From Dermacentor variabilis (taxonomy: Eukaryota; Arthropoda; Arachnida; Ixodida; Ixodidae), in contig NC_134570.1 in NCBI RefSeq assembly GCF_050947875.1, positions 207,109,750 through 207,173,749 of the forward strand: DNA of 64,000 nt. The letters are read 5' to 3'. Under the pieces are notes generated by a model. It was not told where the DNA came from, made no database searches, and worked only from the letters and a program-made list of their open reading frames with translations. A program made the translations under genes and the position numbers. How positions within the stretch are numbered: the stretch's first letter is position 1; each line of letters starts with the position of its first letter. Of the stretch, positions 1 to 64,000 are shown piece by piece.

Positions 1-4
1 AAGA

Positions 5-6
<2 letters not shown>

Positions 7-39
<33 letters not shown>
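7..39. repeat. (AT)n microsatellite
   Basis: This is an uninterrupted AT dinucleotide run at the window edge. The following bases to about 420 show no recognisable gene; short overlapping ORFs there have no motif. Confidence 0.9.
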
Positions 40-42
<3 letters not shown>

Positions 43-424
43 AATATATAGACCCAGTTCGCAAAGCGACTACGTCCTTGGGCTTAAAGCTTTGGGGAGG
101 CGAGTGAGGGAGCCTCCGTATGTGTGCAGTTTTCGAACGTTTACCGGACCACTGGCACCACGTCAGCACATGCGGATTCCTAGAAGGGGCAACTAGTGAC
201 TCAGAATGGCTACTTCAGTTCCAGGGCAGAGGAAACTGGATTTATTAGTTTTCCGCTCGCCCCCAGAATTGCACGCGAAGGAAACAGCAAGCGGCGGACA
301 GCGCCTCCATTTTCGAGTAGTGAACGTATGTCCGCGCTCCCCCTCTTTCTCTCCCCTCTCTCACTGCGTATCCCGAAGGCATGTCAGCCGCTCCGGACCC
401 TGAATAAGTCATTTGTTTTTATTT

Positions 425-1660
425 GAATATATTGCAGGCCCTTGACGGCCCGTGCATTAGGGGGTACATAAGCGCATTTGTAGTAGAAAGTACATAACAT
501 TTGTAATTATTCATGGTGAAAACTCAATACCCTGTGTTAGGTTCATAAACGAGTCAATGTTATCGCGGCACACAATATCATTAGGCAAATTGTCCCAGTA
601 GAAGATAGCCGACGGAAAAATGCAGTATTTGCGAGCGTTAACATGACTTAATGTTGGCGGATTTTTTTTGAATAATTTAGTACCGATGAGTGCTTGTAAG
701 AGTCTCCCTAGTAAACAGGACGTGTTATGTTGAAATGGCGATGGTGTAACTCATCAATAAACTGCAGTCATCAAATTATTCTTAGCTTCGAAAATTGCTT
801 AAAGCTTGCCCCTGCGAGCAAACCTGAAGCACTAGACTGCCTTGAGTAACCGTGTTTATAAATCTGACTGCTAGTTTTTGTATGCGCTTTATTTTATGTA
901 TGAGATGTTTTTGATGGAGGCTCCAGAATAAATCGGCGTATTCTAAGCGTGGCTTTATCAGTGCCTTGTAAGTATTTAGTTTGACATATGCCGGTGTAGT
1001 ACGTAATTTCCTTCACAGCAGTTATAGCTTTCGCTGAGAGTTCTGATATATGGCTTATATATCTGGCTCCTAATTAAGGTTAGACGTCGTTTATTACCTA
1101 CATATATTACCTGATTACTTTTGTTGATCTTAGTGCTTCCAACCTTATATGTAAAGTTAAGTAATTTTCTTATTTGTAAATGAGATCCACTGAGTTTTTC
1201 ATTTGTTTAATTTTATGTCCCAAGTGTTACACCAAGAGTAGATTGCGTGCAGTGAATTGGTAAGTTCTATTAGATCGACTGAGCCATGTACGGCTATGTA
1301 CATAACACAGTCATCAGCGAACAATCGTATCCAGACGGAGTTTTCAAAACAAAACTGGGTGTCATTAATAAACAACACGAACAAGAGTGGCGCTAGAACC
1401 AAACCATGAGGTAGACATCAACTTGCTGTAAGAGATGATTATCTATTACTACATTCTATATTTCCGATTTTTTAGAAAATTGGAAGTCCATAATATTATT
1501 TTGCTAGGAACGCGAAAAGCCAATAGTTCTGTGAATAAATCCTGATGCGAAACTACGTCGAACGCCTCAGAGAGGTATTAAATTACAGTATCTAATTGTC
1601 GCACGTTGCATCTGTTGCACATAATTGCATCCACAAATTGTATCTAATTCTTTCAGCGTA
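425..1660 (-). mobile_element. Degenerate Jockey/CR1-like LINE, RT to 3' end
   Basis: This is a minus-strand non-LTR retrotransposon remnant whose RT would have copied its own RNA at a nicked target. Read 5' to 3', a palm segment lies near 1615-1480 with DTVI and SEAFDVVSHQDLF, where the usual sequence is DFSKAFD. The catalytic box follows at about 1310-1321 as RLFADDCVMY, after APLLFVLFIND. Near 600-520 comes the C-terminal tail IFYWDNLPNDIVCRDN, like the conserved W-N-x-LP segment at the end of these ORFs. The 3' UTR has an AATAAA-like signal near 413-425. Several stops and frameshifts mean it is dead. The endonuclease and ORF1 are absent, so it is 5'-truncated. The exact clade is unresolved. 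Confidence 0.75.
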
Positions 1661-2075
1661 AGTTCCTGATTTATGGATGAAAAAATATTCTCTCTGCTCG
1701 CGCTGCACGGATGTGTTGGAAATCAGAGCGCAATATCACGACGCTTATGCGCTCGATGGAGCGACCTGGCTGTCGAACGTGTCTGGAGATTCGGCATACT
1801 TCTCACATGCCATTGTTGAACCGCAAGAGAAAAGAAGTTTTGGTTTGTCCCATATATTCGTGCTTACACGCCTGGCATCGAATTTTGTACGCGAGGTTAC
1901 TGGAAGCACAGTGAAGATTTACGTTAATTTTATGAACAGAGAATGAGTTCGATGCCTCAACTCTGTCTGTTGTTATCGTGTGACGACAAACCTTCCAGCG
2001 AGGTTTTCCACGCGGTCGACAACCCTTCGGCAAGTTGGGCTTCCGCGTCCTCGCCCTCACTAACAAAATGGGCAG
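1660..2075 (-). mobile_element. Penelope-like element GIY-YIG fragment
   Basis: The minus frame at 2066-1803 reads a Cys-containing basic linker (KPRWKVCRH), then YKIRCQACKHEYMGQTKTSF and LRFNN. This matches the GIY-YIG endonuclease end of Penelope-like retroelements, where a YxIxCxxC stretch precedes Y(I/V)GQT and an Arg-rich helix. The domain is used for target nicking. Only the C-terminal part of the element remains and the downstream reading is broken, so it is a fossil. The family differs from the PLEs at 8.3 and 19.4 kb, which carry other residues around the YIG motif. Confidence 0.65.
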
Positions 2076-4667
2076 CCTGAAAATTTATACTAGAAAAGAA
2101 CAAAATATATATTGCAGGCACTTTTAATTTTACAGCTCTTTAGTGTACCCTGTGCATCGAATGTGATGGCTTCAGTGAAAACGCCCGAGGCCCGGCAGAC
2201 GACCGAAAACTCGTGCGCCTCTGTTCGCACCGGGAACGTTTGAAGCACCACCGTTTGTGTTTCTGTCGTGTTTGTGATATTGCAGGTAATTCACTCCTAG
2301 ACTGCAGTAGAATAGTGTGGAACAGTGCGCAGTTTTCTTGCTAACTTGGTCATATAAGCATATTTACAGGGACAAAGATAGAGCGAACATTAAGAAACTC
2401 GGCATTAATATATTTATAAAGCAAGAAATGGTAGGGAAAGCTTTTTAAGTCGTAAAGGTCTATAGGACAATATAATGGGGCCGTTCACATTGTTATTTGA
2501 CCAAGCAAAAAAAAAAACACTACCCATAGCTCACGACAGCGTAGCGATAATACCAAAAGACCGTGAGGCCCGATGACCAGAAAAAGACTACGACCATTCA
2601 AGGTCGTTTGCGGTGAAGCGTACTGGTAGGAACTGTCTCCTAGGCAAGGGTAATGACGCGGGAGCTTTGTCGCACAGGGATACGATGACTGCTTTTTTCG
2701 GACAATGTACTCAGCTGAATGTGGCCGACAGGCCAATGGCAGTGTCATTAGCTGAGACCTCTCGCGCAGAGGGCGGCGTAAACAAAACACGCACACTATA
2801 GGCCACGACGGATGAAGTGCTCTTTTCAGCGCTCTTCTCCTCGGCCGCTCTTTGGTGAACGTGAACATGAACAACAGCCTCTCGCACGCGCCCACCCGAC
2901 GGAGTTCATTCATCAGGCGGCTGGGCGGGGGCACTAGCGCTGAAACAATGGCCCGCAGCTGGCCTAGGCGTCCTTTCGCTCTCTTACATGCAGTAAAGCA
3001 GCAAAAAAATAAACGGCCGGAAGCATAGACCGAAGGCAGTTTTTTTTTCTTTTCTTCGATAGTCGGTAGTGCCGTCTGGAGCCCTCGATGCCACGGAAAA
3101 GGTGGACCATAACGACTCCTTCACTTCATAAGCACAAATTTTGATTTCCAAATGCATGTTGTGCGATAATAAAATCAGTTTGTCCTGTAAAGAAAGGAAC
3201 AGCGCAAAAGGCCACATATGAGTCAGAAAGTTAACAACACAGTGACAAATTGCGACGGTGCAGCCAAAAAGCATTCGCTGCCTGGTTATGTCATCGTAAA
3301 GAAGGTTAGATATGGTATGAAACATCAGCAATGCAGAACTAACGCCATGTCTCACCCTCTCTTTCAAAATAGAACAAGAAGACTGCAACTATAACGCAAC
3401 TTACTTTGTATTCTAGGTTAATCTTACGAATAGTTCCTTGCTACTCGCCGGAATCGTTCCTGATTGCAAAAGTCTCACCACATTTGGCGATAATTAGTTT
3501 CATCACTCATAAAAGCATAGCCCATAGCGCAAGCACACGCTTCCAACATCTCCCCTTTATCTTCGAGCTAAATATAGCCTAATATAAGAGTCCCACCCCG
3601 TTGTCGCCTCGCACACCTCCTTCCTGCGAGTGGATTGGCCATGTGAAATCGGTTGCTTTTTAGCAGTAACACATGCATGGAATATTTTTTTTTTCGTTTT
3701 TCGCGACGCGTCGTCTAGTTTACCAGTTCATCACAACCGAGAGACAAGAGAAATTTCGCAACCAGGGTTTGACGTGCCCTCAGCGTATACCGGAAGAAAC
3801 AAATGTTCGTGGCACATTTCATGAAACTTAAGTGATAAATTTAAGGAAAATACTCGGAAAAAAGGTTTCCTTTCTGAAAATTGTGAAGCAAACATTGTAC
3901 TGCCCTCTGAGCTCCCTTGAAATTCAATGGCTGTTTAATTTGTCCTAGGAGTAATTTTGGCGTATGTCTGCTATTGCATTCTAGCAACATTCGCGCCAAG
4001 CGCACGTCACTGAATTTATAAAAAAAAGAAATGCGGCTGCCTTCATCCGGCGATCCTTGCCGAAATGCGGTCTTGATTAAGGTATTTACTTGGCCACAAG
4101 CCACAGAATTGCTGGTCCCACGCATTCCATATTGTTGTTATCAACGCATGGCATTTATGCTAACCGTAATACAGAGGCTTGAAGAATGCGCAATATATAC
4201 ATATAACGTTTGAAAACCCTACTTCAGGGATACTTTAACAGGAATTCCAAGTCATCATTGCCCCAATGAAATCACTTTGAAGTATCTCATTATGGACACT
4301 AAAAAGGTGGTTCTTCAAGTGAGAAGAAATGGAAATACTAACCTTAAGTCAGATGAAAGCCCTGCTTTGTGCTGAATGAGCGTTCGAAATGCGAGCGAAG
4401 AAATCAACCCGTAATTTAAAACAGGAAGTTTGTTGTGAAAATTGACAATCTCTGAAAACATTGTAGCGTGCACATCAATTACTTTTGCACCCTGTGACCC
4501 ATACGACGAACTAAAAGAAAATGTAGGAGCAAGGCGAGCTAGTCTGGGCTGAGAAACCACCACGTGGAACGTCTTTATTGAACAAAAACATAGCTACATC
4601 CCGGACCACCCCAAACCTGCGCGCCGCTCGGTAAGCCTCGAAGCTCGCCTACGATGTCATTTGCTAA
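2076..4667. other. Stretch without recognised genes
   Basis: No recognised coding sequence or repeat is visible. The longest frames are minus-strand ORFs at 2485-2934 (149 codons) and 2984-3388 (134 codons). Both lack a familiar domain and read like chance open frames; the first is Arg and Leu rich and ends in a poly-Phe stretch read from a poly-A tract. Near 4560-4580 there is a TTTATT that would be a minus-strand AATAAA. Confidence 0.5.
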
Positions 4668-5153
4668 CATTCACTGTCTTTTTGTTATCTTGCAGGTAAA
4701 CCATTCCTTTTACTCACGACGAACGCGCTTTCTTTTGGTTTAATTATCCTGCCCAGACTTCAGTGCTTCCTGGCTATAGTTACTGACTGCTCTCGTCTTC
4801 TCCTAAGATTGCTAGCTTTGTGCGGTGATATTGAACTTAATCCTGGACCGAGCACTCACACTTCACCTACTCAAGATGCATGTGACATCACGTCTGTCCT
4901 GCACGAACTTTTATCTTGTCACACAGCACTTATGAACAAGATGAAAACAGTTCAAACAGCACTCTCAAAGAATGATAAAACTTTCAATGAAATTAGGCAA
5001 AGGCTTTCTGAGATTGAACCTGATTTCCCAAGCAAAAGTCCAGGTCGAGAGCATCAAGTCCTCATGCGAAGAGAACGCAAATCATATCGTGACCATTAAT
5101 TCAAGAATAAACGATTCTGAAGACCACGCCCGTCACTCAAACCTGCTATTTTA
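4668..5153 (+). mobile_element. LINE ORF1 fragment with 2A-like motif and coiled coil
   Basis: This is the 5' protein region of a CR1/L2-type non-LTR element. A frame open from about 4672 encodes a Leu/Ile-rich stretch that ends in CGDIELNPGP at 4821-4850. That matches the 2A (StopGo) consensus D(V/I)ExNPGP, at which ribosomes skip one peptide bond. About 75 codons of mostly helical, charged sequence follow. After a frameshift near 5020 a second helical stretch ends in DHARHSNLLF, the usual bridge from the coiled coil to the RNA-binding domain in LINE ORF1 proteins. The copy stops at 5153 where a MITE-like block begins. No in-frame ATG is visible upstream of the 2A motif, so the original start is lost or lies on another exon or frame. 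The 2A assignment is by motif only. Confidence 0.7.
4821..4850 (+). other. 2A-like (StopGo) peptide motif
   Basis: The codons spell CGDIELNPGP, directly after an aliphatic run (LLLRLLAL). In known 2A peptides the helix before D(V/I)ExNPGP and the final Gly-Pro pair drive ribosome skipping. All invariant positions are present here. Confidence 0.75.
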
Positions 5154-5675
5154 GAGCACAGCTCTTAGGTGCCCATTCCTGCGTTTACCATCGGCGTCCT
5201 TTGGCGTAATCGAGCGAAAGAGCACATCCAAGGATGAAAGATGCCGATAGCGAAGATATCGCGAGCAGCAAGGCGGAGGAGGAGAATGTAATGGAACCAT
5301 GAGGAGAAAATTGGAGGAGTAGGATGTGGCGAAACCGTGAGAAGAAAAGCGTAGTGCGGCGCAAGACGGGCTCTGCGGTGACGACCGCAACGAGATGGCA
5401 CAGGAGTAGCGTGCGCCGTCTGTTCAGCGATGGCACGGGGCCAGCGCATTCACCGATATCATATATAGCATCAAAGCGCCGCATGAGCGGAGGTCTGTTT
5501 GTGGCAACTGCTGTGAATAGTACTCACGCGTCACCCACGCGCTGCGTCTCGCAGATCTCACGTTTAGCGAGGCAGACGGGCCACACTTCACTCCGTTTGC
5601 AATGTGCGCACGAGGCGGATTCTTTGCTGGCGCCAATATATCGCGAAATGAAAGCACGTATATAGTGCTGCGCTC
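5154..5675. mobile_element. MITE-like block with short imperfect terminal inverted repeats
   Basis: The block begins GAGCACAGC and ends GCTGCGCTC, whose complement is GAGCGCAGC, giving 9-bp ends with one mismatch. It is about 520 bp, GC-richer than its flanks, and its start coincides with the abrupt end of the LINE ORF1. Several overlapping ORFs cross it on both strands, but none has a domain. No clear target-site duplication is visible, so a non-autonomous DNA transposon is only the likeliest reading. Confidence 0.4.
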
Positions 5676-6027
5676 AATGCCACATTAGGAAGTACCGTAG
5701 TTGTCTGTGAATTTTTTCGGTTTGGGAAACACTGGCGTCCAGTCGTAGGCGCAATCTGAGAAAATGGTTGTTGACTTTTACAGTTCGCATTTCGAAATCC
5801 TGCTTATAACAACGAATATTGAACAGGCACACAAACTTGGAACTTTTCCGAAAACAGGATTCGACCCGTGCTCGTAAATTTAGCTAATTTCAAGAATAAT
5901 GAGTGTGTTATTTCTTGCGCGAATAAGCTAAAAGACTACTCGAACAGCATCAAGGTACGTTTGACCTTTACTCGGACAGTGCGCATTATTATTGTTCATT
6001 ATGCTAAGTCACAGGGAAAGCTCTTTA
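5676..6027. other. Stretch without recognised features
   Basis: AT-rich sequence between the MITE-like block and the SINE. I see no gene, repeat or RNA here. Confidence 0.5.
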
Positions 6028-6246
6028 CCGGCGGCAGTGGCTTGGCAGCTATAGTGTTCACTGCTAAGCACAAGGTCGCGGGATCAAATCGCGGTAGCAG
6101 TTGCCGCATTTCGATGGGGGCGAAATGCAAAAACGTCCGCCTCCCGTCCCTTGCGGGCACGTTGAAGATCCCGTGATGGTCGAGATAAAGCATAGTCCTT
6201 CGCTACGACGTGCCTCATAATCAAATCGTGGTTTTGGCGCGAGAAA
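6028..6246 (+). mobile_element. Ruka-like tRNA-derived SINE, diverged copy
   Basis: The 5' part is tRNA-like with a Pol III B box (GGGATCAAATCGC, one or two changes from consensus) after GCAAGGTCGC. The body contains GCATTTCGATGGGGGCGAAA, the family core, then CGTGCCTCATAATCA and GTGGTTTTGGCGCG. The same core occurs at 43.2 kb and, inverted, at 29.4 kb. The poly-A end is lost. The Ruka name comes from memory of the Rhipicephalus SINE; the shared core between copies is seen directly. Confidence 0.8.
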
Positions 6247-6303
6247 TTCCCGATTTCAATTCAAAACCATTTAAACTGCGACATGGCCGGTTACTGATGT
6301 ATC

Positions 6304-6640
6304 ATGTATGAACAAGACGTAGTCGTTCGATCGTATTACCAACCCCATGTTGCTGTGTTGTCACAAACTTGGTTATCCTCTTCCGTATCTAATGACAAAT
6401 TCCTCTCTTTCTTGCTGAATTTTGACCTCTTCTGGAATGACCGCAGTAGCAGGCGTGGTAGGGGCCTTCTCATTGCAGCTCACCATAGCCTTCAATGTCA
6501 ACCTGTAGGTGGTGCGTGCGATCTTCGAATCATCGTCATCTCCAGAAAACGATTCCATCGCGAAGTTACTATCGACGTCTGCTACTATGTCACGCTCCCA
6601 TTCCTTCGTTTGGCGATATTTCCCTGCAACAACGTGGGAA
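6304..6640 (+). mobile_element. LINE endonuclease-domain fragment
   Basis: The plus frame reads HVAVLSQTWLSSSVSNDKFL, the catalytic-Glu region of the LINE AP-endonuclease with E replaced by Q (usual form LSETWL). NFDLFWNDRSSRRGRGLLIA follows, equivalent to the conserved R-x-RGGG loop. After a shift, VTIDVCYYVTLP corresponds to the GVCYRPP strand. The fragment has neither RT nor ORF1 and abuts a minus-strand Gypsy fragment, so it is a small dead piece. Confidence 0.6.
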
Positions 6641-6661
6641 GATCTAGCTTCAACATCTCCT

Positions 6662-7009
6662 CTAGAAGCCACTGTGGGATGATCTAGGAGCCTTCACTAA
6701 ATACATCTTGGTGAATATGGCCGTTCCAGCTAGGTTGGCTGCGAAGCCATGAATGTGAGGAGGCGGATAGCGAACAGCGACGGCGCGCGCGTTGAGCGCA
6801 CGGTAGCCGCTGCAAGGGCGCGAATCCCGTGGGTCCCGCTTTGGTACCGCGTGGAGAGCTGAAGACCAACTGCTCGACGAGGGCCGGATGACACCCAGCA
6901 GCATCATGTGGTTGAATTCCCTCCTTGCGATGGCAAGAAGCTCACTATACAGTGCTTCTGGGTCGGCAGAACAACGGGGGGGAGGGAGGGGGGGAGGGAC
7001 TATTAACAC
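6662..7009 (-). mobile_element. Ty3/Gypsy reverse transcriptase N-terminal fragment
   Basis: The minus frame carries EFNHMMLLGVIRPSSSSWSS, ALHAVPKRDPRDSRPCSGYR, ALNARAV and PPPHIHGFAANLAGTAIFTK. This is the start of a Ty3/Gypsy RT: the 'G(I/V)IRPS(S/N)SPW(A/S)SPL' block, then 'VPKKDG..R.C.DYR.LN' and the 'IFSK(I/M)DL' strand just before the first catalytic Asp. That Asp is lost here (FTKMYLVKA). No LTR, integrase or YxDD box follows, so only about 115 codons of a long-dead LTR element survive. Confidence 0.75.
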
Positions 7010-7484
7010 AATAAATGTGAACTTGCAGCTTCTGCGCAGGGTTCATCCTATCATTCTCAAAGCGGTCCGCCGAAGCAAAATGGTCGCTTTTTAAAGAAAA
7101 GATGCAAAGGCTTTTAAAGACTTATTTTGCTACCGTAACAGTCAGAGAGTGCGCGTCATTGCCGTGGTTTATTACCGCCCTTTAGCGTCTAAACAATACG
7201 GAAAGCATGAGGTTCCGCTTCGCTAAACGTTCAAAGAGCCCGCTCCTCTGGAATAAGTACTATTTTGCTGAGAAGGAATTCGGGTCCCTTGCCCCCCAAA
7301 ACCAAGTGAACGTTCGTTTCATGTAAATTAATTGCTAGGCTTTCCAGAAAAAACACGACAAAGGCGGGAAATGGCAAGTCAAGACGATAGCAAAATGAGA
7401 ACAAGGTAAAAGCGAGAGCCAACGTATCGACAAGTGTACTTGTCATCTTCTAGGCGGCATATGCTTCCCTCGGCACAGTACGTA
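7010..7484. other. Stretch without recognised genes
   Basis: No motif-bearing ORF is seen. A 71-codon minus frame at 7231-7446 has no recognisable domain. A G-run lies at about 6977-6998. Confidence 0.4.
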
Positions 7485-8159
7485 CAGGGTGTTTCCGTGA
7501 ACACTTTCAAAGATTTTTGAAGGTTGTCTCTGGCAAATATCTCAACTCTAGTTGATGAGCCGGTCTACTCGAAGTGGCGGACACAGCACAACTTGCACAA
7601 AATGAAATGCAAAATCGACTAATTAACAATAATTCACTAATCAACTTTTATCTAATTATCCTGTGACCCGTATTGCAATGTACACATTATAGCAGTGGAT
7701 CTCGCAAGGCGGATCCACTTGGAACAAATTCTCAGGACGACCACCAGTTTCCAGATATAAATCACCGAACTTTGCGGAGAAATGCATTGGCGTTCCAGTT
7801 ACTTGTCTACTTTAGTGCATGAAACGACGTTTTGCTAATAAATTAACTAGAACGCCAATGCATTTCTCCGCAAAGTTCGGGAATTTATATCTCCAAACTG
7901 GTGTCGTCCTGAGAATTCGTTCCAAGTGGATATGACATGCCAACTGCACGGCTATAATTTGTAAATTGCAATATGCGCCATAATGTAATTAGTTAAAAAC
8001 TTCATTAGTGAATTTTTATTACTTAGCCGATTTTGCATCTAAATTTTTTATGCAAGTATTGTCCGCCGCTTCGAGCAGACCAATTCATAAACTACAATTG
8101 TGATATCTGCTACAGGCAACACTTAAAGATTATTTTTAAGTGTTCGCTGAAACACCCTG
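7485..8159. mobile_element. Foldback element (long inverted repeats) with TA flanks
   Basis: The element opens CAGGGTGTTTC and closes GAAACACCCTG. Both ends are flanked by TA (7483-7484 and 8160-8161), the duplication expected for IS630/Tc1/mariner-type insertion. The two halves are inverted copies over nearly their whole length. For example, the block around 7769-7800 (TTTGCGGAGAAATGCATTGG) recurs as its complement around 7850-7878. The unpaired centre is only about 35 bp near 7822. It encodes nothing. Confidence 0.8.
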
Positions 8160-8177
8160 TATATAGCTAGAATAATT

Positions 8178-8179
<2 letters not shown>

Positions 8180-8271
<92 letters not shown>
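8180..8271. repeat. (AT)n microsatellite
   Basis: About 90 bp of pure AT repeat directly left of the PLE palindrome. It is followed by TGTTATCCGCTTCGCTGG, which resembles the sequence right of the 10.3-kb AT tract, so it may be the edge of a further PLE fragment. Confidence 0.9.
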
Positions 8272-8274
<3 letters not shown>

Positions 8275-8316
8275 ATCCGCTTCGCTGGAGGTCAGTGTAA
8301 TATGTCCCCCTGAAAG

Positions 8317-9239
8317 AGAGAGAGAGAGAATATAAAAAGCGGTAGGAAATGGTGCTCGTGTAATAAAAACACAGAAATGGATTCAACTATATAAACAACA
8401 TAAAAGAACGGGGGACAGAAGAAAAAAGAACGCCCAGAAAACAAAGAAAAATGAGTAAGCCTATACCTTGAAATTTAGCATAGCGAATATATTCTAAGCT
8501 CCATTTAAAACCTCTGTCTGTTGGTTGTAACGTCTTGAGCTTATGAATGAAGTACGATTCTCTGTATGGTCAGTCTCGCGCAGAACGGTACTTTGACTGT
8601 AGGATGTAGGGTTTAAGTTCATCAACGTTTTCAGCTGGTTGGTTGAAATGCTCCGTAACTGCTTTTAGAACCTTTTAGTTATGTCCGTACGATGTCCGTA
8701 TAACCTGACGTTCACTGATTTTCCCGTTTCACGAATATATTGTCTTTCACTAAAGGAACATTCAAGCATATAAATTACATAGGAACTGGGGCAAGTAAAG
8801 CTAGTTTTCACTTCCTGCAAATAACTGTTTGCGGTACGTGGATATAATTTTATTGACAATTTAAAAGTGCCTGCAAATTTTGCACCTGTGGCGAAAACAT
8901 GCATTTATTACGGGATAATGATGTTGGCTTACTTTTGCGTGCACAAACACACTAAAATGCCTTTTCATGTCAAGCTTCAGTTGCGGCGATATGTTACCCT
9001 TGGTACCACTGGGAACGCTTTTCTCAGACGCTCATTACTTGATAATATTGGGTAGTATTTTCGTCGGATGTTGTTTATATTTCGGAGGGAATTAGAATGG
9101 TGGTCCCCTAGATTCTGCTGTAGGCTGTTTCTTAACTGATTCCAACCGCCTCTCTAATGTTGACGCGAGGTCAGAAGCTCTGCTGAGGGGAACCTCTGGA
9201 CATTTTCTTTCTATTAACGTTGCTTTGAGGTGACTTACG

Positions 9240-9245
<6 letters not shown>
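8317..9245 (-). mobile_element. Penelope-like element C-terminal half, left arm of palindrome
   Basis: The minus strand carries the PLE linker and GIY-YIG region. Near 9235-9110 it reads HLKATLIERKCPEVPLSRA, then LASTLERRLESV. Near 8900-8670 it reads CPSSYVIYMLECSFSERQYI, the Y-x-I-x-x-x-x-C core, followed by RETGKSVNVRLYGHRTD with the conserved ETG and the Arg/His helix. The YIG glycine is replaced (YIRETG), probably by decay. The RT domain is absent. This half is an almost exact inverted copy of 9304-10220. Confidence 0.8.

Positions 9246-9303
<58 letters not shown>
9246..9303. repeat. (AT)n tract at the palindrome axis
   Basis: The tract is flanked symmetrically by TTACGTAGTGCA on the left and TGCACTACGTAA on the right. 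The symmetry axis of the whole 1.9-kb palindrome therefore falls inside the AT run, near 9274. Read through, it encodes a Tyr-Ile repeat in the element's frame. Confidence 0.9.
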
Positions 9304-9309
<6 letters not shown>

Positions 9310-10220
9310 CGTAAATCACCTCAAAGCAACGTTAGAGCAACGTGCAGAGGTTCCCCTCAGCAGAGCTTATGACCTCGCGTCAACATTAGAGAGACGGTTG
9401 GAATCAGTTAACAGCCTACAGCAGAATCTAGGGGACCACCATTCTAATTCCCTCCGAAATATAAACAACATCCTACGAAAATACTACCCAATATTATCAA
9501 GTAATGAGCGTCTGAGAAAAGCGTTCCCAGTGGTACCAAGGGTAACATATCGCCGCAACTGAAGCTTGACATGAAAAGGCATTTTAGTGTGTTTGTGCAC
9601 GCAAAAGTAAGCCAACATCATTATCCCGTAATAAATGCATGTTTTCGCCACAGGTGCAAAATCTGCAGGCACTTTTAAATTGACATTAAAATGATATCCA
9701 CGTACCGCAAACAGTTATTTGCAGGAAGTGAAAACTAGCTTTACTTGTCCCAGTTCCTATGTAATTTATATGCTTGAATGTTCGTTCAGTAAAAGACAAT
9801 ATATTGGTGAAACGGGAAAATCAGTGAACGTCAGGTTATACGGACATCGCACGGACACAACTAAAAGGTTCTAAAAGCAGTTGCGGAGCATTTCAACCAA
9901 CCAGCTCAAAATGTTGATGAACTTAAACCCTACATCCTACAGTCAAAGTGCCGTTCTGCGCGAGACTGACCATACAGAGAATCGTACTTCATTCATAAGT
10001 TAAAGACGTTGCAACCAACAGACATAGAGGTTTCAAATGGAGCGTAGAATATATTCGCTATGCTAAATTTCAAGGTATAGGCTTACTCATTTTTCTGTGT
10101 TTTCTGGGCGTTTTTTTTTTCTTCTGTCCCCCGTTCTTTTATTTTGTTTATATAGTTGGATCCATTTCTGTGTTTTTATTACACGAGCACCATTTCCTAC
10201 CGCTTTTTTTTATACTCTCT
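9304..10220 (+). mobile_element. Penelope-like element C-terminal half, right arm of palindrome
   Basis: Plus-strand copy of the same PLE region as 8317-9245. It has HYVNHLKATLEQ, VPLSRAYDLASTLERRLESV and NILRKYYPILSSNERLRKAF, then PVVPRVTYRRN (the P-x-YRR motif before the GIY-YIG domain in PLEs). Around 9730-9860 the GIY-YIG core retains YIGETGKSV with glycine intact. Small indels separate the arms: a stretch near 9335 is 13 bp shorter than in the left arm, and AAA is missing near 9412. The arms have therefore diverged slightly since the palindrome formed. There is no RT. Confidence 0.8.
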
Positions 10221-10221
10221 G

Positions 10222-10291
10222 GTCATAAGCTCTGCCGAGGGGAACCTCTGGACATTTTCTTTCTTCTAACGTTGCTCTGAGGTGATTTACG

Positions 10292-10293
<2 letters not shown>
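10222..10293 (-). mobile_element. Third PLE linker fragment
   Basis: This is a minus-oriented copy of the segment also present at about 9165-9245 (GAGGGGAACCTCTGGACATT on plus). It ends at an AT tract at the same internal position as in the palindrome. It joins the right arm abruptly. Confidence 0.75.

Positions 10294-10368
<75 letters not shown>
10294..10368. repeat. (AT)n tract inside a PLE
   Basis: About 75 bp of AT repeat between the PLE linker fragment and the RT fragment, both on the minus strand. In this copy it lies between the RT tail and the linker, where it would encode Tyr-Ile repeats. Confidence 0.9.
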
Positions 10369-10369
<1 letters not shown>

Positions 10370-10760
10370 CTTGCCATCGCTGGAGATTCTTCTTATTCGC
10401 TTCGCTTGTCCGACGAAAACTCTTTGCTTGCGGCGCGGCGGGTGATGACTGTTGCAGTCTAACTATTGCTTCCGGTAAACAGTCGTTCTCAGTTTTCCTT
10501 GTTTTATATAGACCGCCATGTCACTGAAGTTGATTTGAGTAGGAGAGTAGTGAGCAGTGAATTTAATACTCGGGTGAAAGCGGTTGAAATGGCTAATTAT
10601 GACGGTTAACGTGCCATGTTCCCACATTATGAATATGTGGTCAATGTAACGTAGATAGGTGAGGGGTTTTAAAAGGTATGATATTATCAGGTTTGCTTCA
10701 ATCTGTCCCACGAAAATGTTGGCATACGTGGGAGCATACGGGCTAGGCTCATTAATGATC
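10369..10760 (-). mobile_element. Penelope-like reverse transcriptase fragment
   Basis: The minus frame reads APTYANIFVGQIEANL near 10750-10680, matching the PLE 'AP.(F/Y)AN(L/I)F(M/V)G..E' block. It continues with LRYIDHIFIMWEHG, equivalent to RYIDDIF(I/M)IW.HG with the second catalytic Asp changed to His. The FNRFHPSIKFTAHYS and TTVYRKQ strands that normally follow are present. The order RT, AT tract, linker in the minus direction with 10222-10293 makes one broken PLE. The catalytic change and truncation mean it is inactive. Confidence 0.8.
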
Positions 10761-10869
10761 CGAGGCCATTCTCGTGGGCTTTAAATTTGCAATCTAGTCA
10801 AAACGTTTGCTTAACAGACGATTGTAACGGTCCCATCCCGGATTCAAATGTTCCAAATGTCTAAACAGT

Positions 10870-12506
10870 TCTTTTTGTCAGTTTTCACTCATGAGCCTCC
10901 GGAAGACATCCCACAATTTTCACGTGAAGGTAATCCGCTTATCTCTTGACAGCTATGATGTCGCGAAATAAATTAAAATGCCTTAAACTTACTTCATCCG
11001 CTGGTGTAGATAAAATAAATACTAAGATTCGAAGAAAACTCAAAACAATACTAGTGTCGCTTGATCCCACATTTTTTTAGCAGTCGTTATTCCGGGGCGT
11101 AGTACCACATGGGTGGAGGATATGAAAGATTATTCCTTTACCGAAATCATCTTCTCCGTCTCTATATTGACCTAACGTCCAATATTTCTTAGATACATCT
11201 GCTCCAAATTAATGCAGCTTATTGTTTCGTATAGCATTATGAAGTTCCTGCAAACTGTCAGCTTTTTTTTTCATCATACTCAGAATGGTTTTGGAAAAGG
11301 TAGGTCCTGTTAAACTAAGCTCGCCGTCTTCATGAACTACTGCAGCCTCGACATTCAGCTACGAGTCGACGCCCTTCTTCTCGTTCATGAAAAGGTGTCC
11401 GATAAGGTTCCGCATCAGACGCTTTTCGCTTTTACTACAACTTTCACCTTCAAATCATGACCAACTCCTTGTCGAGTGGACGCGCAGTACTTCTTTACTA
11501 ATCACTCACAATTTGTCTACGCAAATTTGGCCTTGTCCTGTGTAACTCCCGTAATTGCCGGCGTACCTCAAGGTAGAATCCTAGGGCTATTGATGCTTCT
11601 CATTTAAAGCGATTACATGCCATCATGAATGTCATCTAACATTCGTGTATTCGCAGGAGATTCCGTCCTGTGCCGCGCCACTGCCACCAGTGCCGATGCT
11701 GACGCTCCCGCAGAAGGATCTCGATCGCGATCAGCATTGGCGCAGGAAATGGCTCGTGTCGTTAAATGTGAACCACGTCAGCCTCATTTCTTCCGAACGT
11801 CCAACCACGTTCCTCGAAGCTGCACGGTCGATACCTCTTGCACATCTGTTGCCCATTCACAAAAGAACCTCGGCGTAACAATATCGCATGATCCTAGTTG
11901 GTCATATCACGTTACGCGCATCACCAGGATGCTAACTACGTTTTAGGATACTTTCGGCGTACCATATGTGCGCAGCCACACCCTCTGTAAGATTATTAGG
12001 TTATTCAACTGCAGTGCGTCCACAATTCGATTACGCAAGCGTCATATGGCACCCCACCAAACGTCCCATTTAAAACCCTTGAAAGCGTTTGGAACCATGA
12101 AACCAGGTTCATTTCTTTCCTAATTTTTCCTACCATTCCAGCGTAACCCAAGTGAAAGCATGTACTAACGCTTCCAGCTTGAAATTCAGACGTAAGATAT
12201 CCCGTATCTGCCTTTCTTTATATATATTTTATCATTCACAGCTCGGTAATTTTTTCGTCACTCCTAGCCACCGATTACCTCGTCGTGCGATCCACAAATG
12301 AGCTGCTTACCCTGACCACGCTCGCACCTCTTCGCATCGCCGCTTCTTCTTCTACAATGTACGAAGCGTTGCAATGCCCTCGCTCCTGACATTGCGTTGC
12401 ATAGCCAAGCCGCTAGCTTCGAGAAGTGCGTTGAAGAATGTATGCTGTCATAAGCGTTGCACCCCCTAAGCGAGACATACGAGGTGTTAATTAATTAATT
12501 AATTAC
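10870..12506 (+). mobile_element. Degenerate Jockey/CR1-like LINE, RT to 3' tail
   Basis: The plus strand, read through several frameshifts, gives GVDKINTKILK around 10990 (the 'PGPDGI' region) and VVPHGWR..KIIPLPKS near 11095-11150. Near 11545-11590 is VIAGVPQGRILG, the conserved VPQGS(V/I)LGP box. Near 11640-11670 is IRVFAGDSVLCRA, the FADD catalytic box with one Asp lost. LGVTISHDPSWSYHVTRIT (about 11860) and FDYASVIWHPTK (about 12025) are standard post-RT blocks. The element ends in a TTAA repeat at 12488-12506, a typical LINE tail microsatellite. Endonuclease and ORF1 are missing. Confidence 0.75.
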
Positions 12507-14261
12507 CTAGTATAATTAAATAGTAAACAAACAAATAAATACAGCCTTGCGTTACAGCAGTGTGCTTCGTTACAGCAGATTTACATAAAGAATCAAACAA
12601 TAAAAATTTTCAAATAACATTCATGTGTAATTTACAGCCCATCAGTCTTCCCACTGATACTCTTAAAAATTTAAGCAGACTTCTGCAACCTTGAAGGAAC
12701 ACAACCCAATTTCCATCGAAGCTGTTTATTACAAGCGATTACAATGAAAGTTTGATTTGCCTGTAATTAAACCACATACTTGAAAACGTTGACCGTACAT
12801 GACTGCTTCTTTTGAAACCTTATTCGCATATAAGCTCTAGAGCACGTCCTTGTGAAGAAATTTATACAAAGACAGAATTTCCTCCACACAAATATATACT
12901 TCCACAGAACATTTGTCGTAGTGCCCCCTCCCTGTCGCCCCCTCACACCACTAAATTTCTCGCTAAATTTGATATCAGTTGCGTTCATAGTTTTCTCAAG
13001 GACAGAGACGAATAATTGGCGGTTTTCGTCAGACATTACAACTGCTTAACGAACAACGCAAGAAGACCCACTATGATAACAAATGCACGTGACAGGCGCT
13101 GAGTTTAAACCAAGCTTATTCAGAAACACACTTAGGTAAATATCCGTCTTATCCAAGGAAATCTCAGCAAATCGAACAAAAAGCTTGCAGCTCTTAAAAC
13201 TAAACAATTGATTTTTTTAAAGCCGTGGTGTGGTACGGCGCACGGGTAGATTTAAGGAAAGCTAAGAGAGGGTAAAGTCAACACTGGCATGATAACGGCA
13301 ACCACAAGCCTTTCAAAAAACATTCACTACCTTGGGATTAGAAACGGCATCTCATTGCGTAAAAGGTGCAGGGAACGTTGGCGTAGGTGCACGGTGTCCT
13401 GCCTCTGAAAACAAGCAGCTTCAATTATCTCTCTAGATAACTGACCCTTGTGGCTAAAAAGAACTGTTGTGCGTTCTAGAATACGCCGGCCGCCGCAATG
13501 TCAAATAGATTTTTGAGAATAAGCACAACCAATCGCGGAATATCAAAGGGCACCCATCTGCTGCCGACCTGCATATACGCTAAAGAATACACAAGCGCCC
13601 GTATGTGTATTGTGTGTCACTTAACAGTGTGTCACTTAACGAAGAGCTCTGGTTTCGCTGCATAGCATTTCACCTGTCAAAGTGCACAGCAGTAACTCCA
13701 ACAGTATCTTGCAGTGAGCCGGTTCCTCACGCCTAAAGGAGACTGCCAGAATATATCTTCTCGGAATATCCGCAGTTGCGTCGACGTTCCGTAGAAGGAA
13801 AGCATTACCACTCGGCTGCCTGCAGTGGAATGCTACAAAATGGCCAATTTCCGTGATCTTTGCACGTAAACATCTGCGTTGAAGAAAAAAATACATCCTC
13901 GGTTCAGGGATGAATAAGGGGGCCACTGTCTCACAAGGTCACTCGCTTCAGCACCTGTCTGATCCACAGACAGTTAGATCACAGCGCAATGTCGCCAAAA
14001 TGGGCACTAACGCAAGGTCTGGCAAATTTGCAGCAGCTCATTAAATTATGCTCCACGAAAATCTACAAGGTGGAGGAAGGTCTAGCTAAGCTATTACGCC
14101 CTGTTAACAAGTACCGTGCCTGTGGCCGCAGTTGCAGAGTATGCGTTCCATTTCCATTCGCCCGCCACCATTCGCTCGGGTACAGCTCAGACGCTGCCGC
14201 GCCGCCGTCGTGTCTGGGATGATGTAACTCAGCGCGCGTCGCTGTGGCGTCTCTGGGGTAG
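12507..14261. other. Stretch without recognised genes
   Basis: AT-rich at first, becoming GC-richer after 13900. Minus-strand frames at 12767-13036 (89 codons) and 13636-13926 (96 codons) show no domain. I see no RNA gene or terminal inverted repeats. Confidence 0.45.
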
Positions 14262-14403
14262 GGAGTATTCTGTACGGACTGTCCATTTCGGCCGCTGCTG
14301 TTTGGATGCGGCTGTGCGAGGGAGGAGGAGACGAGCGACCCTAGCCAATCTTCATCGGCCGAAATGGACAGTCCACTAGGCCGAATGTCTTACAGAATAC
14401 TCC
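14262..14403. repeat. Inverted repeat, hairpin-forming
   Basis: GGAGTATTCTGT and GGACTGTCCATTTCGGCCG on the left (14262-14294) pair with CGGCCGAAATGGACAGTCC (14356-14374) and ACAGAATACTCC (14392-14403) on the right. The right arm has an extra 17 bp between its two blocks. The interior is CpG-rich and non-coding. It resembles a short MITE or foldback remnant. Confidence 0.65.
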
Positions 14404-14442
14404 ACAGCTGCAAAATAAAATGGGGCATTAGGAAATAGAAAA

Positions 14443-14474
14443 TTTTGCAGCTTCCAAATATGGAAGCTGCAAAA
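14443..14474. repeat. Perfect 14-bp hairpin
   Basis: TTTTGCAGCTTCCA (14443-14456) and TGGAAGCTGCAAAA (14461-14474) are perfect complements around the 4-nt loop AATA. Confidence 0.8.
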
Positions 14475-14889
14475 TGCTCATTTCTCAAATCCTGCCCGAA
14501 TTTTGAGGCTGAAGAAACAATTTATTTTTGAAAAGCGAGCACAGTTGGGTGTACAACAACGAATTCCGAATACTTCATGCCAGGAAATTATCTACATGCC
14601 AGCTACCCTTTTAAATTCTAAGCGAAGAACATAAAAAAAATCATTATTTTTGCAGTGAATATCACGCACGAAACAGTCGATGCCAATATCAGGCATAATT
14701 TTCATAATGAAAGCACGCTCACTCAGTAACTAAGGGAAGCAAACATTGCATTCATGAATCCACATTTATTAAATGAATGGCCACCTAGTCACCCTGCAGA
14801 CATTAGTGCTTGCTTTCACAAAAGTGAGGACCTCTTGATTTTGAAGTATAAAACGTAGAAACGTCAACTGCCCGATGCATTAACGTCAA

Positions 14890-16355
14890 AATTTATGTAT
14901 GCCCCTTATGTCTTTCTTTATGGCTGCTTTGGTATTGTTATATTTCCTACATTTGCTGTTAGGTTGTGAGTGTTGCCTCATGACCTCGAGTCTACCGGAA
15001 TCTTGGAAGGACGCTATCATAATACTAATCCATAAGAAAGGGGACGCCAAAGGCTTAAAAAATTATAGACCGACCAGCTTACTGTCCATTGCCTACAAAG
15101 TATTTACTAAGGTAATTGCAAATAGAATCAGGAACACCTAAGACTTCCGTCAACCAAAGGACCAGGCAGGATTCCGTAAAGGCTACTCAACAATAGACCA
15201 TACTCACACTATCAATCAGGTCATAGAGAAATGTGCCTAATATAACCAACCCTTATATATAGCTTTCAATGATTGCGAGAAAGCGTTTGATTCAGTCGAA
15301 ACCTCAGCAGTCATGGAGGAATTACGGAATTAGGGTGTAGACGAGCCATGTGTAAAGATACTGAAAGATATCTATAGCGGCTCCACAGCCACCGTTGTCC
15401 TGCATAAAGAAAGCAAAAAAATTCCAATAAAGAAAGGCGTCAGGCAGGGAGATACGATCTCTCCAATGAAATTCACAGCGTGTTTACAGGAGGTATTCAG
15501 AGAGCTGCCTTTGGGAGAATTGGGGATAAGATTCAATGGAGAATACCTTAGTAACTCGCGATTCGCTGATGATATTGCCTTGCTTACTAGCTCAGGGGAC
15601 CAACTGCAATGCATGCTGACTGACCTGGAGAGGCAAAGCAGGAGGGTGGGTCTAAAAATTAATCTGCAGAAAACTAAAGTAATGTTTAACAGTCTCGGAA
15701 GAGAACAGCAGTTTACGATAGGTAGCGAGGCACTGGAAGTGGTAAGAGAATACATCTACTGAGGACAGGTAGTGACCGCGGATCCGGATCATGAGACTGA
15801 AATTATCATAAGAATAAGAATTGGCTGGGGTGCGTTCGGCAGACATTCTCACGCCAAGAGCAGCAGGTTGCCATTATCTCTCAAGAGAAAAGTGTATAAC
15901 AGGTGTGTCTTACCAGTACTCAAGTACGGGGCAGAAACCTGGAGGCTTACGAGAAGGGTTCTACTTAAATTGAGGACGACGCCACGAGCTATGGAAAGAA
16001 GAATGATGGGTGTAACGTTAAGGGATAAGAAAGAGCAGACTTGGTGAGGGAACAAACGCGAGTTACTGACATCTTATTTGAAATCAAGAAAAAGAAATGG
16101 GGGGGGGGGGGCATGGGCACGACATATAGTGAGGAGGGAAGATAACCGATGGTCATTAAGGGTTACGGACTGGATTCCAAGGGAAGGGAAGCGTAGCAGT
16201 GGATGGCAGAAAGTTGGGTGGGCCGATGAGATTAAGAAGTTTGCAGGGAAGACATGGCCACAATTAGTACATGACCGGTGTAGTTGCAGAAGAATGGGAG
16301 AGGCCTTTGCCCTGCGGTGGGCGTAACCAGGCTGATGATGATTACGATGATGTGA
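14890..16355 (+). mobile_element. RTE-clade LINE, RT to 3' end, inactivated
   Basis: Plus-strand non-LTR element of the RTE type. Order in frame: [64 protein letters not shown] (palm A, D changed to N at FND); GVRQGDTISP (the RTE form of the GxxQG box); and SRFADDIALL with FADD at 15562-15573. Then come CVLPVLKYGAETW and the conserved RTE C-terminus GWADEIKKFAGKTWPQL, ending ALRWA. The 3' tail is GCTGATGATGATTACGATGATG, the ATG-rich tail usual for RTE. About 1.15 kb from 14899 stays in one frame and is broken by stop codons (15139, 15238, about 15331, 15760). A frame change occurs near the G-run at 16099. The 5' endonuclease is missing. Confidence 0.85.
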
Positions 16356-16673
16356 GTGTTTCGTGTTGCACATTTTCTTTTTATTCATGCTGTGTTATGG
16401 CAAAAAGTGTATTGCCGCTGCGGCCATGAATGTAGAATGGAATGTCATGGAAGAATGCGTTTACCCGCGTCTTGCAAAATAATGTTTTACTTAGGCTAAA
16501 ATAAATAAATACAGCAATTAGTTGAATTTATAAATTTTAATTTAGCTTGAATGACATTCAGTGGAGAAATAACAAGCGTGCAGAAGCTTCGCCTTTGCTC
16601 GTTGTTTTATTTTTGTTGCACAGTTGTACAACTGGAACTCAGTTCTCTTAACTACGATCATTATTAATATTAC

Positions 16674-16879
16674 TTGTTTTGAAAACAAATATACACTTAA
16701 CAGGAAAGGGAAAGCGAGGAGCAGGCTGGCAACTGCCACAGGAAGGGGCATAACGCCTGCCTACTCTTCAGAAGGGAGGTGAGGGAAACTCAGAAATTGA
16801 AGATAGGAAGGAGGGGAGGAAAGAGGAAAGAAAGAGCAACAGGACAAATCGAGAAAGATAAAGTATAACACACAGTACG
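16674..16879. repeat. Dispersed repeat A, copy 1
   Basis: A 206-bp sequence beginning TTGTTTTGAA, with GGAAGGGGCATAACGCCTGC in the middle and a purine-rich A/G tract, ending CACAGTACGG. It is about 90% alike by eye to 46784-46994 in the same orientation. Read on the minus strand it would end in AAAACAA, so it may be the 3' end of a LINE family. It is not coding. Confidence 0.8.
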
Positions 16880-19086
16880 GATCACACACAGTATGGCTGG
16901 TCACTGAAATTCACGCTGCTACGTAATGTTAAATAGAAGAAATAGTGTCGATGCTACAAATGTTAACATAAGTTAGTTAATTCTATGCAAAGTAAGTAGA
17001 GCGAACTATGATCATTCTAATAACTGGATAACACGCAAAACATGGCGAAATTCTACTGTCACAAGAGGGCGGATGTTGTCCGCATAAAATCGAAAAGTTG
17101 CGATTGTTATTATGCGCTATATTATACCGTGTTATACAAAGCCGATATATAAGCATTTGTCGAGAAAATTGTACAAACTCCTTTTATTGTTGAAGTAGTC
17201 GCACCACAACGATCCCATTGTACGTTAGTACAATTCCCTTAGTTTAGAAGTAACTGCTGCAAAAAAATTTCTCTGCAGGCGCATACTTTGAGCGAAGTCG
17301 TTCGTATGCCGTGTAATCAGGCCAGCTCGTTTGGCAGAGGACGCGAGGCGACCACGCCTTTCGGCTACGACGGCGTCGCCACACCGTCTTCTCGCATTCT
17401 TTAGCTGCCGAGGGATGCTTGACCTATCGATTTTTTTCGCTGTAGTTCCTGCTAGGTCAGCCCCTCCCTTCTGCTACATACTTATGGGATTGAGAAACTC
17501 CTGCAAGACGTTTTTTTCTTGCTTTACAATCCATTTTCCTCGCGCCATTTCCTTTTTCTCTTTAATTCACTGTGAAAAATTCGCGTTTAGCACTGATGGC
17601 TTGAGTCCTTCATCGACCGAAAAAGAGATGGTCGTCTATGTGCCAACTCCTGCGGATAAATGTAGGTACCGGGGACAAGCCATGTCTTTCTTTCAAAATT
17701 TTTGCACCCACTCTTCCAATCCCCGAGGGAGACCTTTTAGTACATGGCTTTTTTGGAAAGCTGCGGAATTTAAGCCAAAGGGCTCACTATCGATGCCGGC
17801 CAAGAGAGCCCCGCCCGCCCCCCCCCCCCCTTCCCGCCCCCCAATTCTCTTTCCGTTTCCATAATCCCAACGTCGTTTGTTGCGAGTCCACACGGAAGTA
17901 GGCGTACCCTAACGTAGAATATGTACGGAGGGCATTTAACTTGACAAGAGCGCAGGTGGTGTCATATTATGCGGGTATATTGCATAACCCTTCACGGGCT
18001 CTCCCGCGTCTACCATTTTCTTTCGTGCAGTGTCTGTGCTCCTTTCTTTGCTCTGTTAGATCGCCACACATTTGATTTAGTTGCCTTTTTCTTTAATTTA
18101 TCTACGCCCGCCAGTACGTTGGTAACACAAGCATGTTGACCTTAATTAACTCAACAAACAAAAACGACAAAAATTCGATTTACTTTTGACGAAAACACTT
18201 CGCTATGTAAAATAAAACAAAAATTGGCTGTACAAGATGACACATTCATATTCACGCAACAACGGCCCATATATCTCGGTTACGAAGTATGTGTGTCAAT
18301 TTTAGATCTCATATATTCACACAAAAAACTAGGATCTAGAAAATAAATAAAAACACTCATCATCATCATTACCACAGGAAAAATATTTAGGCACTGTTAC
18401 AGCTACGAAACAAAAGCCATATGCTGGGTGTTAAAAATATATGACTGCCACGTAGCTCGACAGAACCAAGGTGATGTTCCTTGATTTGGTTCGAGCAAGC
18501 TAGATTATTCTTTGTATTTCGCCTAATTACATTGAATAAAATAGAAATAACATAGGATACATTACATAGAAGTAAAATTACATAGAATAATATGACTAGA
18601 ATAAAACTCTAGTCCTTACAAGTTTCATTCCGCTAATTAACTAGGAAATATGCTTGATCGGAAATTACAAGGAAACGTGTTTTGTTTCGTGTGCTCCTTT
18701 GACTGGGTCCCGGTCAACGCATATCGTCGCTCGCGTTGAGGCTCAGTTTAACGGTCACCTGCATCCTATACACACTGTTACCACCAGTGGGTGTTATGTG
18801 TTGTGGTTACGTCCTAGTCGTCTAGGCTACTTTATCAATCAAATCAATCAAATGTGTGTATCAAAGTTCGCAGCAACAACTTCGAGGGCCTTGCGGCTGG
18901 CGCACTCGGCAAAACAATGCACAGGAAAAACAGCGCACGCCTACAAACGCGTACAGGCATACAAACACGCGCACATACATACAAAATAATAATTTCGCGA
19001 ATACAGATTTTAACAGAGCACAAAATGCGTACAGGAAGAGAATACAAAGCCAAGGTGGAGAAACATAAAAAGGATTACAGAATGAC
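16880..19086. other. Stretch without recognised genes
   Basis: The longest frame is plus 17331-17864 (177 codons). It runs through a C-homopolymer at about 17820-17830, ends in a Pro-rich tail, has no domain and no in-frame start context, and is probably chance. Around 18690-18840 there is unidentified GC-richer sequence ending in two ATCAATCAA repeats. Confidence 0.4.
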
Positions 19087-19393
19087 TCAACACAAAACAG
19101 ATTGAGAGTTTTCATTCAGGTATTGAAATTCCTCTGCAACACCTTTCAGGAAAATATTAGAATTAGGCACGAACATATCCAGGCACTCTGAATTGGCGCT
19201 GTATGTCGCCTGCGCTCTACATAGAGAGTCACAAAAGTGGCAAGGCTGAAAGGCGCACTGTTTTTCTGTGCTTTTCTGCGGGATGTAAAAGCGCACATTA
19301 GAAATGACGTGCGAGCAGCAGATTTCTCCATGTAATAGTTTGTGAAGAAAAAGAGCATACGGAAGGGTTGAAATCTGGGCCAGTTGGTACATA
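19087..19393 (-). other. Unassigned minus-strand open frame left of the PLE
   Basis: A frame of 147 codons runs from 19530 through the inverted PLE end to 19087. The part outside the PLE repeat reads LAQISTLPYALFLHKLLHGE and then NVRFYIPQKST. Its layout resembles the C-terminal tail of LINE RT proteins, but I cannot match a family. It may be host-flanking LINE sequence into which the PLE end was inserted. Confidence 0.2.
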
Positions 19394-19690
19394 CTTGAAG
19401 GAAAAAGCCAGTCAGAAAACACAAAGGACAAGAGGAGAGGTTCAGACCACAACGACTGGACTATCGACTGAGCTTTATTAGAATCGGTGTAGTCCCAGCA
19501 AGGCCAGCAGAGCATGCGCAACTGCATCATCGCTAATCACAGAGCATGAAAAGGCAAGAATCGCTTCTATCGTGACCGACCTAGAAATGCGAATTCTTTT
19601 TCATGTAAGCGCACCGAGGTTGTACTAACGCAGTCGTCACCTAATAAACTGATGTAGTACGCTTCCAGGATTTCTGGCTCTTCTTTGCCC
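19394..19690 (-). mobile_element. Inverted copy of the PLE 3' end
   Basis: This is the reverse complement of 20878-21175, covering the last coding part of the GIY-YIG ORF and the 3' UTR with its AATAAAG signal. It sits immediately 5' of the PLE RT domain. Penelope elements are known to carry such inverted partial copies next to the coding region. Confidence 0.85.
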
Positions 19691-19719
19691 TTCTCGTTCT
19701 TCTCGCTCTTCTCGCTCTT

Positions 19720-20410
19720 CAGTTTACATTGAAGACCTCTTCTACAGCATTCCCCATGATGAACTCTTTGTAGCTGTGCTTGAATTTATTGATCACTGCA
19801 GTGCTGTGAACTTCCAGAATGCATGTGGTATGTCTGTGGATGCCCTTCTAGAGCTCTTATCCTTTTATCTGTCATCCACTGCTGTTGAAATCAAACGCTC
19901 CTTGTTCCTTCAGAAAAAAGGAATATGTATTGGCTCTAGTGTTGTCCCAATGCTTTCCCAGATATATTTAGCAAAATTCGACAGGAAACTTCAAGGCTGC
20001 CTTCTAAACAAGCGTTTATGCAAAGTTTTTAGGTATGTGGACGATTTTGTAGTACTTTTAGAGCTTTTACCAAATGGACACTGCCCGCAGCAGTAGACGA
20101 TGTATTGACTGCTTTCAAAGCTTCTTCACGCACTCTTTATTTCACTCATGAACTTCCTAGCAATCATCCATCAGGTTTCTAGAACTGCAACTAACATTCT
20201 TTGATGACGGGCATTTGTGTTGGATGTTTTCACCTATGGGCAAGAAAGCTCTTTTACCATTTGGATCTGCACATTCAAAGATTGTAAAAAACAGGGATTG
20301 CAATGAATTGTTTCCGCAATGAACTCGAAAGAAGCTGTCACCATGCTATTAAAAGTAGCTTTGACGCACGATTCTAACGTTTAGAAGCCGCAGGGTTCCC
20401 TCCGCCTCTT
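19720..20410 (+). mobile_element. Penelope-like reverse transcriptase (5'-truncated, frameshifted)
   Basis: The plus frame reads IEDLFYSIPHDELF (the first palm motif with its Asp) near 19730 and QKKGICIGSSVVPMLSQIYL near 19910. LCKVFRYVDDFVVLLE follows, with the catalytic YVDD at 20034-20045. This order, GxCIGSSxxP then RYVDD, is the PLE signature. After 20090 the frame breaks, but FTHELP, a DG-x-CW-x-FSP strand and a CCHH-like CHHAIKSSFDA are recognisable to 20400. It joins the ORF at 20411. The N-terminal RT fingers are absent. Confidence 0.8.
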
Positions 20411-21001
20411 TTGAAAGCGGTGGCTGAATTGCTGTTTCAGAGGCTAAAGAAGGAATGTACGAAGCTGGTAGATGTTGGGGCAACCGAACATAGGAAACTT
20501 GAAGTTATGCCGTATGTGCATAAAGTGAGCCACAACATCAAGAAGGTTGCCGCCAAGCAGGGAGTAAGTGTTGTGTTTTCTGCCCGTTGTAAGCTTTCGG
20601 GTCTGTGCTCGCGCATTTCTCGAGGCAGGGCAAGGAACCACGTTTGCACAACGCAGCATGAAAACCGTTTTACGGCATTTGCTGCAGGGTTTGGCTATAA
20701 GTTCGCTCTCACGTGCGAAAGATTTTACATAGGCCAAACCCGTCGATGTATTAATGACCGCCTGCGTGAGCACCACTCCTCTCTGGGGTCAGATAAGGGT
20801 GCAAACTTGCCTCGCCATTGCAATGAATGTGGTTGTTACACTTTGTTCAGCAATGTGATGATTCTTGGTAGGGGCAAGGGCAAAGAAGAGCCAGAAATCC
20901 TGGAAGCGTACTACATCAGTTTATTAGGTGACGACTGCGTTAGTACAACCTCGGTGCGCTTACTTGAAAAAGAATTTGCATCTCTAGGTCGGTCCCGATA
21001 G
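20411..21001 (+). mobile_element. PLE linker and GIY-YIG endonuclease ORF (196 codons)
   Basis: This frame continues the RT above. It holds RKLEVMPYVHKVSHNIKKVA, the P-Y-x-H(K/R)-x-SHxxKK-like bridge, followed by Cys-rich linker residues (C60, C66, C79). The GIY-YIG domain runs from about residue 92: GYKFALTCERFYIGQTRRCI, then NDRLREHHSS. A second Cys/His cluster, LPRHCNECGC, follows, and EPEILEAYYI carries the likely metal-binding Glu. The domain is essentially intact, so this is the best-preserved PLE protein region in the window. The upstream RT breaks mean the element is still inactive. Confidence 0.8.
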
Positions 21002-21175
21002 AAGCGATTCTTACCTTTTCATGCTCTGTAATTAGCGATGATGCAGTTGCGCATGCTCTGCTGGTCTTGCTGGGATTACACCGTTTCTAATAAAGCTCAG
21101 TTGATAGTCCAGTCGTTGTGGTGTGAACCTCTCCTCTTGTCCTTTGTGTTTTTTGACTGGCTTTCTTCCTTCAAG
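20878..21175 (+). repeat. PLE 3' end, right member of inverted pair
   Basis: It pairs with 19394-19690 in inverted orientation over about 297 bp with scattered mismatches. It includes the end of the GIY-YIG ORF and an AATAAAG signal near 21090. Confidence 0.85.
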
Positions 21176-21329
21176 AACATAGGACTTGTTGCGTTTACAG
21201 GTGAGGGTAGGTAACGTGAGTGTCTGTGTTAGCTCTACAGAGATGGAAAGCATTTTAAAAAATCGATGTTTGCATATGGATGTGAACTTTTTTGCACACT
21301 TTCGAGAAGTACACAACTTGACCTACAAC

Positions 21330-23145
21330 TGCCGCCCCTAACTAAGGAGAACCACGGAGCGTTCGAAGTGCGTGCCACCTCGTCTGTTGAGTGTGGGGCG
21401 AGAAACTCAGAGCGCTATCGACGTGCACGCCAAGGTCCTTTGTTGTCTGAGCTCTTGGCAGCAGAAGGTCTTCAACGCTATAGGTAAATAAAGTCCTGTT
21501 AGTCTTCCACGTGAAATTCACAACTTTCGCTTTTGATGCATTTATCACTAGCTTGTTTCCAGGGCACCATCACGCAAAATTCGAAATGTCCTTCTGAAGA
21601 GCGGCGCAATCATTAAGCTATTTTACCGCTTTGAAAAGTTTCGCGTCATCAGCCTATAACAAAGTTGAAGGGTTTTGAACGACTGTCGAAACGGCGTTAA
21701 TCAACAGCGAGAAAAGAAGAGGGTTTAGGACAGACCCTTGAGGAACTGCACTTGTAGCCGCATAAGGTTCTGACGACAGACCATTTACGCTAACGTAGCA
21801 GTACCGGCCGCATAGGTAGCTTCTTATAAGCGCGGGGATCGACTGGTGCAAATCATGTTTTGTCAACTCTTAAAGGAGAATTTTCTGGCATGCAACACCA
21901 AACGCCTTACTCAGGTGAAAATAAATGACATCCAGCTGTCCTTTCTTATATACTGCTTGAGTGGCATGCATCATGAAGCTAAGGAGGTTGGTAGTTGTGG
22001 AGCGTCCCAATATGAACCGATGCTGCTGAGAAATGATAGTATCGTTAATAGAGCGTGAAATTATTTAGTGCATAATTGACTCGAACAATTTAGATGCTGC
22101 GCATAGGAGAGAAGTAGGCCTGTAGTTATTCGCAGCAGTTTTTACCCAAGACGGGAACGACCCGCGCTGTTATCCAAGGCTTTGGGAATGTGTTCCGTCT
22201 TTAAACCAGATTTAGAAATACGATTAAGTAAGCACTGGAACAAGACCAGTACGTCTTAATCAAAGCAGGTGGAGTGTCATCAGAGCCATGCGAAAAAGAC
22301 GGTTTTAAGCGTTTGATGCTCTTAAATACAAATTCCTCTGAGACCGATAGACTTGAGCTCACGGAAGGGCGATTGGAAAGCTCACTAACTCCGTCACTGT
22401 AGCCTTCACCGTACACAGACCCGCAGTGTAGGGCGAAGGCGCCCGCGACATCTGGAACAGGTTGACCGTCGCCACTAAGTAGAAAGATATCTTCGTTTCA
22501 TATTATTGGATGACTGTTCACGAACGTGTCTCCAGAAAGACCTTGAATATTTAGAAGTGCTAGATTCCACATATGCTACAGAGTTGGACTGATCACGCTT
22601 GTAAAGACGTTTGGAGAGTGCCCTGTACATTTTAAAATCTATATGCTAGTGTCCCTGATTCGTATGTTGAGCCTTCCGGTGAGCACGGTCTTCAAGCTTC
22701 AAAGCTGTTTTCAGTTCAACAGAAAACCAGTGGGGAAATTTAGAGCGGTTAGCACCTTTTAGTAGTACAAAGTTCTTCACTCCGTCATGATTAAATATTC
22801 GTGAATGGGGTGACTTGGTCATTAACATCTATTAATAATGCGGACTGGTCTTCAGTAGCAGAACTAAGATAGTGGTAAAGACCCACGTAATCTGGACTTC
22901 AGAAATAAAAAAAAAACCGAGGTGTTACTGTTTCCTTAATTCTCCTGCTACTAGGTATTGCGAATTGAAATGAAATATGAAGCGGGGGTGATATTTATCT
23001 GGCTTAACAAGGGGAAAATTGCAACAGGACACATTCATAGCTTCTGTATTACTAAGGGATAGGTCTAGTACATGGCCGCAAGAGTTCAGGGTATCGTGAA
23101 ATTGGTACTGAGACGTAAAAGATATAAAATCTAGTAACTAGTTAC
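21330..23145 (-). mobile_element. Degenerate Jockey/CR1-like LINE (linker, RT)
   Basis: Reading on the minus strand: the endonuclease-RT region near 23100 has SCGHVLDLSLSNT (D-x-x-LSN end of EN) and PLVKPDKYHP. Near 22350-22200 is FKSIKRLKPSFSHGSDDTPP, the 'KPGKSPGPDGIP' region. At about 21840-21690 is IPALIRSYLCGRYCYVSVNG then SAVPQGSVLNPLLFSLLINA, the VPQGS box. At 21548-21342 is VINASKAKVVNFT followed by TTKDLGVHVDSALSFSPHTQ, the post-catalytic block. The YADD box itself is not clear. Many frameshifts; both ends truncated. Confidence 0.75.
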
Positions 23146-23154
23146 GCTTGACAG

Positions 23155-23209
<55 letters not shown>
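23155..23209. repeat. (TAA)n microsatellite
   Basis: About 55 bp of TAA/AAT trinucleotide repeat, just upstream (in element orientation) of the LINE 5' truncation. Confidence 0.9.
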
Positions 23210-24120
23210 CTATATATACATAGACGCGTAGATTCAAATGAAACCCACCACAGCTTCGCTGCTCCTTCTTCTTCACAGACTGGAAGGGCTGATTAATTTT
23301 ATTTAAATGTACGCATTGACAATACGTTCTTTTTCTTTCAAAATATTATGATGACTTGCAGACTCGCGAATGATGGTTCGAGTCCAAGAGTGATGAGCAC
23401 CCCTTCATACGCGCTACTGACTGCCTCAGAAGTGCGGGCAATACTGTACCTCCTGTGGCGAAAAGATGGAGCAACATTTCACATTTTCGCGTTAACCAAG
23501 AAAGTGTTTCTAAAAATTCCCAGCAGAACCAGCCTCAGCTGATCACATTAAGAGCGAGCTTGCGCAATACGACAGGAGACGTGCTGCAGATTAAAGCGAC
23601 GGACGCAGTATTGCTCAGGGTTGCTTGCGCAACCAGCACGGACGCTACGGACTCTGCAGACGCTACAGGTGCCGATGATGGTGTTGTTAACAGACGACAG
23701 AGCAATCTCTTTTCCTTTGTCAATGGCCGAGGCGCCTGTAGATTAGAGCCGCAGAAAGCATATTATACAAAACACTACACTGGCATGTACCTTTTTACCG
23801 AGATGACATAGTACACATAAAGTTTCGTTTATTGTTTATCCTCTCTTTGCTACTTCTCTCTCTCTTGCCTCTTTTGTAAACAACTCTGTGTTCCAATACT
23901 CGCCGTAGATGGCAATGCACACGACTAAGCGGACAAGGGCCATATTAAGTTTCGTTCCAAGTCTCACGAAGACGGCAAAGAGCACAGCTTTACGAGGACC
24001 GCATCGGAGAAGGCAAAAACGATGTAGGCTACTTTCCAGTGAGAACGAGATGGCGGTTGAGCAGGACGCTGGGAAAATCGGCTGAAAAGGCGTATGCGCA
24101 CAAGATGATACAGCCACGCT
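23210..24120. other. Stretch without recognised genes
   Basis: A plus frame at 23455-23811 (118 codons) and minus frames in the same place show no domain; the plus frame is Ala/Thr/Asp-rich from a degenerate trinucleotide pattern. Nothing else is seen. Confidence 0.4.
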
Positions 24121-25062
24121 TTCATTGGGCACAACAGGAAAATAAAAAAAATGCGCCCAATTTCTGCTTTATTGCGATAGCAGTTATATGGGCACTACAG
24201 GCGGCTTTCTGCCGTCGCCATCGCCGTGAGGTTCCGTATGAGCGAAAGCGTGTGAGAGTGAGCCGGCGAAAGCGGTTCAATCTCGCGCGCGCGAGGGAGG
24301 AATGCGGCCCGGATCAAAACCAACTGGATAGGGAGAAGGCCTAAGTTTTGCCCCTTTTCACTCGCACTGCGTCAGCAGATGGGGCGGTCTGATGAGGCGG
24401 CCAAAGAGTTCGGTCAGTCACCGCGACGTTGCAGTATTGCGAGTCCAGCTGAAGAGTCACCCTACTGTCCCGCGGAATCGGCATTCCGCGGTGCGTTTTG
24501 TCGACGTCTTCTCTCTGTCTTCGCCGTTCAGTTGCTCGTGTTTTGCTTGTTTATGTGAGTCTTTCCGTATCTGCGAGCTTTAGAAAGGTGAAAGGAAGGG
24601 CATTTAATACCGCGCAAATTCTGTGTACCTCGAAGCCGCGACAACTAAGACGGGGACACGACGGTGCACGCGTTCAAGTTCCCGAGGGAGGGAACACTGA
24701 GGAACGCTCGGATACGCGCTGTGCCGCGGGAAAACCTCTCGGTCACCGAGAATTCAAGGGAAGCTTATTTTTTTGGTATAACATTGTTATTGTGTACCAG
24801 CACCAACGAGGCAACGCACCGGAAGACGGGAATGGGCTACCCCCGACAACGTCAGCGTTCCATCCGCGTTTCTCCTCGTTCACGCCGAAGGCGCGCAGTG
24901 CCCATAACTACAGCCTACGTCTCCGACGGCGGCTCCGCAAGTTTAGACACTGGAAGAAGAGTTGGGCTCACTCGACGTGTAGCGTCGGAAGTCGCTGCCT
25001 CTTCTCCATCGCACAACGTTTCTGATACAACAGGTTCCTGTTGTAGATCTGTGTGTACTTTT
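24121..25062. other. CpG-rich repeat-like region with overlapping unassigned ORFs
   Basis: The start (TTTATTGCGATAGCAGTTAT near 24168) and the GCCGTCGCCATCGCCGTGAG segment look like an abundant tick interspersed repeat, a judgement from memory. Two overlapping plus frames at 24498-25025 (175 codons) and 24664-25164 (166 codons) are Arg/Ser-rich with no domain. Long overlapping frames are expected in CpG-rich, stop-poor DNA. A perfect hairpin lies at 24470-24491: CCGCGGAAT, loop CGGC, ATTCCGCGG. Confidence 0.35.
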
Positions 25063-25529
25063 AACGCGATAGCGTTAAGGAGCTCGTGTCGCAGAAAAGC
25101 CGGTGTCGTCGGCGTCGGTGTCGGTGTCGGCGTCGGCGTCCGCGGCGTTGGCCGTGAGCGATAAATCACGGCAGGCACTTCATAAATAAAAAGCAACTTC
25201 CAAGATGGGCTGGGTGGGAATCAAACCAGGGCCTCCGGAGTGTGAGACGGAGACGTTACTACTGAGCCACGAGTTTTTTTTTTCTTTATTGTCACTGAGC
25301 CACGAGTTGGATGCTTCAAAGCAGTACAAAAGCGCCTCTAGTGAACACGGTGTTGCCTTAGAAACGAGCTGTTTCTAAGGCTCAGGCTAGCGTCGCTTGC
25401 TCAGGCGCACATTTCGTTGTCGCGCCGAACGCTGCGTTGCTCGACGCTCACCGCGTCCGATGCGGGGCGCGTAGTCGCTGCGCCGTAGCCCAATACCCCT
25501 TGGCGGGTCGACGGGAACGCTATCGCGTT
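25063..25529. mobile_element. Repeat bounded by exact 14-bp inverted repeats
   Basis: AACGCGATAGCGTT at 25063-25076 is the exact reverse complement of AACGCTATCGCGTT at 25516-25529, and each is itself nearly palindromic. Between them lie a GTCGGC-type simple repeat (25105-25145), a tRNA-like SINE head and a CpG-rich tail. This suggests a MITE-like composite about 467 bp long. No target duplication is obvious. Confidence 0.55.
25202..25310 (-). mobile_element. tRNA-derived SINE head with a micro-insertion
   Basis: On the minus strand the sequence reads CTCGTGGCTCAGTAGTAACG (A-box-like) and then CCCTGGTTTGATTCCCA (B-box-like, GGTTTGATTCC). It looks like a tRNA but lacks a pairing acceptor stem, so a Pol III SINE head fits better than a tRNA gene. 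Part of it, ACTGAGCCACGAGTT, occurs twice (25261-25275 and 25294-25308) around an 18-nt insert. Confidence 0.6.
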
Positions 25530-25838
25530 CCACTCTTGAAGGCGCAGCTTAAGCGTCCTCCAATTTTTATTTACTTGTGTTTACGCCATTGCACCATAGA
25601 GAAAGAATTGCACCTCGTAAACTGCGCGAGTTCGGCGCGAACGCGGGGAAACGCGGACGGCGTTGGAGGTAGCTCTTTACCATCTTTCTCTACGTTCCCT
25701 CCATTGGTGGTGCTACAAACGCGCGTTCCCTTTTGATAAGTAAATTTTCGCTATGCAACGCCCACTACACGCCATCGATTGCAAGCTCTCGTTTGGATAG
25801 AGAAAATTTTGAAGAGTGTGTCATTTTTTTTTTCAGGC

Positions 25839-25905
25839 ATGCGTCCATGCTTTAATGGTTAGAGCATCGGCTAATAAGAAGACGGACGAGGGTTAGAAAC
25901 TAGCC
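25839..25905 (+). mobile_element. tRNA-like SINE head, copy 1
   Basis: GCATGCGTCCATGC is followed by TTTAATGGTTAGAGCATCGG (A-box-like) and, 25 bp on, GAGGGTTAGAAAC (decayed B box). The same arrangement, inverted, occurs at 54009-54076, sharing GCATGCGT and TAATGGTTAGAG. Confidence 0.5.
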
Positions 25906-27100
25906 ATACGACGTTTGAAGCGAAATCGTCAAACATCTATTGCGAAAGCGTCATTGAGCAATAAAGCCGACGGCGTTTGTAGCAGCGAAACTTCCCATTG
26001 GCTTTGCCGGGCCTCGACGGAGCAGATTGCGCGAAAGCGAACACTTGTTACAGCGGTATTGCGCGAAGGGAGAGGGCACCGCCGCGACGCCACGTCACCC
26101 TGGCGCTCGCTCTCGGAAGCTTGTGTTATCCGCGTGTTCCTTGTCCGTGTAAGCTCTCGCTGCGTTTTAACTGTGCCTCGGTAAGGCCAAATTAACATAC
26201 ACCAAGCGTCTCAACGAGCTCACCTGCCTGTGAGGGGGTCATAACTCAAAGAACCGCTGAGCGACCTTCAATTGGGCATTAATGCTTTCGCATTCACAAC
26301 TCATAAGAAGTGTTTAGGTGTGGTCGGATTTTTTTATTTGTATATATGTGTATGTATCGGGCACATAACTCGTAACGCCTAGAGTCCCCATATTGACTAT
26401 AAGTGATTAAATACCTAGAAACCGTAAAGTAGAAAGCTAACGAAAAAAAAATAAAGCTGTATATGGCTGTAAAATGTGCCCTTGCGCTTAATATATACGA
26501 GAAGAAAACTAGTATTAACAGAACTGTAGCTAACACTTAATCAAGGTTAGACTGAAATCGCTGCATTCTAGCACTTTCAGGGACCACAAAGCTCGACGGA
26601 ATGTATTTAACAACGATATAAATGACTTAGAGCTAGGCGTTCTGAGTTCTAGCTTCCTCCGAAGCGACTAATAAGCACTCAAAGAACGTGTATCTCTCTT
26701 TTTCATTTAGTTTTGTAATATATTTATTGGATAGTTGCCGAAATAGCACTCAGCGACAATTTCCTACCCGACACTTTGGCCCTAACAAGATTCTTCGATA
26801 ATTTGGCGATGTGGCCCGGTGAGCCATTCTCTAGACAGGCACACTTGCAGGCACGTCACGTACGCCCTGGTGTTCTGCAAATTACGTGCACCAACAGTAC
26901 CGTACAGAGACGAGAAAGGTATGGTACTGGTATAGTTTAGGTATCTCTAAACTACCTGCTTTGTTGCGTGACCTGAAGTTCTTCCTTATCTCTTGTTTAG
27001 CAACCAGTGAATCGACTTATATAGAGGAAACGCTAGAGACCGTAATAACTACTTAGAATTCTACAAAGCTACTCCACTTCCGCTTCTTCTTATCCTTGTG
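25906..27100. other. Stretch without recognised genes
   Basis: Overlapping frames at 25915-26198 on both strands are CpG-rich chance frames. The segment at about 26210-26310 (GGTCATAACTCAAAGAACCG) looks like repeat material from memory. The rest is AT-rich with no feature. Confidence 0.4.
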
Positions 27101-28325
27101 CCGGTCAGTGCTAAGTTATTTTACGTCAGGAGTAAGCAGGCATGGTGCAACTAACCAGTGCCCGTTGGGAGCGTCCGCTCACCCCTCCCTCTCCATTGTT
27201 TAATTTTTCGGCGGCTAGTAAAGGTAAAAAAAAATTATAAAGATCCCATACACTGTTGGAATCAATGCAAGCAAAGCTCTCTGTGCTGTTTGCGTTCATT
27301 GACGATATTTGGCAGTGACGTTGACGCCATTCAACAGTCGTGATGTGATCTTAAATTTTACCTTGCGCACAAAACTTGTGCTTGTCCACGCAGTGCACAG
27401 AATACACCACGAGAAGTGTTTGTCCGAAGAGTTTTTGTGCGTCCTTGCTCGCAGCCTGCGACAAAATTACCTTTGTCATTCCCTCACACGGGCGCGTTGC
27501 ATCGTGGCTGACGTGCAGATTTGCCTGACTGGCACCAGCGTGTTGTCTTGACGCTGCGGTGCATTAGTGCGGCTCTGCGCTTGTAATCTCTGCGGCAGTT
27601 GTACACGTGTACAAGTTTACACGGTGTTCGTTTTTCAGAAATAGCAGAAACGTGCTGCATCATACCTTGAATTCAATTTTTTACATTTTTTCTACAAGTC
27701 TTGCAGTGTCTAGTAGTAGCGTTTCTTTTATTGAAGAGACCGCAACCGATGTATCCTATATGACGGCACCTTTACCTTTCTCAGGCGCTCATCCTGTGCA
27801 AGCTGCCACGAGCAAGGAGCGACTATTATTCACCCGTTCCTTGAAGGTGCTGGATTTACGCATTCTATGTCTAATCTTTCCACCATATAGACCCTCTGGT
27901 CTTTTTCACGTGAGTGCAAAAGTAAGCACTGCTGCTTCTGCACTGCTATAGAGAGGGGAAGGAGGAAGTCTAACGCCAATTACAACCGTCCAGATGGCAC
28001 TGTGCCGACTACCAGGGAATTGCAGGGGGCATTGTGGCAATGCCCACGAAGTTCTTGTTAGAAAGGGCTCGCACACCCCTCTCCCCCACCAGTACCACGT
28101 ACCTAGTAGACGTTTTCAACCATCCCCCGACGCAGCAGCAGCAGCAGCACCAGGAGGAAAATCGAGTGAAGAGGCAAAGAAAACTTTGCTTTAAATGTGT
28201 TCGTTGACTTGCGTTTTTAACATTTATTACTTGTTAAATATGAGCTCTTCATATAGCCGCATCAAATCAGCGGAGAATAGAAAGAAGACGACTCAGCTGG
28301 CCTTGTGACACAAGAAAGCAGATTA
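27100..28325 (+). repeat. Direct repeat unit 1 (possible 5' LTR-like unit)
   Basis: This unit recurs in order at about 29000-30265. Matched blocks include GTGCTGTTTGCGTTCATTGA (27279), CAGAAATAGCAGAAACG (27637), AATGCGGCTCTGC-like GTGCGGCTCTGCGCTTG (27568), and a CAGCAGCAG tract followed by a GAAGAGGCAAAGAAAACTTT-like stretch (28130-28190). It ends just before a primer-binding-site-like sequence at 28330. The copies are diverged and no clean TG...CA ends are visible. Confidence 0.45.
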
Positions 28326-28329
28326 AGCC

Positions 28330-28344
28330 TGGCGACGAGGATGG
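28330..28344 (+). other. Possible LTR-retroelement primer binding site
   Basis: TGGCGACGAGGATGG resembles the primer binding site found just inside the 5' LTR of many arthropod Ty3/Gypsy elements. It falls between the two diverged direct repeat units, where such a site should lie. Both points are inference; no gag or pol is readable downstream. Confidence 0.35.
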
Positions 28345-29000
28345 AACCAAATCCACCGAAGACTTCGGGCAGCTTTTGTAGAATTGCCGAAGGGCAAGAA
28401 TTTGTACTCGGCGCCGACTAGACATGCTAGATGGCACTCCTCAAGTTCCATTTTGAAGGGAGTGGCAGTGTGCAGTGCCACACTACATGCCACACTACTC
28501 ACTCTGGGCGGCAACCAGACGTTCCAAATCTTGAGAGCAGTTCTGTCACCGCGGAACACCTCAGAGTTTAACTTCACGGTAATAGCCAAGTTCCTGGGTC
28601 GGTCCGAAGCCTTCGGAGTGGCTGAGCCAGTACCGCTTCCAGAAAAGTGATCAGAGATCAACTGAGTCCGTGAAGGATAATGTAGAGTCACTAGGCGGCA
28701 TTGCCAACGACTGCAATTTTGGCAACGAAGAGGGTAGCGTGACTGCCAGTCCTTCAATTTCTACTCAGACGACAGAAATTCTAGCAAGCTCCAAAAGCAT
28801 AATATTCGCATTAAATCTAACGCTACAAGACAGCTAGGCTTGGTCCATAGCATTACAACGTTTCACGACGTTTATCTTCAGAAACAGCAGAAACGTAGCG
28901 TGTCGTCTGCATCAACTGTTGCCACGTCCAGTATAGTTTTTCCTTTATTAAAGAGACCCCTAACGACAAATGCATTGCCCCCCTCCTGCGCCGTGTAAGT
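28345..29000. other. Internal segment between direct repeats
   Basis: A minus frame at 28323-28757 (144 codons) has no domain. Around 28870-28980, CAGAAACAGCAGAAACG and TTTATTAAAGAGACCCC repeat parts of unit 1, so a partial extra copy may lie here. No pol-type protein is visible. Confidence 0.35.
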
Positions 29001-30265
29001 GAGCTCTGACCAGCTAACACTGGTAAAGTTGTTGTACACGCGTTGATGGGAAAACAGTAGGAGTAGATTGTGTGAAAATTATGCAGATCCCTCGCGCTGT
29101 GAGAATTGATCGAAGCGAAGCTTTCTGTGCTGTTTGCTTTGACTGAGGATAGTTTGCGGTGATGTTGACGCCGAATGTTTAATCCCTTCAACGTTTTGTC
29201 CAACACGAGAGTGGTGAGTGGATGTTACACGTTACCTAGCGTGCACCACTGCTGTTTGTCTGCGTAGTACACAAAACACAAAGGGAGAGTTGTTTGCTTG
29301 AGGCGTTGATATGCGCCATATTTCATAACCTCTGAGAGGGTTAAGCATTGTCATTGGCTCACAAGGCGCATCTCATCGTGGCAGAAGCGTTAAACTTGAA
29401 TTGGATTATGGGGCTGTACGTGCCAAAACCACAATCTGATTATGAGGCAGGCCGTAGTGGTGTACTCCCAATTAATTTTGGCACCGTGGTGTTTTTTAAC
29501 GTGCCCCTACATGCGCAAAGATTTTTTTTTATTTCGCCCCTTACAAAATGCGGCTGCCTCGGTCAAGTGTGCGACCTCGAGCAATGCCATAGCTGCAAAG
29601 CTATCGCGAGGGGCACAGAAGTATTTTGACGAGCGACCGATTTCGTTGTGTCGCCTAGACCCTGCGTTGCGCTTTATTTAATGCGGCTCTGCTTCTGCAC
29701 GCCCTGCGTAAGTTGTCCGCTAGACATATTAGTATGGTTTTATTTATCAGAAATAGGATAAACGCAGCGCACCGCACCTTGAACTTAAGTTTATCCAGGT
29801 TTTCCGTGCCTTCTCACGTCACCTTTTTCCTATCCCTTCCCCCTCCGTTGTATTTGTATGGAAACTGCGAGCCAAGAGTGGCAAGGCTGCTATTCGATAG
29901 TTTCGCGACTGCGTCGATTCTACCCATTCTCTGTGGTCTCTTCCCTCTCCTCTCCCATTCTGTCTAGCTTTCCTCTGGACTTGCACGTTGGTACAAAGAT
30001 AAGTGCTCGCGGGGGGTCACGGATAAATACAGCTGTCAAGAGGCTAGTATGGCGACGACCCGGGAGCTCCAGAGGGCATTACGTACATTCGACGCGACGC
30101 AGTTCAAACGAGTTCCACACGTCTCTTTTAACGCTCTGGACCCCCCCCGCTCCCCCCCCCCCCCGACGTGTTTCAGCAACAGCAGCAGCCACAACAGCCC
30201 ACAGCAGCAGCAGCAGCAGCGGGAAAGTCGAAGGAAGAGGCAAAGGGAAGCTGCATTTTAATAGC
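29000..30265 (+). repeat. Direct repeat unit 2 (possible 3' LTR-like unit)
   Basis: Diverged copy of 27100-28325. The offset between matched blocks is about 1.85 kb before 29390 and about 2.1 kb after 29640. The difference equals the length of the inverted SINE at 29400-29632, so that SINE inserted after the duplication. It ends at a CAGCAGCAG tract and GAAGAGGCAAAGGGAAGCTG near 30255. Confidence 0.5.
29400..29632 (-). mobile_element. Ruka-like SINE, inverted diverged copy
   Basis: In reverse orientation it reads ATTATGGGGCTGTACGTGCC and AAAACCACAATCTGATTATG, then GAGGCAGGCCGTAGTGG and TTTTTTAACGTGCCCCTACA. These are the complement of the conserved 3' half seen at 43.2 kb. The tRNA-like end is decayed (TGCGACCTCGAGCAATGCCA). 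Confidence 0.75.
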
Positions 30266-30339
30266 CGATTTAAGGAAAGATTGAGGAGATACGTTTGGAA
30301 ACCTTGCGGCCCTTTGTACGCAACGTCTCACTATACCTT

Positions 30340-31500
30340 AAGTGTACCAAAGAGCTGGATGATGCTAACCTTATACTAATCCACAAGAATGGAGAGTTAA
30401 AGCTTTGAAGAAATATAGGGACATTTTCTTGCTTTAAGTATTCTACAAAATGTTCACGAAAACAACTTTCAATAGAATGAGGGCAAGAATGATTCAACCA
30501 TGACAGCAGGCTGGCTTCAAGAAGGATATCCTATAGTGGATCCCATCCATGTCATCAATCAGGTAACTAAGAAACCTTTCTACATAGCTTTCATAGATTA
30601 TGAAAACGTTAAGTAGAATTACGATCAGTCATATATGCATTGCGCATTAATGGAGTACGGGAGACAAACGTGAATATATTGGGAAAAACCTACATAAATT
30701 CCACAGCTACACTGTTACTACAAAAATAATAGTGCGAGATGACTTATCAAGAGAGGACTCAAGCAACTAGACAGAATCTCTCCACTGCTATTACTGCATG
30801 CTTAGAAGTATTCAGCCTGTTAGGCTGGGCAGGAATAAGAGTGAGGATCAAGTACGAATATCTTACCAAACTTCAGTATGCAGATGACATTGTCCAGTTC
30901 AAGATTGGGGGTGAATTGTAACAAATTAGTCAGGACCTTAACCGAAAAAGTGTAAGGGTAGGATCGAAGAATAATATGCAGAATACAAGGGTAATGGTCA
31001 GTAGCATGGCAAAATAACAATAATCAATTATTCACAGTCAGCCTCTCGATTCGGTGCCGAATTGAGTACGTTTGTTTAAACTGATTTTTGAGAGGAGATC
31101 CAGGTCATGATCAGGAAAATTACCGAAGCATAAAAATGGCTTGGAGTGCACACGGCAGCCATCACCGGAACTTTACTGAAAAAGTGTTAGGCGTAACGCT
31201 AAGTGACAGGAAGAGAGCTGTGTGCATCCGAGAGCAAACGGGAGTAGTCAGTATGCTAGTGGACATTAGCAGCAATAAATGGAGCTAGGCAGGCCATGCA
31301 ATAACCTGTCGACCATTAAAGTTACAAAGTGGGTGCCATGGGAAGGGAAGCCCTGTCGAGGACGGCAGAGAATTAAGTGGAGTGATGCAATTGGGAAATT
31401 TGCAGGCTCAAATTGGAACCAGCTGGCGAAAGAAAGGGGTAATTCGAGATCCCTCGGAGAATGCCATGTCCTGCAGTGGATATAAAAATAGGCTGGCGAT
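30340..31500 (+). mobile_element. RTE-clade LINE, highly degenerate copy
   Basis: Second RTE remnant on the plus strand. Recognisable pieces are LHKNGE-like text near 30385, PIHVINQVTKKPFYIAFIDY near 30550-30600 (palm A, FIDYE), and TKLQYADDIVQFKIGGE at about 30868-30915 with intact YADD. The end block is GRPCNNLSTIKVTKWVPWEG, GRQRIKWSDAIGKFAGSNWN and ECHVLQWI at 31285-31485, equivalent to the RTE C-terminus at 16.2 kb. Frames break repeatedly. It follows repeat unit 2 directly. Confidence 0.8.
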
Positions 31501-31549
31501 AGCGGTGGTGATCTCCTCTCTCGTATCATTACCGTGTGCTATGCACGAC

Positions 31550-31650
31550 CTCCCGACACAGTGTAGAATACAGCGACAGCAGCAGCAGAAGCAGTGGAAA
31601 ACTCGAAAAAAGAGCCATAGCAAGCTTCGCTTCAAAAGTAGAGCTTCCTT
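31550..31650 (+). repeat. Third CAG-rich module
   Basis: CAGCGACAGCAGCAGCAGAA is followed by an A/G-rich stretch ending GCTTCGCTTCAAAAG. It resembles the end of repeat units 1 and 2 (28130-28195 and 30180-30260). It may be the tail of unit 2 split off by the RTE insertion, or another copy. Confidence 0.35.
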
Positions 31651-32960
31651 GATGTGGCACGTCAAACATAGCAAGTCTCATAAGTGAGTGAATGTTCCTA
31701 TATCGACAGTCCGTGCAACGGGCATATTATAATGTGCTGACCATCTTCAAAGCTTGGTCATACGGGCGCCGCTAGTATAGTTTATATAGCGATGCGCGCA
31801 ATACTCTGGCGCTGAAACTGCTGAAACCAACAGCGGCTGGCTCACAGCCGACACGGTGCTATCACCCCTCGTGCCACTGACTCTTGGCGCCGAGTCCTTG
31901 TGTAATTGCGTTCGCTTGGCGCTCGGGACCAGAAAGCTAGCCGAAGAACCGTGGTTAATTGCTCGTTGTCGCATCGCCTCACGATGAGCGAGATGCGCGT
32001 TTGATGATGCGCCGTTCCAGCACCGCCGGGTGTCTGGCTCCCCACCTTCTCCTCTGGAAGTTCACCGATCTTGCCGCCACCTAGCGAGAGAGATGGGTGT
32101 TCCAGGCTTGGTTTCGCTGGCGTCCCGTCGAGGCCGGGGTAAGGATCGCGCTATGGTGGGCTTGTCGGCTGAATGGCGTCGGAGCTCCAATTACCGACAC
32201 CACCGCCCCATTCTCGTGCCCGTCTGTTACGTGAGATCCGTGCACAACTCGCGAAGGATACGCCGTGGCATCGATCCATCCGGCTGCCTCCGACTGTTGG
32301 TTTTTTCCAGTGGAGCTTTCTGCCTTTGCGCCTACGAATGCCAAGAGAGAAAGTAACTATAGCTCCGGAGATTGCGAAGTAAGCAGCTGCATTTGAGCGG
32401 CACTCGCAAGTATTCTTCCATCGTGATCCTACGATAGACTTCGCTAATAAGCAGCGAGTAAATATGCGAGAACAAGCGGGGAATCACATTTTACTACATG
32501 TAGTGTGAGTTTTCAAGATGCCAATTGTGCCGATAGGACTCCAGAGTATTTTACGAATGTTCCTTCAAGAAAAAAAAATGAAACATGTTACCTTCATCCG
32601 TTCACAATTTCTGAACAGTGCTCCGGTCTAGAAAACGCCTCGGACGGAATATGATATCAGCGAATAGGCTGCAGCACATACCAGTATGGCGGCTCAAGCG
32701 TGCAGCCTTGAGTTGGAAATGCGCTTGCTTAAGCCCCAGCCGCGTAGCACACGAATCTACCCTAAGCGCGTTTGCGTCTCCAATTCTTTGAATTATTTCA
32801 TTTGATTTAGCTTGATAAAGCGACACACTGAAGCAACACCACATACACTTATGAAGTGTTTTCTTTATGAATTACAAGGAACTGCGCTGGGATCAATGGT
32901 CAAAAGGGGTGTATAACGTATAACGCATAACGTAAAGCTCTTCCAAACTTTTCTATTCCA
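31651..32960. other. Stretch without recognised genes; CpG-rich 31780-32340
   Basis: The CpG-rich part allows overlapping frames on both strands (for example plus 32030-32356, 108 codons) with no domain and no start context. The remainder is AT-rich without features. Confidence 0.4.
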
Positions 32961-32980
32961 ATCCTGCAATCAGCCGTCCG

Positions 32981-33320
32981 CCAATGGTCAAAGACTTTTT
33001 TGGACCACCCTCACTTCGCCTGTCTGTCACACGACGTCTCGAAAACTGCGACAGCTTCCCATATGATATGACGTGTACACACTGATTATGCATGATTTGA
33101 CCAAACAGAAGAAAAATAGTTATTTATGATTCGACACCTTTTCCCCATTGGCCCTCGGCTATTGGTCAAGAGTTTTCGGGCTGCACCCACTTCGACTACC
33201 TGTCACGCGACGTCACAAAACCGCGAAAACTCACCTCGTCAAAGTGATGTGTGCGCCTTAATGATGCATTATTATGCCGAGCGAAACTAAATTTTCTTCT
33301 GAATAGCCGCAGGCTGCCCC
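32981..33320 (+). repeat. Two tandem units of about 180 bp
   Basis: Unit 1 starts CCAATGGTCAAAGACTTTTT at 32981 and unit 2 starts ATTGGTCAAGAGTTTTCGGG at 33161. Both continue with a CACTTCG block, CTGTC(T/A)GTCAC-like text, (A/G)CGACGTC and AAAACYGCGA. They end before ATTATGC and a GAATAGCCGCAGG segment. Non-coding. The following AATAAAGC near 33410 could be a polyadenylation signal. Confidence 0.6.
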
Positions 33321-34300
33321 GTTCTGAAAGGAATAAAAGATGGCTGCCGCCGATCACTGAGGCACTGTCTACACGCACCTACTGGTGAGCATGGGTTTAT
33401 TTGGGTATAATAAAGCTTTTTGCGTAGCCGTGTAACGCTTTCGAGCACTTTTGGTACGTTTACAACCTCGTTCTACCAGCGCTTCTTTGCTGAGGATCCG
33501 TTTAATGTTATTCTTAAGCTTCCGTTGCATGCCGCCACGATTGTCGACCAGTTACCGCCAGCTAAGTAAGGAAAAGCGGACCAATCGCAGACGCCGGCAC
33601 CCCCCTCTTCATCCGGTTATGAATTTTCAGTGCACTGGCATGGCCTCATCAAATCTCTCTCCACTTGAGTGTGCTCCTCGCCTCTTGTCAGCCAATTAGA
33701 TAAGACAAGCCACTCAGTGTAGGCACTGTTATTCGTTTTTCAAGCAAACACAGTGACCTCCTATAATCGATGAGAGCGTTTGACTGGTCTGTTCAGACAA
33801 CCCTGCGGGTCACCGCCATATGCTTGCGCTGACGGTTACGCAAAACTCACGTCAGGAGATTGCAATAAACTATGTTGCGATAGTTCTACGTAATAGCGCC
33901 ACAGGGCTGATAATGGGCCGTTTACTCTAGAAAAAAAAAGCGTTTGCATTGTCTAACGATTGACAAGTGCAAGGTAGAACATTGTAAGCTTTGAGCAATA
34001 TTAAAGGACGGCGGCATTTTTTAGACTGTTAATACGTATTCAGTTTTATTGGCCTTGAGCATTCTGCAGTGATCAGATCGAATGTTTCTTCGTCTTGCTA
34101 CTACGAGTATAAATAAATAGACGAGATGCGCGAAGAGTGGGACGGTTGGAGAAGAGGTACAGTTCGAATATTTTTTACGCCACCTGAGCAAGGCAGATGA
34201 GGAAACCCGTCGCATATGGCACCGCACTACGTACAATTTCCGTCGTAACGTTTTGTCTTTTCGTCGTCTAGAAGTCCGGAGGAACGAAAAGTCACCTTTT
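33321..34300. other. Stretch without recognised genes
   Basis: Short frames only (for example plus 33451-33699, minus 34021-34236). None carries a domain. Confidence 0.4.
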
Positions 34301-34313
34301 TGATTGCGACAAG

Positions 34314-34350
34314 TATATAACCAGCGCTTTTCTTCTTAGCACTCTCAAGC
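34314..34350 (+). promoter_or_regulatory. Candidate Pol II core promoter (TATA box, initiator)
   Basis: TATATAA at 34314-34320 is followed about 33 bp downstream by TCTCAAGC (A at 34347), an initiator-like sequence, and then by an ATG 27 bp further on. Spacing fits a TATA promoter with a short leader. The AT-rich genome gives many chance TATA boxes, so this rests on the combination. Confidence 0.3.
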
Positions 34351-34373
34351 CAGAACAGCAGCCCAATGTGTGG

Positions 34374-34484
34374 ATGAAAAAAATATTCGAACCTTACATT
34401 TCTGGAATGCTTTTCGCCGCCGTATTCATAAGCTTAATTAACATCCGCACCACAGGAAGTGCTTTTGTTCTTTTCTGTGCCCTA
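34374..34484 (+). CDS. Candidate first coding exon with signal-peptide-like sequence
   Basis: An ATG at 34374 opens 37 codons beginning MKKIFEPYISGMLFAAVFIS. That is a short basic N-terminus followed by a hydrophobic core, then a polar NIRTTGSA segment that could hold a cleavage site. The exon would end at a consensus donor, A|GTGAGT at 34484-34490, leaving phase 0. An out-of-frame ATG at 34366 gives a three-codon ORF whose TGA overlaps this ATG. Many small secreted proteins in ticks are encoded this way, with the signal peptide in exon 1. A possible next exon is the plus frame ending at 35014 (Cys-containing, Lys-rich), but its acceptor is weak. I do not recognise a family; it could be chance. 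Confidence 0.25.
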
Positions 34485-34490
34485 GTGAGT

Positions 34491-35532
34491 AATGAGACAG
34501 CTCGACGGAGTAAGGAGCGGGAGGCTCTTTCATATGATACTTCTGAAGCGAATTTCGTGCCTTTGTCGTTATTTTAATCATTGATTTGCCCTCTATAATT
34601 TGCTATTTCTTGCTACACATTCATAACTTCCTCATCTATCCTGTGTAGAATACGATTTTGACATATGAGCAACTGAACCACTGAACTAAGCAAAGAACCT
34701 AGCATTCGCAGTAATGAAAGGCATTGCAAGAAAAGGTTAGCACACCAAGAGACAGTTAGCCCACCGAGTGACAAGTCAATTTCCTTGATGACGGAAGAAA
34801 CCGAGACGGAAGGTGACAACCTTTGCTGCCAATGAGGCGCAGTGCCTACGAGCAAACGACTTTCGCGTGGCCCTGTGATGGTGGGAAAAAATATTACGTC
34901 TTGCATAATCGTGCTTGTAGGCTTTTGCAGGAAGACATCAATCTTTTGAAGGACGAGGTCAAAAGAACTAGTGAGGCTAGTATATTTGCCAAGCTCATGA
35001 AAGGAAGAAAATGAAAATTGGCATTCTTCTTCGCTATCTGAACGTACGCGCAGTATCGAGAAAAAGCTGGCTAGGGCAGCAAGTTACAGGCGAAAACGAA
35101 AAGCAGAAGTCGCTGTTTGTTAACGGCATGGCATAAGACACAACTACCCATGACTACAGAGATAGCTACACCATAGGTATAGCTAACGAGACATCAGGGA
35201 TAACCTAACAACAGAGTATAAATTCTATAAACCAAAACGCACTTCACTTGCCTTTTTGTGCTCCACGCTCCCTGACTGTTCAGCAGAAACGCTAATAATG
35301 AAGGTTCAATTACTGCCGCGGAAGCCGCATTTCGATTTAGTCGAAACGAAAAAATGCAAGCGTACGTTGAAGGTGCGTTGGATAGGCGTATGTTGTAGAA
35401 CAACGGGTGGTCATAGGTAATACGGAAGACTCACACTGTGACACGCCTTATATATATATCCTGGTTTTCGAATGAAAAAGCACAATTTAATAAAATATTT
35501 TGTCGATGAAAGAAGTCGGCGTCCTTGTTGCC
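34491..35532. other. Stretch without recognised genes
   Basis: Contains the plus frame ending at 35014, with CDGGKKYYVLHNRACRLLQE and a Lys-rich end, which might be a downstream exon of 34374. The other frames (34613-34906 minus, 35194-35403 minus) lack domains. Confidence 0.3.
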
Positions 35533-37755
35533 GTCATGAATGAATGAATGTTTATATTGAAAGAAAAAAATACAAAGAATCTCTGTCAAAGAGGCTGACA
35601 AATAGGCACGAATGCCTGAGCAATTATCAGTCCCCTTCCCCCAACACGTTCCCAGTGCACAAAACACTCAAGCACACAGCGTAAGCATGGTATACAGAGT
35701 GGATACACACACAAAAAAATTAAAAGTACATGAAATACGTAACAGATATATTGAATGCGATTTGTGTACAAAAGAATGAGCAGTCATACCTGAAGCGACA
35801 GCAAATACAAGTTCACTTTTTTTTTTAAAGTGCTTAGGGACGGTGATTCATTTATTATAGTTAGTAAGCCAGGATGATGATTCAGAAACTCTACAACTAT
35901 GAATGTCTGCTTTTGCATGCCGTAATTTGTAAGGACTTTGCCCTTGTTGGAAGTTAATTGCCCTGTGTTGTATGTATGTTCATTTGGGAAGCATGCTTTA
36001 AAAAAGGCGCTTTAATTGAGTCTTACCTGTTTAAATATTGCAATGGCTGTTTTTTTTGTTAATAAGCCTATCTGTTGTTAAGGTACAGTTCTTCTTGAAA
36101 AGCGGAGCGGAGTGGCTCCTATAGAGCGCATTCTCAATTACCCGAATCATGCGTTTGTGCAAGGTTTTTAAACTATGGATGTTTGTTTTCGTCGTGGTAC
36201 ACCAGACAGACAAGCAATATTGGAGGCGCGAATGCACTAGGCTATAGTAGAACTGTTTTTTAATCCATAAGGTAATACACGCTTTAATTCATTAATAACA
36301 CCGATGGATCTTGCAATGCTGGTTTTAATATTGAGGACATAACTGGACCAGTTTAAATGTTCTTTAAACCTAACACCAAGGAGCCTCTGGGACGTAGAAT
36401 GACTTCATAACGGAATTGTAATACTAAGCTATCATCGATACCCTTGTTACGAGGCCGAAAAATAATTTATTTTGTCGTTTTACTGTTTAATTTCAAGTTA
36501 TTTGCTCTAAGCCAGTCTGAAAGATTACTGAGCCAAATATTTGCTTCTTGCTCGACAGTAAGCAAGTTTCCACCGGAAAAGCAGATTTAGTGTCATCAGC
36601 ATACATGATTATGTCAGGTGTTAGAGGCACGTTTGTGATGTCTAAATTGTACAATAAAAAAAGAAGTGGCCCTAGAAAGCACCTGTGCGGAACACCGTAT
36701 TTGATTTCACCCATTGCTGATTTGGAATGACAAATATATGTGTACTGTAGTCGCTTGGTTAAATAATATTTAAGTAGGTTGAGAGCAGTTCCCCCAATGC
36801 CGTACTGATTTAACTTTTGTAACATGATATCGTGTTTAATGGAATCGAATGCCTTTTTAATGTCAAGAAATATTCCTGTTGTGTACAGCTTGTCTTCAAA
36901 GTTACTTATTCTTTTCTCTTTGATCTTTAGAAACGCCATTTCAGCACATTGGTGCTTTCGGAAACCGTATTGCTTTTCTGTTATAATATTAGTTGGTGTA
37001 CAGAAATTTAAAATTCTTTTGTTAATGACCTGCTCTACTATTTTGGAAAAGATTGGGAGAACTTAAATCGGTCTGTAGTTGTTCACGTCCTTCGTGTCTC
37101 TCCCTTTAAAAAACTACCGATAGCCGTGCAATCTTTAATTCATGGGTGAATGCGCCAGTGCACAAAATTAAATTCCATATGTGTGGCACTGCTTTACAAA
37201 TCTGCAGCGCCACAGCTTTTATTGGTTCTGCCTTTATGCCATCCACACCACATGCTGTGGAAGTTACTTATTTCAGCCTCAACTGTTGGTGCAAGAAATG
37301 GCGACCTGCTAATACTACATGGAATATAAGACCTGTAAGTTGGGCTATCAGCATCGAACGCGTCAGACGCGCCAGATTGTAAGAAATGCTGAATAAAAAT
37401 ATCGGCCAGTGCCGTCCCTGTGAAAGATACGCCTTTAGCCATAACCTCCAAAACAGAATTTCGGTCACTGTTCGGAAGTAGATCATTCAATGTTTGCTAA
37501 ACTTTTTTTTGGATCATTAAGAATGAGTGAAATTAATATCATAATACGTCTCCCTTGCCAGCCTTACATCACGGCCTAACTTATTCCTGACCTTCCTGAC
37601 CCTTTTTCTATTTCATTAAGTACTCTGGTGGGCCTTGTCTTTATAAAAGTAGCGAGAACTCTATTGCGTTCCTTGATTCGTTTTAGAAGCGCGGTGTCAA
37701 CCCACGGTTCATGGAAACAAACAAACGCGAATGACTGGTGCATTTGCGCAGATGT
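35533..37755 (-). mobile_element. Jockey/CR1-like LINE, linker through RT to 3' tail
   Basis: Minus-strand element. From its 5' side near 37740: EPWVDTALLKRIKERNRVLA then TFIKTRPTRVLNEI, the EN-RT linker. At 37490-37190, DIFIQHFLQSG is followed by a decayed RT start. The best frame is 36939-36493: GIFLDIKKAFDSIKHDIML (palm A, FLDIxKAFD), GVPHRCFLGPLLF (VPQGS box decayed at PQ), and IIMYADDTKSAF with YADD at 36592-36603. At 36237-36031, MHSRLQYCLSVWCTTTKTNI and LKTLHKRMIRVIENA form the standard C-terminal block. The 3' end has a (CATT)n tail, seen on plus as AATGAATGAATG at 35538-35550. No endonuclease remains. Confidence 0.85.
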
Positions 37756-40700
37756 TTTTCTTACTTGGAGAAGCTAGTGCATTTGTCATTGCATTGTATT
37801 GTTGCCACTAGCCAAATGATTCTTTCATTACAGCCACCATTTTAATGACATGACGGTTTAACGTCTCACGTCTTATTCATACCAGGCGTGGTGCTATCAA
37901 AAGAGTGTTGTTTTGCGTTCTAAACCTTATGAAATGACACATATAATCCTGATATATCATTTATCCACAACATCCCTAGATACAGGCATGTGGGTGGTTC
38001 ACAACTTCTTAATACGTAGTTTATTCGTGTGTTATGTACAATTGCAATCAAATGCTAAGCTTAGACCTTCATGAATCCTAGCGCAAATTTCATAACCTGG
38101 TGCGATATGCGCTCAAGATGCAGTCTATCCAGATTGAATGTAGCTCAGTTTGGGCTGAGATATAGAAGGCAATTTATTCGATTACTTGATAATGAATATA
38201 CAAATAATGTAAATATGACTATTATTAGATCACTATCTACAAGAACAATTTCTATCAACTGTTTCTTTCAGAACCAATAATAAAGCAACAAGAATGGTAG
38301 AAATGTAAGACAAGAAAAGCGCTACTACAAAAGAGACATCTAAAGAGCGCTTTGAACACGTGCGTTATGATGTCGCAAGGTGTGATTATGGAATGTGCAT
38401 TAAGCTGCATAATTAAAACGCATACGAGCGACACAAAAACAAAACAAAAACAAATGCACTTCATATGCAACTATGAAGGAAGGATAACTGAAGTGATTAA
38501 AAAAACGTTGGAAAATAAAGGATTAAGAAATTTTATTGATTGAGCTAATAGGTCCATAAGCGCTTCGCATCCTCAAGAATGGATTTCAAGAGTTGGTTAA
38601 CCTCGCGTGAAGCTGCGCGACTAGAAACCCGATGTGTTCTCGGACCCTGGTATAACGCTGATTTTGGTTTGCGCGCTGCAAAAGCGCTTTTTACTTTCAT
38701 ACGAGACACATTTCTCTGTCAAGCTACGTAACACCCATTTTGTGCCAAGCATGCACTTCGTCAGGAATTCTTTATTTTCTGCAGTTTTCTTTTCATCTGT
38801 AATGTGTGACCAGTCTCGCATTAATTTTTTCTTCAAATTATCGCAAATTCTTTTGTTTGAACCTTCAATGTAGAATTTATTCTACATTAGTATGTCACCA
38901 TTTGTTAAGGCTGAAATCTCAGTCACCGATTAAAATATTCAAACTGGTTCTCTCGCTCCCATTTCTGTAAGATTTTAACGAAAGAGCCAGTCACTCAAAA
39001 AATCAGGCGCGGCAGTTATCTTTTCTGCCCCCAACAAGCTCAGTCACCTATGTAAGGCGCGCCTACGCTGAAGGACCCAGCAAGTCAACGTGCAACACAA
39101 AGCACGCAAGGCCTTTTGTGAACTGTATGGCCAACGTCGTCTATGTAGTTGCACTCTCTTGTCGGAGGACCTACAATGGAAAAACGGGTCGGTGTTTGCA
39201 CCAGCAACTCAGCGAACATTGATAACAATCATTGACAAAAACAAGGTAGCAACGTGGCACTTCACTGCAGTGCGTGGGGTTGCATCCCAGGCTATGAACA
39301 ATGACAGGTCACGGGACGCTTTAGGAGTGCTCGTGGCCGCCTGACAGCTGAGGCCCTCGCGATTTGCCAAAGAGTTGAACCTCGTGTAAGCGGTCCTTAT
39401 TCCTTTCTTAACGCTCAGTGAAAGCCAGATTACGTACCATGAAAGCGTATAATAAATTAGTGAAAGTGTCTGTGAGCTTGTTTCCTTCATTTTATTTTAG
39501 ATCTTGTTTGGTGCTCTCTCAACTCGTCTGTCTTACCATGCGACAACGGCTTGCTGAACGTGCCTGTTCTTTTCCCGCCCCGCCTTCTTATCTTATTGCT
39601 CCAGCGCAACAAAATAACAGCGCTTCTGGTGTGTGTTTCGTCTTCTGTGTGTCATCGTATTTCACTGTTTTCACGCCTTTTAGATCATGCTTAACCAACT
39701 GCCCCGTATTGCACACTTCTGCAATAATTTCAAACTCTAAATAAAGGTATGTTATGCTATTAAAAGGTTAATATAATTATCTGATAGCACCGACAGAACA
39801 GTGTGGATTAGATAAACATGTTCTGTTGTCTTTTAGATGTACGCATTTTTTTCTTTATTGCGTAATACCTCATACACCGGAATTCTAATTACACACATGT
39901 ACTGACTTTACCAGTCTCAGATTACCCCCGTCTAAGGGAGCTGGATTTAGTTAAAACGCATAGCCTAATGAAACCATCTATTCGCAACTGTGTCGTCAAA
40001 GGCGAGGCAGTTCTACATTTTACTATAAAAATTCATTTACCTCATTAAATCTTCGTACAATATGCTTATACTCGTTAGCTTAGTGTTAAACAATCACATC
40101 TCTCTACTTTCACCGTTCAGTAGGACAACGTACCTACAAAGCACTCACCAGCCCACCGTGACTGTACAACATTACTTAAGATGACCTTAAAACTTGAAGT
40201 ATCCTTAGACAACTCCTAAATGCAGTGTTGTTCAAAAATAAATATTGAGGATGCAGGTCAAGAGGAGCTTCTTGTGTTAAAGGCTTCATTTTTATGAGGC
40301 TCGATGACTCAGATTTATTGTCCCGCCTCGGTACTGTTCAACTCTAAGGCCAATACTTCTGTACTGCAATTGATGTCACTAAGAAATGACGCAGTGCGAA
40401 GTACGAGATTTCGGCGAATTTATTTTCTAGTCTATATAAAGTGTTACTATATAGAGCACGTGGCGGCTTTGAATCTTAAGAGCTCATGTACAAATAATGT
40501 GGCGTTGTCGCTGCGTTGTCACTTTTGGCATTGACGTTGTCCATACATTCAGCGCTGTTTTTCCCCCAACCACCCCATTCTCGGCGCATCCTCTTTTGTG
40601 GGCACGCGCCATGCTCGAGGTTTATCATCATCATTGCCATGTAAGGCTCCTTTGCGCGGCCGACAGCATTCTCACGAGCACGACAATGGAGAATCGCAAC

Positions 40701-41080
40701 GAAAATACCATGAAAAAACCTTCCAATTAATCCATACGCAATCCGTTTCTTGTCCGTTGAATCTGGTGAAGGCAGCTCAGTGGATCTCATCATTCTTTTA
40801 GTTCTGCGTAGCAAATGGTGGGGCGGAATGGCAATGCGACATGCAAGCGACGACGCCCGCTCGGCCAGGCAGTATTGTATAGTTGATTTCGTCCAAGCCC
40901 AAAATGCGCTGTCTGTCTGCCACAGCAGTTGCGAAGCGTCAAGTCATGGATAGCATTAAATTAGTCTTAATAGGGTGTCAGCGGAATCAACGTTGAGCTG
41001 CAGATAAAATTTGTAAAACCTTCAAAAGCTTATTTTCTGAATACGGCATGTATGTGTTCAGACTGCGTATTACCATCAAG
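37756..41080. other. Stretch without recognised genes
   Basis: Several frames of 60-112 codons exist (for example plus 38634-38873, plus 39090-39344, plus 39418-39744, minus 40476-40814). None shows a domain I know. The region is AT-rich and may hold old, unreadable transposon sequence. Confidence 0.4.
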
Positions 41081-41082
41081 TG

Positions 41083-41160
41083 AGCTTTATAGCTCAGTGG
41101 TTAGCGCAATCGACTTCCAAATGCACACTGATTCGCTGGCACGAGTTCGAATACCAGTCG
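41083..41160 (+). mobile_element. tRNA-like sequence (SINE head or decayed tRNA)
   Basis: TATAGCTCAGTGGTTAGCGC matches a tRNA D-arm/A box and GAGTTCGAATACC (41143-41155) a T-arm/B box. The acceptor ends do not pair and the anticodon arm is not convincing. A Pol III-derived SINE head or pseudo-tRNA is more likely than a functional tRNA gene. Confidence 0.5.
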
Positions 41161-41238
41161 ACATGGTTGTGGAGAGGGGTTGTCGTTTCCTTTATGCTGT
41201 GGCAATAGTGAAGCTGGGGATAACAGAGTAACCAAAGG

Positions 41239-41241
<3 letters not shown>

Positions 41242-41283
<42 letters not shown>
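41242..41283. repeat. (AT)n microsatellite
   Basis: About 42 bp of pure AT. Overlapping frames that encode Tyr-Ile repeats here are artefacts of it. Confidence 0.9.
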
Positions 41284-41288
<5 letters not shown>

Positions 41289-43170
41289 AACACAATCGAC
41301 GCTGTGTGTTGTCGATGACGACAACGGTTGTCCTCAGCGTATCAGAATGGACGGACGGACGCGACCGACAACAAGGCAAACAAAAATTTTGAGGACTTCA
41401 CAGATGCCACAGTAAACCGTTGAGAACACTAACGGCTGAATATTTTTCGGCTGGATGTACCTCTTCCTTTTGCCAAGTCCTATGGATTCTGGCTCAGTCA
41501 GGGTGTAATAACCCAATTAGATTTCATTTCGACAGAAACGATACACATTATGTTGGTGCGCTGTTTCAGCAAATACTCAATGTGGCTATCAGTGGGTTGA
41601 GTGCGCAACACCGCTTCAGGGAACACGTAAATATTGAACTGGGAGATTACTACGTATTTTCAAAAAAAAAAAAAGAATTGTGCATGTTATCAGGGCCATC
41701 CAGAGCCGTTTATTCATAAAGCCTTCCTACATTATGCATCTTTCAGTTCTTCCACGAGATGCTTTCTCGCGTCGTTTAGCGTTGAGCTAGGGAGTCAATG
41801 CGGCGTTATAATTTCGTTCTACCATTAGAGACGGGTGGCCCCTTTGATATGCACTACAACAACGAGCACCGCGGATAAATCCTTTCTGCTTCGCGCTAGT
41901 AAGCTGAGGAGTGTGGATGGCACCTCTCAACAGGCAAGTTTGCTTTCTCAATGGAATCAGCTCCATTCTTTGTTAGCCACTGGCATTGTGCGAAATTCCA
42001 AACTATCTCGAGCTCACTCGTAAATCAATTTGAGACATCTGCAGGCGTCAGCTGACGCGAGTGCCCAAATTATCGACAGAACAACCGGCCTCCAAACCCT
42101 TCAGTGACTAAGTGGCCTTCGCGTTCGCCCATTACGTCGTACACAGAATAGCAAATTGAGCTTCGATCTGCCGGGCGATGCCAGCGGGCTCATCGAGCGT
42201 TCATTAGCGTATTCTTCTCCCTATCCCCTGCTTTCGGCTCTGAAAACAAGTGCCGAGATCACCGCGATCCATCGTACGCGGTCGAAGAGATCCGGCGGGT
42301 GGCACGCTTTGGGCCATGCCAGCCAATAAGGGAGTCGGCGGCGCTTTTGAAGTTCTCACTTTGAAGTTGGACGCTGTTCAGATGCTGAGTTTGCAATACG
42401 CCAACTGTTTTCAGAGTTTCCACAAGGAAGCTAACTAGATGCCTATAACATACTTTCCACCGTGGCTCATTAACTGCCGAACTACGTTCCCACCATGAAA
42501 GTTAGAGCAGCCCATGCTATTCTCACAAGAGGGACCTCTGTAGGGCGCAATAGCCGCACGACAGAGAGAGAGGTTTCAAGCTCAGAATTATAGCTCCATG
42601 TGCTCGCGCCCGATTTTCGCTCTGCACTTACCGAATGAAATCTTTGCCTTTTTAAATTGCTTTGCTGGTTAGTTCATCACAAAGACTTGAAATTTACTGC
42701 CCGCCTTCCTTCAACATCCGCCCCCCCTTCCCCACCACGGTAGCGCTATTGAATTTCACTGGTTTACTTCCATTTGCCGAACCACGTGGATATTATTTTT
42801 TCGAAGCACTGGCGACGTTCGATTAAGTGTATAAATTAGCGGAAATACGCGCTTGGAGTGGAACATGAATTTATTTAGGTAATACTTATCCGGACACCCT
42901 TCGTCGCAGTCGACGTGAGGTTCCACATACACTCCGAGTGTGATACGATCGAGCTCTGCACGTCACATGCTGTCGGTGCGAGAGAACGCGCACCAGGGTG
43001 AGCCGAAAAAGACGCCGGCATGATGCTTTTTGTTGCCCCGAAAGCCAAATGTTGGAGGTCTAGATGAGTGTGCAACTGCTGCACACGCCAGTTTGCCAGC
43101 GCGTCACGCATAACCTGGCCCCTATTACCATTACATATAAACAAAGTGACTTGCCTAGCCCCCCTCCCAC
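41284..43170. other. Stretch without recognised genes
   Basis: Short frames only. No repeat, RNA or domain recognised. Confidence 0.4.
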
Positions 43171-43409
43171 CCGCCGTGGTTGCTCAGTGGCTATGGTGTT
43201 GGGCTGCTGAGCACGAGGTCGCGGGATCGAATCCCGGTCACGGCGGCCGCATTTCGATGGAGGCGAAATGCGAAAACACCCGTGTGCTTAGATTTAGGTG
43301 CACGTTAAAGAACCGCAGGTGGTCGAAATTTCCGGAGCCCTCCACTACGGCGTGCCTCATAATCAGAAAGTGGTTTTGGCACGTACAACCCCATAATTAA
43401 AAAAAAAAG
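43171..43409 (+). mobile_element. Ruka-like tRNA-derived SINE, best copy
   Basis: Complete SINE of 239 bp: a tRNA-like head (CCGCCGTGGTTGCTCAGTGG), the B box GGATCGAATCC at 43224-43234, the family core CGCATTTCGATGGAGGCGAA, then GGTGCACGTTAAAGAACCGC and TAATCAGAAAGTGGTTTTGG. It closes with CCCATAATT and an A11 tail (43399-43409). Transcription would be by Pol III from the internal boxes, and movement depends on a LINE RT. Of the three copies it has the clearest tail, so it is the youngest. Confidence 0.9.
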
Positions 43410-44354
43410 ATTTGCCCCCTCCCGCCTATAACATCACTAGTACTTCATATAAACTAGAAAGACAGGGAACAATGGAGTGTTCAGCATGTATTTACCAGGA
43501 ACGTAATAACCAGAGAAGCGTTAAACTTTCCACGCGTATAAACCAGCATTGTTACTATTTCCACCGAATGTGAGTTCAGTGTGACGTATAGTTTTATAAG
43601 TACACTGAAGAACATTGATAACCGCTGAATAAGGCTGTTGAGCAAATAGTTGTTAAACACTTCTTTTTTAAATCCTGTGCGTCATCCTTGAACATTTAAA
43701 CAACCCTGAATATCGGAGATAACCACTTTTTCATTTTTGTTAAATTCGAACTCTCTCAGAATCATAATTCGGTATAGACGGCAGATTAAATTCTTTGCTT
43801 ATCGCAATGATAACACAATTACAACGTGCCACATATCTTTTTTACGTAGGTTGCTGCCAAGGTGCACCCTTACAATCCGCACTTCGCCCACACTTCACCA
43901 ACAACCTGCCCCCTATTTTATAAAACATTAAATGGAGCGATGCTTTCACTTCACCGGGGACATTGCGGCCAACCTAATACGTGACTCTTGGAGCACATGA
44001 ACATACGCTGACACCAAAGATTTAGTATTTATTTCAAAGCTAATAACTAAACCACAAACGCTAAAGCTTGGCTGCGTTTTAAAATAATATGTGCATCATT
44101 TTCGCCAAATATAAACTCGGCGTTACTTAGTTTTTAGGGACATTGAGAAATATAGCTCATAAGCAATTGTAAACGCTTTAGACGTTTCGTTTAAGAAGTT
44201 TTTTTTTTTACGAAGCCCATATTTAAGTGCCGCTACAGGAGCTTTGCCCACGCATCATTCATAAATTTAGGCCTATCTCATTTAAGTGTTAACGCTATGG
44301 TCATCTTCAATACTTTCAGGAAATTGGGCAAATTTTTGATGCGGTTCGTAATAC
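43410..44354. other. Stretch without recognised genes
   Basis: AT-rich. No frame with a domain, no repeat seen. Confidence 0.45.
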
Positions 44355-44490
44355 ATATTTTTTTTTATTCGGGCCCACTGAAGGGTATTAAGGTGAGTAA
44401 CAGTCTCTACAGAACAGCAAAAGAAGATTAGCATCAAAGAAAGAGGTAACACAGCTATTGTCACAAAGAGTACAGGAGAACATCATTACA

Positions 44491-45336
44491 CAGGGTGTCC
44501 CACATAACTTGAGCCAGCAATTCAAACATGAAAGGCGCGTCGGAAGCTAATTGAACCGAACACACACTATTTGCAATAGGCTATAGTAACTCTGTTAATG
44601 TTTGTTTACCCCATAACTCACTAATTACTGAAGTTTAATTACACACATTTATAATTCTTTGCTTAGGACCCACGGTATCATACGCAGATTTGTAGAGCAC
44701 CTTTCGAAACCACCGATCGAGTTGTTTCCTTTACGATACCGGCTCACGTAGCCTTTTTTTCTGGGTTGCAAAGAAAGCCCGCGCAATACGAAAAAAGCCA
44801 CGTGAGGGAGCGTTTGCGCCATGGTATCGTGCTGCTCTCAAGCGTGCGTTCGGTGAACAAGGTCGGCTGCATCGTGACTGACGACGAGGAAGCAGCAGGG
44901 CGCTCTTTATCTCCTCGGCAGCGCTCTGCTAGCAGCTGGCATTTTCGCCGTCATCCGGCGGGAGCCGTCCTCGTTCACCGAACGCACGCTTGAGAGCAGC
45001 ACAATACCACTGCGCAAGCGATCCGTCACGTGGCTTTTTTCATATTTCAAGGGCTTTCTTTGCAACCCGGAAAAAAGGACTACGGAAGACGTATCGTCAA
45101 TCAAACAACTCGATCGGTGGTTTCTAAAGGTGTTCTACAAATGTGCTTATGATACTTTGGGTCCTTGGCCAATAATTGAAAAGTTGGGTAATTGCACTTA
45201 ATTAATTAATGAGTTATGGGGAAAACAAAACATTGTCCGATTTACTATAGCCTATTGCGAATAGTACACGTTTGGTGCAATTCGCTTCCGACGCGCCTTT
45301 CATTTTTAAATTCTTGGCTCAATTTATGTGGGCCTG
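44491..45336. mobile_element. Foldback element inserted in LINE 3' region
   Basis: Left end CAGGGTGTCCCACATAA is inverted at the right end as TTATGTGGGCCTG (4 bp deleted). GGCGCGTCGGAAGC (left) pairs with GCTTCCGACGCGCC (right). The inner arms include GCGTGCGTTCGGTGAAC and GTTCACCGAACGCACGC around a centre near 44915. It is about 846 bp, CpG-rich in the middle and non-coding. Its CAGGGTGT end is shared with the foldback at 7485, suggesting one superfamily. Confidence 0.8.
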
Positions 45337-46783
45337 TACAGTATTATCAAAGAACGTATTCAGGTTATCGCGAAACGTTTCACGGTCTGTAACACATGCG
45401 ATGTGGTCCAGAAGATTGTTCCAATGTGCGATAAAGCGAGGCAGTGACGATGAGCTAAATGACTGCGTTTGACCACGTATGCGCATGAAACTGGACGTGT
45501 TGTGAAGACGTCGTTACGTGCGCAAGCTGCATGAATCGGCAGACGGTGAGTTTTTTTTTTTTTGCATGAATGTACCTGTGAAACAGACATAAAAGAGGAA
45601 TCACGCGGCTAGTTTTTATTGACTGAAGTGAGGAGTATTTTTTTTTATTATTCAAGTAATTCTAGAAAGCTGGCCGCATTTACGCAAAATGAACCTGGTT
45701 GTTATGTTTTTAACAGCTCCCAACATACCAGTCACGTACTCCTGATATGGTGACCATGTGGGTTAAGCGAATTGTGATTGCAGACGAACATATGTTATAA
45801 ATGCTTTTTTCTGTAAATTAAAAGGTGTGTTACGCAAGTTTCTGCGCAGATAACTGAAGGTCTTAGAAGTTTTTGAAGAGATGGCTGCTACATTTGTAGC
45901 TTAGGAAAGATCAGGTGCAAAGTGACACCAAGTTATTTGCACGATATGGTATTACAGACTATGGTATTAGTAACCGAGTAGTGAAACCCTAAGCTTGTGA
46001 GTTTACAGGTACATGAAATTAAACTGGATTTAGAAGCGTTCAGGGACATCTAAGTGTTGCACTATAGATTACGTCAATGTCATTTTCGAGAGACAAATGG
46101 TCATCGAAAAATTTAATTGTGCGGTACGCAGTCGTCAGGTGAACAACCCAGGTGAGGGTTACATATCAGAGGGTAAGCCATTATTGCATCTTAAAAAAGA
46201 GCAATGAACCGAAGCCACAGACTTGAGGGACACCGGACGTGACATCGCAAATCTTAGACAAAATCTTATTCACTATCGTAATTTCCTGACGCTGACACAA
46301 GTTAGAAGCCAAAATGGCCTTAATGTTTCTAAACAAAAAAAACATACAACTTAAAAATCAAACGGCGATGAGGTACAGTCTCGAAAGCTTCAGACAAAAG
46401 AAGAAAAACGCCGTCAGTGTGGTCATCAATGTCCTTGTTAAAGTGAAAGCCAGTGGTAAGTTCAAATAACTGTGTATCACAGGAGTAGCTTCGGTGAAAC
46501 CATGATGATTAGAGAAGAAAAAGATATTGGATTCAAGGTTACAGTAGATATGAGAAGCTATAACATGCTCAAGTAATTCCCCGCATATTCATGTTAGTGA
46601 AATATGCCGATAATTACCACTAGAGTGCCTGTCACCAGATATAAAAGGGGAACAACCTTAACGATATCCCGGTCCGTGGGTAGTTCACCAGATTATAATG
46701 ATTGACTAAAGATGAGATACAGAATGCGACTGGAAATATCTGTAGTGTTCTTTAGCATGTCGAGTTTATTATTTATCGATTAT

Positions 46784-46994
46784 TTGTTTTGAACACATAT
46801 ACACATATATACAGTTAACACGAAAGGGAAAGTGAGGAGCAGGTTGGCAACTGCCACCGGAAGGGGCACAACGCCTGCCTACTCTTCTGAAGGGAGGTGA
46901 CAGCAACACAGAAATGGAAGATAGGAAGGAAGGGAGGAAAGAGGAAAGGAAGAGCAACAGGACAAATCTAAAGACTAAAGTAGAACACAGTACA
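46784..46994. repeat. Dispersed repeat A, copy 2
   Basis: Same sequence and orientation as 16674-16879, starting TTGTTTTGAA. It interrupts the minus-strand LINE between its linker and RT. It has slightly diverged (GGAAGGGGCACAACGCCTGC here). Confidence 0.8.
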
Positions 46995-48477
46995 CTAGCA
47001 CGTTGTTATCTTTACCAGATAAAGTAGGACATTCAACAATGGTAATCATCTTAGAGACTCCTTTGGCAGTGACGACGATTGGTTCTATGAAGGCGAAGTT
47101 TTCCTCCGGAACAAACAGAACAGAACAACCTTCCCGTGTAAAAACAGATGAGAAATACGCATTGAAATTAACTAGACAATCTTCATCAGAAACAGGTGTT
47201 TATTTTGCATTGTGTATTGCAATATGTTTAGTACAATTATTAAGGCCAATTTCCAGAACTTATTAAGATAATTGCTGCTATGCTAGTACAAGTCCTGAGA
47301 GGAATATTTCTTTTCAGCAGCGTCTAATGCTCTACAAGGTTGTAGGCATTCCTTGTGTTTAATGCACAACCGTTTCCTTTTACTTTGTAATGATTGAAGT
47401 TGCTCAGTAAAGTGAGGGTTGCTTTTATCGTTTACGATAGAGATTAGTGGCACATAGTCGTCAAACAAATCTAATCTGTGCGTTTCAGTTGTGTTCATTT
47501 CTCATTCAAACCGACACAGAAACGACGGCAGGAAAAGTTCATAGAAAATCTAATTCGGTGTTTATCGCAATTTGCTCAGTTACAATATCGGATAGCTTTA
47601 GTCGTTACATCTGAATACATTAATAGTAGGTTAATTGTGAAGTTGAACAGCTTAGGAACCTAAAGCCTTCGACGTAAGAAACCAGTCGAGCATTGTCCTG
47701 TGCAGTCCTTCAGATCAAGTCCAAATTGCTAGCGCCTCGAGTGCATTGGTCAACAACTACCGATAAGTTGTAGCCAAGTGTAGCATCGAGAAAATCAGCT
47801 AAGGCGCGACACGTAGTAAACATAGCAGAACAAACAATGAGAGATTAAGTAAAATCACCAAAAAATACATTACGTCGGCTGGACATAGTTGTGGAGTGCG
47901 TGCTGTGTTAACATGCAGTTTCCTAGTGAGGAAAGCATGGGCATCAGGTGGGCGATAACATGATCATAGAAGTAATTTAGCACATGCAATGCATGTCTCC
48001 AAAGTTATTTCTATCTTCGGGTGAGTGTCAGTTGGAAGCGATGAGACTGTCTTCTTGACCGCTGTTAACACGTCGCCTCCTTCCTTTTTTTCAGCCCGCT
48101 CACACCCATGTACCTGTACCATAGTTGCTTTTATTTCGGAAAAGTTTTTCGTTTGTTACGTCAAAATACAGCGAGGTCTCCGCGAGTAATAATATGACAG
48201 GGTCACTGTCATCTACGTAAGGACACAACTCATCGCACTTAGGCGATAAAGTTCCAATATTTGTAAAACATGCCGATAATGATGGCAATTTTTTCTCACG
48301 CTGCTTACGCATGCTCGTGCTAGCCTCACGCTATCTGGTAGGCTGTGCACCTACGTAGTTTGAAATGTAAAAAAACATAGGTGTTAGCACCAATGCGAGA
48401 CTTACCCACGGGAAGCTTGAATAGTTTATTCTGAGCTTTTGCGCATTCCAGAAGCTTTTGACGCGCTTGTCACGTTG

Positions 48478-49100
48478 TCAGATGAAAACTTTCGCGTATG
48501 TAAAAAGATTGCTATAGAGCTTGCGTGCATTTGACAGAATCTGTGCTTTGTCCCAGAAAAAGGTAAACATGGCGATGATAGGCCTTCGTTCTTCCGTGTT
48601 GCACCTGTACAGCCTGTGATCACGTTCGAATTGCCGGTATGTTATGAAAAAGTCGAGGTTATCGAAACAGAACTTCATAATTTTTTCAGAAGTTGCCCAG
48701 TCCTCCATAGGGTCCCCTTCTAGACTGAAAAAGAGGAGGTTGGAGCGACACATCCTAATTTCTGCATCATCGCATCCATTCGCAATTGTCGACAGCCGGT
48801 GCGTCACATTACGTGAAGCATCCCAAGCGCCGCAAGGTGCGGTCGCGAACAGAGGGTGTTTACTTCTTCAAGCGGAGTTAACTCTGTACTTAGGCGCTTG
48901 ATTTCGTTGTCGGCCGCTTTCAGTCTGTCGGACACAACTCGAAGGCCGCCTGCTTCAGCAGCAGCCCCGTCTGCACGACGTGCCACACTGGCTTCCTCTA
49001 GAGTTTCTACTTTAGGCTTGAGTTGTTTAATTTTGATTTCAGCGGTAGAATGTTCAGAAAGTAGACTCATAACTTTTCTTGAGGTCACGTGTTTCCTCAA
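48478..49100 (-). pseudogene. LINE ORF1: coiled coil and RNA-binding domain remnant
   Basis: After the 2A-like motif the minus frame at 49100-48804 gives a long charged helix with heptad-like Leu/Val spacing (IKIKQLKPKVETLEEASVAR, then AADNEIKRLSTELTPLEEV), expected to trimerise. After a shift the frame at 48807-48478 has CRSNLLFFSLEGDP, DWATSEKIMKFCFDNLD, QFERDHRLYRCN and RPIIAMFTFFWDK. This matches the L1-type ORF1 order: R-x-NLL(F/I), the ExF-x-R-x-HR-x-G strand, and (R/K)P(I/V)I(A/V)-x-F. The protein would bind element RNA as a chaperone. One frameshift in the middle disables it. Confidence 0.7.
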
Positions 49101-49134
49101 GATGGGCGAATGCCTCGGCTTCAGGTTCGCTCTT

Positions 49135-49164
49135 AGGGCCTGGATTTGATTCTACATCGCCACA
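49135..49164 (-). other. 2A-like (StopGo) peptide motif, second copy
   Basis: On the minus strand the codons spell CGDVESNPGP, an exact match to D(V/I)ExNPGP. The coiled coil of the LINE ORF1 follows after one frameshift. This is the same layout as at 4821-4850 in a different LINE copy. Confidence 0.75.
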
Positions 49165-49165
49165 T

Positions 49166-52045
49166 ACGCCAGACGCACAAAATGTACATCTCGAACGCTA
49201 GTGTTATCTTTTTTTGCACAGGCTCTAACTAGCCTACACACTGTATACCTTCTATGGCAGTCACGCATAACATGAACCATATGGCTTCCAAACATAAAGT
49301 TGCTGCCATTTTTAGTGGTTTCATGCAAGCTGGAAATTTGTGTAGGTGTTCCACAAAACCAGGTTCGAGCAATTTTATTTCATCTCCTATAAATAACTTT
49401 CAATATCGGCCTGCACATCAACCTTAACATGACCTATACTTTCTGTGAACGTAAACCACGTAAATGACCTAGTTTTTGCAAGACACCGTGAAAACCTGCA
49501 TATAGTACTTTCGAGCATCCTATTCACACTAGCTTCGCTGTAAAAAATTTGCTCCTGAAAATCGGGAAATGTTCTGTTGCCTTTAAATGCAAGGAACTAT
49601 GTCAAAGATCGTGCAGTGTACACTGAGCAAAATAATTTGTGCTTTATCATATATTTACGTAGAAGTCCCAGTGGTAAAGCACTCTGATAAACCACCCACG
49701 GTAAGGTGTCCTCATAATTTGCAGTCTTCGCTCACTCCGCCTGAGTGTCATTTTAACTGCGATCGAAACAATTTGGAAGACGTTTAAGCTTCACCTTTAA
49801 GACTGGGACACGATGGCATTCAAACATCCCTGACTGCTTGCCACGGTTCCCGGCAACCGCGGCTCTGTTGTGGATGCGCGGAGGGGAGCGCCATCTGAAG
49901 GGTGGTGCTGCAAGGAACCCAGCGGGCCGGCCGCTTTATGAATGGTAGAAACGCTGGAAAAGGGGCTTGTGCTTGAGTTTCCGCGTAATATAATGATGTT
50001 TTCTGGTATATTCAAATTACAGACCGACGCTATCATGTCTATAGGTTGTGCCTAAGCCGTACTTTACAATTTTTCTGAAGTATTCTACTTTGAAAAATTC
50101 AATTAGTTCAGTAACACCTATGTGCCACGCGGAGGACCTGCGTGGTCTCGGTTCGGTATGATTTTTTGCGAAGCAAGGTCGGACACGTCCAAAGCCGACA
50201 CGGGGCCCTTAAGGCTACCGCGTTAAAAACAACTTACTGGTGTGTCAGATAACTGAGCGCACCAGGAAGTAAGAACGAAAACTATCGACGCTGAAGGCTG
50301 TACCTATCACTGCAAAGTCGTCAATTCGTGTCTTTTTTTTTTCGCCAATTGCACGTTTTATAATAGTCATAGTTGAACCAGGTAACAGTCCCGTTTATGA
50401 GAAATATCAATTGATAGGTGAGTTCACAGGCAATCTTTTTTTTTTGCATGTGCCTTTCAGTGAAATTTTCCTTCTTTACTCTCACGCACATAATGTTGTC
50501 TTTGTCGGTTAAGGTATGTCTTGCGTTTGCGAAGAAACCACCGCTCGCAGACACCACCGTTTGCAGAGATATTATCATCACTACCAAGTCAGCTCCGGTC
50601 CGAGCAGTAAACTTCACGTCAACATCCTTCAATATATTGCTTGACGCTGCCCAACGTCAAAAATTTTCGATCGGTCTCTTCTCGTGCACCAATTGTGATA
50701 GCTGCAACGCCACTGCCTCCTCATCACGCCAGCGCAGTGAAACGCCTGGTAGCGACCAAGGCACTGTTACTTCTGCCCACCAGGAGTTGCCTTGCCTGTT
50801 GCACTTGCGCATAGTTAGAACACCGTCTGAGGTGCTGAAATGCAACGCTAAACCTCCCTATCACTGTCAGGCGGTTTCCTGCTTTAAGCAAAAGTGCTAA
50901 ATTGTTTTCCAAAGACGCGTGTTCTAGGACATTAAAGCATATGAAACGCTGCGTCCACGTCTGACAGACACTGAACCAGCTCAGAAAGTTGCAGATCATA
51001 TAATTCGCGAAAAATTATGCTTCTTTACGGTCGCATCTATTAGGCTGGATATGATGAAAAGATGGTGCTCGGAATGGGCAGTACTATCAACCCATTTTGA
51101 TTCAAAGATCATTACATTGACTGCGGCGAAGTTTCTTGTTTACTGGCATCTAGTACCTTGAAAGGAATTGTGATTTACAGTTCAAGGTAGCAGAAGCGAT
51201 TTCAGAATATCAGTTTTACAGATTTTAGACCTCGCATGGAATTGGCTTATAGAGAGTTCGTTCAGGGGCTGTCCTCTAGACCTACAAATGAGCAGAGATA
51301 CTAGTTAGTTTTGGCAATGAAGCTTAATGCTGACGCTGTCGGATCTGCAATGGCTTAACTAGACTAAAGAAGAGCCTAAATGTGAGCTTTTCCAGATAAT
51401 TAATGTAAAATATCAGTGGTAGTTCATATACGCCCGTGCGCTTTCATGTACATGTAGTCAGAAAAATGTAGAGCAATTATTTTCCGTTAGTATGGCTTCC
51501 TCACCACTTATGGCTCATAAGTTACATTCTTAGGTGTAGAACATTTTTTTGAACTGGCAGTCTTCGCGAAGTGTAATGCTGTGTGCCTTTCCCGTTCTTC
51601 ACCCTGACATTGATGCAGGACAAAGATTATTAACCATTTCACTACGGAGCACTCCTTGCAGAAGAAAACCCAAATGAAACTATTGTTTTTATTGGTTCAA
51701 ACAAAGGTATGCGCAAAGAGCCAGATTTTAGAATTGAAAATGTGTATTTTAGACGAGGGCTTTGGGAAAATTATTTTGAAAGCAAATACAGTGCAAATAA
51801 CAACGTTAATGGAAAGCTTCATGACTAGGTTAGCTGGAAAGGCATGTTCTTTGCGTTACAATAGAGTGCCACTGTCACTTTGATGGACGCCCGTATAACT
51901 CATTCTCAAAATAGCCTATGAACGGTGAAGCCAACAAAATTGTTTTTAAGGTTTGTCTCGACAAACACAGATTGTCCTCAGTAGGGGCGGTACGTACATG
52001 TCACGTTGTCATAATGGCGTAGAATAACACTGTAAAAAGCGTGAC
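49166..52045. other. Stretch without recognised genes
   Basis: A CpG-rich block at about 49830-49935 may be part of an interspersed repeat. A plus frame at 50418-50900 (160 codons) has a Cys/Ser-rich end but no domain. A minus frame at 50321-50632 reads a K-rich chance peptide. Nothing else is seen. Confidence 0.4.
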
Positions 52046-52430
52046 TTCAAAACATTAACTCTTTATTAGGCGAAACTGCCCAGTAAGAATGTGTCACTCA
52101 AAACTGAGCGATAGCGGAGAGCATAGTCGGCGATCGTAAATATTTCTGCTGGTCAAGTGCGCCGGCTTTTATACCTTACACGTCGATCTTCCCAACGTAA
52201 TCATCACTGGTGCCCGCGTGCCTTTCAGAAAGTACAACACAAAGCAGGTCGCGCATACAATATGATTTCTCAAAGTTCGGTGGTAACCTACACAAGAGAC
52301 AGAATCGACGACAACATTAGATTAAATTCCAAATCATGCAGGCGCGCTTCTTGCGTTGGGCGATATCATTATGCTAGTGGGTGAAATACAGTCCCCGGAA
52401 AGGGAGAAATAAGTATACGTGTCAGTAGTT
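52046..52430 (-). mobile_element. Possible LTR-like segment
   Basis: The minus strand contains CCTAATAAAGAGTT at about 52074-52061, a polyadenylation-signal-like stretch, downstream of a compositionally distinct 350-bp block. I associate the block (GGTGCCCGCGTGCCTTTCAG, GGGCGATATCATTATGCTAG) with tick LTR-element sequence from memory. Neither a second copy nor TG...CA ends are in the window. Confidence 0.25.
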
Positions 52431-53762
52431 TAACGCCTAGCCTGGCTTGACCGTGGTAGGGAAAGGGTTACCGATTAAGCCCTCCAGAACTTCCTAGCAG
52501 ATCTAGTTTCTGTGAACGTTGGGCCTTGTTTACTTATGATCCCAGTGTGGCCTAGCAAAAAGCGAGCTGATGATGACGCAATTAAGACGCAATAAATCAC
52601 AGTATGGCATGCACAATAGAGAGCATTCCGTAGCTTAAATTGCCGTGAATGCTCAGAGGTGGCCGCCAAGCGATAAGCGGATTGCAAGCACTAATCTCAA
52701 ATGTGCAATGCAATCCTTAAATAACGCTTAATCTAATAATTCTATTCAAGACGTTAATATGTTTCTTGGTTTCTTATACATAGTACGTCAGCTGCGAGGA
52801 AAATATGTAGAATGTGGTTTCTGTTATACCCCTGCCGTTCCAGTTGGTAAAGTTTGTAAGTCTTACCCTCTCATACGATGCCTTGCAAACATTCTTTCTT
52901 GATGACTTTGCAGAATTCAAATACAAGGAGATCAGAAAAGAGAACGTGGCTGCACAGCCCGAAAGAAATACCAGGCAGGGAATACGAAATGTACAAAGCA
53001 ATTCTATAAGACATCTCTGTACATCCTTCAGGTATTATTGCCGATTGGAAGCGTTTCCGCTTCCGATGTAGCATTTCTTGTACAGAACATTCATTATTAT
53101 TCAGAAGATAAAACACAGGGTGTTGAGATTAACGTGTCCAGTTGAGCCCGATGGTTGTCCACGGCTTTCGGGGTAACAGCGGAGGAAGACGAAGAAGACA
53201 AAATTTGGCCCTAAGAACACTTGAAGTAATGTAAAGCAGGATATGCACGTTTATACTGTTTCATCTCGACCTTAAAAACTGCAGGCAAGCTTCTGCGACC
53301 TCCCTTGAAAGGCGTGAATGTAAGACAAAGCACAGATAGCGCTTCAGAGATATTGTGTACGAGATCCCAATCTCTTGTGGTAAAGTTTTGACGAGCAAGA
53401 AGTATCAGATTAAGCAGATTTTTATACCAACTGCGCAATAAGGTCAACTCGGTGTTTGCTGCGGCCATTGACAACAGCAGAGGTATTTTTATGTGCAACT
53501 TGACTAGGACTGCATGAATAGAACGGAAGCGAGAGGATACACGAGACCGGGCCAAGTGCATCGCCTATCCTCGTTCGTGCTGCTCTGTTCAGGTGTGAAC
53601 AAGAAACACACCGATTTGTATGCTTTAAAAGAAAGAGACGAAGAAAAATTCTGCGCTTACAAGAAAAATTATCAATATTGTGCCGAAATATTAAACTGAC
53701 GGCAAAAAGAAATGTAAGCTGTGCTTTCACCGCTTTCGTGAAAAGAGCTGACGTTCTTGGAA
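52431..53762. other. Stretch without recognised genes
   Basis: Minus frames at 53211-53561 (116 codons) and 53422-53838 (138 codons) overlap each other in different frames and have no domain. Nothing else is recognised. Confidence 0.4.
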
Positions 53763-53932
53763 GCCTCAACTCATTGGCAATAACTTCATAAATATTCATA
53801 TCAGACCTGTTTAAAGCGGAACTTTCTTTGTCTACCACTGTTTCCTGTCGGTCTCTGCGTGGGTAGACAAAGAAAGCTTCGCTTTAAACTGATCTGATGT
53901 GACTATTTACTCAGTTATTGCCAATTTGAGGC
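53763..53932. repeat. Foldback/MITE remnant (inverted repeat)
   Basis: Left arm 53763-53836 (GCCTCAACTCATTGGCAATA ... TTTCTTTGTCTACC) is inverted as 53861-53932 (GGTAGACAAAGAAAGC ... TATTGCCAATTTGAGGC). The spacer is about 24 bp. The arms differ by a 3-bp indel and some substitutions. Confidence 0.75.
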
Positions 53933-54008
53933 GTTTTCTAATATCGCATGTTCTTAACCTGAAGGCCAAATGCCAAATAAACTCTTAATTAATAAATATA
54001 ACTGACTA

Positions 54009-54076
54009 ATGGTCGGTTTCGAACTAACCAGCCCAGTTTATTAATACTCTAACCATTAGCCCGCGAACGCATGCTT
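54009..54076 (-). mobile_element. tRNA-like SINE head, copy 2
   Basis: On the minus strand GCATGCGTTCGCGGGC is followed by TAATGGTTAGAG (A box) and GGTTAGTTCGAAACC (B box, 54014-54024). It shares its 5' part and A box with 25839-25905 and keeps the better B box. Confidence 0.55.
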
Positions 54077-56640
54077 CAAAAGTGAAATCAAGTCGTGGAA
54101 GCGAGCGCTTGATATGCTGGTCCGTTAGACAGGGAAGAGAAAACTGGAAAATCGAGTGCAATTTAACAGTAACTGGTGTATGTTATTTTAGTTGTGTGTT
54201 ATGTAAAGGAAATGTTTATTTTTCTCTTTCCCATTTTGCGGTCAATATGAATGAACAATGGAGTCTAATAGTTCGTTTTCATGTTGATTTGAACGCTTTC
54301 GTGTAAGCAGCTCTATTTCTATAGCAGTCACTCGGGTATATGCGGCTTACGAAACGATATATGACGCACCTTGGGGTAGTGAAAGAGCAGATGGGGGGGG
54401 GAGGGGGCGAGAGGAAAATAAAGTAGAATCTACGTATCACCTACGCCAGCGGCAATGTCCACGACTGTGTGCTCTGCTCATGTTTGGCTAGTCTGCTAGT
54501 CTAGTTATCTCTTGCATAAGCGAAGCCACTTCTTTCTCCGTGTGCCATCTCCCCCGTATGCCGTCAAACAAATGAAAAAAGAAGGAACATGATTGATATT
54601 AGCGGTAGTAATGTATAGCCTTCTTCGCACACTTTTGCATTTGGTTTGACTACTGCACTTAGTCCCGAGGAGCAGGCTAACGAGATACAAACAAGAAGGA
54701 GCTGTATGCCGTCTGATCTCTGTGTGTCTTGTCCCTCTTACCAATTCAGTAATTCCTGCCATGCCAGTTATTTAATAACGAAAGCCTTTTGAGAGATGTT
54801 CTGATCAATATTTATTTGTCTAATTTAAAGGCGTCTGACACGGACGTATTAGTATGATGAGTCCATATAGGCAGAAAACTGCTGTGAGCCAAATTAAAGA
54901 ACTCCAGTCTACAAGACAAGCCAAAATACGGGCTAATCGATGTTAAAGATAGAGAGAACAATGCAGGAGATGCAGAGAGAAAGCGGAAAGTTCGAGGAAC
55001 TGCCGCCTGGTCGGCCGGGAGTATAAAATTCCTATAGGCTGGTGCTCTGCGCAGGCAGCTGAAAAAAAATAAAGAAAACAGACTACTATAAAGAATGGTA
55101 GTAAGTGCAGGACAAGAACATGCAGAAAACTGTGTAAGCGGGCCGCGTTAAGAGCCGCGAATCTAAACTCACGGTGCTGGAAAGCTTATGGAGTGCACTC
55201 ATGCCAGAGTTCTTTGTTAAAATGCGCGTCACAAGGCTCATTAGGACGGCTTCGCCCAGTGGTGCGTTCCCAATTAGTGCTAATGAAGATGCCAGTGCCA
55301 GTTGTTCAGGCACCTATTGGGGGAAAACAAGTATGTGTTGCACTGGCGTGAGATTTTTCGCGCAGATCATTCTCGAAAGTTTGCGCATAATATACGACGA
55401 ATATATCGTCATTAAATAAAATACGCCTGATTATAACTTCTGCATAAGAGTAGCGTAGCTGTACGCGCGGAATGCCATATGGTATCCAAAAATTCATACG
55501 AACACAAAGACTGCCATTCCCAGCTCATTTTTTCGCTGTCTCTGGCTGTCGTGCTTGGCAAAGCCTAAGAGAAAAAATACATTTACAGCCTGGCCTTCAT
55601 AAGGGAATGGTAACAAGTTTATTCATAATTAATAATACAAAATTTACTATACTGCTTTTACTTGAAGGTCAACTGCTTATCACAGTATTGGTTTACTTTT
55701 CGGCGGCTTCCTAACACAATTTTGGGCACATCTGCTCCCTTTCTACTTTAAAGCTCTTTTCACTGCTGCGATAATTGGGCCATTTCGCTCTCAAACGACA
55801 CTGTTGTCTTCCTGTAAAATATTATCACAATACCCTGGCGAACACAGACACATTTTATTCTGGAATTATCATTTAGCGCTATTGAAGTTGTCGTCCCTCA
55901 CTTTTCTGAAATACTGACCAAGTCCGAAAAATATAAAAACGCAACTACATCGGTGGCATGCGCCATTTATACTGCCGGATTTCAAAAGTACGCGTTACTT
56001 TCATCGTTTTGTTTAGATACTCTCACAACGGCTAGCACAGCAACAAGACAGAAAAGCAGAGGTACGTACACAACATAGAAAATAATTATAAGCTTCTTTG
56101 CTGATAGAAACAGTAATTAAACTGTGGGAACACATAGTTTCGGCTTAAGGGGTTTTCGTTTCTCCTGCGGTGCCTTGCAGCTTCGAGCGGCCCCGGTGCG
56201 CTGCTGCGGAGGGCGCGGGGACAGACGCGCTCGTAGGGCCTACGCCACGCAGTCCTCTTATGATTAAACAGCTAAATATCACTATATAAATATCCTCCAC
56301 TAGCAATTTTATTCGCACTACTCTTGGAATATAGGAGGGATGTACACAGGGGTACGGCCTAAAATGCGCTGAAGGATATACGGAGAATATACGGAACATA
56401 TATATATATATGTCACTGCTACGAGTGACACGACAGTAGCGCACTTCGAACAAAGTTCCACTATTTCCGGTCCTTTCGGGAAAACTGATATCCAACCTAA
56501 TGGCTGTTCACTTTTTTAAATTCGTTTGGACCAAAAACGGCAAGATACTGGCTAAGAGGGATGAAGATGTATATCTGTATATTAGTATATCTGTATATCT
56601 TTTCTGTATATCAATAAGGCATCTGATCTCGAGAGTATTG
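54077..56640. other. Stretch without recognised genes
   Basis: Short frames only. A G-run lies at about 54392-54407, an AT run at 56400-56411, and a CpG-rich block at 56160-56240. Confidence 0.4.
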
Positions 56641-59508
56641 CATGAGCATGAACAAAGATGACTTCAAGACATGTACTAATCTGAACGAGGTTTGTAGTTT
56701 CTTTCCAAATTCTAACGGTTGCGCCTTTCGTGCTGGTCATGTCAACATTCGCAGTGTTAGAAAACATTGGGGCCATTTTCAGGCCTTAATTACCCCCTTG
56801 AACTCCTATTTCGATGCGATCGTGCTTACTGAGATTAACTTTCCGTCTGCGTCCATCAATCAGTATCAGATAATTGGATACCAAGTTTTTTCATACACTA
56901 GGCCAATTAAGAGGGGAGGAGACGTGGCAGTTTTCATCCGGGACACATGAGCGTCAACTGAGCTGAATTTCTCCTTTTCCCAAGCTGAAATTGTGGCAGT
57001 GCGTCTTTGCGCACCTTCCTTGTCACTAATCCTTCTTGCGGTTTATCGCTCACCGTGTTGCAACGGTCGTTTATTCCTGGATGAACTGGATGTCGCCCTG
57101 GCCTCGATGTCATCAATGGACCATGTTTGCCTAATTGGAGATGTCAACATAGATACGCTACGCCCTTCAGCGACGACAGTTAGTAATTATTTGGACGTCA
57201 TTTCCAAATGGGGGCTTGCAAAACACGATCTGTGAACCTACGCGCGAAGAATTCCTTGCTGGTCATCCTGTGACATCTTGCATAGATCATATAAATATAC
57301 GTGCACATAGCTTGAGTGTCAAATCTGCCGTTATTACAGCGAAACTTGCTGATCATTACATGGTCTGCTGCTCTCTAACAGATGACACTACTCACTTGGT
57401 CGCTCCAAACGAAGTCAAACAAATCATGATTGTTGACCCCTTGGCTTTCGAAAAATTTGTAATGAATCACGACTGGTATAAATTTTTGATGACTGTTCGC
57501 CCAGGCGACGCCTATGACAACTTTGCAACACTGTTCACTGATTTCCGGCTTGCAGCTACACGGGTCTGTAAAATTAAACAACGTAACTTGGACCAAAAAT
57601 GGATGTCGACAGAAATATTCGCGGCAATACAAGCAAAAGACTTGTTATGGGTTCAAACAAAGAGAAATCCTAATTGTACCGCTTTGCGGCTTCAGTTCAA
57701 AGAGCTTCGAAATAAGGTCAATGCTATGATACGTCTAGCAAAACGTAATAACTTACGAGCAAAATTCACGGACGCTCGTTGTGACAGCCGGAAAACATGG
57801 TCCCTAATTAACAGTCTTAGAGGTGGTGATGTAAACGCTAATCGCCATGTTGATCTGATGTCTCGTTTTTCTTCAAATGGTACTGCCACCGTTAATGATT
57901 TTAACTCATTTTTTAAAAAAATGTCTGGTGTAGCGAGACCTCATCCAGATATTTGCACATTGCAAACTAGCATTTCAGAATCCGCCTTCCTTCCCATGTT
58001 TTCGGAACACGATCTGAAATCAATCCTTTTCAGTCTAAAACCAAATAAGTCTCCAGGAATTGAGCTGCGCAGAACTGTCGAAGCAATAAAAGATGTGATA
58101 CTACTCATTTTAAACAATATTATTACCACTGGTATCATTCCCGATAATACGAAAAATGCGCTGATCATTCTTCTTTTTAAAAGTGGCGCACGCAACAATA
58201 TCGAAAACTACCGGCCTATTTCAATCCTTTCATGCATTGGGCAGATATTGGAAGAACATCTGCTCAAGACAATGAGCAGCTTTTTAAACAATCATGGCGT
58301 TTTATCTCCTAGCCAGTAGGGCTTTGCGCCGAATCGGGGTACACAGTTGCTGCTTAAAGATTTTTCCGATACACTAAACTCTGCGTTTGAACACAATCAG
58401 ATTGCTTGTGCACTGTTTCTTGACGTCCGCAAAGCGTTTGACAGCGTCTGTCATAGTATACTACTAACCAAACTTTCTTTGCTAGGCTTTCGGGTGTGCG
58501 TTTTTGCGGCTTCTGAAAAACTTCCTATCTCACAGGCACCAACTTACGTCTATTGGAAAATTTCGTAGCAGCCTGACCGAAATTAAATCTGGCGTCAACC
58601 GAGGTTCAATTTTAAGTCCGTTATTATTTACTTTATATTTTAACGGTTTATCTCATGTTGTGAACGTCAAATTATATCAGTATGCTGATGACACCGTTCT
58701 TGTTTCACACGCTCGAAGTTACACTGACGCCATCTATTCTTTACAAATGGCAACAACAAAAGTGATGGACTGGTTTCGGAATAATGTAGCCCATGTCAAT
58801 GCGTTCAAAACTCAACTAATCTGTTTCCACAACCTTGTCAAGCAAGTTACCCTATCGTCCCCAGTATATTTGCACACATCACACTGCAATCCCTGTTCGT
58901 GTGACCCTGTACAATACGCTTGTTCAATTAAATACCTTGGTGTTTCTTTTTTTTTACAGTGATTTATCCTGGAACTCTCATTTCGCATATATTTGTCACA
59001 AACTTCACGCAGTGTCTTGTGCTTTGTATAATATTAAATTTTGCATGCCATTGTCTGTCCGAAAGCTTGTAGTACATGACTTATGCTACAGTGTAATCAG
59101 GTATTGGATATCTGCATACGGTCACGGCGCTCAACATTTGGTAAACCAGGTCAACTCCGTCCTTCGTGGCATTCTGAAGCATGTTGCTTATGATGTCCCC
59201 CCCCCCCCCAAATCTGATGTGTTCAAAAGTTTGTCTTTACCTGATTTCAATTCTTTGCTGCTAGAAACTGTTGTCTTAAAGTATTTTTGGATAAGCCAGT
59301 ATAAAATTCCTTATGTGCCTGTTCGTTGCCTGAGACCAAAGAATCCGTATGTTACACCCCGCTGTTAGACGAGATTTGGTCGAAGACTCCGTAACTATTA
59401 TGTCCCAGCAATGTTTAATTTACTTCCCGAAAGCATACAAGATGTGAAGGCGAAATATGGTCTCAGAAAGGCTCTTAGACACATTAATGCGTCATCGGAA
59501 GCCTGTCA
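56641..59508 (+). mobile_element. CR1-like LINE: endonuclease and reverse transcriptase
   Basis: Fairly complete plus-strand ORF2. Endonuclease: AGHVNIRSVRKHW, FDAIVLTEINFPS (catalytic Glu), YTRPIKRGGDVAVFIRD, LILLAVYRSPC, HVCLIGDVNIDTL (catalytic D and N) and CIDHINIR. RT from about 58000: LKPNKSPGIELRR (GPDGI lost), NIENYRPISILSCIGQILEE, CALFLDVRKAFDSVCH (palm A), EIKSGVNRGSILSPLLF (VPQGS decayed to VNRGS) and LYQYADDTVLV, with YADD at 58681-58692. The end block runs to KNPYV near 59355 and, after a shift, RFGRRLRNYYVPAMFNLLPE. Defects: TGA at 56948, a +1 in a G5 run near 57205, TAG at 58317, shifts near 58495 and in a T-run near 58950, TAG at 59366. Split from its 3' UTR by the I-like LINE. 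Confidence 0.85.
57216..58319 (+). pseudogene. CR1-like LINE ORF2, longest intact frame (367 codons)
   Basis: This frame spans the end of the endonuclease (ICEPTREE, CIDHINIRAHS, ADHYMVCCSL as the SDH-like region with S to A) and the linker (RNLDQKWMSTEIFAAIQAKD; LRNKVNAMIRLAKRNNLRAK). It continues into the first RT motifs (LNNIITTGIIPDNTKNALII; YRPISILSCIGQILEEHLLK), ending at a TAG within the SQ*GFAPNRGTQLL motif. The RT continues in the same frame after the TAG to about 58490. The ATG at its start is internal, so it is not a real start codon. Confidence 0.75.
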
Positions 59509-59575
59509 TGTGTGTGTGTGTGTGTGATAACTTTATTTGGAATCCGGCGATTGGGAGGCCCGGGCCTGGGGCCGC

Positions 59576-61951
59576 CTAGATGGCCACTGGGAGCTGCTGC
59601 TCCCGTGCGGCTTCCTTGGCTCGCTGGACGGCCCAAAGTTGGTCTTGGAGTTCTGAGCTGAGCAGCACGGCCGACCACCGCGCCCGTAGATTTTCTGGGG
59701 AGACTGCCATTTTATTTTGGTATATTTCACATCCCCACAACATGTGTTGAAGGGTGGCTCTAACAGACTTGCATAGCTTGCACATATCGCTCTCGTATAT
59801 ATCGGGGTAGGAAGTTTTTAGTTGCACGGGACTCGTATAAGTTTCTGTTTGTAGTCGCCTCCAAGTAACGGACTCAGCTCTGTTCAGTTTAGTGTGAGGC
59901 GGTGGTAATACCCGCCTCCGATTTTGATAGAATTTGGTAATATCACTACATCTTGTTAATACATCTTTTTCTCTCCAGATTTCCTGCTCCGCGTTCTCCT
60001 GACCGATGGAAGGCACTCTTTGCTCAGCTCGGCGAGTAAGACCTCGAGCTTCGCGGTGTGCTACCTCGTTGAGGTTGACTGCGGGAATGTCTGGAGTCGT
60101 ATGCGCTGGGAACCAGATCAATTGCCTGCCGTTCTTCTCTGCATTGGAGAACTTTGCTTCATTGACTCTGATTATGTGCCATGCCTCGAGAGAGATCCTA
60201 CCTTTTGCATAATTTATAATGGCCGCTTGAGAATCGCTAATTATGTGCTGAGCATTCGTGGAGACCAATGCTAGTGCAATGGCTACCTCCTCTGCGGTCA
60301 CGGAATGTTTGGTATTAACTGATACGCTTGTAAGGGGTTTTTGGGTGTGATCTACGATTACTGCTACATAGCTATTTCTGTCTGGGTATTCAGCCGCGTC
60401 TACGAAGGTTGCTCTGTCGTCTGACCCAAAGCTTCGGATAATTTTCTCTGCTCTACTCTTGCGTCTGCCGTCGTTGTAACCTGGATGCATGTTCTTGGGT
60501 ATATTTGGTACTAGGAGTTTGTCACGAATTTCTCTCGTTATCGTGCTCTTTTCCTCGTATAGATTGTGATAATTCATTCCTAGTTTGCTTAGTAAATGCC
60601 GTCCCGTTTTGGTTTTGGTTAGTCGCTCTGCTTGAGATGTTTGTTGTGCTTCTATGAGTTCGTCCAGTGTGTTGTGGAGTCCTAACTTTAGCAAGAGATC
60701 CGTGCTCGTACTGATGGGAACCCCTAGCGCTAGTTTGTATGCTTTTTTTATCATGTTGTTAATTTTACGCTTTTCAGCTGCAAACCAATTGTGGAAGGCT
60801 GCTATGTATGTGATCTGACTGATTACGAATGATTGTATCAGCCGTATGATACTTTTTTCCTTCATACCTTCGTGCTTGTTAGTAATTCGTTTGATTAATC
60901 TCATGGTGTTTGTTACCTTTGTGTCTAACTTCTTTACCGTTTCCCTATTTGTTCCTTTGTTCTCGATTACCAGACCCAGCACTCTGAGCTGGTTGACTAT
61001 TGGGATATTCCGCCCGTTCTTGGTGTGTAGCTTGATTTCCTCATGAGCCTTGTTTCTGTCGTATTCTTTGGGAGGCCTGCCTCTAAGTGTGGGGCGGTAC
61101 AATAGAAGTTCAGATTTCTCTGCAGAGCATGTGAGGCCTGTTCCTATGAGGTGTTCCTCTACTGTGTTAATTGCTGTCTGGAGTCGTTGTTCTATTGATC
61201 CGTCGCTGCCATCACAGGTCCAGATAGTAATATCGTCCGCGTAGATTGTGTGATTCAGGGACTCTATGTGATTTAATTTTTCGGGGAGTCCCATCAAGAC
61301 AAGAATAAACAGCATCGGCGAGATGACAGCGCCTTGCGGCGTGCCGGCCCCCCCTATGTCGATCTCGGGCGACTTGAGCCCTCCGACGGAGATGACTGCT
61401 TTCCTATCTGATAGAAAGCTCTTGATGTAGTTATACGTCCGTTGCCCTAGTCCTATTCGTTCGATGTTTTCCAATATGGTTGCGTGGTTGGCATTATCGA
61501 AAGCTTTTTTAAGATCAAGGCCCAAGATGGCCCTTGTCGAGCGCGTGTTATAATCGATTATCTGATGCTTAAGTTGGAGCATCGCATCTTGTGTCGAAAG
61601 ATTTTTGCAAAATCCTATCATTGTATCTGGGTATATGGTATTATCCTCTAAGAAGTTGTCTACTCTGTTTAAAATTACATGTTCCATTAATTTTCCGACG
61701 CAGGATGTTAGGGAGATTGGTCTGAGGTTGTCTATCTCAAGCTTCTTACCAGGTTTTGGAATAAGCGTTATCGTCGCTTTCTTCCATTGAGCTGGCACTT
61801 CTCCCTTTACCCAACACTCGTTTATGTATTCTGTTAGTTTGGCTATCGATTCATCATCCAGGTTCCTGAGAGTCTTGTTGGTTATACCGTCCGGGCCTGG
61901 GGCGGATTTGGTGTTTAACTTTTGTAGGGCCGCGCGGATTTCTGCCTCCAT
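59576..61951 (-). CDS. I-like LINE reverse transcriptase/RNase H (791 codons open)
   Basis: This encodes the enzyme that would copy the element's RNA onto nicked target DNA. Motifs by residue: APGPDGITNKTL 17-28; LRPISLTSCVGKLMEHVI 76-93; ILGLDLKKAFDNANH 142-156 (palm A, catalytic D147); GTPQGAVISPMLF 203-215; YADD 237-240 (catalytic). RNase H follows at about 514-640, with D518, E554/E555 and D573 of the SDSQAAI motif; the last acidic position is changed (NEVAH, His632). A knuckle, C-x2-C-x8-H-x4-C, lies at 724-741. The frame continues upstream 21 codons to a TAG at 62015, so the ATG at 61951 is internal, not the native start. No lesion lies within these 791 codons. Family assignment is firm; exact clade is inferred. 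Confidence 0.85.
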   Translation of the reverse strand: MEAEIRAALQKLNTKSAPGPDGITNKTLRNLDDESIAKLTEYINECWVKGEVPAQWKKATITLIPKPGKKLEIDNLRPISLTSCVGKLMEHVILNRVDNFLEDNTIYPDTMIGFCKNLSTQDAMLQLKHQIIDYNTRSTRAILGLDLKKAFDNANHATILENIERIGLGQRTYNYIKSFLSDRKAVISVGGLKSPEIDIGGAGTPQGAVISPMLFILVLMGLPEKLNHIESLNHTIYADDITIWTCDGSDGSIEQRLQTAINTVEEHLIGTGLTCSAEKSELLLYRPTLRGRPPKEYDRNKAHEEIKLHTKNGRNIPIVNQLRVLGLVIENKGTNRETVKKLDTKVTNTMRLIKRITNKHEGMKEKSIIRLIQSFVISQITYIAAFHNWFAAEKRKINNMIKKAYKLALGVPISTSTDLLLKLGLHNTLDELIEAQQTSQAERLTKTKTGRHLLSKLGMNYHNLYEEKSTITREIRDKLLVPNIPKNMHPGYNDGRRKSRAEKIIRSFGSDDRATFVDAAEYPDRNSYVAVIVDHTQKPLTSVSVNTKHSVTAEEVAIALALVSTNAQHIISDSQAAIINYAKGRISLEAWHIIRVNEAKFSNAEKNGRQLIWFPAHTTPDIPAVNLNEVAHREARGLTRRAEQRVPSIGQENAEQEIWREKDVLTRCSDITKFYQNRRRVLPPPHTKLNRAESVTWRRLQTETYTSPVQLKTSYPDIYESDMCKLCKSVRATLQHMLWGCEIYQNKMAVSPENLRARWSAVLLSSELQDQLWAVQRAKEAAREQQLPVAI

Positions 61952-62014
61952 GAGTTCCTCGTCTAATTTTGCGTTTGTATTCCCGTTGTAGCTAGGATAG
62001 ATGCAAGGGGGTGC

Positions 62015-62551
62015 CTATTTTAAGTATTTCTGCTGTAATTCATTGATAAATTCCTCTTCTGTACCCTCATATGCGTGTATTAACTTATTAATGGCTTGCA
62101 TGTGATTTTTCTTGTTATTGTCATGGTCAAGCAGGAACCTGAGCATGTGCCAGGTTTTGCCGGTGCTTAATTGTCCGTCCATGGAATTACATATCTCGTC
62201 CCATTGTTGTTTGGTCAATTGCTTAGCATTTTCTTCTATTTTTTTGTTGAGGAGTGCTATGCGCTTTCTTAACTTTCTGTTATGCTTCTGACCGCTAAGT
62301 CTATTCTGAAGCGACTGCTTAGCTTCCCACATGTGGAGAAGAATGCTGTCGCATTTATCCAAGTTAGATTCAGGTGGTGCTATTTTTGTGGCAGCTTTGA
62401 CGTCATCACTGAGCTCCTTAGTCCATTGTTCTATGTCTGCGATTGATCGTTGATGTGTCTTCTCTTGCGTTCTACGAAATAGTTCCCAGTCTACTAATTT
62501 GATCTGTCGTTCCTTGGGTCTATTCGGCCCTTCTCTGACGTGTAACTCCAA
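62015..62551 (-). pseudogene. I-like LINE endonuclease-RT linker region
   Basis: This frame joins endonuclease to RT. It begins inside the 8-bp duplication region and reads HRILELHVREG-type text, then a helical, basic segment (RLSGQKHNRKLRKRIALLNK). EEEFINELQQKYLK follows before a single TAG at 62017-62015. The reading frame is identical on both sides of the TAG, so one base change would account for the break. The linker in this family carries no catalytic motif. Confidence 0.7.
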
Positions 62552-63222
62552 TATGCGGTGGTCACTTGGTCACTACCCAAATCTTCCAGTGTGTTGTGCC
62601 ACGTCGCCTTTTCAATATTCTTGGTAAAGGTTAGGTCTGGGGTTGTGTCCCTGTTTAGCGCCGTGCCTACTCTGGTTGGAGTGGCGGGGTCTGTGACAAG
62701 CGTGAGGCCTAATTCTTGCGAGTCGTTCCATAAGTCCCTTCCTTTTGCTCTGGTATATAAGTATCCCCACGTGGTGTGTGGGGCATTAAAGTCTCCTCCT
62801 ATAACTACCGGATTTTCTCCAGCAAGTCTGAGTGTTTTCTGGAATAGGTTCTTGAATTTGTGTTTATGTAGCATGGGGTTACTATAAATGTTGAGAATAA
62901 ATAAGCTACGTCCTGTCTTTTTTTGTGGGATGAGTTCCAATAGAATATTGTCAATGTGCGTTATGCCTGTGTTGTGCTGCATGCAAGTTATGTTTCTTTT
63001 TACCAGCGTAGTTAATGCCCTGGTGTCCCCTTCGGCATAGCCAAAAGATCTGTATCCTGCTAGCTTTGCAATCCCGTGTGTTTCCTGCAGAATTATGACG
63101 TCCGGTGTATCCTTGTCTTTCAAATACTGCTGCAAAACTGACTTTTTGTTTTCGTAACTTCTACAATTCCACTGCCATATCCTGAACCCTTCTTTAGCGC
63201 GCCTCATTTCGGGTGCGACCAT
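62494..63222 (-). pseudogene. I-like LINE AP-endonuclease, frameshifted at its last motif
   Basis: The domain would nick target DNA. Visible residues: IWQWNCRS with N19; DVIILQETHG with E47; LFILNIYSNP; VIGGDFNAPHTTWG with D144 and N146; TPDLTFT with D196; and the final GSD at 217-218, where the catalytic SDH should be completed. There, AGTGACCA is present twice in tandem (plus 62559-62574), which changes SDH to SDQ and shifts the frame into a false stop at 62494. Removing one copy in thought would restore the frame into the linker, which is why I call it a recent lesion. Its start overlaps the ORF1 end by 19 bp. Confidence 0.8.
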
Positions 63223-63698
63223 GGGAGGGGGACGGGAGGTTGGAGAGAAGCTGATCTTATATAATTAGGTGGTTGTGAAGTGGGTAAGGATTGTGGTGCT
63301 TCTGACGCAACAGAGGGGAGTCCATTACTTGGTGACTGGTTTGCCTCTAGGATGTCTAATCTACTCATAATTGCTGCTATTGCCTTAGCCATTTCATTCA
63401 TCATTTCGCCCCGTTTTTCATTTGACTTTTGTATTTCTGCTAGGCTCTTTTGAATATCGGCTAATGCTTTATCTACCACTGCGTTATCTTGTTTATCACT
63501 GATGGCTTGGGCCTTGCGTTTGAGTGGAGGGGGCTCATCCCCTTCGTCCATCTTATTGTCCGGGATTTCAAATGGCTCTTTCGTGCTCGCGTGTGGAGTG
63601 GAAGTGTCTGTGTTTTTTTTCTCACTGTTGTCTACAATATAATAAGGTGTTACTGATGGCTCTCTCGTTGTCTGCCAGGCACTGCCGTTCACGCCCAC
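63204..63698 (-). CDS. I-like LINE ORF1-like frame (164 codons, probably truncated)
   Basis: Polar N-terminus, then a helical segment with regular hydrophobic spacing, ALADIQKSLAEIQKSNEKRG and MMNEMAKAIAAIMSRLDILE (about residues 75-118), suggesting a coiled coil. A Ser/Pro/Gln-rich tail follows. I-type ORF1 proteins usually carry CCHC knuckles and are longer; none are seen, so this may be only part of ORF1. The frame begins at GTG and stays open upstream, so the true start is not defined. It overlaps the endonuclease start by 19 bp. It would act as the RNA-binding partner of the RT. Confidence 0.5.
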   Translation of the reverse strand: MGVNGSAWQTTREPSVTPYYIVDNSEKKNTDTSTPHASTKEPFEIPDNKMDEGDEPPPLKRKAQAISDKQDNAVVDKALADIQKSLAEIQKSNEKRGEMMNEMAKAIAAIMSRLDILEANQSPSNGLPSVASEAPQSLPTSQPPNYIRSASLQPPVPLPWSHPK

Positions 63699-63700
63699 TG

Positions 63701-63783
63701 CGGCTTTGGCAGGCCCGATTCTTCCATTGTATGATTCTCAAATCATCAATAAAGTTTTATTATTATTATTATTATTATTATCT
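63701..63783 (+). mobile_element. 3' UTR of the split CR1-like LINE, with (TTA)n tail
   Basis: On the plus strand GGCAGGCCCGATTCTTCC is followed by AATAAA at 63748-63753 and a (TTA)n tail at 63757-63783. This is a LINE-style 3' end on the opposite strand to the adjacent I-like element. The plus-strand CR1-like ORF2 at 56.6-59.5 kb lacks a 3' end before the insertion, so this is taken as its missing tail. Confidence 0.6.
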
Positions 63784-64000
63784 CTTTCTGTTTCGTAATG
63801 TATTCAAACGTGTAATAGAAAGCATGTCCTTCAAGCATCAAACATGCAACCATGTTCACAGCAGCACAGCGCTGACTGTGACAGGTAGGTCTAACCAGGA
63901 ATAACTAGTGCAGAACAAATGGGCATAATTAACAAAACCGTCTTAGTATGGGTGAATAAGTATTAATTTACGTCATACGCGCGACTCTATTGACCCCAAA
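63784..64000. other. Stretch without recognised features
   Basis: AT-rich window end. No gene or repeat is seen. Confidence 0.5.

Follow-up and report, generated by a model that had tools for sequence, protein, structure and literature searches.

The window analysed here is the whole 64,000-nucleotide stretch from the genome of the tick Dermacentor variabilis. On its minus strand the ten residues CGDVESNPGP are the exact translation of positions 49135-49164, as the first-pass annotation had read them; the same core is recovered by translation and by a pattern search. This 2A-like core lies in an open frame of 47 codons found by a frame scan (49057-49197, minus strand), from which the body of the ORF1 can be reached only through breaks: that body, detected by tblastn with the tick ORF1 homologues P0034, P0046 and P0047, stands at 48406-48822 on the same strand with its frame broken. 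Matches to homologues further mark the remnants of an ORF2 endonuclease (47662-48086, minus strand) and of an ORF2 reverse transcriptase (RT) with its C-terminal part (45343-46869, minus strand). This element, here termed copy B, is a dead LINE remnant. It carries an in-frame deletion of 33 nt (length counted by hand on the alignment) just before the core, which is placed by alignment with its relatives within 49159-49172 of the minus strand and is seen in none of the 17 relatives that can be aligned there. The deletion took away the Leu-rich residues that precede the core and that, in most relatives, end in ..LAG. With the codons immediately ahead of the core lost, the C in CGDVESNPGP is no family residue, and the motif of copy B consequently stands without a 2A context.

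A second copy, copy A, lies on the plus strand. Its core, found by the pattern search and by reading, is CGDIELNPGP (4821-4850), with RLLAL before it, and it retains the 2A upstream context, RLLALCGDIELNPGP. A frame scan places it in an open frame of 143 codons (4668-5096, plus strand) that holds a leader remnant, the 2A and the start of the coiled-coil part. Upstream DNA alignment locates a pyrimidine-rich leader end and CAG|GTAAAC at 4666-4701 of the same strand, with the CAG ending at 4695; this boundary stands 131 nt before the 2A core and thus in a different frame. The element is interrupted by foreign sequence (about 5149-6280) ahead of its ORF2 pieces, of which those on the endonuclease side, recognized by homologue matches, fall within 6283-7290 of the plus strand (6283-6585 and 7063-7290). 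Reverse transcriptase pieces at 10967-12352, likewise recognized by homologue matches, probably also belong to copy A, as they are on the same strand and in the right order.

No further NPGP besides those of copies A and B was found within the window. Five other LINE remnants with RT matches are present at 57216-59368 (plus), 59576-63698 (minus), 14977-16011 (plus), 36103-37110 (minus) and 21309-22338 (minus), all of which branch apart from both 2A copies in the RT tree; the remnant at 59.6-63.7 kb has long open frames. An RT fragment at about 850-1600 of the minus strand groups with the 2A-bearing loci L015 and L020 and is perhaps a third remnant of the same lineage, with no NPGP beside it. 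The segments 8459-8743 and 9790-10082 form an inverted repeat pair around (TA)n runs, and both match the region 7.0-7.3 kb of locus L019.

The frequency of the motif was gauged with the pattern GANGTNGARNNNAAYCCNGGNCC, the nucleotide form of (D/E)VExNPGP with E also permitted in place of D. With at most one mismatch it matches twice in the 64-kb window, as opposed to no match in 100 dinucleotide shuffles; the match that needs the mismatch is the CGDIELNPGP of copy A (4827-4849, plus strand). Genome-wide (2.48-Gb), the exact pattern has 1339 + 1335 = 2,674 matches, as against 0 + 2 for a reversed-pattern control. The decay of both window copies is what a chance match devoid of function might look like; the genome counts against the control, the conservation of the core described below and the homologues named from four tick genera nevertheless bring the likelihood of such a match close to nil.

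The genomic sample read in detail comprises 28 sites among the first 100 listed of the 2,674 matches. Codons were counted in 24 of these 28 loci, leaving out L002 (a near-copy of L001), L005, L009 and L013, and the core codons for D, E, N, P, G and P are mixed synonyms. Since these 24 loci were picked by the pattern, only the mix of synonyms is informative, and a protein search is the better test. Such a search with one ORF1 gathered 82 proteins, including named homologues from Amblyomma, Rhipicephalus, Dermacentor and Ixodes; its search words may also fall on the 2A region, which favours members keeping the 2A, and since the proteins come from gene models and frame prediction, the set is biased toward open frames. 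The first 76 homologues were aligned with the query, and 42 rows (the query and 41 homologues) have both leader and body. Across these rows the core, excluding the variable position x, has a mean entropy of 0.35 bits, compared with 0.40 for the best eight-column window of the body: D is kept in 42/42 rows, E in 40/42, the N in 40, the following P and G in 39 each and the last P in 39/41. G precedes D in 41 of the 42; the three positions preceding the residue before that G are L in 41, 38 and 32 rows, and the residue between these leucines and the G is C, S, G or A.

The StopGo/2A core (D/G/C/N)(V/I)ExNPGP is found in both window copies, in their relatives and in the homologues, and the upstream context that goes with D at p12, a Leu-rich stretch ending in (A/S/C)G, is present in the lineage and in copy A and missing in copy B. 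PMC12846837 links L-rich upstream contexts with p12 = D, and describes four upstream motif classes tested in reticulocyte lysate, L-rich among them, all of which supported StopGo. The conservation across families and species argues that selection acts on the 2A peptide in tick ORF1; it was judged at this level and not by dN/dS, since the eight motif codons of dead copies hold little information. The first-pass annotation had proposed such selection from the two window copies, which alone show little; the claim holds by virtue of the core being the best-conserved eight-residue window in the 42 ORF1 sequences.

The relatives of copy B were found by DNA similarity, with the motif not required. 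A search of its own genome with 49420-48350 (minus strand) yields 34 matches including copy B itself, of which the best other is 76% identical; 22 loci were tested, and the core region is alignable in 17. DVESNPGP is intact in three of these 17 (L030, L033 and L039), and the remaining ones have decayed cores, such as DVESNLGP, NVESNPGS and DLASNPGP, or indels.

The ORF1 of the relative L022 has no Pfam family at E 0.01, and its fold was therefore modelled with AlphaFold2, using the part after NPG|P and an alignment of 33 sequences. The model (pLDDT 93.9) has a single long helix at residues 2-74, followed by an RRM-like and a C-terminal domain, and the closest solved fold is that of the human L1 ORF1p trimer (2yko; TM 0.65/0.70, with ~20% identity in the fold alignment). 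The protein behind the 2A in L022 is thus predicted to have an L1-type ORF1p fold with coiled coil, RRM and CTD. The coiled coil and RNA-binding domain that the first-pass annotation had placed after the motif are accordingly seen in the model of this less broken relative, whereas copy B itself offers matches in broken frames only.

The ORF2 of L022 contains the RVT_1, Exo_endo_phos_2 and Exo_endo_phos domains; the endonuclease and reverse transcriptase of an APE-type two-ORF LINE, a CR1/L2-like kind of element, are hence present in L022 and as remnants in copies A and B. In L022 (1345-4920) a single in-frame stop codon separates the ORF1 frame from that of ORF2. A fixed relation between the two frames was rejected, as ORF2 starts in the ORF1 frame in 7/19 loci, about what chance gives; a spliced ORF2 message was likewise rejected, since near the ORF2 start the 19 loci hold few sites that resemble an acceptor, and none that is conserved. 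A tree of the RT columns, built without named clade references, places copy A with L027 and the group of L012, L015, L016 and L024, and copy B with L021; the placing is rough because the decayed copies sit on long branches and copy B contributes only 131 aligned residues. Both copies are dead members of one tick LINE lineage and are hence related: the two carriers of the motif, earlier taken as independent, belong to different families of this lineage and have the motif in common by descent.

Upstream of the 2A, alignment and scans reveal a shared unit in many loci: TATAAA is followed after 31 nt by an initiator, (A/T)GTGGGC or a close variant of it, after which come an ATG and a short leader with a pyrimidine-rich stretch and CAG|GTNAGT at its end. 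In a strict scan the distance from TATA to initiator is 31 in 13 of the 28 sample loci, and no other distance was found. Genome-wide, TATAAAN{24,26}AGTGGGCNCGG has 564 + 350 matches versus 1 + 1 for the control, and among the first 100 listed of these all have a gap of 25 apart from two with 24. Several relatives of copy B also have a TATA box, but with other spacing to the GGGC as judged by eye. A ribozyme in the leader was considered and rejected: the window has no Rfam match at gathering score, and in six loci scanned up to E 0.1 only microRNA families appear, all 12 matches being in L022, far below gathering scores and apparently on its (TA)n runs. A search for target-site duplications at the inferred 5' ends of 10 loci gave nothing convincing: the longest stretch in common is 10 nt and falls within the element.

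The segment ending at the CAG recurs further upstream in 15 of the 28 sample loci, with the similarity stopping at the CAG or a few bases away; no upstream unit was found in the other 13. The spacing between units is divisible by three in 13 of these 15 loci, but not in L007 (1255) or L008 (293). Among 15 further relatives of copy B an upstream unit is seen in five, with a spacing divisible by three in one of the five; the two sets pooled give an in-frame spacing in 14/20 (binomial P about 0.0009, for related loci that are not independent). Arrays chosen by the promoter, with the 2A not required, have 24/27 intervals that are multiples of three, and the first interval is such in 13/15 arrays, two of which are L003 and L004 again and some of which are of one family. 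Their unit lengths are 243, 252, 273, 285, 291, 294 and 297, with 265, 289 and 296 as exceptions. For the 13 loci whose spacing is in frame, which leaves out L007 and L008, the stretches between the junctions hold in total 8 stops in the ORF1 frame as opposed to 47 and 37 in the other two, and the ORF1 frame is free of stops in 9 of these 13 loci, the other frames in 0 and 0. The 79-139 codons between units thus stay in the ORF1 frame. The units within an array are 97-100% identical in L003 and L004 and only 88-93% identical in L018. In six of 11 aligned loci (L006, L011, L016, L018, L022 and L028) the start of the 5'-most partial unit is no more than a few bases away from the initiator A, as expected if the copies derive from RNAs starting there.

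A comparable arrangement is seen in proteins. Of the 46 homologue proteins that have the 2A and a candidate leader end, nine hold the leader once more further upstream, in frame and stopping at the same Gln, and all nine are gene models from Rhipicephalus, Dermacentor or Amblyomma; P0063 of Ixodes ricinus, with a decayed 2A, is similarly arranged with an Arg at the second end. Between P0007 of Rhipicephalus sanguineus and P0008 of Dermacentor andersoni the 87-residue unit is 69% identical and the ORF1 body 84%. In P0016, a gene model (isoform X2) of Dermacentor andersoni, a stretch of ~42 residues occurs three times in the N-terminal extension, each time with PQ before V; this triple repeat may be an effect of the gene model.

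CAG|GTNAGT stands at the boundary of the promoter unit, about 100-170 nt before the 2A core, in L003, L004, L022 and other sample loci. Across 23 sample loci, the boundary Gln is encoded by CAG in 21/21, versus 39% CAG (32/83) in the ORF1 bodies of 12 loci; the codons for the boundary Ser are AGT in 15, AGC in 2 and TCN in 0 of 17, and the third base of the Val varies. The junction finder rewarded the letters CAG|GTNAGT, and the upstream DNA alignment made without the finder shows the same column. The element thus seems to be kept at the nucleotide level, and it resembles a joined 3' and 5' splice site, with the reservation that the +3 base of CAG|GT is T or C in 16/23, unlike in usual donors.

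Taken together, we propose, with a probability of about 0.72, that the motif at 49135-49164 is a fossil StopGo/2A sequence from the ORF1 N-terminus of a large and old tick two-ORF LINE lineage, in which the leader comes from tandem in-frame promoter units and the 2A equalises the ORF1 product. In functional elements an N-terminal leader would be translated first and freed when the ribosome skips the Gly-Pro bond of NPG|P; ORF1p would then begin with Pro, followed by the L1-type coiled coil, the RRM and the C-terminal domain. The leader would exist because the 5' end of the element consists of tandem promoter units in frame. An RNA starting at the initiator of the distal unit would be translated from the leader ATG in that unit through the next TATA box and initiator, read as codons; the order from this start is leader, spacer, proximal leader, 2A and ORF1. 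An RNA from the proximal unit would bear a shorter extension and yield the same ORF1p. As the 2A would give the same ORF1p from every start, ORF1p would be independent of the number of units. On this proposal the 2A would be active in tick cells, transcription would begin at the initiator, the upstream ATG would be used, and equalising the ORF1 N-terminus would be the reason why the 2A was kept.

Other readings account for parts of the same evidence. The 2A might instead trim or dual-target ORF1, with uncleaved protein directed to the ER by a hydrophobic leader and skipped protein remaining in the cytoplasm, the in-frame units being a by-product. By hydropathy only, the sequence at the distal junction resembles a signal peptide. 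In a 36-residue span that opens 12 residues ahead of the junction, the highest Kyte-Doolittle mean over 12 residues ranges from 1.80 to 2.59 across 13 loci; it is higher than in the proximal unit in all of them but L011 and L025 (11/13). Such a dual function has a precedent in the 2A-like signal sequences of sea urchin NLRs, according to PMC4981915. As this reading has hydropathy as its basis and leaves the maintenance of the ORF1 frame over the 79-139 inter-unit codons unexplained, we hold it to be possible yet doubtful. Alternatively, the units might be untranslated tandem monomers as in mouse L1, with ORF1 made from the proximal ATG only; tandem units, near-identical in L003 and L004 and 88-93% alike in L018, and copies beginning inside a unit speak for it, both being described for mouse L1 monomers in PMC9022269. 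We regard it as quite improbable in view of the spacing in multiples of three, the openness in the ORF1 frame only and the entry of the units into ORF1 in frame, with no untranslated tether.

Compatible with the proposed 2A leader, and concerned with its origin, is the possibility that units were gained by splicing at the pyrimidine-rich CAG|GTNAGT acting as a combined 3' and 5' splice site: by joining an upstream leader exon to a downstream copy, splicing would supply one more unit and carry the TATA box through RNA. The bias to CAG for Gln and to AGT or AGC for Ser alongside a free third base of Val points to a signal at the nucleotide level, and in 15 loci the unit similarity stops at the CAG or a few bases off. 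The pyrimidine at +3 in 16/23 is at odds with it, as are the few acceptor-like sites, none of them conserved near the ORF2 start in 19 loci; moreover, the finder favoured these letters, the related loci are not independent, and a single ancient duplication that had this boundary and was passed on to all of them would equally account for the common boundary. Hence, we consider splicing an unlikely source of the units. A bolder synthesis, which we offer tentatively and think rather less likely true than false, would have the LINE carry its TATA promoter through the RNA cycle by means of stacked coding promoter units, with TATA box and initiator as codons, a distal signal peptide, splice-like CAG|GT joins and a 2A that removes the variable N-terminus and so leaves ORF1p always the same.

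Odon et al. in 2013 are said to have described 2A-like sequences in APE-type LINEs. As in those elements, the 2A core of the tick lineage accompanies an endonuclease and a reverse transcriptase; the tick LINE differs in having two ORFs, in the L1-type ORF1 that immediately follows the 2A, and in the tandem promoter units, open in frame, that precede it. The predicted coiled coil, RRM and C-terminal domain are shared with human L1 ORF1p (2yko), which is not known to carry a 2A. Papers on the 2A in APE-type LINEs and in L1Tc are cited in PMC12846837 and PMC11512398. The Trypanosoma cruzi L1Tc, as given in PMC4748587, combines a 5' promoter and a 2A in one LINE, its Pr77 being TATA-less and doubling as an HDV-like ribozyme. 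The tick LINE similarly combines a 5'-end promoter with a 2A; unlike L1Tc/ingi, it has a TATA box at a fixed distance from an initiator, tandem units and no ribozyme family in the Rfam scans. In mouse L1, PMC9022269 describes monomers as tandem promoter units in the 5' UTR, with a tether before ORF1 and copies that start inside a unit. The tick elements likewise appear to have tandem promoter-like units at the 5' end and copies starting inside a unit, whereas their units, as read from the sequence, continue into ORF1 with its frame open (9/13 loci). With the sea urchin NLR 2A sequences they share an N-terminal leader with a hydrophobic, signal-like sequence, by hydropathy only, though in the tick this belongs to a LINE ORF1 and in the sea urchin to cellular immune genes. 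Neither LINEs with a 2A in ticks nor promoter units in frame with a 2A turned up in a partial coverage of the literature, mostly titles and openings of abstracts. The 2A itself is of a known kind; its combination with in-frame promoter units looks new.

The proposed arrangement would supply a concrete reason for a LINE ORF1 to begin with a 2A: a 5' end that is read by the ribosome would have to carry the promoter as well, which would call for a clean N-terminus of the protein. It also has implications for the way in which a LINE may keep a promoter that lies partly upstream of its own transcript start. Finally, with its many copies in this one genome and relatives in several tick genera, the lineage would constitute a natural library of 2A contexts.
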